Source: Calvatia gigantea (taxonomy: Eukaryota > Basidiomycota > Agaricomycetes > Agaricales > Lycoperdaceae). From it: a stretch of DNA of 64,000 nucleotides. Below, piece after piece: positions 1 through 64,000 of the stretch. The position numbers and the translations under genes are program-made. The notes below the pieces were generated by a model. It was not told where the DNA came from and did not search any database. It saw nothing but the letters and a program-made list of their open reading frames with translations. The stretch spans positions 1,860,001 to 1,924,000 of the forward strand of contig JACAAK010000006.1 in the NCBI GenBank assembly GCA_025093985.1. The letters are read 5' to 3'. Each line of letters begins with the position of its first letter. Within the stretch, counting starts at the first letter, position 1.

Positions 1-3880
<3,880 letters not shown>

Positions 3881-4573
3881 CTGGAGGCTACGCCACAATC
3901 GCAGCGATCTAACTTCTTGATTCACTCCGACACTGCCTTTTATGTCGTGACTTATCATGGCAATTTTTTCCCTGGAGAATGACACTGCCCGACCCCCGTG
4001 GTACTTGCTATCTGTTAATATCTCCTCGCTATTGCAGGGTGAAGACCTTCTATCAGTACCATATGTCTAACAACACTATTTCGAATACCATTGATCTAAC
4101 ATAAGGCTGTGTTGATCACAGGCTCGAGACTAAAGGGGGTTACTAGAGTGGGTATTAACATCACAACGATCATCAACATGCCATACCCACGAGGAGTGAT
4201 ATGCTCTACAAATAGAAGAGAACCGAAAGTGCGAGTAGCAGCGTCGGCATCCGACTTGAAAGTTGCTGAAAAACAAGGGCCTAATCGACCCCGTTCGCTT
4301 TAGTAAACCCCCTCACCACTCAACCCAAGCCCACAATGCCCAACGCATCGCCGCCGAAGGCAAAGCCCATCAGCATCATGATGGACGTTGGCGACCGTGT
4401 GTATGACAGCTCCTAATAACTTACTACAGCAATTCTTCGAGACGTTAGACAGACACCAATCCTAATTAAGCAGAAGGAGCAAAAATATACGGGATGACGG
4501 GTATATCAACGCAGTGGTGTTACACTGGTTCCAGGTGGCAGTCTTCGATCCCGCAGATCAATAGTAAATCGCA
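3881..4573. other. intergenic, no gene seen
   Basis: This is the gap between the BEACH stop and the first membrane-protein start. Only short frames occur. A short stretch at 4336-4400 begins ATG and lacks stops for about 20 codons, but no continuation was found. Confidence 0.5.
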
Positions 4574-5786
4574 ATGTCCAACGCAACGCAACCGCTCCCC
4601 AACCCCGACGTTTACTTGAACCACCTCCCTCCTGATATCGCAAAACAATTCGAAATAGCGAGGAACATCTATATCGCTGTGCTTGGTGTAAGCATTTTTC
4701 GGTGGTCCTTTCCCTAATTTGACCAGGATGATTCCTATAGGGCGTCGCATGCGATATTCTCTCCTATATCCCTGACGATATTAGGACCGTCAAACGGTCA
4801 AGAGGGTACATTACTCCAGTATGCTTTCTCCTCACAAGGTAGGAAAGATCAACATGGGATTATTAATTGGGCGAGCTGACGAAACTGTGCAGGGTCTTCG
4901 CACTTACCTACATCTCGTTATGGGTCGCAACATCGAGTAAGTGGCCAACGACACTACACCGGCACAAACGGTTCTGACTGAATAAAAATGCAGCAAGGCC
5001 CATTGCAAATTGTACTGCAGTGACCATAGCCTCGAACACTTTCTGTCTCATTACAATGGCGACCACTGGATTCCTGTTTTTACGAAGGGTCCAAGCAGTT
5101 TATGCAGACAATAGGTATATCCGGTGGATTTTCTCTTTCTTGTGGGCCGCGTCGTGCGGCGTGGTTGCCACATTGATTCCTGGTACCTGGGCCCGCCACA
5201 TTCATGGGACTGGATACTGCTCGGTATACAGAGTGGCAAGCTATGTCCCTCTCGCTGATTTTATGCCGGCGATTTTCGACACCCTCGTGTTCCTTGCAGT
5301 CTCGTATAGGCTCGCTTTCCAAAGCAATAAGGAGCTATCAATAGGAAATCAGAAGGGTTGGGCCGCCTCCTGGTTCTCTACTAAGGGTCTTCCAGGTTTA
5401 CAAAGAGCAATGATCCAAGGAGGCCAGCAATACTATCTGTCCGTGGCACTTATCTGCATTCCTATTTCACATTTGCTGATTAGACTAACAGTTTCGCATT
5501 CCTACTCCAATTCGTTGGTGGGATTGTCTCGTTTTTGGACGTTGTCCCTGTGACGAGCAAGGTAGTTTGCACGACTCCTAGCGTGGCATTGTCTGCATGC
5601 CTGGCTTGTCGTGCACATAGAATAATGATTGACGCGTTCCACCGGAAGGAAGAAGCAACACTCCCGGCTATGTCTGCCATGAACTTCGCTCCAGGAAATC
5701 ATTCTGGTGGTTCGAATACGATGACTGGGATGGAAGGCGGCTTCCTCGGACACAAGGAGGTGGGCTCAAACCACGGTTCGCTCTAA
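4574..5786 (+). CDS. DUF6533-like multi-pass membrane protein, paralog 1
   Basis: Five exons (4574-4687, 4741-4838, 4893-4936, 4994-5438, 5492-5786) sum to 996 nt, 331 residues. The start MSNATQPLPNPDVYLNHLPP aligns with the starts of the two paralogs downstream. Blocks shared by all three are YL..L.P, ARN.Y.AV.G, YIPDDI, FLFLRRVQAVY, PGT..HI.GT.YC, P..FDT.VFLA.SY, and GGQQYYL just before the last intron. Hydrophobic segments alternate with short polar loops, giving about six or seven membrane spans, and the tail is polar. The architecture resembles the basidiomycete integral membrane proteins grouped as DUF6533. That assignment is inference, and no biochemical role is known to me. The 44-bp third exon is the same length in all three genes. 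The tail (from about residue 260) is Ser/Gly/His rich. Confidence 0.82.
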
Positions 5787-6364
5787 TGTACACGCCAGCT
5801 TTCAGAAATCCAGCCTGTCTGTGAGGTCTTGCCGATATTATGTCCTCTCCCTTTTATACGTTTAACTTCTCCGTGGCATTAGTTTACGTGTGGATTCTGC
5901 CAGATCGCGGGTGGAAATACTTACTTATCCGCCTTAGTCTATGCTCACTGGATCATGTACTATTTATACCGAAGGAAATGCAGGGTTCGTCATCATAAAT
6001 GGCTCACGCTCTATGGGTATCTTTTCGGCATCCCAAATGAGTTACAGAATGCACTATTTTTCCTACCAGAACTCCCTCATTTCCCAGAGTCACCACAGGG
6101 TATACCGGTTTGACGTGTTCGCAAACCGATTTATAGTCCAACGGTCTCCAACTTACAGTGTCTGGTAACCTGACATGATGACCGATCCGGACATATGGGT
6201 GCTTTGCAGCGGGCGCAACAACCAAGGTTGGGACAGGCCGATTACTTCTACCAGTGGGGCTGTTATGTATGAATATAAGTAGCTTGGGGCTTGGGTTTGA
6301 TGAGCGATCATGCGGCGTGGAAAGAACCCGTTTATTTGTGTCTCATCCATATAAAACAAGACGC
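5787..6364. other. intergenic between convergent genes
   Basis: This is the 3'-to-3' space between paralog 1 and the EthD-like gene. I see no supported coding sequence; short frames in all directions look random. Confidence 0.45.
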
Positions 6365-7289
6365 TTAGCGCTGAGCGCTGAGCACCTGTCCCTTCAATTC
6401 AGAACGTACTCGATGGTACGTCAAATTCCCTTGGGCAATGCAAGGGAATGCACGATAAACCTGCCACTCTCTTTCTTCTAGTATGGTGAACATCTCGTTC
6501 CTCAAATCTTCCAACCCTGCTCGAAGGGCCTCAAAGTCTGATTTGGAGGCCAGTTCTAAGTTGTAGGTTGTCAATTTGTATAGGAAATCTCAACTGAATG
6601 GGATTCCGCACCATGAAGAGCAAAGTATTGCGGTACCCTCTGTTCCTCGGGATCAGAAGAGATCGTAGTTCCCGTTTTCAGATTATCAATACATCGGAAT
6701 AAACGCGAGCGGATTAGCCCATTAACGTGAATTCCTGCCGCAATTATGGTGTGCCAAACTTCCGAGGTGGCTTCGTCTGCGTCCCTGCCACCAGCTGCCC
6801 TGATATCTATTCCGTGCGTGAAGAGCCACGGGGTTGGATTTCCCGGAGCGAATCCAGTGGTAGGAGCTTCGTTATTCTCTCCAATTCCAGAGTGGCCGCC
6901 CTTTGTTTCCAGCACAACCTCACACGTCCGTCTGTCGAGAATATCAAGGCGTTTGACAAGGACAGCTTCACGAGGGCTGCGGTTCTCACGGAGGCGTGTG
7001 TAGGAAGGATCGCTGAATGTCAAGGTTGAATCAACGTCATAGAGGGCGATCCAAGCTGGTTTCTCCCGGTCGCTAGCTACGTAACGGGCGCCAGTCAAGA
7101 ATGCTGACAGATGGTTGAGGCGAAGGGGAACATGCTCATTGTTGTACCAATCTGATTAGATAGAGAAAGCTTGTGAGTAAAGAGGCCGTATTCATGAATG
7201 AGTAATCAAAACCATCGCAGCTCACCATGAAACTCATCCAATGGGACTTGCCCAGGTTCAGACAGGACCGCAAGAAAGCCTTTAGTCAT
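6365..7289 (-). CDS. EthD-like / dimeric alpha-beta barrel protein
   Basis: Three exons on the minus strand (7289-7226, 7151-6612, 6555-6365) sum to 795 nt, 264 residues, with GT...AG at both introns. The protein starts MTKGFLAVLSEPGQVPLDEF and continues DWYNNEHVPLRLNH..FLTGARYVASD..PAWIALYDVD. The block 'EFHDWY..EHVP.R' with the following 'W.ALYDV' is what basidiomycete proteins annotated with EthD or dimeric alpha-beta barrel folds look like. A second half (SEVWHTIIAAG, RLFRCIDNLKTGT, QYFALHE) looks like a second, diverged copy of the same fold. The molecular role is unknown; a small-molecule or oxygenase-type function would be inference. It lies opposite to its neighbours, between paralogs 1 and 2. 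The last exon reads ELASKSDFEALRAG and ends with a short polar tail. Confidence 0.75.
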
Positions 7290-7948
7290 TGGCAAGAGCA
7301 GATGACAGCGCCCAACACCAGGGGGGTGAGAGAAAACGCGAAAAAGTCCCCAGCGATCCGGCACTCGGGCCGCTCCTCGCATTCGAATTTGTTGCGTCCC
7401 GTGTTTTGCGATTTCTCTTTGAAACGCCCTGGCCCGTCAGTGGTACTCAGGATCAGGCTATCTCGTTGATCAAACACGTTGATCACCTGTCTAGTGGTCT
7501 AAAATCTCTCGGCCAGGTCTGGTCCTTCGATATGTTGCCAAACCGGTGCGGCCAGTTCTGTGACTCTTTGCATCATTGGAGAAGCCAAGCCGGGTCTAGT
7601 CCGAAAACGGCATACAAGCGTTCTAAGCGATTAGAAGTCCTCACTCAGAGAGGGCCCGAAACCTTTGGGATTCCTTAAGGTTACCCCGCGCGGTAATCTT
7701 TGGCTGCATGCCCTTGTGGTTTCCATCCGAGGACATTTATCGAAGGCTGCGAGTCAACGGTGGTCAAGCACAAACGAAAATAAACGTCTCGGCGGACCGG
7801 CCCAACATTCATTGAATGCACGATTAATCAGACATCCATGATACCGGAATTCGGAATTCAGCGAAGAAGGCGACTCCACACCCGCCAGTGTTAAAGTAGA
7901 CGGGGGGAGGCTGGACTTGGTCACCCCTCGCTGCGCCCTGCCACCAAC
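7290..7948. other. divergent intergenic region
   Basis: This is the likely shared upstream region of the EthD-like gene (-) and membrane-protein paralog 2 (+). A 129-codon open frame crosses 7289-7678 (+), but it overlaps the start of the EthD gene and has no recognisable motifs, so I do not call it. Confidence 0.45.
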
Positions 7949-9269
7949 ATGTCCAGTGGTATACTAAATCCCAACAACTATCTTAGCCATTTATCTCCAG
8001 CAGACGCCTTTCAATACGAAGTCGCTCGCAATCTCTACCTGGCTGTTCTTGGGGTTCGTGGTCGTGTTGGGCAGGTTAGTGAGACTGCTAATGACACCAT
8101 GTCCGGCACCACAGGCTACGATATGGGATATCCTCGTTTACATACCGGACGACATTAAGATTCTACGAATGCGAAGGGGCATTAGAGCAGTTAATGTTTG
8201 CTTCGTAACCTCGAGGTGTGCTTTCTCTCCTCTCGTTCCCCTACAAGAGCTAAAATCTGAATAGGGTTTTCGCACTGTGTTATGTTCTGCTTTCCATGCT
8301 GGCGAAAAGTAAGGTATACAAGGTCCTTAATCATCGGGGTGCTAATCACCAAACTTGCTTCTAGCCATCCCCGTGGACAATTGTGACCCTCTTTTCATCA
8401 GCATAGGTTGTTGTTGCATCCTTTCCATCTTGTCATCGTCCTTTCTTTTCCTTCGCCGTGTCCAAGCTGTCTATGCCGATAATCGCTGGGTATCCCTTTT
8501 CTTTTTCGTATTATGGCTCGTCGACGGCGGTCTGGAGATTACGGTACCCCTCGGCGTACGCGCGACTCACATTCCGGGCACAAAGTACTGCATCGATTCG
8601 GAACCTGAGCATTACGTGATTGTTGGAGGATTCATCCCTGTCGTCTTCGACACTTTTGTTTTTCTCGCGATTTCGTACAAAATAGGGACTGCACATAGTA
8701 TCCAGGATGCGAGGGTATCCTGGAGCACGCTGGTTTCAGGAAAAGCACTTCCTCGGCTTTCACGGGCTGTTTTACAAGGGGGTCAACAGTATTACTTGTA
8801 GGTCTCCGTTTGTTCTATCGTTCGACTTCAGGCTATATCATAACTGACTGCTGCGTACAGAATCACCGCTGGCGTTTACATCATTCTTACCGTCCTCCTT
8901 GGTCTTCCATCCATTCCGCCTATTTATAGGAACATGTTCGCGTTCCCTTCCGTGTCTCTAACAGCTTCCATGGCATGCCGAGTGTACAGAAACATCATGC
9001 TCCTCGACCATAAGGCCGAAACCATGGGACTCCCCGTATCCGACCTCCGTTTCGCAGGAGAAGTCCGTGTCCAAAAACACTCAGAAAGTTCCCCTTTCTC
9101 ATCATTGTCGGCGTCAACGGAGCTTCAAACCCGATTCAGGAGCATCGCTTCTTCAAATACGCTCGACGTCCACACAGCTACCGAAACGCAAAACGGGGAA
9201 AAGACTGCAGAGCTCCAAATACCCGAGCGTTCGCTGGTGAACGAAAGGCAGCCAAAAAATGATTGGTGA
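7949..9269 (+). CDS. DUF6533-like multi-pass membrane protein, paralog 2
   Basis: Five exons (7949-8053, 8115-8215, 8265-8308, 8365-8797, 8861-9269) sum to 1092 nt, 363 residues. It starts MSSGILNPNNYLSHLSPADA, matching the paralogs in register. It shares YIPDDIK, SSSFLFLRRVQAVYADNRW, ATHIPGTKYC, PVVFDTFVFLAISYKI and VLQGGQQYYL. The last exon carries one further hydrophobic segment (GVYIILTVLLGLPSIPP), then SLTASMACRVYRNIM and a polar C-terminal tail of about 90 residues, longer than in paralogs 1 and 3. Intron positions and phases agree with the other two genes, so the three arose by tandem duplication. Intron 1 uses the less usual donor GTTCGT. The function is unknown; it is a membrane protein by hydrophobicity. 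Confidence 0.82.
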
Positions 9270-10393
9270 CACCCTTGCTTCGCATCAACCCAGTCCACAG
9301 TATCTAATTATGAAATTCTTGATCTAATGTATTCAACTGTCTCTCAGCTAACTACACTAATACTACGTACGTATTCTAAGTTGTCATATATAATTGTTGC
9401 CCGCTGTGCACTTTACTGGTTCATCATCCTGTCGAGATGCTAGCCCAGCTCTGTATCCCGCGTTGCCAAATATAAACAACCCGCTCGCACACGTTCAGGT
9501 GACAATTACAGCATATTTGGACGGCAACGCCTGTCCATCCCTAGGACATGTTTAGATATTTGGGCTCAAAAAAATCTTCCAGGGATTGGGCAATGATGCA
9601 TGATGGACGGTGGATATCGACAGAGCCACGGAGTCCAAAAATGCCTCACCCGACCGGCATCCCTGTGTTTCATCACAAGGGGCTTTTCCGGGAACGCATG
9701 ACTGATATTAACTTTCTTTCCATCCTGTTGGATAGTGGGAAAGAACTGGGAAACACTTCATTGATTCGCTCGGTTTCCGGCAACGGACTCCAACTAAATT
9801 CGAAACTAACTTTTTATCATACGGTGTACTTGGTTCATCTCCCCAATATAGCTCCTCGCATCTGAATCAATTGTAAAACGCTCCCTCTGGCGAAAGCGTG
9901 CTTTAACCCTCGGGTGGCCTTTCATTCGCCAGTACCTTGTCACCCGTGACCGTGAATGAGCCCATGTTCCATCTTTTCCCGTTCAAATTATAGATTATTC
10001 CTACCGGTTGTGCCTGCGAAGGTAATAAAAAAATCGAAAAGGAGAGACATGCTCTGCCCACGGGGCCACCGGAACATGTGTCAGGGACTAAGCACGGAGT
10101 TACGAATGGGACGTGAAGGGGCCAGCAAACCAAGCTTGCACAATCAACTTGAAGAGCTACGTCTTTTCAATGGCCATTTTAGCGTTCCAAGAAAATAAGT
10201 TGATATAGATCTTACCGACCGCTGATACTCATCAGCCTGGCAAGCCGTCAATAGCTTACTTCTCGTTAAAAAAACTGAGATGCGGGATCGGCTCGCAATA
10301 AAAATATACTATTATTTGAGTTATAAGAAGGTGAACGCAGTATCCTGGCTCGGGGGGAAATCCGGTATCCCATCCTACCTATCTGTTTTCCCA
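9270..10393. other. intergenic, no gene seen
   Basis: This is a 1.1-kb gap between paralogs 2 and 3. A 105-codon frame at 9548-9865 (+) and short frames near 9903-10198 show no motif or splice-consistent continuation. I see no repeat signature. Confidence 0.4.
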
Positions 10394-11618
10394 ATGCCTA
10401 CAGCTACTGATCCTATGATTCTCACTCCTGACGTCTACCTAAACCACCTTCCACCTGATGAAATCAAACAATTCGAAGTAGCAAGGAATGTCTACATTGC
10501 TGTGATTGGTGTAGGTCGAACAGTCCATGCTGACATTGTTCCCAAATTTACAAAAGTAATTCCTAGGCCCTTGCATGCGACGTTCTGTCCCATATTTCCG
10601 ACGACATCAAGACGATCAAACAATCCAGATTATCCAGTGCTAGTTTGATCACGACGGCTTGTTTTGTCCTCACAAGGTAGAATTGGCGTAACCAGGGGAG
10701 TGAATTTAGAGAAACTGAGGAAACTGTACAGGATCTTTGCTATTGTCTATATGGCCTTCTGGGTCTACATATCGAGTAAGTGGCTTCCAAAGTTCTGTCG
10801 CCAATGTCCACAGCGGCTTAGAGAGTTGATTTCCTTCAGCAACGCCTGTGGCAAATTGCACTGGATTGATAGTTGCGACCAACGTTTTCTGTCTCCTGGC
10901 GATGGGAGTTACTTCTTTCTTGTTTCTGCGAAGGGTGCAAGCAGTTTACCACGGCAACCGCTTCGTTCACTATACCTTCGCACTGTTGTGGGCTGGGACA
11001 AGCGGTATACCCGTGATGCTGATTCCTGGGACGCAAGCCAAGTACATTCCTGGAACGGGATACTGTACAGTATATAAGGCACAGCGCTATGTTTCCATCG
11101 CCAACATCATGCCAGCCGTTTTTGATACTCTCGTTTTCTTTGCAATCTCGTACAAGATCGCATTCCAGCACAATCGGGAAATGGAGCCCGAACTGGGCTG
11201 GGCTCGTTCCTGGTTTTCTACTGAAAGTTTACCGGTGGTAACAAGAGCAGTTCTCCAAGGAGGTCAACAATATTATCTGTTAGTAGCTCATCCACCAATG
11301 CACATTACCCATCAGATACTGAAGGTTCACACATAAAGCATCACATTTGGGTTCAATATCCTTAGTGGAGCATATTCCTTTAGCCCTTCTGTCCCTCCGA
11401 TGCACCAAGCACTCTCCGCGATTCCTTCTGTTGCATTATCTGCATGCATGGCTTGTCATGCACACAGAATTCTGGTCGCTGCATGTTATCGCGACGAAGT
11501 GGCTCCCCAAATGTTGTCTGCTTTTGTTGCAGCTGGAAGTGACTCCACCGTTTCACATGCTATAGTTGGAGCAGAAAGGGGCTTTCTTGAGCACAAGAGA
11601 GCGAGCTTAGGAAGCTAG
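10394..11618 (+). CDS. DUF6533-like multi-pass membrane protein, paralog 3
   Basis: Five exons (10394-10510, 10567-10676, 10732-10775, 10840-11278, 11339-11618) sum to 990 nt, 329 residues. It starts MPTATDPMILTPDVYLNHLP and is closest to paralog 1: YLNHLPPD, ARN.YIAV.G, TSFLFLRRVQAVY, IPGTQAKYIPGTGYC, PAVFDTLVFFAISYKIAFQ, WARSWFSTESLP, RAVLQGGQQYYL. The last exon reads ALSAIPSVALSACMACHAHR and ends EHKRASLGS, again like paralog 1. The upstream ATG at 10280 opens a longer frame, but the alignment with the paralogs favours 10394. Several membrane spans are predicted; no function is known to me. Confidence 0.83.
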
Positions 11619-13384
11619 ATGTCTTGACTGGGGAAAGTTATGTATTGGCTTTGGCAACAAACCTACTTGTAGATATGAATATCATGCCTTGTACCCGCAC
11701 CACCCTGCGTTTTATACTTTTTAGAGACCTTATCTCTGTCAGGTACGATTCCTTTGTGAGCGTGAAAAAACAGGCTGCCAAAACGCAACATCCTGCATTC
11801 CACTCTGCATCGAGATAGTTGGTATTTAAGTAGTTCTGCTTGGTCCAACACGCCTTGGCTCCCCACGGATTTCAACCTTAGAGTGGTCTCGGAATAGTCT
11901 CGAATTTCTTTCCATTTCGTCGTGCGTGCCGACCGCATTGTGCTTGTACACACATATATCTCTATGATGTATTTGTACGCTACTCCCAGGTCGGCAGATC
12001 GAGCCCCGGCGATTGAAGGGAGCAGCCGCACCGTTTGTCGTTGAGCCGATTCCCTCTCCCTCACTTTTGTGGCATTTAAGCCAGACCACAACCTACAGAC
12101 TTGTACGTTGGCACTATTACCTGAGAGGTCATTTGGCATCCCAGTTCTTCCCCTATTCTCCATCACAATTTCCTCAAAAATTCGGGCTTGCCCCTCTCCC
12201 TGTGGTGAGTGATATCCGCTCTTGCTCCATCGGGCTATTCCTTGCAACGAGTCCGGCTTACCAGCGGTTTTCCTCATAAGAGCTTGCTGGGCTCCTTCCC
12301 ACAAGATGTTTTGCACCCTTCCCGGCACCAACGAATTGGAACGTTCGGGCCACGGTGTAGGTCCTGCGGTGACTCAGGTATCAGCGAAGTGGTCGATAGC
12401 GGTTTTATTTAGAGGTAATGGCGGAATATCGTTGGGGTTTGGGACACAGGGCGTGTCTTGGGTCTGAGATGGAGTTTGAACCTAAGTTGATCTTTCAGAT
12501 TGCTCGGGTGACAGCCCCTCGTGGCTACCTACTCTTTACACCACTTCGTTCAGGTACTTGACAGTAAGGCTTCAACAGGTGCCGCTATGTTGGCCTTAGA
12601 GACGATGGAGCCCGCGGCCTTTGTGGAATTTGGTTTAGACTGGCCAGTAACTTTGCTAAGGAAGCTCATCTCGTCTAACACCGTTTAAACTGTCTGAGCT
12701 CAAGGTTGACATAGTGCATCTTAGGAGAGTGGGTTTGCAGCCAGAGGTACGGGGGAGCACATGTGGTGTTCCAGTCTACAACCCCTACACTTGAACGCGA
12801 ATGCACCGACTGTTGGTACTGAGATAGAGATCCGAATGTAGGATATTTCGGGAGGTGACCAAATTCTCCTGATTCCTTGTTAGTTTCAGATAACGAGACC
12901 TTGGAGAGATCCGCAGCCGCAGCTGGGGGGTAACTATGGGAATCGATGCTCTGGATGTCTTCCAGTCGACGACCGCTAGCACCTCGACCTAAATCGAGAC
13001 TACTCTGGTTGACGTCGTTCGTGAATATGCTCGCGTCGTCGCCACCCTGCCTCAACACCACGCGTAGTTCCTCTCCGGCCAATCCGGCTTCCCGTTCTCG
13101 CAGTTTCCGCACGCCCTTTGTGACTTTGCCAGGTGGATTGAGGCCGAGAAATTTTTCGAACCATGAACGTCATTAAATAAAGTGCACACATATGGGGTAA
13201 ACATAGGTAAATGTGTACACAGCAGCTACCTACGACTCGGAAGATAACGACTGTTCAGGCCTCAGGCTTGGCATTTTCCCACAACCAGATCGTTCTCTGG
13301 CTTTCTAAGACTCGTCAATTTGAAAGGTTGGGGAATGGATCATAACCACGAAACGCAGGATTGAAAGCGTACTAGCTTGAACAA
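11619..13384. other. gene-poor stretch with possible coding relic
   Basis: Open frames occur on both strands, including 222 codons at 11663-12331 (-). Its composition (scattered Cys and Arg) and its lack of motifs do not support a gene. The only segment that looks protein-like is listed separately at 12675-13180. Confidence 0.35.
12675..13180 (-). pseudogene. unrecognised protein-coding fragment
   Basis: The minus frame reads WFEKFLGLNPPGKVTKG.RKLREREAGLAGEEL and continues into a Ser/Asp-rich stretch ending near 12675. The composition looks like a charged, low-complexity part of a real protein, but an in-frame stop lies just upstream of WFEKF and no start or partner exon was found. It could be the 3' exon of a gene whose other exons I cannot place, or a relic. 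I do not recognise the family. Confidence 0.3.
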
Positions 13385-13469
13385 GCATTAACGGGGTAGT
13401 GGTAACCTGGGTCGTTGCCATACGAGCGCTGGGCTCGACCCGCGGCGGGTTCGATTCCCCCTTAATGCA
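13385..13469 (+). tRNA. tRNA-Gly (anticodon GCC) with a short intron
   Basis: The acceptor stem GCATTAA pairs with TTAATGC, followed by discriminator A. The D arm is GGGTAGTGGTAACCT. The anticodon stem GGTCG pairs with CGACC, and the loop starts TTGCCA, giving anticodon GCC. About 14 nt (TACGAGCGCTGGGC) sit directly 3' of position 37, the canonical intron site. The T arm has the loop TTCGATT and contains the B-box sequence GGTTCGATTCC. A run of seven T follows near 13483, a plausible Pol III terminator. Oddities are C instead of T at position 8 and one C-C mismatch in the T stem, so it could be a decaying copy. Confidence 0.72.
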
Positions 13470-13719
13470 TCTTCAGGTCGTGTTTTTTTCGATACCTCTA
13501 CTTAAAGCTGAATTTGCCAGTTTTTATGCTTAACTCTTCTCGTGACATGGAAGTAACAATGCCAGTGGCTATGGCAAACTGTTGCATCACAACATCAAGG
13601 GTCTAGTCATCTAGTGGAATACAGCTGGTAAACTTCAGCTTCAAGCTTCAAAGCTATCCCGTTTCTTGGAAATACAAAGACCCTGTGTGTCATCACAGTT
13701 ATCCGTACAGCCAGTGTTC

Positions 13720-14520
13720 TCCCGACTAGTCACTGTCTGCCCGACTGGTCGGATTATATAATGCAGTCTGACCAGTCAGGGAGAGGTCGGTTGATGGTCA
13801 TAACTCGCAAGGCTGCCAGTAAAGGCACAACATACCTAATGTAGACTAGTCCCTTAGCCACAATATACAATACTTATAAGTCTGGAAATGCCAAAAAAAA
13901 GGAGGTGTCGGACAAGTTGAGAGCATTTACTAATACTCTTACTGTCTGGAAACCCCGCTCGCAAATCAGTCACCAAAATGTGTTCATAACGGATGGCAAA
14001 AACTACAAGACTAATCATGGTTATCACGGTGGCTCAAACAAGAGTCATAGTATAATATTACTACCCACCCAGGATGTCCCACAAGCTGCGAGGGGGCCTA
14101 GCTGCCCTACAGATGGCGTTGAACATCCAGGTCTCCCCTAGAGTGCCCCCTGCTTCCTTCACTACACATGTCCCTATTCCACTCAACCTGACCCAAGCAG
14201 CTTTTTGACTTCACACTCCCTTCCGAAATCAACAAAGGACTAGAATTCCATTGGCATATAGACGAGGTTCACCTTCACGTTATAGAGAGGATGCTTAGTG
14301 CTACGTTAATAGCTTAATAATACTTAAATTGTGCGATATAATGTTGTCAAGTTCAGTACCTTCAAACTGTGCAGCCGAGTGTGGTTCAGGTCAGGGTCAG
14401 CAACATTGCTGACTTTCTCACGTGGGGGGTGACTGGTCGGACGGGGGTCGGCTGTGGTCAGACAGATTTTGATTGACCTCCGATCAAAATCTGATTGACC
14501 AGGTCAGACCTGGTCACTGC
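13720..14520. repeat. cluster of GACCAGTC/GACTGGTC palindromic motifs
   Basis: The region repeatedly shows GACTAGTC, GACTGGTC and GACCAGTC. GACTGGTC at 13743-13750 pairs with GACCAGTC at 13770-13777. GACCAGGTC at 14497-14505 pairs with GACCTGGTC at 14507-14515. A separate 10-bp perfect inverted repeat, AGATTTTGAT / ATCAAAATCT, lies at 14464-14473 and 14483-14492. No gene is visible between 13470 and 14960. It may be the remains of a small transposon end or a binding-site cluster. Confidence 0.5.
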
Positions 14521-14960
14521 GAACACTGCGTACAGCCCTTCCCAAAGCAGAGCGGGCCTTAAAGTCAGATATCAATGTCCGATGATCTATGGGTCTTACT
14601 TTCCGTCTACATTTTCTAAGATCAAGCCACCAAAGCTTCAGAGACCCAAGCCACTGAGTCGAAAGTTGCACTGGCATAACTCACCAGCACTTGAATCGTC
14701 ACCTTACCAGCGGTGACTACGTGTCCTTTTGTGGATGGTTGTTTGGAATTTGGGAACTTCTCGCGCCAACCCGAGCTTGAACTCATTTTCATCAGCTATT
14801 CCAGAGACTGCTTGTCCAATCTAATAGTGTTGTGCTTAGGCGCGATCTCCTGAGCTTTGTGTAATTCCAACAAGATGCTTTTTTATGCAATGTATATCAA
14901 TTACGTATAAGTTCTACAACAGTCCAGGGGAAAAGGGCGTTCAAAGGTGTGATAAAATCG

Positions 14961-17882
14961 CTATTGAAATTTATGGTTCAACAGTCTGCGGTCAGGGTGT
15001 AAATCTAGGTCACTAATTTCTTGCTGACTGAGTGTCCGAGCCACCTTTGACGGGGGGAGATCATTTTGTTCAGTATCAACTTCACCTGCGCTGGTGGAAC
15101 GCGCTCGTTTCCCTGGGTTAGGGTCGGCTACTGGTGGGGTCCGTTCTGCTGTGGGATCAGTGGGGGAGGCTTCGGCTATCGGTGGAGGCCGCGGGTGAAG
15201 ATTGACCAGTTTTGGGGGATCCTGAACTGTATATGCTGCACTGAGACACCAACCCAAAGCAACCATAACTTTGAGATAAATTTGAGAGTACGTATGCGGG
15301 TCGTCTTCCCTCCCTTCCTCTTCGCGACTCTCATAGGAAAACTTCAACGAGATACGGCAGTTGTCCAAAATGGGAATGAATGAAGAGAGGTTTCGGTGCA
15401 AAGCACCCAATAATTGACTAACCAAGTGATTTGCCTTTGTAAAGACGAGAATGCGCTCTGCGGAACATTTGAGTTTGTTGATGTAAACTTTCTTTGCGTA
15501 GTCTTGGGATTCTTTGTGCGCGACGCGGGCCAGAAGGATCCATAGGGCAATCCACCACAAAGATTCCAGATCATGTTGAAAATTGTAAAAGACTGGCTTG
15601 GATGGAATTTGAATAGGTATCGCTGTGGGTACGGAGGGGGGTGGGTATCCGGGCGAGCTTGCCTGGATGCCTGGGATGGTTCGATGGCTCATGATATTAG
15701 CCAACATCATCTTGGCGTCCAGAATGGGCTCATTAGGCTCGGGCGCGTAAAGGGGGGACCGAGTCAAGAGTTCATATGCCATGAAAAACGGCGTGCCCTT
15801 CACGTAGTTAGGGACAATATACAAACAATTACAGAATATGCATACCGTTTTAGGATCAGCTGAGTGAATTGATTCGGACTGAAATGGCTTGGCATATTCC
15901 AAATCACTCAATTTACCTTGGGCGTTTTGGCCCTCACCCAAGAAGAGGATGTTCCCGGAACTGACGTCGCGATGAACCCAGTTTGCAACGAACATCATAG
16001 TAAGGGCTGGGCGATTGGCGGTGAGTCAAGGTCTATACTCCCAAAAGATTGATGCGCTCAACTCACCAATCCAGGCATCGCTAAGCACAAGAAATGACGC
16101 CTTGAGGTCAGTTGCATCATGGAGTGCCGTGCAAATGTCAGTGAATATGAGAAGGTATCTCCTCTTCGGGAGGTAGCGCCGATTTTGATAAACCGCGTGG
16201 TCAACAGCTAACTCGGACTCGGGGTCACAGGAATGGATGGGAGAACCTTTGCTCCGACCTGGATCGGAGCCTCGAATTTGCTGGCTTCGGAAGTTGACGC
16301 TCTTCTTTGGTTCCGGGGTGAAAAGTCCCAGCGTGGGTGTTGCATCTGAAATTTTATCTTTTGTTGTGATACCCTGCCCATCAAAACTGATCTCCAGAAA
16401 AAATTCCCGGTACTTGTCCTGAAGGACGATATCGAGGATGCTGCCCCTAATCGACGGATCCCAGGACTTGATGAGATCAAGGCGAGATTCCTGGTTCCCC
16501 TCGTATTTCTGGCGCTCAAAATCCACCGCCTTGAAGATCTCTTGTTGAATCGAGTATTCTGTGCGCGTGTCAACATCCAACCATACATCCTTGAGAGCAA
16601 CTTCCTTTTCAGACATGACGGCCCCACCAAACCCGGAGATCTGCACCGCTCTCCAAACACGCGTCATGCGACCGGTGATCCCAAGGGAACGGTAACTCGA
16701 CAGCACCCCGCGAGTCCTATAGTATCGCTTGTCATGTTCTCCAGTAATTTCGTATTCATAATAAATGGGTGTTCCAGTGCAGCGGCGAACAGCCTGGTCG
16801 TATCCGAGTTTCTCTTCATTGCCGAACAGAAACGAGAGGAAAGTCAATATCAACAATCCTGGGTTCTAGGGCGTGCATTAAGCGCAGTGCCTTTTCAAGA
16901 CAATGAAGCGCAGCTCACCTTGGTAAAATCAAACGGCTCCGATTTGGTCGAGTGGGAACGGGAGAAGTACCACAGCGACATCATGGTATCCTCGATCGTA
17001 ATCTAGTGCCACATGAGCTTGTTAAAAAGGAGTCCAACAGATTCTGGGACATACACCAAACATGAATGCCCGCCGGGGATCATCGTTCATGATGTGACTT
17101 GCAGCTGAGACCAACTTCAGGCGATTCTGCGAGAGCAGATAAGGACCTAGAACTTTGAGCCATAAGAAACACTCACATCAATTCTATCCCCGTGATCTTT
17201 CTTGTATTCTGCAACGACCACCGTATCCGGAGCTACCAGCTTTGGAGATGAGAAGAGCTCGGATTTCTTGTTCAATTCAAAGCACCCGTCAATTCTGAAG
17301 TTTGCGCCTTTGATTTCTGAGGCGAGTGGAGTGTTGGGACAGTCCCGGTATGAAAGGTGAGGGGTCGCTTGCCTGCCTGGCGTTTCATCCAGAGGAAAGG
17401 CGTACTTGGCCAACTCATCCGCAATCCGTTTCAAGGCGGAAAAGATCTTTACTTCTGGGCGGTCGTCGCTGACTGGGGATTTAGGAAAACCTTTCCACTG
17501 AAGCGTGCCAGTACTATCAGGAACGAGGAGGCTACTTTCCGTCAGCCTCTGAAGACAAGCAGAGACATCGTGCTCGGTTGGGACAAATGGTAGATATGCG
17601 TCTTGGAAGCTCTTGATTGGACAAACTAGCATCTCCGTGTTCATTTCGCGCCCTATTTCCGTTCTATTGCTGGTGAGAACGTTGCGGTCGCCCGTAGATC
17701 GAGATGAACGAGGGCTACCACTATTTAAAAAAAAGTTAAGGATTCCTGAGCACAAACACAATGATATAACCTCACCTTGGAACAGGCCTAAAAGCGATAA
17801 TTAGCAGAAAACACTTGAATTGGGAATGAATCGACACATACATTGACGACGAACCTGGCCGTGAGGAAACAGAGGCAGACAT
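14961..17882 (-). CDS. FunK1-type fungal protein kinase
   Basis: Eight minus-strand exons (17882-17842, 17787-17776, 17720-17177, 17126-17055, 17002-16919, 16865-16067, 16006-15846, 15797-14961) sum to 2550 nt, 849 residues. The N-terminal part contains AFMFGITIED..MSLWYFSRSHSTKSEP, the pattern seen in FunK1 proteins. The kinase core shows VALKDVW (Lys of the N lobe), WVHRDVSSGNIL (catalytic loop, about residue 530), KLSDLEYAK (in place of DFG), GTPFFMAYELL (APE region) and HDLESLWWIALWI (helix F). The C-terminal tail is Pro/Ser/Thr rich with KRARS and ends NHKFQ. FunK1 kinases are an expanded family of multicellular basidiomycetes; substrates are unknown to me. Exon 2 is only 12 bp. All catalytic residues are present and the frame is intact. 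Confidence 0.92.
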
Positions 17883-18644
17883 TGGATTAAGCACGGAACA
17901 ACAAGCGGGGATGGGGGAGCAAATGTCTAAAGTGCCCCAACTTGGCCCGCAACGCGCCTATGTCGGTGCAAACGATCGGCCAACAAAGAGTGATATGTAG
18001 GAATCTTGGGTTGGGCGTTTGGGTGAAGCTTACATCAGGATGGTAACGTGACTGGAGCACAACCCTCGTGACCCCGACTAAAAGAGGAAAACAACAATCC
18101 CCGACTCTGCGTCAGCAAGAGGGTTTCTGTTGCGTTAATTCGGTCATTTTCTCTGTCTGAGGATGTGTGAGAAACAGAAACCCTCCGATATCTGTCCATG
18201 GAAAATAGTGCAGACCCTGTTTGTAGGTGGGTCTGAAATCTAATCTCTCAATTGGTGCAAACAATTTACACCATAGCCACTGAAGCTGTTCGCACCACCA
18301 ATCTGACAGATCTGTGGCTAAACTGTGCAGGTCGCCATGCCTTGCATTGGGAAAAGATTGATTTCAAGCATGGCTTGTGATGTGACTGCAGGTGTAGGAA
18401 TCAGGAGCATACTAGCTGCATTGGTTTGATGTGAAGCAAACCATTGTTAAGGTTGACAACATAGTAAAACTGAATAACAATAGCCTGTGATTAAGTTGCA
18501 GATTTTAATTTTATGAATGAACCAGAGTTGGGGACCAGTCTGGCAAGTGCTGCTACATTTGATTTCATTCATGGGAAACCACCCCACCACAATGGAAAGG
18601 GGGACATATATTTGCAAACTTAAAATAGCCTTGCAATAACATCA
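17883..18644. other. intergenic, upstream of FunK1
   Basis: I see no coding sequence. This stretch marks the change from the gene-rich left part to the repeat-rich right part. Confidence 0.5.
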
Positions 18645-19440
18645 ATGCCACCTTCTTCCTTGGATGCAGATACAATCAGATACATTCCAATAGAGATTTT
18701 CTATGCCATTATCCAATGGGCAGGAAATGATCTTGGCATTCTCTACAACCTCTGTCTTATGTCCAGAACCCTCCTCCCTGAGGTACAGTGAGTCTTATAT
18801 CAGAATATCAACATCTCTGGTGATGACTACACCCTTTGTTCAGGCTGGGCCATCTGAATTACAAAAGCTACTGGCTTTTTGAAGACCCTATGTGATAGCA
18901 CTCTTGCAAAACTCCCACAACAACTCTACCACTGCCTTGTCATTGGCAAATATGAGTGTGATGCCTCCAACCTTTACTGGGATCTCATGAAACAAAGCCT
19001 TCAGCTGATGGTCAACCTGAAAAGCCTCAGCATCACTTGCATTGTTCCAAGCCTTGATCTCCTTATAGATTGCACTTTCCAGCTCAAAGTTTCAATGGTC
19101 TCAAGAGCTATGGTGACATAACCAAGTTTCTTTCCATGCAACCCAACCTTAAATCTCTCTACATCTAGAGGTTTGCTGGCTGGGATGAATTTATCCCTGA
19201 AGGTCACAAGTTCCCCAATTTGGAAGCACTTATAGGTGATTGGCATACCATCAAGTATATTCTCCCTGGTCAGTCATCTGTGATGAGTCTGACTTGGATA
19301 CTGAGAGTTGATGAGGACCTTTCTACCCTACCCTTTAAAATTGCTTCTGAACTTTTGAATCTTTGTGTCCTTGCACTGGGCAGTTACCACTGACATCCAA
19401 ATATCCATCTTTTCATTCTGTTTTTGCCATCTCTCCAAAT
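18645..19440 (+). pseudogene. F-box/LRR-like protein pseudogene
   Basis: It starts MPPSSLDADTIRYIPIEIFY, followed by AIIQWAGNDLGILYNLCLMS, which looks like a basidiomycete F-box N-terminus (IPIEI...). Downstream it has leucine-rich stretches (LVNLKSLSITCIVPSLD, FPNLEALIGDWHTIKYIL, LPFKIASELLNLCVLALG) typical of the LRR part. The frame is broken: a stop after LPEVQ that may be an intron, stops near 18855, at least one frameshift near 19090, an in-frame TAG at about 19168, and another stop at about 19393. F-box proteins are substrate adaptors of SCF ubiquitin ligases; this copy is probably dead. The call rests on pattern recognition only. Confidence 0.55.
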
Positions 19441-19830
19441 ACTATGCCTCTATGGAGATGCTGAAGATGTAAGCATTTATCTGGCTATTTCCTATTGACA
19501 TGCCCATTCTCATTGTATGATAGCCACTTTCAGCTCAATCTCTCCAACAAATTTAGTGCTGTTACTGAATTTTCCAAACCTCCAAATATTTATCTGGACT
19601 GCTAGGTTTGCTACATCTGTGAAATGGAATCACTTTGTGGTTGGAATGTGTTGCTAGAAACAACAAGACTTTATCCAGGCACTATTTGACATAACTAAAA
19701 CTTTGAAAAAGATGTACATTCACATACTCCAGTCAGAGATAGGAAACATCCATTGGCCTCCCACAAAATCTGATTTACAAGATCTACAATGGTATAAATG
19801 TTGGGAGTATGGCAGGACAGGGCCAGTTGT
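19441..19830. other. no gene, probable continuation of relic
   Basis: AT-rich sequence with short frames only. It may be the decayed tail of the F-box-like pseudogene. Confidence 0.35.
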
Positions 19831-20985
19831 AGTTAGGGATCATCATGGGTGACCCTCAGGTCACAATCTATGTACCCAGACCCTTATCTGGTCACTATCC
19901 ATACCTGAAGGCAAGGGTCAGGATATTTGTGGGTACAGGTCTGGGATACTAGCAGATTAGGCAGGTTAATGTGGGTTAATACAGGTTAGGTGGGTATATA
20001 GCAACCTATGCAGGTCACCAGGTTTTATTGTACTTAATTACAAATATACTATGAATATATCTACAAATCTACTTTATCCAAGTTACATGGGAGGGTCTCG
20101 TACTCAGCCTCAACTTCAGGAAGGCTGGCAGTGGCCAATAAATCTTTATTCTTAATTATTCCCTGTAAACTCCAGTCACCAAGGCATAATAGTGTATGTA
20201 TGGACTGAATATTGAGGCAGTTCCAGATGTGAGAGAGAAGGAGTCTTCCCTTGCTGAAGACCCTCTCAACCCCAACAGATAATGCTACATAAACCATAGT
20301 TGAATATGAGCATAACTCAAAGAGTCAACAAAACAACTTACCAGGTATTGAAAGGAAGTCAATTGCCATGCACAAGAGGTGTGGATAAATGTGGGTGTGA
20401 TGATGCCACTACACAATAGCATCTTCAGCTGTGTGATTGCAATTCATTTGAAGGTAATGGTCCAGCTTATTATAGGCCTCATCAGCACCAAGACCCAAAG
20501 CCTCCTCAGCAAAGAGGTTATTGAAGTAGTTTGTAGATTGTACTGAGGGCAGGGACTCTGAGTAGCAGACCTGGTTTAGTTATCATTAGTAGTACTGTCA
20601 TAGAGTGAACTACATATATGCACTGTCAAAGAAGCTGTAGTGGACAAGTCCTGGGACTTGTATAATCTTATACATTACTTGTGAACTATATCAACTGCAG
20701 TTTCAATCCACTCAGGCTCCCACTTGAGTGTCTTGAAATACTGGGTCTTGTTTTGAGAGTGTAAGACTAGAGGGATACCAACTTCAGTTAGTGGGTGTTT
20801 GTACTAAGTTCAGAGGACTTACTCATTGCTGTATGATATACCTCCAAATCATCTGTCTTGCTATAGTATCAGTTCAATGTTCATTGGCCCATCTGTAAAG
20901 CAGCTCTAAGAGGGGCGGAATAAGTGTGAGTAGTAGATGTTGTAGCCAGGATCTTGTCTATTGTGGATTTCACCATCTTCATTGC
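19831..20985 (-). mobile_element. hAT transposon relic, copy 1
   Basis: On the minus strand, 20297-20061 encodes ALSVGVERVFSKGRLLLSH followed by LCLGDWSLQGIIKNKDLLA, a hAT-family C-terminal dimerisation (HATC) segment. Upstream pieces read LCMAIDFLSIPG, KTQYFKTLKWEPEWIETAV and YYSKTDDLEVYHTAMS, which also fit hAT transposases, with stops and gaps between them. At 19840-20020, beyond the transposase end, repeated GGGTCAGG, ACAGGTCTGGG and GGTTAATACAGGTTAGG motifs look like a hAT subterminal region. The element is dead. The segment 20072-20630 recurs almost unchanged at 27523-28073. Confidence 0.7.
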
Positions 20986-21154
20986 ATTACTGTACTTGTC
21001 TCCACTTTGTATCCACCATGTACCTGTTTCATCTATTCCAGTCCCAGTGATCTCCAAGTATTGACTCACATACTACTGTGCCATAGTCATTGGATGTTTT
21101 ACATAGTATCCCCATCCATTCAACTGGATGACCCTCTCTGTATTTAAGCATACA

Positions 21155-21507
21155 TGTTGAGACAAGTACACTACAGTAGCTATGCACTAGTAGCAGAGGG
21201 TAGTCATACTCACTAGGATATTGAGAAATGTTGTAGAAAGTGTTGCTGTTTAGAGTTGTGACTTGAGTAGAGAAAGACTAAATTGTCTAAAGAATATACA
21301 CATACTACATAGAGCTTATATACATAAAGTCTCTGGTCTGTGTGTCATTCTACCTATACAGGTGAGGTCTTATCTACCAGTAGCATATATTAAGCATACT
21401 GCATACTAGGTCATGTATTTAATAGACCATAGCCAGCAACCTAGAGTGTAGTCTAGTACTTAGTCTATTATCTCTCTTCAAGAGTGAAGTACTCAAGAAT
21501 CTGTTTT
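21155..21507 (+). repeat. diverged, truncated B-type LTR inside the A1 5' LTR
   Basis: It starts TGTTGAGACAAG and shares blocks in order with the B LTRs: CTCTGGTCTGTG, GGTGAGGTCT, ACCAGTAGCAT, AGCATACTG and GTTTTAGCTATAAA. The last about 30 bp of a B LTR are missing, and A-type LTR sequence resumes at 21508. Confidence 0.6.
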
Positions 21508-21553
21508 AGCTATAAAGCAACCTGAGGTCTAAACCGACTAAGGTCGTAACATT

Positions 21554-21564
21554 TGGTTAAGCGT
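21554..21564 (+). promoter_or_regulatory. primer-binding site, self-priming type
   Basis: TGGTTAAGCGT lies 3 nt after the LTR end at 21551. Its reverse complement matches ATGCTTAACCA at 27430-27440 in the 3' LTR at 10 of 11 positions, and the mismatch allows a G-U pair in RNA. That LTR site lies 34 nt downstream of TATTTAAG, where transcription would be expected to begin. Confidence 0.65.
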
Positions 21565-21632
21565 CATCACCTCACCTTGCAGGAAGCAGAGTTGAAAAAG
21601 ACTCAAACCACGACGAACCCGGGAGCCATTAT

Positions 21633-22781
21633 ATGAGCTCGAACCCCGACGAATATAGAGAACCGCAGCTTGAAGTTACAGACAACGAACTTGAAACAGA
21701 CAGCGAAACCGAGTCATCAGACGAAGAAGCAGAGAACCCCGAAGTACCTGCACCAGAAACGGTTGTAACAAGCAACGAACCCGGAGAAACCACACAAGGA
21801 GTAAACCCAACAGGAGTAGAAGCAGTTATATCAGAACTCTTTGACGAACTCGACATAGCAGAAGAACAGTTAGGACGACAGGAGAACCTAGACACCGAAA
21901 CAGAATCAGAATCAGGAGGCTCAGAAATGACAGACAATACCGCACCCGCCACAGCACCTAGTACAAAGGGACTCGTGCCTGACCCAGGGTTCTTCGATGG
22001 AACACGAACCAAATTCGACGACTGGTGGAGAGCCATGACACTCTTCATGAAATTCAACAAAGTCAGCATGGCAGATGATAAAGCTATAGCAGTCCTGGCC
22101 AGACTGAGAGGAGAAACAGCAGGAGCATATGCAGCAATGAAAGCACCACAAATCCTGGAAGGAGAAGATTCTGTAGACTGGAAAGTTTTTGCAGAAGAAT
22201 TCAAACGGACCTTCTCAGACGATGCCATGAACGCGAAGGCGGAATGGCAGATCGAAAAATTCAAACAAGGGAATAGGAACACGGCCGACTACCTCATCGA
22301 ATTTGAGGTACTAAAAAACAAGGCCAAAACTGACAACCGACACGCCATGTTCCTATTACGAAAAAACGCCCGACAAGATATTATCCACACCATCACAGGC
22401 TACCCTCCAGCCGCGCAACCTGATACGTACCCAGAATGGAAGGAAGCCATACTAGCAGTTGGACAAGGATACGAAGCATCCGAATACTGAGGAGATAAGA
22501 AAACTAACTCGGGAACTACTTATGGAGGAATGGGAGAGCCCATGGAGATAGGAAGCAGGCGACATGTGTTCAACGCAAAAGGGGAACCCAAATGCTATAA
22601 CTGCGGAATATTCGGACACATGTCCAAAGACTGCAAGAAACCCAAAGGGTTAACATGCTACAACTGCGGCAAAATCGGACACGTAGCCAAAGCATGCACT
22701 ACACCAAAGAAAGTACAGATCCGAGCAATGGATGAAGCGAAACCAGAGGAACGCCAGGATTTTTCCGGAGACTCCGAGTAG
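21633..22781 (+). pseudogene. gag of element A1
   Basis: The frame starts MSSNPDEYREPQLEVTDNE with an acidic N-terminus. A retrotransposon gag (capsid) domain follows from about residue 110 (FDGTRTKFDDWWRAM...FSDDAMNAKAEWQIEKFKQG). Two CCHC zinc knuckles close the protein (CYNCGIFGHMSKDC and CYNCGKIGHVAKAC). One in-frame TGA at 22488-22490 follows EASEY; other copies have an Arg codon there. The frame ends TAG at 22779-22781. Gag forms the particle and binds the element RNA. Length would be about 380 residues without the TGA. Confidence 0.88.
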
Positions 22782-25700
22782 GCGCTGCCTCGAGAGTCAA
22801 GAAACTTGTATCTAGGATATCAGAAGAATATTACACGATTCCTCAGAAACGAAAGCGTGAACTAAACCTAAAAGGAAAAATCCAGACCCCGACAAAAAGA
22901 ATAACAGTAAACACTATAGTCGACTCGGGATGCACCACCAGCAGCATCAGCAAAAGACTGGTAGATGAAGAAAAAATCCCCACAGAAAAACTAGGACAAG
23001 AAATCACGGTACTTAACGCGGACAGCACGGCAAACCAAGGAGGAAAGGTCACGGAAATGGCGACTATACAAATGGAAATTGAAGGACACAAAGAAACGAT
23101 CGAAGCGTCGGTCGTACAACTCCAAGACAGAGCAGAAGTATTCCTAGGACACGACTGGCTCACCAAACACAACCCAGAAGTAAACTGGCGAACAGGAGAA
23201 ATAAAGTTCAATCGATGCCCAAAGGACTGCAAAATTCCACACCAAAGCATCCAGGTAACTGACAAAATCCGAAGCACGATCACCACCGAGGATATATGGG
23301 AAGAGGAAGAAGAGCCCGACCCCACCGAGCCATCAGACCTGCCAGACTATGTACGACCATTCACACATTTGTTCAACAAGACGAGCTCAAGACATTTGTT
23401 AAAGAAAACCTCGAATCAGGACAAATACGACCATCGAAATCACCATATGCCGCACCCACCTTTTTCATCCCAAAGAAGGATGGCTCAAAATGACTCATTC
23501 AAGATTACCGACGATTGAATAACATAGTCATCAAGGATAAAACACCGTTGCCTCGAATCGGAGAGGTCATTGACAAGTTAGGAAAAGCCAAATATTTCAA
23601 CAAACTAGACATCATTTGGGGTTACAACAACGTCCAAATCAAAGAAGGAGACGAGTGGAAAGCAGCCTTCCTAACCAACAAAGGGCTATTCGAACCCACG
23701 GTAATGTTTTTCGGTCTCAGTAATTCACCTGGAACATTCTCAAGAATGATGGCAAGCATCTTCTGAGACCTGTTACGCGACGGAGACATAGTAAACTATA
23801 TGGACGACTTCGCAATCCCAGGAGACACCAAGGAACAATTACGAGAACGAACCATCCGATTCCTAGAAAGAGCAGCCGAACACAACCTGTGCTTTAAACG
23901 ATCCAAATGCATCTTCGATGCCGAAGAAATCCCAATGCTAGGAGTAACAGTAGGACACGGACGCATTGAAATGGAGGCTGAAAAAGTAAAATCGGTACGA
24001 GAATGGCCCCAACCGCACAACAAGAAAGGAATAGAAAGATTCCTTGGTTTTGCCAACTACTACCGCTGATTTATAAAGAACTTCAGCAAGATAGCGGCCC
24101 CACTAAACAAACTGAAAGGGTCAGAGGAGTGGGAATGGGAAGAGGAACAACAATCGGCATTTGACGAACTAAAGCAACGAATCACAGAAGAACCCACCTT
24201 AACACTACCCCAGAGAAAAGGTCAATTCTGAGTAGAAGTCGACGCATCAAACTACGCACTAGGGGGAGTACTCTCACAAGAACAAAATTCAAAATGGCAC
24301 CCAATCGCATTCACGTCCCGCATGCTATCACCAGCAGAATGAAATTACGAAATCTACGACAAGGAACTATTGGCCATCATGCATGTACTAAAGGAATGGC
24401 GACACTACCTACTAGACGCAGAAGAGAAATTCGAAATTTGGACCGACCATGAAAACCTGAAATACTATAGAGAACCCCAAAAACTGAACGGCCGACAAGC
24501 GAGATGGTACCTACGGTTACAAGACTATGACTTCACACTGTGCCATGTACCGGGAAAATCAAACACAAAAGCGGACCTCCTTTCCAGAATCTACCAAGAG
24601 CCAGAACAGGAAGAAGAGAAACTAGTCACCATGATCCGAGATACTTGGCTAACAAACAAAAAAGACGATGAACCATCAGAAGGGACCATATTACTCCGCG
24701 CCGAACTGTTTATGGAACCCACCCTCAAAGAACGAATCAAGGCGAACAAAGGACGAGAAACGACCGTCATCCAAAAAATACGCGACCAAGACCCTGACTT
24801 CACCGAACACGACGGAATAATCTACAAGAATACCAGCATGTATGTACCACCCGAACCAACGCTCAGAGAAGAAATACTACACCAATACCACGATGCCCCT
24901 GATGCAGGGCACCCGGGACAACACCGAATGATCAAGTTGGTGACTAGAGACTACTGGTGGCCAGCAATCCGAATGGACGCTCAAAAGTACATCAGAGGAT
25001 GCCAAAACTGTCAATGGAATAAGCCACGCAAGACACCTCTAAAGACACCTCTACACCTGCTTCCCATCCCCAACGGTCCATGGGAAGAAGTGAGCATCGA
25101 CCTCATTGGGCCACTACCCGAATCAGAGGGAAAGGACGCTATCCTAGTCATTGTCGACCGGTTCTCAAAAATGATACGACTCATAGCGACAAAGACAGAT
25201 ATTTCCTCAAAAGAGCTAGCACAGCACTACCGAGATGAAATATGGAAGCTACACGGAATACCAAGGAAAGTCCTTAGTGACCGAGGACCACAGTTTGCAT
25301 CCGAATTCACCGGCGAACTGTTCAAAGGACTAGGGATAGAACGGAACCTATCAATGGCCTATCACCCACAGACCGACGGACAGACAGAGAGGATTAACAG
25401 AGAAGTCGAGACATACCTGAGGATATACTGTAACTACGACCAAAATGACTGGACGAAATGGTTACCCATGGCCGAATTCCAATACAACGACAAGAAGCAC
25501 ACCGGCACTCAGATGACACCATTCTACCTAAACTACGGAAGACACCCCTGGAAAGGAAAGGAAAACGGAACGACGAACAACCCTAGCAGTACGGAGTTCC
25601 TAAAACAACTCCAGAATACAAGAAACAATGCCACCTCCACACTACGATCATATCAGGAAAAGATGAAACGGACACATGATAACAGCAAGATGAACACGAG

Positions 25701-26202
25701 GACATATCAGATCAACGATGAAGTATGGCTAGAAAACACCAACATCCATACCAATCAGTCATCAAAGAAGCTAGGCCAAAAAAGGTATGGGCCTTTCCGC
25801 ATTAAGGAAAAAATAGGGGAAGCGGCATATCGGCTGGCGATACCAGAAGGATGGGCCATCCATGATGTGTTTAACGAACAGTTACTAACCCCGGCACAAA
25901 AAACATCATTCCACATCCAGAAAAAAGCGCCAGCGCCCGAACCAATGATCATCAACAATGAAGAAGAATACGAAGTAGAAGAAGTCCAAGGGAAACGACG
26001 AAAAGGAAGGGGATATCAATTCCTTATACACTGGAAAGGATATGACAACGAAGAAGATACGTGGACAGCAGAGTCAAATTTGCAAAACGCCCGAGACGCG
26101 ATAGCGGAGTACCATAAAAGGCATCCGGAGGATACCTATAAAAAAGGGGGCAAGAAATCCAGAAAAACATCAGTCAAGTCAAGCCCCAGACAAAGAAACT
26201 AG
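22752..26202 (+). pseudogene. pol polyprotein of element A1 (PR-RT-RH-IN-chromodomain)
   Basis: The frame is -1 relative to gag and overlaps its end. Protease has VDSGCTTSSISKRLVDEE (DSG). RT has IWGYNNVQIKEGDEWK, then FGLSNSPGTFSRMM and YMDDFAIPG. RNase H has [14 protein letters not shown] and YDKELLAI. Integrase has a zinc finger (H..H..C..C around 24884-25015) and the catalytic core [32 protein letters not shown] (D, D, E). The chromodomain is near 25990-26130 (YQFLIHWKGYDNEEDTWTAE). Breaks are a deletion plus frameshift near 23380 between PR and RT, and TGA codons at 23491, 23764, 24067, 24229 and 24340, all at positions where sister copies carry Arg or Gln (CGA or CAA). From 24343 to 26202 the frame is uninterrupted. 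Confidence 0.9.
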
Positions 26203-26208
26203 CCAAAC

Positions 26209-27195
26209 ATGTCCTCCCAAGCCAACCGCATCTCTATCAACTCCCTCGTCCACCCCAACCTGACTACGATATCCTCAGTCCCCCTCTCAAAGCCAGGCAA
26301 TAGCCAAGCACCCGCACCCCAAGGCACCCGTTACAACCTCGCAACCACCCCGTCCCCAGCACAAGGACTCCTTGAGGCCCTCCTCAAAGACGTCAACAAA
26401 GCCACAAACGACGAAGTAGAAACAATCACGGCCCAAAACAAATGACTCGCAGTAAACCGCCATATCACCCTCGCCACTGCTTGCATCACCTTCGCGGACA
26501 TGTATGCCGGGTTCGCCAACGCATTGTCCTCCACAAGCCAACACATCCCCGCCATCTTCCGCGTGTTAGAATTATCCACCCTCACACCCAGCGAACAAAG
26601 TCGAGTTCACAGCCTTCAGAGCCGTGTTGACCTCGCTCTAGAGGTATTCAACCACCTAGACATCGCCGACACCTTCCTAGAACTCGCAGACGTCGCTATG
26701 AACTTACTAGGACGCGACAAGACCACAGAAGACCCAGACATCGATCAACTCGTTACACGCATTGGAGTCACTCTCGCCGACCTACACACCACCATCCGCT
26801 CCCCACCAACCAAACGAGCAGACACACCCATGGATGAAGAAACCACCGTCTCAATGAAGGAAGAAGTCAATGCACTCCGACGATTCATAAAGACCATCAC
26901 CCCACCACAGATCGTATCGGTTTTTCTCCCACCAGCAAGATTCCACAGTGTACTACCAGGCCAAGAAAAGGACCAACATTATTGGAAAACGATAGTCAAG
27001 AACTACTGGGACAACTCAACCATCACCGAGTTCCCCTTCAACGGAGTCCCAGTCCCTATCTGTCAAGATGGCCGAAGCCACTTGCCCATCTTCTTCGCAC
27101 GCTCCAACGAAGGAAAGTACCTCATCGGAGCCACCAAGAAAGCCCTCGCCGCCGCCGTAGTCAATGGAGAGTTTGACGAACTTCCTGAGGCATGA
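26209..27195 (+). CDS. third ORF (ORF3) of element A1, unknown function
   Basis: The ORF starts 6 nt after the pol stop, in the same frame, and ends 18 nt before the 3' LTR; full length would be 328 residues. The N-terminal third is Pro/Ser rich (SSQANRISINSLVHPNL). The middle is predicted helical (ELADVAMNLLGRDKTTEDPD). The C-terminal third contains PPQIVSVFLPPARFHSVLPG and FPFNGVPVPICQDGRSHLPI. One TGA at 26443-26445 follows AQNK; copy C5 has TGG there. I see no membrane span, signal peptide or fusion-peptide-like segment, so it is not an obvious envelope protein. Homologous ORFs occupy the same place in A2 (45966-43373), C5 (61785-60795) and C3 (start only). I do not recognise a family. 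Confidence 0.8.
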
Positions 27196-27213
27196 AGTCT
27201 GATTTGGGGGTAT

Positions 27214-27522
27214 TGTTATGAGTTTTCACCGATCATAACGAGTTCCGTGCCATTCTACATTCCTAACTATCTGCGTACCTGTTTCATGTTATTCTAGTCC
27301 AGCGTTCTCCAAAGATATGACTCGTATCGACTACCATGCCTTGACCGGACGTTTCATGTAGTTACTCCATCCGTTCAACCGGATAGTTCTAGACGTATTT
27401 AAGCGTACATACACCCTGTTGTATTCGGTATGCTTAACCACCTTCTGTTCTCCTTCCCTTACTCGCCCTCAAGACTTAGCCAGAGCTGCAACCTGAGGTC
27501 TAAACCGACTAAGGTCGTAACA
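27214..27522 (+). repeat. 3' LTR of element A1
   Basis: 309 bp, TGTTATGAG...GTCGTAACA, with TGTTA/TAACA ends. It is the reverse-orientation relative of the A2 LTRs. A TATA-like TATTTAAG lies at 27396-27403. Confidence 0.88.
27396..27403 (+). promoter_or_regulatory. TATA-like element of the A-type LTR
   Basis: TATTTAAG, 34 nt upstream of ATGCTTAACCA, the site complementary to the PBS. The C2 LTR keeps the same motif (38859-38866) and the same spacing. Confidence 0.5.
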
Positions 27523-28073
27523 TTTATCCAAGTTACATGGGAGGGTCTCGTACTCAGCCTCAACTTCAGGAAGGCTGGCAGTGGCCAATAAATCTTCATT
27601 CTTAATTATTCCCTGTAAACTCCAGTCACCAAGGTGCAATAGTGTATGTATGGACTGAATATTGAGGCAGTTCCAGATGTGAGAGAGAAGGAGTCTTCCC
27701 TTGCTGAAGACCCTCTCAATCCCAACAGATAATGCTACATAAACTATAGTTAAACATGAGTATAACTCAAAGAGTCAACAAAACAACTTACCAGGTATTG
27801 AAAGGAAGTCAATTGCCATGCACAAGAGGTGTGGATAAATGTGGGTGTGATGATGCCACTACACAATAGCATCTTCAGCTGTGTGATTGCAATTCATTTG
27901 AAGGTAACAGTCCAGCTTATTATAGGCCTCATCAGCACCAAGACCCAAAGCCCTCTCAGTAAAGAGGTTATTGAAGTAGTTTGTAGATTGTGCCAAGGAC
28001 AGGGACTCTGAGTAGTAGACCTGGTTTAGTTATCATTAGTAGTACTGTCATAGAGTGAACTACATATATGCAC
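27523..28073 (-). mobile_element. hAT transposon relic, copy 2
   Basis: Nearly the same sequence as 20072-20630, including the HATC region, with differences that are mostly transitions. It abuts the A1 3' LTR exactly on the left and a B-type LTR on the right. Confidence 0.75.
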
Positions 28074-28082
28074 TGTTGAGGA

Positions 28083-28626
28083 TGTTGAGAGAACGAGTAG
28101 ACATCCCAATATAAGTTCACACTACCTAAGCGTGTAGGCGTCAGCGGTGGAGGGTAGTTGTATTCATCTGGGAGACAGTCCAGTAGGAGAGGCGCATGGT
28201 AGCGGACATAGTCCTGCTTATACCAGCGTACTCAGAGAGTCTTGAGGAGAGGGGAAGCGATGCTTAGAGAAGCTAGTGTAGAGGAATGAAGACATAGTGT
28301 CTTACGCCAAAAGGCGTAGCTGAAGGGCATACATACTACAATGCTACATAGGGTATATATACTAATATCCCTGGTCTGTGCACTCTAAACCCTTATACGG
28401 GTGAGGTCTAACTACCAGTAGCATAATTGGAGCATACTGTGTATGACGCATGTACTAGAAGGTTCCATGCGGAGGGTATAACTGACTACCAGAAGGGCAG
28501 TACAACTACTGCGTACGTAGTCTGTGATGGTCCATTATTATTGACCCTCTGAAGGTGAAATACTCGAACCCTGTTTCAGCTATAAATAGACTGAACCAAC
28601 ATAGTGGTATGGAGCGAGATTCAACA
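28083..28626 (+). repeat. B-type LTR, copy 1
   Basis: 544 bp from TGTTGAGAGAACGAG to GAGATTCAACA, with TGTTGA/TCAACA ends. A 9-bp near-repeat of its start (TGTTGAGGA) precedes it. About 14 differences from copy 2 were counted by eye, all transitions. There are no coding frames. A TATA-like CTATAAATAG lies near the 3' end. Confidence 0.82.
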
Positions 28627-29369
28627 CTCCTCCTCACTTGAAGGGGGGAAGATTAACGCTTCAATATTCTAGCGGTATTGAAACCAGACTTAGACATTGG
28701 AATCTTCAACAAAAGAGCAGCAGTGCCATACATCAAATGTCGGAGTCATCAACGATCATGCGGAATTAACCAGCTTTTGAAGGTTGGAAAAGAGTTTCTG
28801 TGGCGGAGAGGAATTGATACTAGCGTTTGCTATGATGGCCATAAAGGACGCAACGACAATTGCTTTGAGCTATCAAATATCCTTTAACTCAACTTTAAAC
28901 TCCCGCGACTAACTCGCTGCGACTTTCGTCTAAGAGCAAGGAGTAGGAAAGCCTAGAAAGGCTCCTCCAGAAATTGTAAACAGCAATTCTTTCAAAGTGT
29001 TCAACAAATCTGTTTTTCCATGTAGGTGCAAAATGCAAAAACCATTTTGCTGATGCGAAATCCTAAGTGATAAATCACTGGTCGCTAATCCAGCATATGA
29101 TTATTGTGAGATCAGGAGAGCGGCAATATTAAGCCAGCATAACCAAGGCTGTCACTTTGCGGTTATGTAGATCAATTAGCCGTGGCAGTCACTTGAGCCG
29201 GCGGAGTGATGATGCTACAAGCCTTGTTCTGATTTAACTCAAACAAATTCCAAATTAATGGATTCACAAATGGAAGTGGTTTCATGCAATTTTCCTCCAT
29301 GCAAAAGGCATTTCAGCCGATGCAGATTAAGGATTTAGTCCCAAGGAATGCATACACACTTTTTGTTAT

Positions 29370-29950
29370 TTCCCATCAGCTCCGAAAAGGAGGGAGGAAC
29401 GATTAAGTCCCTTATTTGTTTTTCCATACAACTCCAAAGAGGTGGAAGGTTACATTCAAAACCTATGAAGTTTTTCCTCAATCTTATTAAAGAGAGAAAG
29501 GATCGTTAGACCCTATCTTATTTTTATCTTGTGAAAGGAATAAGTTCCTGTCATATTTTTACAGTCGACTCTTGAGCAAGTATGAAGGAATATGTTCCTG
29601 ATTTATTTTATCCAACAACTCGTAAGAGGTGGAAAGGTAAAAGTGTAAACCTTATAATATTTTCTCCTACAACTTGTTAGAGGAGGAAGGAATAATTTCC
29701 TAATGTTATGCTTGCCTAAGACGCTCGTCTTGAGACGTCGGCGGGGATAACTCCCCATTTGTTTTATCAGCGACTCGCGAGAGGTGATAGGAACAATTGA
29801 AAGTCCTATGAATATATTTTTCCAGCAACTGTGGCGGAAAGGAATATTTCTAAACCTAATATTTTTATCCAAGCATCTTCGTAAGAAGGTGGAAAGGATT
29901 ATCATATCCTTTATGTTTCCCCATCGACTCCAAAGAGGAGGGCTCGCAAT
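29370..29950. repeat. array of about ten degenerate small hairpins
   Basis: Every 45-75 bp a motif like CCAACAACTCGTAAGAGGTGG recurs in varied form. Examples are near 29383, 29427, 29613, 29663, 29764, 29822, 29870 and 29924. The two arms (CAACTC and GAGGTGG) are partly complementary around a 2-5 nt loop. Units are followed by GGAATAAGTTCC-like segments that can fold as a second hairpin. Confidence 0.55.
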
Positions 29951-30600
29951 GACGTAGGAATTGGTATCATGTTGTGGCAATCGCTCGAGCCAGCTAGTTG
30001 CAAGGCCGTTAGACTTTATTGCCAAAGCGAGGTCGACGAAGTGGTTTTGGAAAATGCGGATGCAATCCGGCTTAATCGCATGAAGGTGGATTAAATCCTG
30101 CTCAATCAAGGATTGAAGATTCCTTCCACGTAACACGTATAGTACTCATCTAGTGTCATTCAAACTCTCTTCTTATCTGGTAAGCCGAAGCCCATCAGAT
30201 TATTCCAGTGTATCTTCTCATCCAGTCTGCAAAAGCAGTTTTGTTATCAACGCTAAGCATATCTCACATGCACGGATAACTGGAGAATTAAATCACAAAA
30301 GCGATGCCTTCAACTTTGTAAAGTTCCTTTGCTGTGAAGCGCAGGATAAGGCGGTCATCGGATTTGGAGTAAGAATACTGTATCCGTTGTTCTCCTCCAT
30401 GCTTTTCAGCATGTTAAGTTTCCTAACTACATGTTACTCAATCATATCGCTTTTTAGGCTTAGAGAGTGTTTATCATGTTACGAACCACGCATGGCACAC
30501 ATCAATTAAGACAGGACCGGCGAAGTGTAGCCTGTTGAAAAGCTTTAATCGTATGCAGGTTATTACCAGCGATTAAGAACTTGTTTTACTGTACTCCTCC

Positions 30601-33239
30601 CTCAGCGACGAGTAGTTTCAATTTAAATGTCAACTGCGCATTGTTAATGGCGGATCATTATCGATGCAATTCCAGAAATAAAAGTATTTTTCTCGCAAGT
30701 TTGTTAAGCTATGTGAGGCGAAAGCTCATATGGAGGTATAACCATCACATTTTTTTTAGGATAATCTATCCGAGCTGTTGCGCTTTTCTGGTAGACGCTA
30801 GCGTGAATGCATAGCAAGTCTTATGCTTGTCCAACTCTAGTCGGTGAGTCCAAACGAGTTCTTCTTGAAATTAAACGCCTAATCCATTATAGTCTACCTG
30901 TAGGTGACCTGCATAATGAACAGTGCGGTCTTTCCTAGTCAGGTTCAATTGTGCAATGTGTATCAACCAGCATTTTATTCTATAACTCCTCCACAATGGT
31001 CGTTCCACATAAGTGGCGACACAGAAGTGTGGTGTGTCAAAAGCGGTAGATATTCTATAAAGGATGTGCATATTATGCATTAAATTGGCAAATATGTCAG
31101 CATAAGACATAGGATATGGTGGGCAGAGATTTCTCGAATGGAAATGGAAAGGAATCAGGAGGTGATCATAGAGTTAAATGGAATACATCCTGCGACATCA
31201 ATAGATGGCGGATGAAGAAGTGTAGCCACTTCTTGCTTCATGCAGGTTTTGCTCTCTTCTTTGCAAATGAACTGGTTACTGCTATCCAGTTACTGAATCA
31301 TGATGTTTTAAGGGTATATTCCCTCATCGAGTAAGGCATCCAAAAGTGGATTGTTCGTAGAACATTAAGCCTTTCTGTATGCCGCTTGAACTCAAAGTTC
31401 TCGTTGATCAAACGATCGAGGTATGTTACATCCCGAATAAGCGATCATGTTTGGGCGGTCATCATGTTAACTGATGCGCCGCGAAGTCAAACCCACAGTA
31501 CAGAACCAAATTAATGGTTTATCCCTTGATTTACACAATTAAGTGTCTTCCACTATAAATGCTTGGACTGGCGTGTTACGCTCTAGTCAACGCTTAAGCT
31601 ATCACTGAGACGGGTAAGACATTCCCATTGCCATAAAGCTTTTAGGCTCTCAAAGTGTAGTGCGGATCAGTCTCTCTACGTCAACCGTTGCGAAAGCATT
31701 GGGAGTAGGAGGTTTAAGTGGGTTATTCATGCCACGAATGTTTGCTATTGCTCTTGTTTAAACAAACTCTCCTCCATATTCAGTTGCGACAGTGGCCATT
31801 GTCAGCTATACTGTAGAGGTTTCTCTAATGAATCTTAGAGCCTCATAACTTCTTTCAAAGGAGGACAACTATCATCATGAGATGAGAAGTCATAGAGTAG
31901 CATCGTATTTGACGACTAGCAATTCCATCAAGTCCAAGTATTCCACTCAAGGATGAGGATATTCGTATAAGAAATTCTGGATAAAGGTACTAATGCAATT
32001 TCCCTTGTGAAGTAATCCAGAGTGGCGATGAAATAATGCAACGTTTCGACAAGTTGTAAAAGACGAGTGGAGAAGACATAATCATGGGAAGTTCTGTTCG
32101 ATGATGTTAAATGATATAGTCTAGTAGGCGTAATTTTCAACAACCATTCATCTCCTTGCTTGTAATGCAAGTTCGTGTACAACGATGAGATTGGGTGAAC
32201 TAATACAGCTCTGCATGACTTATTGCAAAGGTGGTGACCTTCAACGATTGCCTCAAAAGCATTACACTCGAGGACATACGTTGTAAGATTTTCTCGATAT
32301 AGATCAGCCGCACACTAATGTGGCACTACAAATCTTTATCCCTAATATCATAGACAAATGCTGGAATATAAAAGCAGTTCAGATACTTGTCGTTCCCATA
32401 GGATTCCAGTTTCTTGCCTCAAGCCTAATGTAAAGCGGCGAGGTCTAAGAATTAAATCTGGTGACATAGTGCTGAAGCTCAACCGTTATACGTTGGGAGC
32501 TATTCTGCTAATTCCTAGACGTGTCGTAATTTCCTTTCTTTGTAATGATGCAATTCATGAGATCCTGTAAAGGATATTCTTCTCAAATGAATAGAGCAAC
32601 ATGCTCCCACTATCATCTTCATATAACCTGTAAGGATTTCTCACTTGTTGTGTAGAAAAGGATTTATAGCCAGCGCTTACATCTCATGCGGCACACTGTT
32701 ATTCGTAGCATTTATCAAGGAGTATGAAGTCGAAAGTACTACCGTATATCCTTCCATTGGTATCAAGGTCAGTGACATCTGAGGATGGCAACTCAAGAAC
32801 TCCTCTGGCGCAAAGCTCTGTAAAGAGCGGTCAAAAGGATTTCTTAAGGGATTCATCGGCATGTTGCATTGTATGGTGCTAAACACATCCTCTTTCTCGA
32901 TCATAGTTGCTAAATGGTGCGCTCGAGTCCTGATAATGGACAGCGACTTCCATGAAGTCAAACTTCCTTAAAGCAATCATTGTCTTCCTGTAGTTGGTGG
33001 ACAAAGCATTTTAATGTGCTCGTCCATGCTCTGACTTAAAACAGGTCTTCAAACTTGGGCGCGTGGACATGCGCTTAACACAAGTGAAGGAATGTTGATG
33101 CTAGGAGCAGGGCGTGATATATAGCAACGCAGCTCTTCTATAAGAGAAATAGTATATGGCGGCAATCGCTCAAGCCAGCGACATATTTAAACTATATTCT
33201 GAAGTATTTCCTGAAACGACATAATGGCGGTATTACCAG
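30601..33239. repeat. 2.64-kb tandem duplication, unit 1
   Basis: The unit begins near CTCAGCGACGAGTA and runs to GGCGGTATTACCAG. It is followed head-to-tail by unit 2 with the same order of sequence throughout. Small frames inside, for example 32677-32961 (-), are partly kept in both units but have no recognisable motif. Confidence 0.75.
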
Positions 33240-35890
33240 CTCTCAGCGACGAGTATTTCAATTTAAATGTCAACGCGCATTGTTAATGGCGGATCATTAT
33301 TGATGCAATTCCAGAAATAAAAGTATTTTTCTTGCAAGTTTGTTAAGCTATGCGAGGTGAAAGCTCATATGGAGGTATAACCATCACATATTTTTAGGAT
33401 GATGTATCTGAGCTGTTGCGCTTTTCTGGTAGACGCTAGCATGAATGTGTAGCAAGTCTTATGCTTGTCCAACTCTAGTCGGTGAGTCCAAACGAGTTCT
33501 TCTTTAAATTGAACGCCTAATCCATTATAGTCTGCCTATAGGTGACCCGTGTAATGAACAGTGCGGTCTTTCCTAGTTAGGTTCAATTGTGCAATGTGTA
33601 TCAACCAGCATTTTATTCTATAACTCCTCCACAACGGTCGTTCCACATAAGTGGCAACACAGAAGTGTGGTGTGTCAAAGGCGGTAGAAATCCTATAAAG
33701 GATGCGCATATTATGCATCAAATTGGCGAATATGTCAGTGTAAGACATAGGATATGGTGGGCGGAGATTTCTCGAATGGAAATGGAAAGGAATCAGGAGG
33801 TGATCATGGAGTGTAATGGAATATATCCTGCGACATCAAAGGATGGCGGATAAAGAAATTGCTATCTCTTGCTTCGTGCAGGTTTTGCTCTCTTCTTTGC
33901 AAATGAACTGGTTTTACTGCTATCCAGTTGCTGAATCATGATGTTTAAGGGTATATTTCCTCATCGGATAAGGCATCCAAATGTGGATTGTTTGTAGAAC
34001 GTTAAGCCTTTCTGTGTGCCGCTTGAACTCGAAAGTTCTCATTGATCAAACGATCGAGGTATGTTACATCCCGAATAAGCGATCATGTTTGGGTGGTCAT
34101 TATGTTAACTGATGCGCCGCGAAACCAAACCCACAGTACAGAACCAAATTAATGGTTTATCCCTTGATTTACACAATTAAGTGCCTTCCACTATAAACAC
34201 TTGGACTGGCGCGTTACGCTCTAGTCAACGCTTAAACTATCACTGAGATGGGTAAGACATTCCCGTTGCCATAAAGCTTTTAGGCTCTCAAAGTGTAGTG
34301 CAGATCAGTCTCTCTACATCAACCGTTGCAAAAGCATTGGGAGTAGGAGGTTTTAAGTGGGTTATTTATGCCATGAATATTTGCTATTGCTCTCATTTAG
34401 ACAAACTCTCCTCCATAATCAGTTGCGACAGTGGCCATTGTCAGCTATACTGAAGAGGTTTCTCTAATGAATCTTAGATCCTCATAACTTCTTTCGAAGG
34501 AGGACAACTATCATCATGAGATAAGAAGTCGTAGAGTAGCGTCGTAATAGACAACTAACAATTCCATCAAGTCCGAGTATTATGCTCAAGGACGAGGATA
34601 TTCGTATGAGAGGATTCTGGATAAAGGTACTAATGCAGTTTCCCTTGTGACATAATCCAGAGTGGCAATGAAATAATGCAATCATCTCGACAAGTCATAA
34701 AAGACAAGTGGAAAAGGCATAATCATGGGAAGTTCTGTTCGATGATGTCAAATGATATAGTCTAGTAGGCGTAATGTTCAACAACCAGTCATCTCCTTGC
34801 TTGTAATCGCAAGTTCGTGTACAACGATGAGATTGGGTGAACTAATACAGCTCTGCATAACTTATTGCAAAGGTGGGTGACCTTTAACGATTGCCTCAAA
34901 AGCGTTACACTCAAGGACATACGTTATAAGATTTTCTCGATATAGATCGGCTGCACACTAGTGTGGCGCTACAAATCTTTCATCCCTAATGTCATAGACT
35001 AATGCTGGAATTCTGAAAGCAGTTCAGATACTTGTCATTCCCATAGGATTCCAGTTTCTTGCCTCAAGCCTAATGTAAAGCGGCGAGGTCTAAGAATTAA
35101 TTCTGGTGACACAGTGCTGAAGCTCAATCTTTATACATTGGGAGCTATTCTGCTAATTCCTAGACGTGTTGTAATTTCCTTTCTTTATAATGATGCGATT
35201 CACGAGATCCTCTAAAGGATATTCTTCTCGAGTGAATAGAGTGACATGCTCCCGCTATCATCTTCATATGATCTGTAAGGATTTCTCACTTGTTGCATAG
35301 AAAAGGATTTATAGCCAGCGCTTACATCTCATGCGGCACACCGTTATTCGTAGCATTTATCAAGGAGTATGAAGTCGAAAGTACTACCGTATATCCTTCC
35401 ATTGGTGTTAAGGTCAGCGACATCCGAAGATGGCGACACAAGAACTCCTCCGGTGCCTAGCTCCATAAAGAGCAGTCTAAAGGATTTCTTAAGGAATTCG
35501 TTGGCGTATTGCATCGTATGGTGCTAAACACATCCTCTTTCTCAATTATAGTTGCTAAATGGTGTGCTCAAGTCCTAATTGTGGACGGTGACTTCCATAA
35601 AGTCAAACTTCTTTAAAGCAATCATTGTTATTTCTGTAGTTGGCAGACAAAGCATTTTTAACGTGCTCATCCATGCTCTGACTTAAAACAGGTCTTCAAC
35701 CTTGGGCATGTGGACATGCGCTTTAACACAAGTGAAGGAACGTTGACGCTAGAAGTAGGGCGCGATATAAAGCGACGCAGCTCCTCTATAAGAGAAATAG
35801 TATATGGTGGCAATCACTCGAGCCAGTGGCATATTTTAACTATATTCTGAAGTATTTCCTGAAACAACATAATGGTGGTATTACTAGCTC
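33240..35890. repeat. 2.64-kb tandem duplication, unit 2
   Basis: Direct repeat of unit 1. Differences seen are mostly C/T and G/A transitions plus small indels. It ends near GGTGGTATTACTAGCTC. Confidence 0.75.
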
Positions 35891-36765
35891 ATTATCCTTC
35901 TCCCCTTATTTCCCAGCTGCAAGGACGCAATTAGCGTTCTTCTCCTTGCTATCTTCTTTGGATATTTTGCGAATGCTGCAAGTGCGGCGGCTCACTGCCT
36001 TAGCGTGGCATAAAGTGCTTAAAGCGCATGAGCTATCCGTGGAAAGAATAAAGTGGTAGTCGAATAGACGTGGAAGGGGTAAAGTGTTAAAGCCTGAAGC
36101 GAAGGAACGAACGACGGACTTCTCAAAGATATTTTCTATATCCTGGCTTTATTTGATTAAGCGGGCCTTAGCGGCTTGTAACTGCCAGCTTAAGTGGGTC
36201 AAATAGCTCAGGTATATGCTCGTGGTGTGTTATGAAACTCAAGGCGGGACTTGCCCAATCGACTTGAAACACAAGAACACAAGGCTTATAATTTGCCTGA
36301 CACTGTGGTATTTATTGCGGTCACAAGGACCAGCTAATTGACCAGCAAAGCGGAGCTTAATGCTCAGCGTAGATGATACATCATATAGTAAATTACTGAG
36401 GTGGATCTGAAGAGAATCCCAGAAGGTCCAAAACGTCGTCATCGATCAGAGAGGATACCAGAACAGAGGTGGAGCAACCAGAGCGGAACAGTTCTGCTGC
36501 AACCCAGAATGGGGAGCGGACCTAAAGCAGTTGAACCAGGCCGGAGATGATGGTTTGCCAAATCAAAAACCAAGAACGGGTAACAATGTGTCAGCATCAT
36601 GTAGGACAGCTGTGCGTAGTGCACGCATTCACAACATGGGTCAGACAGGGTATCAAGTGGACCAAAGGCACCACTGTCTCCCAGGTTGAAAGCAACCGTA
36701 GCCTCCTCAAACTCTACCGGCGTTGCTAATGCGGTCCAAGTGAGCGGCAGTCGGGGCCCATAACC

Positions 36766-37309
36766 TGTTGAGAGAACGAGTAGACATCCCAATATAAGTT
36801 CACACTACCTAAGCGTGTAGGCATCAGCGGTGGAGGGTAGTCGTATTCATCTGGGAGACGGTCCAGTAGGAGAGGCGCATGGTAGCGGACATAGTCCTGC
36901 TTATACCAGTGTACTCAGAGAGTCTTGAGGAGAGGGGAAGCGATGCTTAGAGAAGCTAGTGTAGAGGAATGAAGACATAGTGTCTTACGCCAAAAGGCGT
37001 AGCTGAAGGGCATACATACTACAATGCTACATAGGGTATATATACTAATATCCCTGGTCTGTGCACTCTAAACCCTTATACGGGTGAGGTCTAACTACCA
37101 GTAGCATAATTGGAGCATACTGTGTATGACGCATGTACTAGAAGGTTCCATGCGGAGGGTATAACCGACTACCAGAAGGGCGGTACAACTACTGCATACA
37201 TAGTCTGTGATGGTCCGTTATTATCGACCCTCTGAAGGTGAAATACTCGAACCCCATTTCAGCTATAAATAGACTGAACCAACGTAGTGGTACGGAGCGA
37301 GATTCAACA
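36766..37309 (+). repeat. B-type LTR, copy 2
   Basis: 544 bp, TGTTGAGAGAACGAG...GAGATTCAACA, the same length as copy 1. It is directly followed by C1 pol sequence (ACTTCAGCAAGATTGC), so its right end sits inside a Ty3/gypsy RT region. Confidence 0.82.
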
Positions 37310-38677
37310 GACTTCAGCAAGATTGCAGGGCCACTGAACAAGCTCAAGGGGGCAACTGCTTGGGAATGAAGTCAAGAACACCAAATCTCATTCAACAAGC
37401 TAAAGAAATACATCACTGAAGAACCAGTCCTGACACTGCCGCAAAGACAGGGCCAATTTTGAGTAGAAGTTGATGCATCAGATTACGCATTAGGAGGTGT
37501 ACTATTACAGCTACAAAACGACAAGTGGCACCTGATTGCCTTCACATCATGAACACTATCACTGGCCAAACACAACTATGAGATTTATGACAAAGAATTG
37601 TTGGCCATTGTCCACACACTGAAAGAGTGGAGACACTACCTACTAGACACAGAAGAAAAATTTGAAATCTGGACCAACCACAAAAACCTGAAGTACTACT
37701 GGAAGCCACAAAAACTAAACAGCTGCCAAGCCCAATGGTATTTGTGACTACAGGACTATGATTTCACCTTATGACATGTGCCGGGGAAGACAAACACAAA
37801 AGCTGATCTATTGTCTCGAATCTACCAAGTGCTAGAAGAACAGGAGGACAAGCTAGTCACCATGATCAGAGAGAACTGGTTGCAGGTGGAAAACAATGAC
37901 AAAACAGTCCTGTTGCGAGCAGAACTGTTCCTCAAGCCGACATTCCTGAAAAAAATATGCAAAGAGCCTCGACAAGAGACAGCAGTCCTCATGGAGCTAC
38001 AAAAAAAGAAGCCAGAATTTACAGAACACGAAGGGATAATCTATAAACAGAACAGTGCATATATACCACCAAACTAGAAACTATGGGAGGAAGTCCTGCA
38101 ACAGTATCATGATATCCCAGACATGGGGTACCCCGGCCAACACAGAATGATGGAACTAATTGCTCGCAACTATTGGTGGCCAACAATGTGTAAAGATATG
38201 AAAAAGTACATTCAGGGATGCCAAGCTTGTCAGAGAAGCAAGACGAGGACAGTGCTTCTTACATCACCACTACACCCCCTCCCAATACCAAATGGACCTT
38301 CAGAAGAAATCAGCATTGACATCATCGGGCCACTACCAGAATCAAAAGGGAAGAATGCAATACTAGTCATCATTGATTGCTTCACAAAAATGATACAACT
38401 AACAGTGACAACAACAGATGTTTCATCCAAAGATATAGCACAAATCTACTGAGATGAAATATGGAAACTATACGGACTACCAAGGAAAGTACTCAGTGAC
38501 CAAGGACCCCAGTTTGCATCAGAATTCACCAAAGAACTATTCAGAGGACTTGGTATAGAACAAAATCTATCAACAGCATACCACCTGCAAACAGATGGAC
38601 AAACTGAATGTATCAACTGAGAGGTAGAAACTTACATCCACCTGTATTGCAATTATGACCAAGACAACTGGGCAGAA
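37310..38677 (+). pseudogene. Ty3/gypsy pol fragment C1 (RT end to integrase)
   Basis: Translation shows RNase H (VDASDYALGGVLL, YDKELLAIVHTLKEWRHYL), the integrase zinc finger region (HDIPDMGYPGQHRMMEL) and the integrase core up to YCNYDQDNWAE, where C2's LTR interrupts it. Many in-frame stops occur, mostly TGA, at conserved Arg or Trp positions. The same TGA positions recur in C4. Confidence 0.85.
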
Positions 38678-38985
38678 TGTATTGTGAACTTTCGCCTATT
38701 CTTACTTGCTCCATACTTGTCTGCATTCTACTCCATCTTGTACCTGTTTCACCTATTCTAGTCCAGCGATCTCCAGGTATTAACCCCAGTAACTACTGTG
38801 CCATTGTCAACGGACATTTCATGAAGTCATCTCCATCTGCTCAACCAGATGCCTATTGTATTTAAGTGTATATACATACTCCTGTATTCTGTACACTTAA
38901 CCATCTCTTGTCCTCTTTCCCTTACTCACCTTCAAGTCTTAGCCTAAGTTGCAACCTGAGGTTTACTCAGACTAAGGTTGTAACA
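38678..38985 (+). repeat. 5' LTR of element C2
   Basis: 308 bp, TGTATTGTGAAC...GGTTGTAACA. TATTTAAG is at 38859-38866 and ACACTTAACCA at 38893-38903; the latter is exactly complementary to the PBS at 38988-38998. Confidence 0.82.
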
Positions 38986-38987
38986 TT

Positions 38988-38998
38988 TGGTTAAGTGT
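38988..38998 (+). promoter_or_regulatory. primer-binding site of C2, self-priming type
   Basis: TGGTTAAGTGT, 3 nt after the LTR. Its reverse complement ACACTTAACCA is present exactly in the LTR 34 nt downstream of the TATA-like motif, 11 of 11 positions. Confidence 0.7.
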
Positions 38999-39063
38999 CC
39001 CACCTCACCTTGCAAGGAGTAGGCTGAAACAGGCCTGAACAGGAGCAACCCAAGAGCTAGTAT

Positions 39064-41499
39064 ATGAGCTCAAACCCAGATGAATACAGAGAACCAAATC
39101 TCAAAGTCACTGATGATGAATCTGAGACATCAGATGAAGAAGAAACAGGGAACCCCAAACTACCTGAAGAACCAACCGGAGAAATGCACGGTGAACCAGG
39201 AGCAAACCCAGCAGAAGAAGAAGTCTTATCAGAACTTCTAAACAAACTTGACCTAGCAGAGGAAGAGTTAGTCCATCAGGAGAAATCAGACGAATTAAGC
39301 TCAGACGAAACAGAATCAGAAACTGACTCTGACATGACTGACAATGCAGTAGTACCTGCAACAATGCCCAGTGGGAAAGGCCTAGTGCCAGACCCAGGGT
39401 TTTTTGATGGCATCCGTTAAAGAGGCAGAAATAGAATAACTAAGTGTGATATGGATGTATGGCTTAGATTAAGCTGACAGAATAGATTTTTAAAGATTTC
39501 TGCACAAGGCAAGTTCGTGGGGAGGCAATCTGACAATATAAGGGACAATTCCACAAAATAACGTGAAACAATGATGCGTAGAGAACACTAGAATAGCTAA
39601 CTACCTTTGCTAAGAAGAGCAAAGCCAAGTTACACTGTAAAAAGCGCAACTCACGTCCCTTATCTAAGAAGTTAACAAGACACAGAACCTCAGGTACTCC
39701 CTAAGATTCACCCTTATCAAGTCAACGACCAGAAGTGCACTGTCCTACACTTGTGATACTCCAAGTACCAGGGTGTAGCGATGCAATATGCTCTTAATCT
39801 AGGCTCACTTCGCAAGTAAGCTGAGGTCTTCTTCTTAGATTACAAAGGTCTCAACCTTAGCTCAAGTCACTTAATCCAGTTAATCTCAAAAGAACTTATT
39901 ACTTTGCTTCGCCCAGGCACAATAGATCGCTTTTCACTGTGCTCTGAAGGCTGGGCAATGGCTAGTAGGTTCCTTGCCACATCTGACACCTCAGAGGGGG
40001 TTTATATATTATTTGGGTGCGCGTTATGACGAGACAATGATTACACAACTAGGAACATATTATCAAGCAAGGTACAAACTGGTAGATTAGATCACATGCC
40101 AAGAGAGCCGCAACCTGTTAGATTAGTGAAACATTGGAAATACAGAAGGATTCCGGGTATCCGTTTGTTCCGGGCTGTGTTTTAGTCTGTTTTCTGGGTC
40201 TGCATTCTTCTCTAAATATGTAGAACATCTAAGATTTCGGACATCGCGTGAACTGTTCTCCTACACATCCCTAGGGATTGTATACGAACACATTCATACG
40301 TGTCATTAGTACTGAGCGATGTTCGTTAATCTAGTGATGGTGGTATTTCCTTGTGAACACGCCGATCATCCTTTTAGATTAAGTGCGTCAGACTTATTTC
40401 CCAAGTCAAGGCTCATTGGAGGGGTCCCATAGCTCTGTATAGATGCATTGGAATGGTTTTACCACCTGGTCCGGCCAGAATCATGACTGGTCATATAGTA
40501 CACTGTTAGAATTGCTTTTTGTTAAGCACAGTGGTCATCCCGTAGCTGCCGCTATCCATCATCAATGGCCATAGTGTTCTACAGTGATCGAGTACTCTTT
40601 TATTATACTGTTGGGCTCTTAGATTAGGTCGTACTACTACAGGAAGGTTTGATGCAATCATTAGATTAGGCTTGTATGCCTTAGATTAGCAATTTTCATG
40701 CGTGAAAATGGCTTTGCTGTTACACCGTACCAAGTTTGATGACTGGTGGAGAGCAATGACGCTCTTCATGAAGTTCAACAAGATAGTCTCAGCAGATGAC
40801 AAAGCCATAGCAGTCCTAGCTAGGCTATGAGGAGGAACTGCAGGAGCATACACAGCCATGAAAGCACCAGCCATCCTAGAATCTGAGGATTCAGTAGACT
40901 GGAAAGTCTTCTCCAAGGAATTTAGAAGGACTTTCTCAGACGATGCCTCAAACAGTAAGGCAGAATGGCAGATCAAAAAATTCAAACAAGGAAACCGAAA
41001 TACTGCTGACTACCTAATCGAATTTGAGGTTTTGAAAAGCAAAGCCAAGACCGATAGCAAGCATGCCATGTTCCTACTTAGGAAAAATGCCTGACAGGAC
41101 ATCATACATATGATCACTGGCTATCCACCTTCAGCCAGACCAGACACATATGCAGAATGGAAGGAAGCCATACTCTCTGTCGGACAAGGATATAAAGCAT
41201 CCAAGTATCACGGAGACAAGAAAACAAACACTGGCACCACCTATGGAGGAATAGGAGAGCCAATGGAGATAGGAAGCCGACACCACATTTTCAATGCCAA
41301 AGGGAAACCTAAATGCTATAACTGCGGCATTTTTGGACATATGGCCAAAGATTGCAAGAAACCCAAGGGGTTAACTTGCTACAACTGCAGAAAGACAGGC
41401 CACATAGCAAAAGCCTGTACTGCACCAAAGAAGGTATAGATCCAAGGGGTAGAGGAGGTTAATGAAGAAAAGAAGGATTTTTCCAAAGACTCCAAGTAG
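39064..41499 (+). pseudogene. gag of element C2, interrupted
   Basis: It starts MSSNPDEYREPNLKVTDDE, is broken after FFDGI by the insertion 39418-40724, and resumes TKFDDWWRAMTLFMKFNK. Two CCHC knuckles follow (CYNCGIFGHMAKDC, CYNCRKTGHIAKAC; the second has Arg for Gly). There is a TGA in the capsid region (LARL*GGTAGAY), another TGA after LRKNA, and a TAG after APKKV. It ends TAG 41497-41499. Confidence 0.85.
39418..40724. mobile_element. 1.3-kb non-coding insertion with TTAGATTA repeats
   Basis: It splits C2 gag between Gly-Thr and Arg-Thr-Lys codons, with CCGT on both sides (39414-39417 and 40725-40728). Exact TTAGATTA occurs at 39464, 39835, 40118, 40374, 40619, 40661 and 40681. A hairpin, GCAATTTTCA TGCG TGAAAATGGC, lies at 40689-40712, 12 bp before the right end. 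No clear terminal inverted repeat or ORF was found. It is probably a non-autonomous DNA transposon; the class is uncertain. Confidence 0.6.
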
Positions 41500-42614
41500 G
41501 CACTACCTTGAGAGTCAGAAAGCTTGTATCTAGGATATCAGACAAATTCTACACGATTCCTCAGAGAAGAAAGCATGAACTAAACCTAAAAGGAAAAATA
41601 CAAACAGTGGAGAAGGAAATAACAGTGGACATGATTGTCGACTCAGGGTGTACGACCAGCAGCATCAGCAAAAAACTGGTAGATGAAGAAAAACTCCCCA
41701 CTTGAAAATTGGAACAACAGATCTTAGTACTAAATGTGGATGGGACACCAAATCAGGGCGGAAAAGTAATGGAAATGGCCACAATTGACATAGACATCCA
41801 AGGACACAAAGAACAGATCGAAGCATCAGTCATACAACTACAAGACCATACAGAGGTATTTCTAGGACATGACTGGCTGGTCAAACACAACCCGGAAGTA
41901 GATTGGAACAATGGAGAAATCAAATTCACCCAGTGCCCACAGAACTGCCAATTCCCCCACCGAAACATTTCCATTACAGAAAAGATATGAAGCATGGCCA
42001 CTACAGAAGATTTATGGGAAGAAGAAGATGAACCAGACCCAACCAAACTGGAGGATTTACTAGACTATGTACAACCATTCATGCATCTGTTCAACAAAAC
42101 AATGTTCAACAAACTCCCAGAACAAACTGAATAGGATCATGAAATAATCCTAACTGAGGATGCCCCGAAAGAAATAAGTGCAGGGACTTACAACATGATG
42201 GTCAAAGAACAGGACGAGCTCAAAGCATTTATCAAGGAGAACCTAGAATCAGGACAAATACGGCCATCAAAATCCCCATATGCAGCACCAACCTTTTTCA
42301 TTCCCAAGAAGGACAGATCAAAAAGATTAATTCAGGATTATAGGTGATTAAACAATGTGGTAATCAAGGACAAAACACCACTGCCAAGAATTGGTGAAGT
42401 AATTGACAAACTTGGAAAGGCCAAGTATTTCAACAAGCTCGACATCATCTGGGGATATAACAATGTTAGAATCAAGGAAGGAGACAAATAGAAAGCTGTG
42501 TTTCTCACCAATGAAGGGCTCTTTGAGCCAACAGTCATGTATTTTGGACTCAGCAACTCACCGGGAACCTTCTCCAGAATAATGACAAGCATCTTCTGTG
42601 ATCTACTGCAGAAT
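41480..42614 (+). pseudogene. pol of element C2 (protease to mid RT)
   Basis: Protease has VDSGCTTSSISKKLVDEEK, then FLGHDWLVKHNPEVDW. RT begins FFIPKKD.SKRLIQDYR and runs through DIIWGYNNVRIKEGD to SNSPGTFSRIM. Several stops (TGA, TAG) lie at conserved codons. It is truncated at an inverted junction at 42614/42615. Confidence 0.83.
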
Positions 42615-43047
42615 GGGAGGGAGGAGATTCTGGTGGGTGTGGGGTGAATGAGGGAGTCAATAGCAATACAGTTGGATTGGGTGGCAGGCATGTTTGTTTA
42701 GTTTCTCTGTCTGGGTTGTTTGTTTAATGCTTTTTTGTGTTTTCTGCCCCCTCTTTTATGGGTATCCTCCAGATGCCTTTTTAGGTAGTCTCTTATGGCA
42801 TCTTTTGCATTTTCCAAATTGGACTCCACTGTCCACATATCTTCTTCATTGCTGTATCTCTTCTAGTGGACCAGGAATTGATAACCCCTTCCTTGTTTTC
42901 GTTGTCTGCGGATCTCTTCCACTTTGTACTCTTCTTCATTGTTGATGATCACTGGGTCAGGCACTGATGGTTGTTTTTGACTTGGGAACTCTGCCTGGTG
43001 TACTGGTGTCAGAAGCTGTTTGTTGAATACATCATGGATGGCCCATC
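42615..43047 (-). pseudogene. element C3, pol C-terminus and ORF3 start
   Basis: Read on the minus strand, 43047 to about 42700 gives HDVFNKQLLTPVHQAEFPSQ and a chromodomain (YQFLVH, EDMWTVESNLENAKDAI); ORF3 then starts at 42691 (MPATQSNCIAIDSLIHP) and is cut at 42615. This is the part of C3 left of the A2 insertion. Confidence 0.82.
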
Positions 43048-43354
43048 TGTTACGACCTTAGTCGGTTTAGACCTCAGGTTGCAGCTCTGGCTAAGTCTTG
43101 AGGGTGAGTAAGGGAAAGAGAACAGAAGATGGTTAAGCGTACCGAATACAGCAGGGTGTATGTACACTTAAATATGTCTAAGGTCATCCGGTTGAACGGA
43201 TGGAGTAACTACATGAAACGTCCGGTTAAAGCATGGTAGTTGGTATGAGTCATATCTCGGAGAATGCTGGACTAGAATAACTGAAACAGGCACGCAGATA
43301 GTTGGGAATGTAGAATAGCACGGAATTCGTTATGATCGGTGGAAACTCATAACA
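43048..43354 (-). repeat. 3' LTR of element A2
   Basis: 307 bp; on the plus strand TGTTACGACC...CTCATAACA. It is the partner of 50733-51039. Confidence 0.9.
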
Positions 43355-44065
43355 ATACCCTCCGATTAGACTTCATGCCTCAGGAAGTTCGTTGAACTCT
43401 CCATTGACTACAGCTACAGCGAGGGCCTTCTTGGTGGCTCCGATGAGGTACTTTCCTTCATTGGAGCATGCGAAGAAGATGGGCAAGTGGCTGCGGCCAT
43501 CTTGACGGATAGGGACTGGGACTCCGTTGAAGGGGAACTCGGTGATGGTCGAGTTGTCCCAGTAACTCTTGACTATTGCTCTCCAATAATGTTGGTCCTT
43601 TTCTTGGCCTGGTAGTACAGTGCAGAATCTTGTTGGTGGGAGAAAAACCGATACGATCTGTGGTGGGGTGATAGTCTTTATGAATCGTCGGAGTGCGTTG
43701 ACTTCCTCCTTCATTGAGACGGTGGTTTCTTCGTCCATGGGCGTGTCAGCCCATTTGGCTGGTGGGGAATGGATGGTGGTGTGTAGGTCGGTGAGAGTGA
43801 TTCCGATGTGTGTAACAAGTTGGTCGATGTCTGGATCTTCTGTGGTTTTGTCACGTCCTAGCAAGTTCATGGCGATGTCTGCGAGTTCTAAGAAGATGTC
43901 GGCGATATCGAGGTGGTTGAATACCTCTAGAGCGAGGTCAACATGGCTCTGAAGGCTGTGAACCTGGTTTTGTTCACTGGGTGTAAGGGTGGATAATTCT
44001 AATGCGCGGAAGATGGCGGGGATATGCTGGCTTGTAGAGGATGATGTGTTGGTGAACCCGGTGTA

Positions 44066-44277
44066 CAGTAAGGGACAAAACCGTTCCAATGTTTTGAACT
44101 TTTCAGAAGATCAGCTCATAACTCAAGGACTACTGTGGCTGTGCACTTCCTAATTTAATTGTAGATAGTCCAGTATCTTATCTAATCATATGCAAAGTAT
44201 GATTATGTAATCCTTTGTTTTGGGGGAGTTATTAATTAATTAATATTTTAAGTACATTGGAACAGTTTTGTCCCTCT
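44066..44277 (+). repeat. left terminal inverted repeat of the Tc1 element
   Basis: 212 bp. The outer 44071-44092 (AGGGACAAAACCGTTCCAAT...) recurs inverted at its inner end (44254-44275), so each TIR can itself fold back. Confidence 0.88.
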
Positions 44278-44415
44278 CAAATTCTGAGCACATGACTTCG
44301 TTTATTGCAATCAAATAAATACAAATAAAATCATGTGACCATGTAGGGTGATGTATAAATGGATGTGCTTATTCTCAGGTGCAAATTAACTCCCCCACTA
44401 TACCTTTACAACTAT

Positions 44416-45432
44416 ATGCGCTCTCTTTCCTCTACTCAGACCAATAGAGTCCTCTCTTACCTGGACCAAGGGAAATCTGCTCATCATATTGCTTCTATTA
44501 CTGGTCTGGGAGTCAGTACTATTTCTAGGATTCGCTCCAAACATAGATCAACACTTTCCAAATCTGTTGGTGGCCACCCATCTAAACTTTCTCCCTCTGA
44601 TATCCACTATTCTGTTCGCCTCATCACCTCTCGCAAGGCTGACAATGCCTCCCAAGTCACCAAATCACTTCAAAATGTTATTGCCCAGCCTGTATCCACC
44701 AAAACAGTGCGCAGGGCACTCAGAGGAGCTGGAATGAAGGCTGTAGTCAAGCGGAAACGACCTAAACTTACTGCTGTCCATAGGAGGAAAAGGTTGGAGT
44801 GGGCAGAAGCACATGTTAACTGGACCCTGGAGGACTGGAAGAGGGTTATTTGGACAGATGAGTCCAAAATCAATCGGTTTGGATCAGATGGAAGGGTTTG
44901 GGTATGGAAAAAGGCAGGAGAGGGGCTGAATGATAGATTGGTTGAGGGAACAGTCAAGTTTGGTGGAGGAAATGTGATGATCTGGGGTTGTATGCTGTGG
45001 GATGGAGTGGGGTTTGCCACTAAAATTGAAGGGAAGATGGATGCTGACCTTTATGTTCAAATTTTGGGGGATGAACTAAAGAGGAGCATCAGGTGGTATG
45101 GGAAGAATGAGGAGGATATGGTCTTCCAACAGGACAATGACCCCAAACACAAGAGCAAAAAGGCTACAAACTGGCTAGATGAGTCTGAATTGGAGGTTAT
45201 GGTATGGCCCCCACAGTCTCCAGACCTTAATCCCATTGAACATCTCTGGACTCACCTCAAGAATAAGCTGGGAGAGTATGATACTCCTCCTGATAGCATG
45301 AATACCCTATGGGAGAGGATACAAAAGGAGTGGGATGACATAGAACCAGAAGTGTGTCAGAATCTGATAGAGAGTATGCCTAGGAGGGTCCAGGCAGTTT
45401 TACAGGCCAAGGGAGCTTATACCAGGTACTAG
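44416..45432 (+). CDS. Tc1-like DDE transposase
   Basis: 338 residues from MRSLSSTQTNRVLSYLDQGK; an in-frame ATG at 44359 would add 19 residues, but the shorter start fits the family better. The N-terminus has a helix-turn-helix (SAHHIASITGLGVSTISRI), then a second one (VSTKTVRRALRGAGM). The catalytic domain shows VIWTDESKINRFGSDG (first Asp), VFQQDNDPKHKSKKA (second Asp) and PPQSPDLNPIEHLW (Glu, 34 residues after the second Asp region, DD34E type). The length is typical for Tc1 transposases, and there are no stops or frameshifts. It cuts and pastes at TA dinucleotides. It runs opposite to the host retroelement. Confidence 0.95.
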   Translation: MRSLSSTQTNRVLSYLDQGKSAHHIASITGLGVSTISRIRSKHRSTLSKSVGGHPSKLSPSDIHYSVRLITSRKADNASQVTKSLQNVIAQPVSTKTVRRALRGAGMKAVVKRKRPKLTAVHRRKRLEWAEAHVNWTLEDWKRVIWTDESKINRFGSDGRVWVWKKAGEGLNDRLVEGTVKFGGGNVMIWGCMLWDGVGFATKIEGKMDADLYVQILGDELKRSIRWYGKNEEDMVFQQDNDPKHKSKKATNWLDESELEVMVWPPQSPDLNPIEHLWTHLKNKLGEYDTPPDSMNTLWERIQKEWDDIEPEVCQNLIESMPRRVQAVLQAKGAYTRY

Positions 45433-45458
45433 AATACCCATTTTGTATATAAATTTCA

Positions 45459-45670
45459 AGAGGGACAAAACTGTTCCAATGCACTTAAAATATTAATTAA
45501 TTAATAACTCCCCTAAAACAAAGGATTACATAATCATACTTTGCATATGATTAGATAAGATACTGGACTATCTACAATTAAATTAGGAAGTGCACAGCCA
45601 CAGTAGTCCTTGAGATATGAGCTGATCTTCTGAGAAGTTCAAAACATTGGAACGGTTTTGTCCCTTACTG
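45459..45670 (-). repeat. right terminal inverted repeat of the Tc1 element
   Basis: 212 bp, the inverted partner of 44066-44277, ending CCCTTACTG next to TA. It has the same internal fold-back. Confidence 0.88.
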
Positions 45671-45972
45671 TACATGTCTGTGAAGGTGATACAAGCAGTG
45701 GTGAGGGTGATGTGACAGTTTACTGCGAGTCATTTGTTTTGGGCCGTGATTGTTTCCACTTCGTCGTTTGTGGCTTTGTTGACATCTTTGAGGAGGGCCT
45801 TGAGGAGTCCTTGTGCTGGGGACGGGGTGGTTGCGAGGTTATAACAGGTACCTTGGGGTGTGGGCACGTGGCTGTTGCCTGGTTTTGGGAGGGGGACTAA
45901 GGAGATCATGGTCAGGTTGGGGTGGACGAGGGAGTTGATAGAGATGCGGTTGGCTTGGGAGGACATGTTTGG

Positions 45973-48900
45973 CTAGTATTTCTGTTTGGGGGTTGACTTG
46001 GCTGATGGCTTTCTGGATTTCTTGCCCCCCTTTTTATAGGTATCCTCCAGATGCCTTTTGTGGTACTCCGTTATTGCATCTTGGGCGTTTTGCAAATTTG
46101 ACTCTGCTATCCACGTATCTTCTTCGTTGCTGTATCCTTTCCAGTGTATAAGGAATTGATATCCCCTTCCTTTTCATCATTTCCCTCAGACTTCTTCTAC
46201 TTCGTACTCTTCTTCGTTGTTGATGATCATTGGCTCGGGCGCTGGTGCTTCTTTCTGGATGTGGAATGATGCTTTCTGTGTCGGGGTTAACAGCTGTTCG
46301 TTGAATACATTGTGGATGGCCCATCCTTCTGGTATCGCTAGCTGATATGCCGCTTCTCCTATTTTTTCCTTAATTCGGAAAGGTCCATACCTTTTCTGGC
46401 CTAGCTTCTTTGATGGCTGATTGGTATGGATGTTGGTGTTTTCTAACCATACTTCATCGTTGATCTGGTATGTCTTTGTGTTCATTTTGCTGTTATCATG
46501 TGTCCGTTTCATCTTTTCTTGATATGATCGTAGTGTGGAAGCGGCGTTATTTCTTGTGTTTTGGAGCTGTTTTAGGAACTCCGTACTACTAGGGTTGTTC
46601 GTTGTTCCGTTTTCTTTTCCTTTCCAGGGGTGTCTGCCGTAGTTTAGGTAGAATGGTGTCGCCTGTGTGCCGCTGTGTTTCTTGTCGTTGTATTGGAATT
46701 CAGCTATGGGTAGCCATTTTGTCCAGTCGTTTTGGTCGTAGTTGCAGGATATCCTCAAGTATGTTTCGACCTCTCTGTTGATCCTTTCTGTTTGTCCATC
46801 GGTTTGTGGGTGGTAGGCCATTGACAGGTTTCGTTCTATCCCTAGTCCTTTGAATAGTTCGCCGGTGAATTCGGATGCAAACTGTGGTCCTCGGTCACTA
46901 AGGACTTTCCTCGGCATTCCGTGTAGCTTCCATATTTCATCCTGGTAGTGCTGTGCTAGTTCTTTTGAGGAAACATCTGTCCTTGTCGCTATGAGTCATA
47001 TCATTTTTGAGAATCAATCGACAATGACTAGGATGGCGTCCCTTCCCTCTGATTCGGGCAGTGGTCCAATGAGGTCAATGCTCACTTCTTCCCATGGACT
47101 GTTGGGGATGGAGAGCGGGTGTAGAGGCGTCTTCAGAGGTGTCCTGTGTGGCTTATTTCGTTGGCAACTCTGGCAGCCTCTGATGTACTTTTGAATGTCT
47201 GTTTGGATTGCCGGCCACCAGTAATCTCTGGTCACCAACTTGATCATTCAGTGTTGTCCCGGGTGCCCTGTGTTGGGAGCATCGTGGTATTGGTGTAGTA
47301 TTTCCTCTCTGAGTGCCGGTTCAGGTGGTACATACATGCTGGTATTTTTGTAGATTATTCCTTCATGTTCGGTGATGTCAGGGTCTTGGTCGTGTATTTT
47401 TTTGGTGATGGCTGTTTCTCTTCTTTTGTTCGCCTTGATTCGTTCTTTGATGGTAGGTTCCATAAATAGTTCGGCATGGAGTAGAATGGTTTCTTCCCAT
47501 GGTTCGTCGTCCTTTTTGCCCATCCACCAGGCATCTTGGATCATGGTGACTAGTTTTTCTTCTTCTTGGTCTGGTTCTTGGTAGATTCTGGAGAGGAGGT
47601 CTGCTTTTGTATTCGTTTTTCCTGGTATGTGGTGCAATATGAAATCGTAATCTTGTAGCCGTAGGTACCATCTTGCTTGTCGGCCGTTTAGTTTTTGGGG
47701 TTCCCTATAGTATTTCAGGTTCTCATGGTCAGTCCAGATTTCGAATTTCTCTTCTGTGTCCAGTAGGTAGTGTCGCCATTCTTTTAATGCATGTATGATG
47801 GCCAGCAACTCTTTGTCATAGATTTCGTAATTTTGTTCCGCCGGTGATAGTGTACGGGACGTGAATGCAATTGGGTGCCATTTCGAATTTTGTTCTTGTG
47901 AGAGTACTCCCCCTAATGCATAGTTCGATGCATCAACTTCTACTCGGAATTGACCTTCTCTTTGGGGCAGTGTTAGGGTGGGTTCTTCTGTGATTCGTTG
48001 TTTTAGTTCGTCGAATGCAGATTGTTGTTCTTCTCTCCATTCCCACTCTTCTGATCCTTTTAGTTTGTTCAATGGGGCTGCTATCTTGCTGAAGTTTTTT
48101 ATAAATTGGCGGTAGTAGTTGGCGAAACCGAGGAATCTTTCTACTCCTTTTTTGTTGTGCGGTTGGGGCCATTCTCATACCGATTTTACCTTTTCGGCCT
48201 CCATTTCGATGTGTCCATGTCCTACTGTTACTCCTAGCATTGGGATTTCTTTGGCGTCGAAAATGCATTTGGATCGTTTGAAGCATAGGTTGTGCTCGGC
48301 CGCTCTTTCTAGGAATCGGATCGTTCGTTCTTGCAGTTGTTCTTTGGTGTCACCTGGAATTGCAAAGTCGTCCATATAGTTTACTATATCTCCGTTGCAT
48401 AACAGATCTCGAAAGATGCTTGCCATCATTCTTGAGAACATTCCTGGCGAATTGCTGAGACCGAAGAACATTACTGTGGGTTCAAATAGTCCTTCGTTGG
48501 TTAGGAAGGCTGCTTTCCACTTGTCTCCTTCCTTGATGCGGACGTTGTTGTAGCCCCAAATGATGTCTAGTTTGTTGAAGTATTTGGCTTTTCCTAATTT
48601 GTCGATGACTTCTCTGATTCGAGGTAGTGGTGTTTTGTCTTTAACGACTACATTATTCAACCGTCGGTAGTCTTGAATGAGTTGTTTTGAGCCATCCTTT
48701 TTTGGAATGAAAAAGGTGGGTGCAGCGTATGGTGACTTCGACAGTCATATTCATCCTGACTCGAGGTTTTCTTTAACAAATGCTTTGAGTTCATCCTGCT
48801 CCTTGATCGTCATGTTGTAAGTTCCTGCGTTGATTTCTTTGGGTGCATCTTCTGTTAGGATTATCTCATGGTCCCATTCCGTTCATTCGGGTAGTTTGTC

Positions 48901-49525
48901 GAATGTGGTTTTGTTGAATAGATGTGTGAATGGTCGGACGTAGTCTGGTAGATCTGATGGCTCGGTGGGGTCGGGTTCTTCTTCTTCTTCCCATATGTCT
49001 TCAGTGGTGGCCATGCTTCGGATCCTGTCTGTTACCTGGATGTTCTGGTGTGGGAATTTGCAGTCCTTTGGGCATTGATTGAACTTTATTTCTCCCGTTC
49101 GCCAGTTTACTTCTGGATTGTGTTTGGTGAGCCAGTCATGTCCTAGAAATATTTCTGCTCTGTCTTGGAGTTGTACGACCGATGCTTTGATTGTTTCTTT
49201 GTGTCCTTCGATTTCTACCTGTATAGTTGCCGTTTCTGTGACTTTTCCTCCTTGGTTTGTCGTGCCGTCTGCATTAAGTACCGTGATTTCTTGTTTTAAT
49301 TTTTCTGTGGGGATTTTTTCTTCGTCTACCAGTTTTTTGCTGATGCTACTGGTAGTGCATCCCAAGTTGACTATAGTGTTCACTGTTATCCTTTTTGCTG
49401 GGGTTTGGATTTTTCCTTTTAGGTTTAGTTTGTGCTTTCATTTCTGAGGAATCATGTAATATTTTTCTGATATCCTAGATACAAGTTTCTTGACTCTCGA
49501 GGCAGCGCCTACTCGGAGTCTCCAG
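45973..49525 (-). pseudogene. pol of element A2
   Basis: Protease (SGCTTSSISKKLVDEEK with Leu-Gly for Asp-Ser: the motif reads VNLGCTTS, so the catalytic DSG is lost). RT has IWGYNNVRIKEGDKWK and YMDDFAIPGDT. RNase H has [14 protein letters not shown]. The integrase zinc finger is near 47250, and the core has [13 protein letters not shown] and YHPQTDGQTERIN. The chromodomain region after EVEEV is broken by TGAs. Stops also fall near 46993-47013 (integrase), near 48174 and near 48890. Where A1 has TGA in RNase H (GQF.VEV), this copy keeps CGA. It is the better preserved of the two A copies between PR and RT, with no large deletion. Confidence 0.88.
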
Positions 49526-50651
49526 AAAAATCCTGGTGTTCCTCTGGTTTGGCTTCATCTATTGCTCGGATCTGTACTTTCTTTGGTGCGGTACATGCTT
49601 TGGCTATGTGTCCGATTTTGCCGCAGTTGTAGCATGTTAATCCTTTGGGTTTCTTGCAGTCCTTGGACATGTATCTGAATATTCCGCAGTTATAGCACTT
49701 GGGTTCCCCTTTTGCATTGAACACATGTCGCCTACTTCCTATCTCCATGGGTTCTCCCATTCCTCCATAAGTGGTTCCCGAGTTGGTCTTCTTATCTCCT
49801 CTGTACTCCGATGCTTCATATCCCTGTCCGACTGCTAATATGGCCTCCTTCCATTCTGGGTATATGTCGGGTCAAGCGGCTGGAGGGTAGCCTGTGATGG
49901 TGTGGATAATATCTTGTCGGGCGTTTTTTTGCAATAAGAACATGGCATGTTGGTTGTCGGTTTTTGCTTTGTTTTTAAGTACTTCAAATTCAATGAGGTA
50001 GTCGGCCGTATTTCTGTTTCCCTGTTTGAATTTTTCGATTTGCCATTCTGCTTTTGCGTTTATGGCATCGTCCGAAAAGGTTCGTTTGAATTCTTCGGCA
50101 AAGACTTTCCAGTACACGGAGTCTTCTCCTTCCAGAATTTGTGGTGCTTTCATCGCTGCATATGCTCCTGCTGTTCCTCCCCTCAGTCTAGCTAAGACTG
50201 CTATGGCTTTGTCGTCTGCCGTGATGACTTTGTTGAATTTCATGAAGAGTGTCATGGCTCTCCACCAGTCGTCGAATTTGGTTCGGGTTCCATCGAAGAA
50301 CCCTGGGTTGGGTACGAGTCCCTTTGTGTTGGGTGTTGTGGTGGGCGCAGTATTGTCCGTCATTTCTGAATTTCCCAATTCTGATTCTATTTCGGTGTCT
50401 TGGTTCTCTGGTTGTTCTAACCGTTCTTCTGCTATGTCGAGTTTATTGAAGAGTTCTGATATAGCTGCTTCTACTCCTGTTGGGTTTACTCCTTGTGTGA
50501 TGTCTCCGGGTTTGTTGTTTGTTACAACCGTTGCAGGTACTTCGGGGTTCTCTGCTTCTTCGTCTGATGAGTCAGTTTCGCTGTCTGTTTTGAGCTCATT
50601 GTCTGTGACTTCAAGCTGGGGTTCTCTGTATTCGTTGGGGTTCAAGCTCAT
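49509..50651 (-). pseudogene. gag of element A2
   Basis: It starts MSLNPNEYREPQLEVTDNEL, with the capsid-like region RTKFDDWWRAMTLFMKFNK and two CCHC knuckles (CYNCGIFRYMSKDC, with GH replaced by RY; CYNCGKIGHIAKAC). One TGA after TGYPPAA (near 49872) falls where A1 has CAA and C copies have Arg, as expected for decay of one CGA codon in both directions. It ends TAG at 49509-49511. Confidence 0.87.
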
Positions 50652-50719
50652 ATAATGGCTCCTGGGTTCGTCATGGTTCGAGTCTTTTCCAACTCTATTT
50701 CTTGCAAGGTGAGGTGGTG

Positions 50720-50730
50720 ATGCTTAACCA
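50720..50730 (-). promoter_or_regulatory. primer-binding site of A2, self-priming type
   Basis: On the minus strand TGGTTAAGCAT follows the LTR end by 2 nt. It matches the LTR start-site sequence (ACGCTTAACCA in the 3' LTR) at 10 of 11 positions, the mismatch being a transition. Confidence 0.6.
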
Positions 50731-50732
50731 AA

Positions 50733-51039
50733 TGTTACGACCTTAGTCGGTTTAGACCTCAGGTTGTAGCTCTGGCTAAGTCTTGAGGGCGAGTAAGGGA
50801 AAGAGAACAGAAGATGGTTAAGTGTACCAAATACAGCAGGGTGTATGTATGCTTAAATATGTCTAAGGTCATCCGGTTGAACGGATGGAGTAACTACATG
50901 AAACGTCCGGTTAAAGCATGGTAGTTGGTATGAGTCATATCTCGGAGAATGCTGGACTAGAATAACTGAAACAGGCACGTGGATAGTTGGGAATGCAGAA
51001 TAGCACGGAATTCGTTATGATCGGTGGAAACTCATAACA
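50733..51039 (-). repeat. 5' LTR of element A2
   Basis: 307 bp, followed by the duplicated target CCATC at 51040-51044. Confidence 0.9.
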
Positions 51040-51044
51040 CCATC

Positions 51045-54000
51045 CGTCCGGTAGTGTCAGCTGATATGCCGCTTCTCCTATCTTTTCCTTAATAAGAAAA
51101 GGTCCATACCATTTTTGGCCTAGCTTCTTTGATGATTGATTGGTATGGATGTTGGTGTTCTCCAACCATACTTTATCTCCTATTTGATATGTGCTGGTGT
51201 GGGTTCTACTGCAGTTGTGTTGCTGTTTTATCTTTTCTTGGTATGTCCGTAGTGCTGATGAGGCATTGTCTCAGGTGGCCTGTAATTGTTCCAGGAATGC
51301 TGTGGCAACAGGATTGTTTGTTGTCAGCTCATTCTTGCCTTTCCATGGATTCCTTCCATAGTTTAGGAAGAATGGTGTTTCCTGTGTTCCTCCGTGTTGC
51401 TTGTCATTGTACTGGAATTCTGCAATAGGGAGCCATTCTGCCCAGTTGTCCTGGTCATAGTTACAGTACAGGCAGATGTAGGTTTCCACTTCCCTGTTAA
51501 TGTATTCGGTTTGTTCATCCGTTTGTGAATGGTACACCATTGATAGGTTTTGTTCAATGCCGAGCCCCTTGAATAACTCCTTGGTGAATTCTGATGTGAA
51601 TTGAGGTCCTCGGTCACTGAGTACTTTCCTTGGTAATCCGTGTAGCTTCCATATTTTGTCTCGATATATCTTTGCAATGTCTCTAGATGTGGTATCCGTG
51701 GTTGTCACTGAGAGTCATATCATTTTTGTGAAGCGGTCCACGATAACTAGTATTGTGTCCTTTCCTTTAGACTCTGGCAGTGGTCTGATCATGTCAACAC
51801 TGATTTCTTCCCAAGGTCTGTTTGGTATTGGGAGGGGGTATAGTGGTGATTTGAGCAGTGTTGTCCTTGATTTGTTTCTTTGGCAGGCTTGGCATCCTTG
51901 AATATATCTTTTTATGTCTTTTCATATTGATGGCCACCAGTAGTCTTAGCTGATTAGTTCTGTCATCCTGTGTTGTCCTGCGTGTCCTATGTCTGGGGTG
52001 TTGTGGTATTGTATTAGGATTTCTTCTCGTAGTTTCTGGTCAGGTGGGATATATGCACTATTCTGTTTGTAGATAACTCCACCATCTTCAGTGAGTTGGG
52101 ATCCTTGCTTCTTTAGTTCAGTTAGGACTGTTGTTTCTCATTGGATTCAGTTTCGAATTCATTCTAGAAAGTTTGGTTCGATGAACAATTCTGCTTATAA
52201 GAGTACTGTGCTGTCTGTGCCTTCTGTCTATAGCCAGCTTTCTCAGATCATAGTGACTAGTTTATCTTCTTGTCCTTCTGGCATTTGGTGGATTTGGGAT
52301 AGCAGGTCAGCTTTCGTGTTTGTCTTTCCAGGTACATGTTGTAGTGTGAAGTCATAGTCTTGCAGTCACAGATACCACCGTGCTTGTCGTCCATTTAGCT
52401 TCTGTAGTTCTCGGTAATACTTGAGATTTTCATAGTCAGTCCAGATTTCGAATCGTTCTTTGGTGTCTAGAAGGTAGTGTCTCCATTCCTTCAGGGCGTG
52501 GACAATGGCTAGCAACTCTTTGTCATATATTTCATAGTTCTGTTCTGCCGGTGACAGCATTTGTGATGTGAAAGCAATTGGGTGCCATTTGTCTTCTTGT
52601 AACTGTAAAAGTACCCCTCCTAATGCATAGTCCGATGTGTCAACTTCTACTTTGAATTGGACATGACTTTGTGGCAATGTCAGGACAGGTTCTTTGGTAA
52701 TACATTTCTTGAGTTGGTTGAATGAGCCTTGGTGCTCTTGTGTCCATTCCCATGTGGTTGCTCCTTTGAGTTTGTTTAAGGGCCCCATGATCATACTAAA
52801 GTTTTTGATGAAACGCCAATAGTAATTTGCAAAACCCAGGAACCTTTCTACCCCTTTGGTGTTCTTGGGTTCAGGCCACTCCCATACTGATTTTACTTTA
52901 TCCTCTTCTATTTCAATTCATCCATGTCCTACCCAAACTCCTAGTATTGGGATTTCTTCTGCATCAAAGATACACTTAGTTCACTTGAAGCATAAATTGT
53001 ACTGGGCTGCTCGTTCCAGAAATCATATTGTTCGTTCTTTTAGTTGCTCCTTAGTGTCTCCTGGGATGGTGAAGTTGTCCATATAGTTTACGATATCTCC
53101 ATTTTGTAAGAGGTCATGGAAAATACTTGTCATCATTCTGGAGAACATTCCTGGTGAGTTGCTTAGGCCAAAATACATGACTGTTGGTTCGAAGAGTCCT
53201 TCATTGGTGAGGAACACCGCTTTCCATTTGTTTCCTTCTTTGATCCTGATGTTGTTGTATCCCCAGATGATGTCCAACTTATTGAAGTATTTTGCTTTTC
53301 CAAGCTTGTTGATTACTTCACCAATTCTTGGTAATGGTGTTTTGTCTTTGATTACCATGTTGTTTAGTTGTCTGTAGTCTTGGATTAGTCTTTTGGATCC
53401 GTCTTTCTTCAGGATAAAGAATGTTGGTGCTGCATATGGGGATTTCGATGGTCATATTCGTCCCAATTCTAGGTTTTCCTTGATGAATGACTTGAGTTCA
53501 TCCTGTTCTTTGACCATCATGTTGTATGTCCCTGCACTTATTTCTTTTGGGACATCTTTGGTTAGGACTATCTCGTGGTCCCATTTGGTTCATTCTAGGA
53601 GCTTGTCGAATGTTGTTTTGTTAAATAAGTGTGTGAATGGTTGTACATAGTCTGGTAGGTCTTTTGGTTTGGTTGGGTCTAGTTCGTCTTCTTCCTCCCA
53701 TAGGTCTTCCATAGTGGCTATGCTTTGTATTTTTTCGGTGATAGGAATGTTCTGATGGGGGAATTGGCAGCCTGGTGGGTATTGGGTGAACTTGATTTCT
53801 CCGTTGTTTCAATCTACCTCTGGGTTATGTTTGACTAGCCAGTCATGTCCTAGGAAGACTTCTACTCTGTCTTGTAGTTGTACGACTGAGGCCTTGATTT
53901 GTTCCTTATGTCCCTGGATGTTGATGTTGATTATGGCGGTCTCCATTACTCTTCTGCCTTGGTTAGGTGTTCTGTCCGTATTTAGTACCAAAATTTGTTG

Positions 54001-54250
54001 TTCCAATTTCCGGGTAGGGAGTCTTTCTTCATCTACTAGTTTTTTGCTGATGCTGCTGGTTGTGCACCCTGAGTCTACGATGGTGTTGACTGTTATCTCT
54101 TTCCCTGCCATTTGTATTTTCCCTTTTAGATTTAGTTCACGCTTTCTTCTCTGAGGAATTGTGTAGAATTTGTCTGATATCCTAGATACAAGCTTTTTGA
54201 CTCTCGAGGTAGCACCTACTCAGAGTCTTCAGAAAAATCCTTCCTTTCTT
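51045..54250 (-). pseudogene. element C3 pol, main part
   Basis: Read on the minus strand from about 54250: protease VDSGCTTSSISKKLVDEERLP, RT IIWGYNNIRIKEGNKWK, then NYMDNFTIPGDT (the usual second catalytic Asp of YMDD is Asn), RNase H VDTSDYALGGVLL, integrase [14 protein letters not shown], and the end KEKIGEAAYQLTLPDGW at 51045, where A2 interrupts. Multiple stops occur. Confidence 0.86.
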
Positions 54251-55331
54251 TGTCAGTGGTCTCTTCTACTCCTCAGACTTGGATCTTCTTGGGTGTGGTG
54301 CAGGCTTTGGCTATGTGTCCCTTTTTTCCACAGTTGTAGCATATTAGTCCCTTGGGCTTCTTGCAATCCTTGGCGATGTGGCCAAAAATGCCACAGTTGT
54401 AGCACTTCGGTTCTTCTTTGTCATTGAAGACATGACACCTGCTTTCTATCTCCATGGGTTCACCCATTCCTCCATAGGTGGTACCAGTGTTTGTTTTTCT
54501 GTCTCCTCGGTATTTGGATGCTTCATATCCTTGTCCAATGGAGAGTATGGCTTCTTTCCATTCCGCATATGTGTCTGGTCTGGCTGAAGGTGGATAGCCA
54601 GTGATTGTATGTATGATATCCTGTCGGGTGTTCTTTCTGAGTAGGAATATGGCATGCTTGCTGTCGGTCTTGGCTTTGCTTTTCAATACTTCAAACTCGA
54701 TTAGGTAGTTGGCAGTGTTTCGGTTTCCTTGTTTGAATTTTTCGATCTGCCATTCCACTTTGCTGTTTGAGGTGTCATCTGAGAAGGTCCTTCTAAATTC
54801 CTCGGAGAAGACCTTCCAGTCTACTGAATCTTCAGATTCCAAGATGGCTAGTGCTCTTATAGCTGCATATGCTCCTGCAGTTCCTTCTCTCAGTCTGGCT
54901 AGGACTGCTATAGCTTTATTGTCCACTGAGACTATCTTGTTGAACTTCATGAAGAGCATCATTGCTCTCCACCAGTCATCAAACTTGGTGCAGGTACTGT
55001 CGAAAAATCCCAGGTCTGGCACTAGGCCTTTCCCACTGGACATTGTTGCGGGTACTACTGTGTTGTCGGTCATGTTGGAGTCAGTTTCTGATTCTGTTTC
55101 ATCTGAGCTTGATTCATCTGATTTCTCCTGATGGGCTATCTTTTCCTCTGCTAGGTCGAGTTCATTTAGAAGTTCTGATAATACTTCTTCTTCTGCTGGG
55201 TTTGCTCCAGGTTCATCATGTGTTTCTTCAGGTACTTCGGGGTTCCCTGCTTCTTCTTCGTCTGATGTCTCAGATTCATCGTCAGTGACTTCGAGATTCG
55301 GTTCTCTGTACTTGTCTAGGTTTGAGCTCAT
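54216..55331 (-). pseudogene. gag of element C3
   Basis: It starts MSSNLDKYREPNLEVTDDES and is open for 352 codons to a TGA after PKKIQV (54273); the related frame continues to TAG at 54216-54218. It has the capsid region TKFDDWWRAMMLFMKFNK and two complete CCHC knuckles (CYNCGIFGHIAKDC, CYNCGKKGHIAKAC). It is the best preserved C-type gag here. Confidence 0.88.
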
Positions 55332-55411
55332 ATACTAGCTCCTGGGTTGCTTCTGTTCAGGCCTGTTTTCAGCCTACTCCTTGCAAGGTGAGGTGGGGAT
55401 GCTTAACCAAA

Positions 55412-55716
55412 TGTTATGACCTTAGTCTGAGTTAACCTCAGGTTGCAACTTTAGGCTAAGACTTGAGGGCGAGTAAGGGGAGAGGAACTAAGTGGTTAAG
55501 CGTACTGAATACAGGAGTGTGTATGTACGCTTAAATATGGTGAGCATCCAGTTGAATGGATGGAGGTACTACATGAAATGTCCAAAGATAATGGTGCAGT
55601 AATACTATGAGTCAATACTCAGAGATCGCTGGGCTAGAATAGATGAAACAGGCACGATGTAAAGAAGGAATGTAGATGAGTATGGATCAGACAGGAATAG
55701 TTGAAAGTTCACAACA
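55412..55716 (-). repeat. 5' LTR of element C3
   Basis: 305 bp; on the plus strand TGTTATGACC...TTCACAACA. Its right end abuts C4 gag sequence, so C3 was inserted in C4. Confidence 0.87.
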
Positions 55717-58700
55717 ATGCTGCTATGAAAGCACCAACAATCCTAGACTCAGAAGATTCAGTAGACTGGGTAAAATTCTCAGACAACTTCAAGAAAACCT
55801 TCTCAGACAATGCCTTGAATAGCAAGGCAGAATGGCAGATTGAAAAATTCAAACAAGGCAACAAAAACACAGCAGACTACTTAATCGAGTTTGAAGTTCT
55901 ACAAAGCAAGGCAAAAACCAACAGCAAACATGCCATGTTTCTGTGCAAGAAAAATACCAGGCAAGACATCATCTACACTATCACAGGATATCCACCCATC
56001 ACTAGGCTAGACACTTATGACAAGTAGAAGAAGGCTATACTCTCCATCGGACAAGGATACAAAGCATCCGAGTACTGTGGAGACAGAAAAACCAGCACTG
56101 GCACCACATATGGAGGAATGGGGGAACCCATGGAGATAGGAAGCCAATGCCATATTTTCAATGCTGAAGGAAAACCTAAATGCTACAACTGTGGCATCTT
56201 TGGACATATGGCAAAAGACTGCAAGAAACCCAAAGGATTAACCTGTTACAACTGCAGCAAGACAGGTCACATAGCAAAAGCTTGCACTGCACCCAAGAAG
56301 ATATAAGTCCAAGAAATTGAAGAAGTGGACACAGAAGAGAAAAAGGATTTTTCCAAGGACTCTGAGTAGGCACTAGTTCGAGGGTCAACAAACTTGTATC
56401 TAGGATATCAGACAAATTCTACATGATTCCTCAGAGATGAAAGTATGAACTAAACTTAGAAGGAAAAATTCAGACAGTAAAGAAGGAAATCACAGTCAAC
56501 ACGATCATGGACTCAGGATGTACTACCAGTAGCATCAGCAAGAGGTTGGTTGATGAAGAAGGAATACCTATGAAGAAACTAGCACACCACATCCTAGTAC
56601 TAAATACAGATAGAACACCAAATGAAGGGGGAAAAGTAACAGAAATGGCCACCATTGACATGAACATTCAGGGACACAAGGAGAAGATCAAGGCCTCCAT
56701 TGTGTAACTGCAAGACTGAGCAGAAATCTTCCTAGGACATGACTGGCTGGTCAAACACAACCTGGAGATAGACTGGAACAATGGAAAAATCAAGTTCACT
56801 TGATGCCCACTGAACTGCCAGTTCCCACATCAAGACATCCACATCATGGACAAAAAATGAAGCATGACCACCACCAAAGACCTATGGGAAGAAAAGGATG
56901 AACCAGACCCAACCAAACCAGAAGACTTATCTGACTATGTATAACCATTTACATACCTGTTCAATAAGACAATATTCGATAAACTCCCAGAATGAACCAA
57001 ATGGGACTACAAAATCATTCTAACAGAAGACACCCCAAGAGAAATAAGTGCCAGAACGTATAACATGACAGTCAAAGAACAAGATGAACTGAAGGCATTC
57101 ATCAAGGAAAACCTCGGATCAGGACGGATAAGGCCATCAAAATCCCTATATGTAGCACCAATCTTCTTTATTCCTAAAAAAGATGGATCCAAGAGGTTAA
57201 TCCAAGACTACAGATGGTTAAACAAGGTAGTAGTCAAGGATAAAACCCCACTACCAAGAATCAGTGAAGTTATCAACAAACTAGGCAAGGGAAAATATTT
57301 CAACAAACTGGACACTATCTGGGGGTACAACAATGTCAGAATCAAAGAAGGAGATGAGTGGAAAGCTGCATTCCTCACCAATGAGGGACTCTTTGAACCA
57401 ACAGTCATGTACTTCAGCCTCAGTAACTCACCAGGAACCTTCTCACAAATGATGACTAGCATCTTCTGCGATTTCCTACAGAACAGAGATATTGTGAATT
57501 ACATGGACAACTTCACAATTCCCAGTAACACAAAGAAACAACTAAAAGAATGAACAGTACAATTCTTAGAACAGGCAAACCAGTACAATCTGTGCTTCAA
57601 GTAAACCAAATGCATCTTCAATGCTGAAGAAATCCCAATGCTAGGGGTTAAGGTAGGACATGGGCAAATCAAGATGGAAAAAGAGAAGGTCAAATCAGTA
57701 CATGATTGGCCTGAGCCAAAAAGCACCAAAGGTGTTATGAATATCAATATTTATGACATTATTAACGTCAAGAATGATGATGTAATCAATGACATCATAA
57801 TCAATAATGTGATAATCAATATTGTACATTGATTATACAATGATTTATACAACATCTCTTAAGACTTGTATAATATAAAGACATACATTGGAAGTCTTAG
57901 TGTTAACAATACAACAAGATCAAGTCATAGAATCAGTCATAAAGAGACTATACTATAACTTGTGTAGTTACTTGAAAGATGACTATATATCTTAGAGTAA
58001 CCTATACTATAAGATAATAGTAAAGGATTAAGTATTATTCTAATACTTAATAAGATCTAGAACTACGATGAAAGTCTAGTAACAATCTAGACTAAGACTA
58101 GAATGATCTAGACATACTCTATACTTAGTATCTACCTAGAAGTATCTAGAACATACCTAGACGAGACCTAGACTTAATAGATTATAATTAGAACTCCATT
58201 GTTCTACTAATATAGGAACTTAGATAATACTTCAAAGTTGTACCACTTTGAAGTTGTACCACTTTTATATACCATATATAGACAAGTAACATATCAATAC
58301 AGTACAATACAGTAGCATACCACTGTAGTATATAAACCCCTCAACTTGACCAGTAGATCCCATCATTTCTACTTGGTTAGGTGGAGACTCAATCAATAAC
58401 TCTTATCATCCTCTCTTGTGATCTAAACTTAAGAACCTCTTCTCGGCAACTAAGCTTTACATCATAAGACATCATAGGAGTTATTAATTGAAGGTTCAAG
58501 ACCTCTGATTGTAAGACGTAAGGTTATTTATAGTTATATTGTAGGTAACTATATTTAGCCGATAAGCCTTCGAGAAGGAGTCCCCTTTGGTATCATCTGT
58601 GGATAGATACCAAATCAGTGAAGGACAAAGCTGATCTCACTATAACAAAAGGGGTAGAGAGGTTCCTGGACTTCACCAACTACTACAGATGCTTCATCAA

Positions 58701-60468
58701 GGACTTCAGCAAGATCACAGGGCCACTGAACAAGCTCAAGGGGGCAACTGCTTGGGAATGAAGTCAAGAACACCAAACCTCATTCAACGAGCTAAAGAAA
58801 TACATCACTGAAGAACCAGTCCTGACACTGCCACAAAGACAGGGCCAATTTTGAGTAGAAGTCGATACATCAGATTATGCATTAGGAGGTGTACTATTAC
58901 AGCTACAAAATGACAAGTGGCACCTGATTGCCTTCACGTCATGAACACTATCACCAGCCAAACGCAACTATGAGATTTATGACAAAGAATTGTTGGCCAT
59001 TGTCCACATGCTGAAAGAGTGGAGACACTACCTACTAGACGCAGAAGAAAAATTCAAAATCTGGACTGACCACAAAAACCTGAAGTACTACCGGAAGCCA
59101 CAAAAACTAAACAGCTGCCAAGCCCAATGGTATTTGTGACTACAGGACTATGATTTCACCTTACGACATGTGCCAGGGAAGACAAACACAAAAGCTGATC
59201 TGTTGTCTTGAATCCACCAAGTGCCAGAAGAACAGGAGGACAAGCTAGTCACCATGATCAGAGAGAACTGGTTGTAGGTGGAAAACAGTGACAAAACAGT
59301 CCTGTTGCAAGCAGAACTGTTCCTTGAGCTGACATTCCTGAAAGAAATATGCAAAGAGCCTTGATGAGAGACAGCAGTCCTCACAGAGCTACAAAAAAAG
59401 AAGCCAGAATTTATGGAACATGAAGGGATAATCTATAAACAGAACAGCACATATATATCACCAAACCAGAAACTATGGGAGGAAGTCCTGCAACAGTATC
59501 ATGACATCCCAGATATAGGGCACCCCAGCCAACACAGAATGACGGAACTAATTGCTCGTGACTATTGGTGGCCAACAATGCATAAAGATGTGAAAAAGTA
59601 CATCTGGGGATACCAAGCTTGTCAGAGAAGCAAGATGAGGACAATGCCACTTACATCACTGCTACACCCCCTCCCAATACCAAATGGACCTTGGGAAGAA
59701 ATCAGCATCGACATCATCAGGCCACTACCAGAATCAAAAGGGAAGAATGCAATACTAGTCATTGTTGATTGCTTCATGAAAATGATATGACTAACAGTGA
59801 CAACAATGGATGTTTTATCCAAAGATATAGCATGAATCTACTGAGATGAAATATGGAAACTACACAGACTACCAAGGAAAGTACTCAGTGACCGAGGACC
59901 CCAGTTTGCATCAGAATTCACCAAAGAACTATTCAGAGGACTTGGCATAGAACGGAACCTATCAACAGCATACCACCTGCAAACAGATGGACAAACTGAA
60001 TGTATCAACTGAGAGGTAGCAACTTACATCTGCCTGTATTGCAATTACGACCAAGATGACTGGGCAGAATGGCTCCCAATGGCAGAATTTCACTACAATG
60101 ACAAGCAACATGGAGGGACACAAGAGACACCCTTCTTCCTAAACTATGGAAGACACCCATGGAAAGGAAAAAATGATCAATCAATGAATAACCCTGCCAC
60201 AACAGAATTCTTACAGAAGCTATAGGCCACCCAAGATAATACCTCATCAGCACTATAGATGTACCAAGAAAAGATGAAACAGTAACATGACTGCAGAAGC
60301 CTTCATAACAGAACATACCAAATGGATGACAAGGTGTGGCTGGAAAATATGAATATCCACACCAATCAAGCATCAAAAAAGCTAGGCCAAAAATGGTATG
60401 GCTCTTTCCTCATTAAGGAAAAAATAGGAGAAGCAGCATACCAGCTCAACCTACCTGAGGGATGGGCC
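55717..60468 (+). mobile_element. Ty3/gypsy element C4, internal part
   Basis: Gag from AAMKAPTILDSEDSVDW, with CCHC knuckles CYNCGIFGHMAKDC and CYNCSKTGHIAKAC, to TAG 56367-56369. Pol follows with protease (MDSGCTTSSISKRLVDEE), RT (RLIQDYRWLNK, NYMDNFTIPSN), RNase H, and integrase to KEKIGEAAYQLNLPEGWA. It is interrupted by a 915-bp LTR at 57733-58647 and cut at 60469 by the LTR of C5. Numerous stops. Its 3' end lies outside or is lost. Confidence 0.86.
57733..58647. repeat. solo LTR (915 bp) of another retroelement
   Basis: TGTTATGAATATC...CACTATAACA with target duplication AAAGG (57728-57732 and 58648-58652), inserted in C4 RT. AT-rich, no coding frames, with a TATA-like TATATAAACC near 58330. 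Many CTAGA motifs lie at 58060-58190. It is unrelated by eye to the A, B and C LTRs. Confidence 0.82.
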
Positions 60469-60776
60469 TGTTATGACCTTAGTCTGAGTAAACCTCAGGT
60501 TGCAACTTAGGCTAAGACTTGAGGGTGAGTAAGGGGAAGAGAACAAGAGGTGGTTAAGTGTACCGAATACAATAAGTGTATGTATGCTTAAATACAAGGA
60601 ATCATCCAGTTGAATGGATGGGGTAACTACAATGAAACATCTGGTAAGGCAGGTGTAGTAGTTAGTACAAGTTATAGCTGGAGATCACTCGACAGGAATA
60701 GGTGAAACAGATGTACTAGTAATGTAGGAACACAGACAAGGACAGAGCATGATGTGATTGGTAAAAAACCATAACA
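60469..60776 (-). repeat. 3' LTR of element C5
   Basis: 308 bp; on the plus strand TGTTATGACC...AACCATAACA. C-type by its first 70 bases. Confidence 0.87.
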
Positions 60777-60794
60777 ATACCCCCCAATTTGGCT

Positions 60795-61785
60795 TCATGC
60801 CTCAGGAAGCTTCATCAAAGTCACCATTGACTACAGCAGAGGCGAGGGCTTTCTTGGTGGCTCCGATCAGGTATTTTCCATTGTTTGAGCATATGAAGAA
60901 GATGGGCAAGTGGCTTCACCCGTCCTGGCAGATAGGGACTGGGACACCATTGAATGGGAAGTCGGTTGTGGTGGAATTGTCCCAGTAGCTCTTGACTATT
61001 GTTTTCCAGTAGTGTTAGTCCTTTTCTTGCTCTGGTAACACAGTGCAGAATCTTGCAGAAGGGAGAAAAACCAATACAAGTTGCGGTGGAGTGATAGTTT
61101 TGATGAAGCAGTGGAGCGAGTTGACTTCTTCTTTTATGGAGACAGTTGTTTCTTCATCCATGGGCATGTTGGATCAGGTTGGTGGTGTGGGGTTGATCAT
61201 GGTGTGGAGTTTGGAGAGGGTACTGTGGATCCTGTCAATGAGGGCATCAATCTCTGGGTCTTCAGTGGTTTTATTGTGTCTGAGTAAGTTCATTGCTACA
61301 TTGGCAAGCTCTAGAAAGATGTCGGCAATATCAAGGTGCTTGAATACTTCTAGTCTGAGGTCGATGTGGTTGTGAAGGCTGTGGACACAGTCTTGTTTGC
61401 TGGGTGTGAGTGTGGATTGTTCTAGGGATTGGAAGATGGCAGGGATGTGCTGGTTGGTAGATGAGGAGGTGTTGGCAAACCCTGCATACATGTCAGCGAA
61501 GGTAATGCATGTGGTGGCAAGGGCAATGTGCCTGTTGATGACTAGCCACTTGTTCTGAGCAGTGATGGCTTCCATTTCACTGTTGGTGGCCTTGTCAACG
61601 TCTTTCAGTAGGGATTCAAGGAGCCCCTGTGCTGGAGATGGCATGGTGGTGAGGTTGTAATGAGTGCCCTGAGGGGCAGGTACTTGGCTGTTGCCTGGTT
61701 CTGGAAGGGGAATGGAGGAGATTGTGGTTGGGTTGGGATGGATGAGGGAGTGAATAGTGATGCAGTTGGCTTGGGAGGAAGGCAT
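60795..61785 (-). pseudogene. ORF3 of element C5
   Basis: It starts MPSSQANCITIHSLIHPNPT and is open for 203 codons to a TGA after NPTPPT (61174). The homologous frame continues to the stop at 60795-60797 with the conserved C-terminus. The codon that is TGA in A1 and A2 (after AQNK) is TGG here. Between A1 and C5 a sampled stretch (about 24 codons around LLKDV.KAT) has roughly twice as many silent as replacement codons, which supports past protein function. Confidence 0.82.
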
Positions 61786-61799
61786 GTCTGATTAATTTC

Positions 61800-64000
61800 T
61801 TTGGTTTGGTGGTAGTTTTTTGGTTCTTCTACCCCCCTTTTTATGGGTATCCTCTAGATGCCTCTTTTGGTAATCTGCTATTGCGTCTTGAGCATTTGCC
61901 AGGTTTGACTCTGCTGTCCACATATCTTCTTCATTGCTGTAGCCCTTCCAATGGACTAGGAATTGATAGCCCCTTCCACGTTTCCTTCATCCACGGATTT
62001 CTTCTACTTTGTATTTCTCTTCGTTATTGATGATGATCGGGTCAGGCACTGATGGTTGTTGTTGACTTGGGAACTCAGCCTTGTGGGCTGGTATCAGGAG
62101 CTGTTCATTGAATACATCATGGATGGCCTATTCTTCTGGTAGGGCTAGCCAGTATGCTGCTTCTTCTATCTTCTCCTTAATCAGGAAAGGGCCATACTGT
62201 TTTTGGCCTAGCTTCTTTGATGTCTGATTGGTATGGATGTTGGTGTTTTCCAGCCATACCGCATTGCCTGTTTGATAAGTCATGGCATGGGTTCTACTGC
62301 GGTTGTGTTATTGCTTCATCTTTTCTTGATATGTCCGTAGTGCCGATGTGGCATTGTCTCAGGTGGCCTGAAGGTGTTTTAGGAACTCTGTGGCAATGGG
62401 GTTGTTCATTGCTGGTTCATTCTTGCCTTTCCATGGGTTTCTCCCATAGTTTAGGAAAAATGGGGTCTCTTGTGTCCCTCCATGTCATTTGTCATTGTAC
62501 TGGAATTCTGCAATGGGGAGCCACTCCGCCCAGTCATCTTGGTCATAATTGCAGTACAGGTGGATGTATGTTTCCACTTCTCTGTTAATGTGTTCTGTTT
62601 GTCCATCGGTCTGTGGGTGATATGCTGTGGATAGGTTTCGTTCTATGCCAAGTCCCTTGAATAGCTCCTTTGTGAATTCTGATGCAAACTGAGGTCCTCG
62701 GTTGCTTAGCACTTTCCTTGGCAGGCCGTGCAGCTTCCATATTTTGTTTCAATAAATGTTTGCAATATCTTTGGATGAAACATCCATTGTTGTCACTACC
62801 AGTCATATCATCTTTGTGAATTGATTGACAATGACCAGTATTGCATTTTTCCCTTTTGACTCTGGTAGTGGTCTGATCATATTGATGCTGATTTCCTCCC
62901 AAGGTCCATTTGGGACTGGGAGGGGGTGTAGTGGTGATTTGAGCAGTGTTGTTCTTGCTTTATTCCTTTGGCAGGCTTGACATCCTCGGATATATTTTTT
63001 CATGTCCTTTTGTATTGTTGGCCACCAATAGTCATGGCTGATTAGTTCCATCATTCTGTGTTGGCCCGGGTGGCCTGTGTCAGGCATGTCGTGATACTGT
63101 GTTAGGATTTCCTCTCATAGCTTTGGGTTGGATGGAACGTATGCGCTATTTTGTCTGTAGATGACTCTGTGCTCCTCGGTGAGCTTGGACTCCAGCCTTC
63201 TTAGTTCAGTAAGAACTGTTGTCTCGTGCTGGGGCTTGTTTTGGATTCATTCTAGGAATGTTGGTTTAAGGAACAGTTCTGCTCGTAAGAGCACTGTGTC
63301 ATTCGTATTTCTTGTTTGCAACCAACTTTCCTGGATCATGGTAACTAGTTTGTCTTCTTGTCCCTCTGGTATTTGGTGGATTTGGGACAATAGGTTGGCC
63401 TTCATGTTTGTTTTTCCAGGTACGTGTTGCAGTGTGAAGTCGTAGTCCTGTAAGCATAGGTACCATCAAGCTTGTCGTCCGTTTAGCTTTTGCAGTTCCC
63501 AGTAGTATTTTAAATTTTCATGGTTGGTCCAGATTTCAAACTTTTCTTCTGCATCCAGCAGGTAGTGTCTCCATTCTTTTAGGGTGTGGATGATGGCTAG
63601 TAGCTCCTTGTCATATATTTCATAATTGCGCTCTGCTGGTGATAGTGTTTGTGATGTGAAGGCAATTGGGTGCCATTTGTTCTCCTGTATCTGAGATAAC
63701 ATGCCTCCTAACACATAGTCTGATGCATTGACTTCTACCCTGAACTGTCCTTGTTTCTGTGGCAGGGTTAACACTGGTTCTTTGGTGATGCACTTTTTAA
63801 GGTGATTGAAGGCCATCTGATGTTCTTGGTTCCATTCCCATGTGGTTGCCCCCTTGAGTTTGTTCAGTGGTCCAGTGATCTTGCTGAAGTTTTTTATGAA
63901 ACATCGATAGTAGTTGGCAAAGCCTAGAAATCTCTCTACCCCTTTTGTATTCTTTGGCTCTGGCCAGTCTCATACTGATTTGACTTTTTCTTCTTCCATT
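61800..64000 (-). pseudogene. pol of element C5, C-terminal two thirds
   Basis: On the minus strand: RT end, RNase H (VNASDYVLGGMLSQ, with Asn replacing the usual Asp; AERNYEIYDKELLAI), integrase zinc finger with MPDTGHPGQHRMMEL, core INMIRPLPESKGKNAIL (Asp of SIDxIG replaced by Asn) and YHPQTDGQTEHIN, then a chromodomain near 61850-62000. Several stops; inactive. Confidence 0.86.

What the first reader, a model, noticed from the sequence alone, without database searches (positions are those of the whole stretch)
26209..27195. Conserved third ORF downstream of the chromodomain integrase in Tf1-like Ty3 elements
All copies that retain this region (A1, A2, C5, and the start in C3) carry an ORF of about 330 codons between pol and the 3' LTR. 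It starts 6 nt after the pol stop in A1 and has no family I recognise. Between families A and C the protein is well kept while third codon positions differ freely, which indicates selection on the protein when the elements were active. It lacks visible membrane or fusion segments, so it is not a plain envelope gene. Tf1/Tf2 elements as usually described have no such ORF. It is the best candidate here for something undescribed.
Basis: partly seen in the sequence, partly recalled or inferred. Interest (0 to 1): 0.85.

Follow-up and report, generated by a model that had tools for sequence, protein, structure and literature searches.

The report
Third gene in fungal chromodomain retrotransposons
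A family of jumping elements in this (probably fungal) genome carries a real third gene, kept by selection right after the enzyme gene, whose protein resembles nothing we could find, so it is a genuine but functionally unsolved addition to a known type of element.

Summary
The ORF is real. At 26209-27195 lies a 328-codon frame (plus stop), 6 nt after the pol stop and 18 nt before the 3' LTR. All window copies are damaged (A1 has one internal stop, A2 is split, C5 has three stops, C3 only the start), but 74 of 150 scored matches in the same genome lack internal stops. Selection is strong and frame-specific: dN/dS 0.13 within family A and 0.12 between A and C, against 1.5-2.0 in the other frames, slightly above integrase of the same copies (0.123 vs 0.102). 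No relative was found in Pfam, NCBIfam, PHROGs, PDB sequences, a protein database, or viral and prokaryote contigs. No membrane segment; models are weak. Expression is most simply stop-restart after Pol, itself reached by a -1 frameshift at a conserved G_GAU_UUU. Two other chromodomain families of this genome, with their LTR pairs located, carry other ORFs between pol and 3' LTR, one sense, one antisense. Additional ORFs there are a known kind in plants, rotifers and fungi, so this is an apparently new protein family of a known kind; its function is unsolved.

The parts
26209..27195 (+). ORF3 of copy A1: 328 codons plus stop, with one internal stop at codon 79
26203..26208 (+). 6-nt spacer between the pol stop codon and the ORF3 ATG
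   Evidence: stop + 6 nt + ATG in 40 of 45 distinct start regions that matched the start pattern; the other 5 had no in-frame stop within 60 nt; purine at -3 in 45 of 45
24343..26202 (+). end of pol: RNase H, integrase, SH3_Tf2-1 domain, chromodomain, stop
22736..24342 (+). protease and reverse transcriptase part of pol, damaged in this copy
21633..22781 (+). gag with two CCHC zinc knuckles, one internal stop in this copy
   Evidence: Retrotrans_gag and zf-CCHC in Pfam
22757..22763 (+). candidate -1 frameshift site G_GAT_TTT between gag and pol; the gag stop follows after five more codons
   Evidence: same site and frames in 5 of 5 gag/pol junctions found in the window by BLAST
27196..27213 (+). 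18 nt with the polypurine tract between ORF3 stop and 3' LTR
   Evidence: sequence
27214..27522 (+). 3' LTR of A1 (TG...CA)
21552..21566 (+). primer binding site of A1, complementary over 9 nt to the presumed RNA start inside the LTR
43373..44067 (-). ORF3 of copy A2, 3' piece
45671..45966 (-). ORF3 of copy A2, 5' piece (internal stop; separated by an insertion)
60802..61785 (-). ORF3 of copy C5 (2 TGA and 1 TAA inside)
42611..42691 (-). start of ORF3 in copy C3, cut off

Best explanation
ORF3 is a genuine third gene of one lineage of chromodomain Ty3 retrotransposons: gag, then pol by -1 frameshift at G_GAU_UUU, then ORF3. Shown: conserved position and protein, no membrane segment, no family found. 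Inferred: ribosomes that finish Pol restart at the AUG 6 nt downstream, so ORF3 is made at or below the level of Pol. A protein made that sparsely and kept nearly as strictly as integrase is more likely a partner of the enzymes or of the pre-integration complex, helping reverse transcription, nuclear passage or target choice together with the chromodomain integrase, than a shell protein or a fast-evolving counter-defence. The helical middle would be a docking part and the C-terminal third a second domain. I put the stop-restart step at about 0.5 and the enzyme-partner role at about 0.3; that it is a working non-envelope gene at about 0.95.
For: Purifying selection in frame 0 only, close to integrase in 24 A-type copies, intact or not (0.123 against 0.102, 276 pairs). 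ORF3 fills the space between the pol stop (6 nt) and the 3' LTR (18 nt). Stop + 6 nt + ATG in 40 of 45 distinct starts from groups whose synonymous sites differ by dS above 1, with TAG in 29 and TAA in 11, and a purine at -3 in 45 of 45. Frameshift site in 5 of 5 junctions; G_GAU_UUU is the shift site of pea enation mosaic virus (PMC5009743, one passage). No hydrophobic segment. Stop-restart coupling is known in several viruses and in the retrotransposon SART1 (PMC5972666, passages).
Against: No transcript, protein or interaction data exist here. No conserved RNA structure supports a restart signal at the junction: 9 predicted pairs without covariation (16 sequences), and 5 of 5 single sequences show no clear excess stability (z from -0.73 to 1.44). 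ORF3 is a little less constrained than the polymerase part in each comparison made: 0.123 vs 0.102, and for single window pairs 0.194 vs 0.114, 0.137 vs 0.109, 0.129 vs 0.100. The part of ORF3 nearest the LTR has reduced dS, which could reflect recombination or an RNA signal. The fold is unknown (mean pLDDT 53.8 and 47.2), so the role as enzyme partner rests on presumed stoichiometry and constraint alone.
Confidence: 0.5

Rival explanations
1. ORF3 is expressed from its own spliced or subgenomic mRNA, as env and many additional ORFs are, and the 6-nt spacing is only heritage.
For: In bdelloid rotifers ORF3s of LTR elements are said to be expressed from spliced messages (PMC5408684, passage). 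In other chromodomain families of this genome the first ATG of the sense ORF after pol lies 61 nt (L089) or 171 nt (L085) after the pol stop (read), where strict coupling is less natural.
Against: The AG of TAG just upstream of the ATG is absent where the stop is TAA (11 of 45), so it is no conserved acceptor. No RNA data either way.
Confidence: 0.25
2. ORF3 is the readthrough end of Pol: a small share of integrase carries ORF3 as an extension beyond its chromodomain.
For: ORF3 lies in the same frame as the end of pol in 40 of 45 distinct starts, with one stop between.
Against: Both TAG (29) and TAA (11) occur, the base after the stop varies (C, A, G, T), an ATG with a purine at -3 is kept, and no conserved RNA structure was found.
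Confidence: 0.15
3. ORF3 is a counter-defence protein, for example against RNA silencing or heterochromatin.
For: No membrane segment, no known family, in a genome with many decayed copies (76 of 150 matches have internal stops, 69 of these 76 with a TGA, counted by hand).
Against: dN/dS nearly as low as integrase gives no sign of an arms race; no family match.
Confidence: 0.15
4. ORF3 is an envelope-like protein.
For: Position between pol and the 3' LTR only.
Against: Best 19-residue hydropathy mean 1.12, two cysteines in 328 residues in the copy tested.
Confidence: 0.04
5. Not a gene: an open frame by composition in a C/A-rich strand.
For: The strand has few T, so other frames are long too: up to 185 codons in frame +2.
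Against: Frame-specific dN/dS and conservation between groups with dS above 1.
Confidence: 0.01

Closest known systems
Additional ORFs of unknown function in fungal Gypsy elements (Novikova et al. 2010, PMC2864245)
   Same: An 'add. ORF' of unknown function is listed in the legend of the structure figure of full-length elements from fungi (section 5 read).
   Different: The figure itself is not held; the section gives no protein, position or selection data, so identity with this ORF3 cannot be tested here.
Sense and antisense additional ORFs of plant LTR retrotransposons (PMC7264820; Retand, PMC11963269)
   Different: Different hosts; most Retand clusters have antisense ORFs with a TRP28 domain, whereas ORF3 here is sense, next to the pol stop, and has no known domain.
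ORF3s of bdelloid rotifer LTR retrotransposons (PMC5408684)
   Same: Several unlike genes occupy the place after pol in elements of one genome (passages).
   Different: There GDSL esterase, DEDDy exonuclease and fusion proteins were recognised; here none was.
brtn, antisense gene of Boty-like elements of Botrytis (Zhao et al. 2011, seen only as a reference and a methods passage in PMC8365987)
   Same: Extra gene in a fungal LTR element.
   Different: Antisense; comparable to the antisense ORFs noticed in L090, L086 and L088, not to ORF3. No sequence comparison was made.
Tf1/Tf2 of fission yeast
   Same: SH3_Tf2-1 plus chromodomain integrase and a self-priming-like primer site.
   Different: Gag and pol in two frames with a -1 shift site; third ORF present (single frame and no third ORF in Tf1 are recalled).

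Membership tests
[quoted passage not shown]
Additional ORF between pol and 3' LTR (sense type) | present in many copies, not a one-off capture | tested here: met
   150 of 150 scored candidates match (797 candidates in all), in two groups; 122 of 122 scored (878 in all) with a C-type query
Additional ORF between pol and 3' LTR (sense type) | selected as a protein | tested here: met
Envelope-like protein | transmembrane or fusion segment | tested here: not met
   highest 19-residue mean 1.12 in the copy tested
Chromovirus (chromodomain Ty3 element) | chromodomain at the integrase C-terminus | tested here: met
   PF00385 E 4.3e-13
Tf1 clade | SH3_Tf2-1 domain in integrase | tested here: met
   PF24626 E 3e-14; the domain is also in distant families of this genome, so it is not specific
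Tf1 clade | single gag-pol frame (recalled) | tested here: not met
   gag and pol overlap in different frames at a G_GAT_TTT site
Tf1 clade | self-priming by the first nucleotides of the RNA (recalled) | tested here: inconclusive
   9-nt match in A1 (5 of 500 shuffles as good), 8 nt to the 5' LTR of A2 (28 of 500), 9 nt to its 3' LTR; an 11-nt match read for the copy at 38981; RNA start not mapped
Tf1 clade | phylogenetic placement of RT and integrase | not tested
   no tree with named fungal elements was built
FAT-type helical bundle | shared fold | tested here: inconclusive

The most novel reading that the evidence does not exclude
Chromodomain retrotransposons of this genome have a retrovirus-like accessory-gene slot between pol and the 3' LTR that has been filled by at least three apparently unrelated proteins (the 328-aa ORF3; a roughly 600-aa sense protein ending in a Cys/His-rich stretch; and antisense ORFs), and ORF3 supplies a replication function that gag and pol of this lineage can no longer do without, such as guiding the chromodomain integrase.
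Probability: 0.3. Interest if true: 0.75.

Novelty: new member of a known kind. Interest (0 to 1): 0.5.

Why it matters
LTR retrotransposons are usually described as needing only gag and pol. A third gene kept nearly as strictly as integrase, in at least 150 copies of one genome, says that this lineage needs something more, and different ORFs in the same place in other families of the genome suggest that fungal chromodomain elements, like retroviruses and rotifer elements, have repeatedly taken on extra functions. It gives a defined protein family and a defined stop-start junction to test.

Tried and rejected
Known-family searches: Pfam for the 231-aa A1 piece and the 203-aa C5 piece, 0 families at E 1, and for 19 of 19 members of an ORF3 alignment at E up to 10 (only ZapA and CCDC138_cc, one member each, E 0.078 and 0.1); NCBIfam 0 and PHROGs best E 0.36; PDB sequences best E 0.052, chain 7rkc_A. 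All taken as chance.

Protein database: an intact ORF3 against 5.8 billion proteins, none of 2258 candidates at E 1e-3; the alignment of 19, none of 7234 at E 1. For comparison, the 605-aa sense ORF of another family found 3 relatives at 34-35% identity (7994 candidates scored), so the database does hold proteins of this sort. ORF3 contig scans: 55 pattern matches in viral contigs and 55 in prokaryote genome contigs, none confirmed (the tool may leave out records very near this genome). The other family's ORF: 5 pattern matches in viral contigs, none confirmed.

Overlapping gene in frame +2 of the 3' third: considered because dS is low there and the frame is open; rejected because frame +2 is open over other stretches too in this C/A-rich strand and dN/dS in that frame over all of ORF3 is 1.7-2.0. 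RNA structure at the junction: none supported. Relation of ORF3 to the other families' sense ORF: hhalign probability 0.4%. ORF3 as a second Gag: best BLASTP E 0.18. Other families: 0 of 10 loci has a tblastn match to ORF3 at E 1e-3, best 0.045.

Literature: searches showed no description of this protein; the library lacks most subscription journals and all figures, so an earlier drawing of the same ORF cannot be excluded.

Full report
What is there. The window is G000:C56:1860001-1924000 of a 46-Mb genome in 77 contigs; that it is a fungus is inferred from its elements, not tested. A1 is a Ty3-type element on the plus strand with gag (PF03732) and two CCHC knuckles, protease, RT, RNase H, integrase with SH3_Tf2-1 and a chromodomain. 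The integrase frame ends with TAG at 26200-26202; six nucleotides later ATG at 26209 opens ORF3, which ends at 27195; 18 nt with the polypurine tract follow and the 3' LTR begins at 27214. ORF3 therefore fills nearly all the space between pol and the LTR. In A1 the frame has one internal stop at codon 79; A2 has it split by an insertion, C5 has three stops, C3 only the start. Intact copies exist elsewhere in the genome.

How common and how well kept. A DNA search scored 40 of 646 candidates and all 40 matched. A protein search with the 231-aa piece scored 150 of 797 candidates; all 150 matched, from 100% down to 71% identity, 74 of 150 without a stop in the matched part; of the other 76, 69 have a TGA (counted by hand from its table). 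A second search with a C-type ORF3 gave 122 matches of 122 scored (878 candidates), most with internal stops. From 78 loci I took the frames of at least 315 codons, 27 after removing duplicates (one of them, L005, has a shifted end; shorter and broken ones were dropped): dN/dS is 0.132 in 231 A-A pairs, 0.115 in 110 A-C pairs and 0.125 in 10 C-C pairs, with dS 0.20, 1.19 and 1.01. Reading the same alignments in the other two frames gives 1.5-2.0. In 24 A-type copies that also hold 400 integrase codons, intact or not, integrase has 0.102 and ORF3 0.123 (276 pairs); for the window pairs A1-A2, A1-C5 and A2-C5 the RNase H-integrase part has 0.114, 0.109 and 0.100 and ORF3 0.194, 0.137 and 0.129. 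So ORF3 is nearly, not quite, as constrained as integrase. Closest pairs have a higher ratio (0.205 at dS 0.05-0.1, 15 pairs, against 0.099 at dS above 0.3, 22 pairs), as expected if selection acts during activity and stops after insertion. Choosing open frames removes nonsense but not missense changes, so it does not explain the low ratio.

Expression. Among 45 distinct start regions that matched a start pattern in 78 loci and the window, 40 have stop + 6 nt + ATG in frame (29 TAG, 11 TAA); the other 5 have no in-frame stop within 60 nt. A purine stands at -3 in 45 of 45. No RNA structure is conserved at the junction. Upstream, gag and pol overlap in different frames at G_GAT_TTT, with the gag stop after five more codons, in 5 of 5 junctions found in the window; L089, of another family, has GGATTTTTGA at its overlap. 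So on the full-length RNA a ribosome reaches ORF3 only after the frameshift and after finishing Pol. This favours a low-level product (inference). Stop-restart coupling is described for caliciviruses, influenza B, hypoviruses and SART1 (PMC5972666, passages).

What the protein is like. 328 residues, pI 5.9; residues 1-50 nearly without charge, 51-200 acidic and predicted helical, 201-328 mixed; two cysteines; no membrane segment (one intact copy). Between families dN is highest at codons 161-220 (0.23-0.29) and dN/dS lowest at 61-120 (0.06-0.07). Models from window pieces are weak except the helical part (block means mostly 64-85 pLDDT for ORF3 residues 80-199, one block 48), and fold searches were uninformative. 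No sequence relative was found in what was searched, although the same protein database does hold relatives of another family's post-pol protein.

Surroundings elsewhere in the genome. A search for SH3_Tf2-1 scored 150 of 937 candidates; 12 of the 150 lie in open frames of 1189-1262 codons. I fetched the stretch after pol for 10 of these 150. None of the 10 has ORF3 at E 1e-3. In L080, L081, L083, L084 and L085 (open or in pieces), and in pieces in L082, a long sense ORF follows or overlaps the end of pol. In L089 (the same place as L080, enlarged) the order is gag 48-2150, pol 2123-5908, ORF 5883-7787, then a 3' LTR at 7823-8442 that matches L091:1113-1732 at 99.7%; the protein ends in a Cys/His-rich stretch and has no Pfam match. 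In L079, L086 and L088 antisense frames of 200, 166 and 196 codons lie after pol (L087 was not examined on that strand), without a Pfam match at E 0.1 or better; in L090 (L079 enlarged) this frame, 5501-6100, lies between pol (to 5369) and a 3' LTR at 6795-7418 that matches L092:1366-1989 at 99.2%. So the place between pol and 3' LTR holds different ORFs in different families. I did not test selection on these other ORFs.

Comparison with what is known. [quoted passage not shown] passages) and rotifers (PMC5408684; passages), an 'add. ORF' of unknown function is named in the legend of the structure figure of fungal elements (PMC2864245, section 5 read, figure not held), and Boty elements carry an antisense gene (reference in PMC8365987, passages). 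PMC3248453 (passages) describes LTR elements as usually having two ORFs. So the kind is known; this protein family, its conservation and its position at the pol stop were not found described. The element is a chromovirus; I do not file it in the Tf1 clade, because gag and pol are in two frames and no tree was built.

Verdict. A real, selected third gene without envelope features and of unknown fold. Stop-restart expression is the simplest reading (about 0.5); a role as partner of the enzymes at integration or reverse transcription is my best guess (about 0.3).

Noticed in passing
L089:5883-7787 (same family: L080, L083, L084; related L081, L082, L085): Another chromodomain family has a roughly 600-aa sense ORF between pol and 3' LTR with a Cys/His-rich C-terminus, no Pfam match, and 3 relatives at 34-35% identity in the protein database.
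   Followed up: partly
L090:5501-6100 (minus), L086 pol-strand 1565-2062, L088 pol-strand 876-1463: A further family has antisense ORFs of 166-200 codons after pol (in L090 shown to lie before the 3' LTR), one with a KCATCVKGKRKC motif, possibly exons of one gene.
   Followed up: partly
window 22757, 41475, 56345 (+) and 54240, 49533 (-): Conserved G_GAT_TTT -1 frameshift site between gag and pol in 5 of 5 junctions found.
   Followed up: yes
window 21552-21566 with 27396-27440; 38981 with 38859; 50737 and 55416 (-): The primer site TGGTTAAG... is complementary over 8-11 nt to a stretch that begins 24-25 nt after TATTTAAG in 6 LTR copies, as in self-primed elements; in the copy at 38981 a change in the primer site is matched in its own LTR.
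   Followed up: partly
window 20073-20626 and 27523-28076; 28083-28626 and 36766-37309: Two pairs of direct repeats of about 550 bp (96.6% and 97.4%); the first flanks A1 so that its second copy begins exactly after the A1 3' LTR, which is unusual for a simple insertion.
   Followed up: no
window 30601-33242 and 33242-35890: Tandem duplication of about 2.65 kb at 92% identity.
   Followed up: no
ORF3 codons about 228-328: Synonymous divergence is lower in the 3' third of ORF3 than in its middle, in A-A, A-C and C-C pairs; recombination near the LTR or an RNA signal are both possible.
   Followed up: partly
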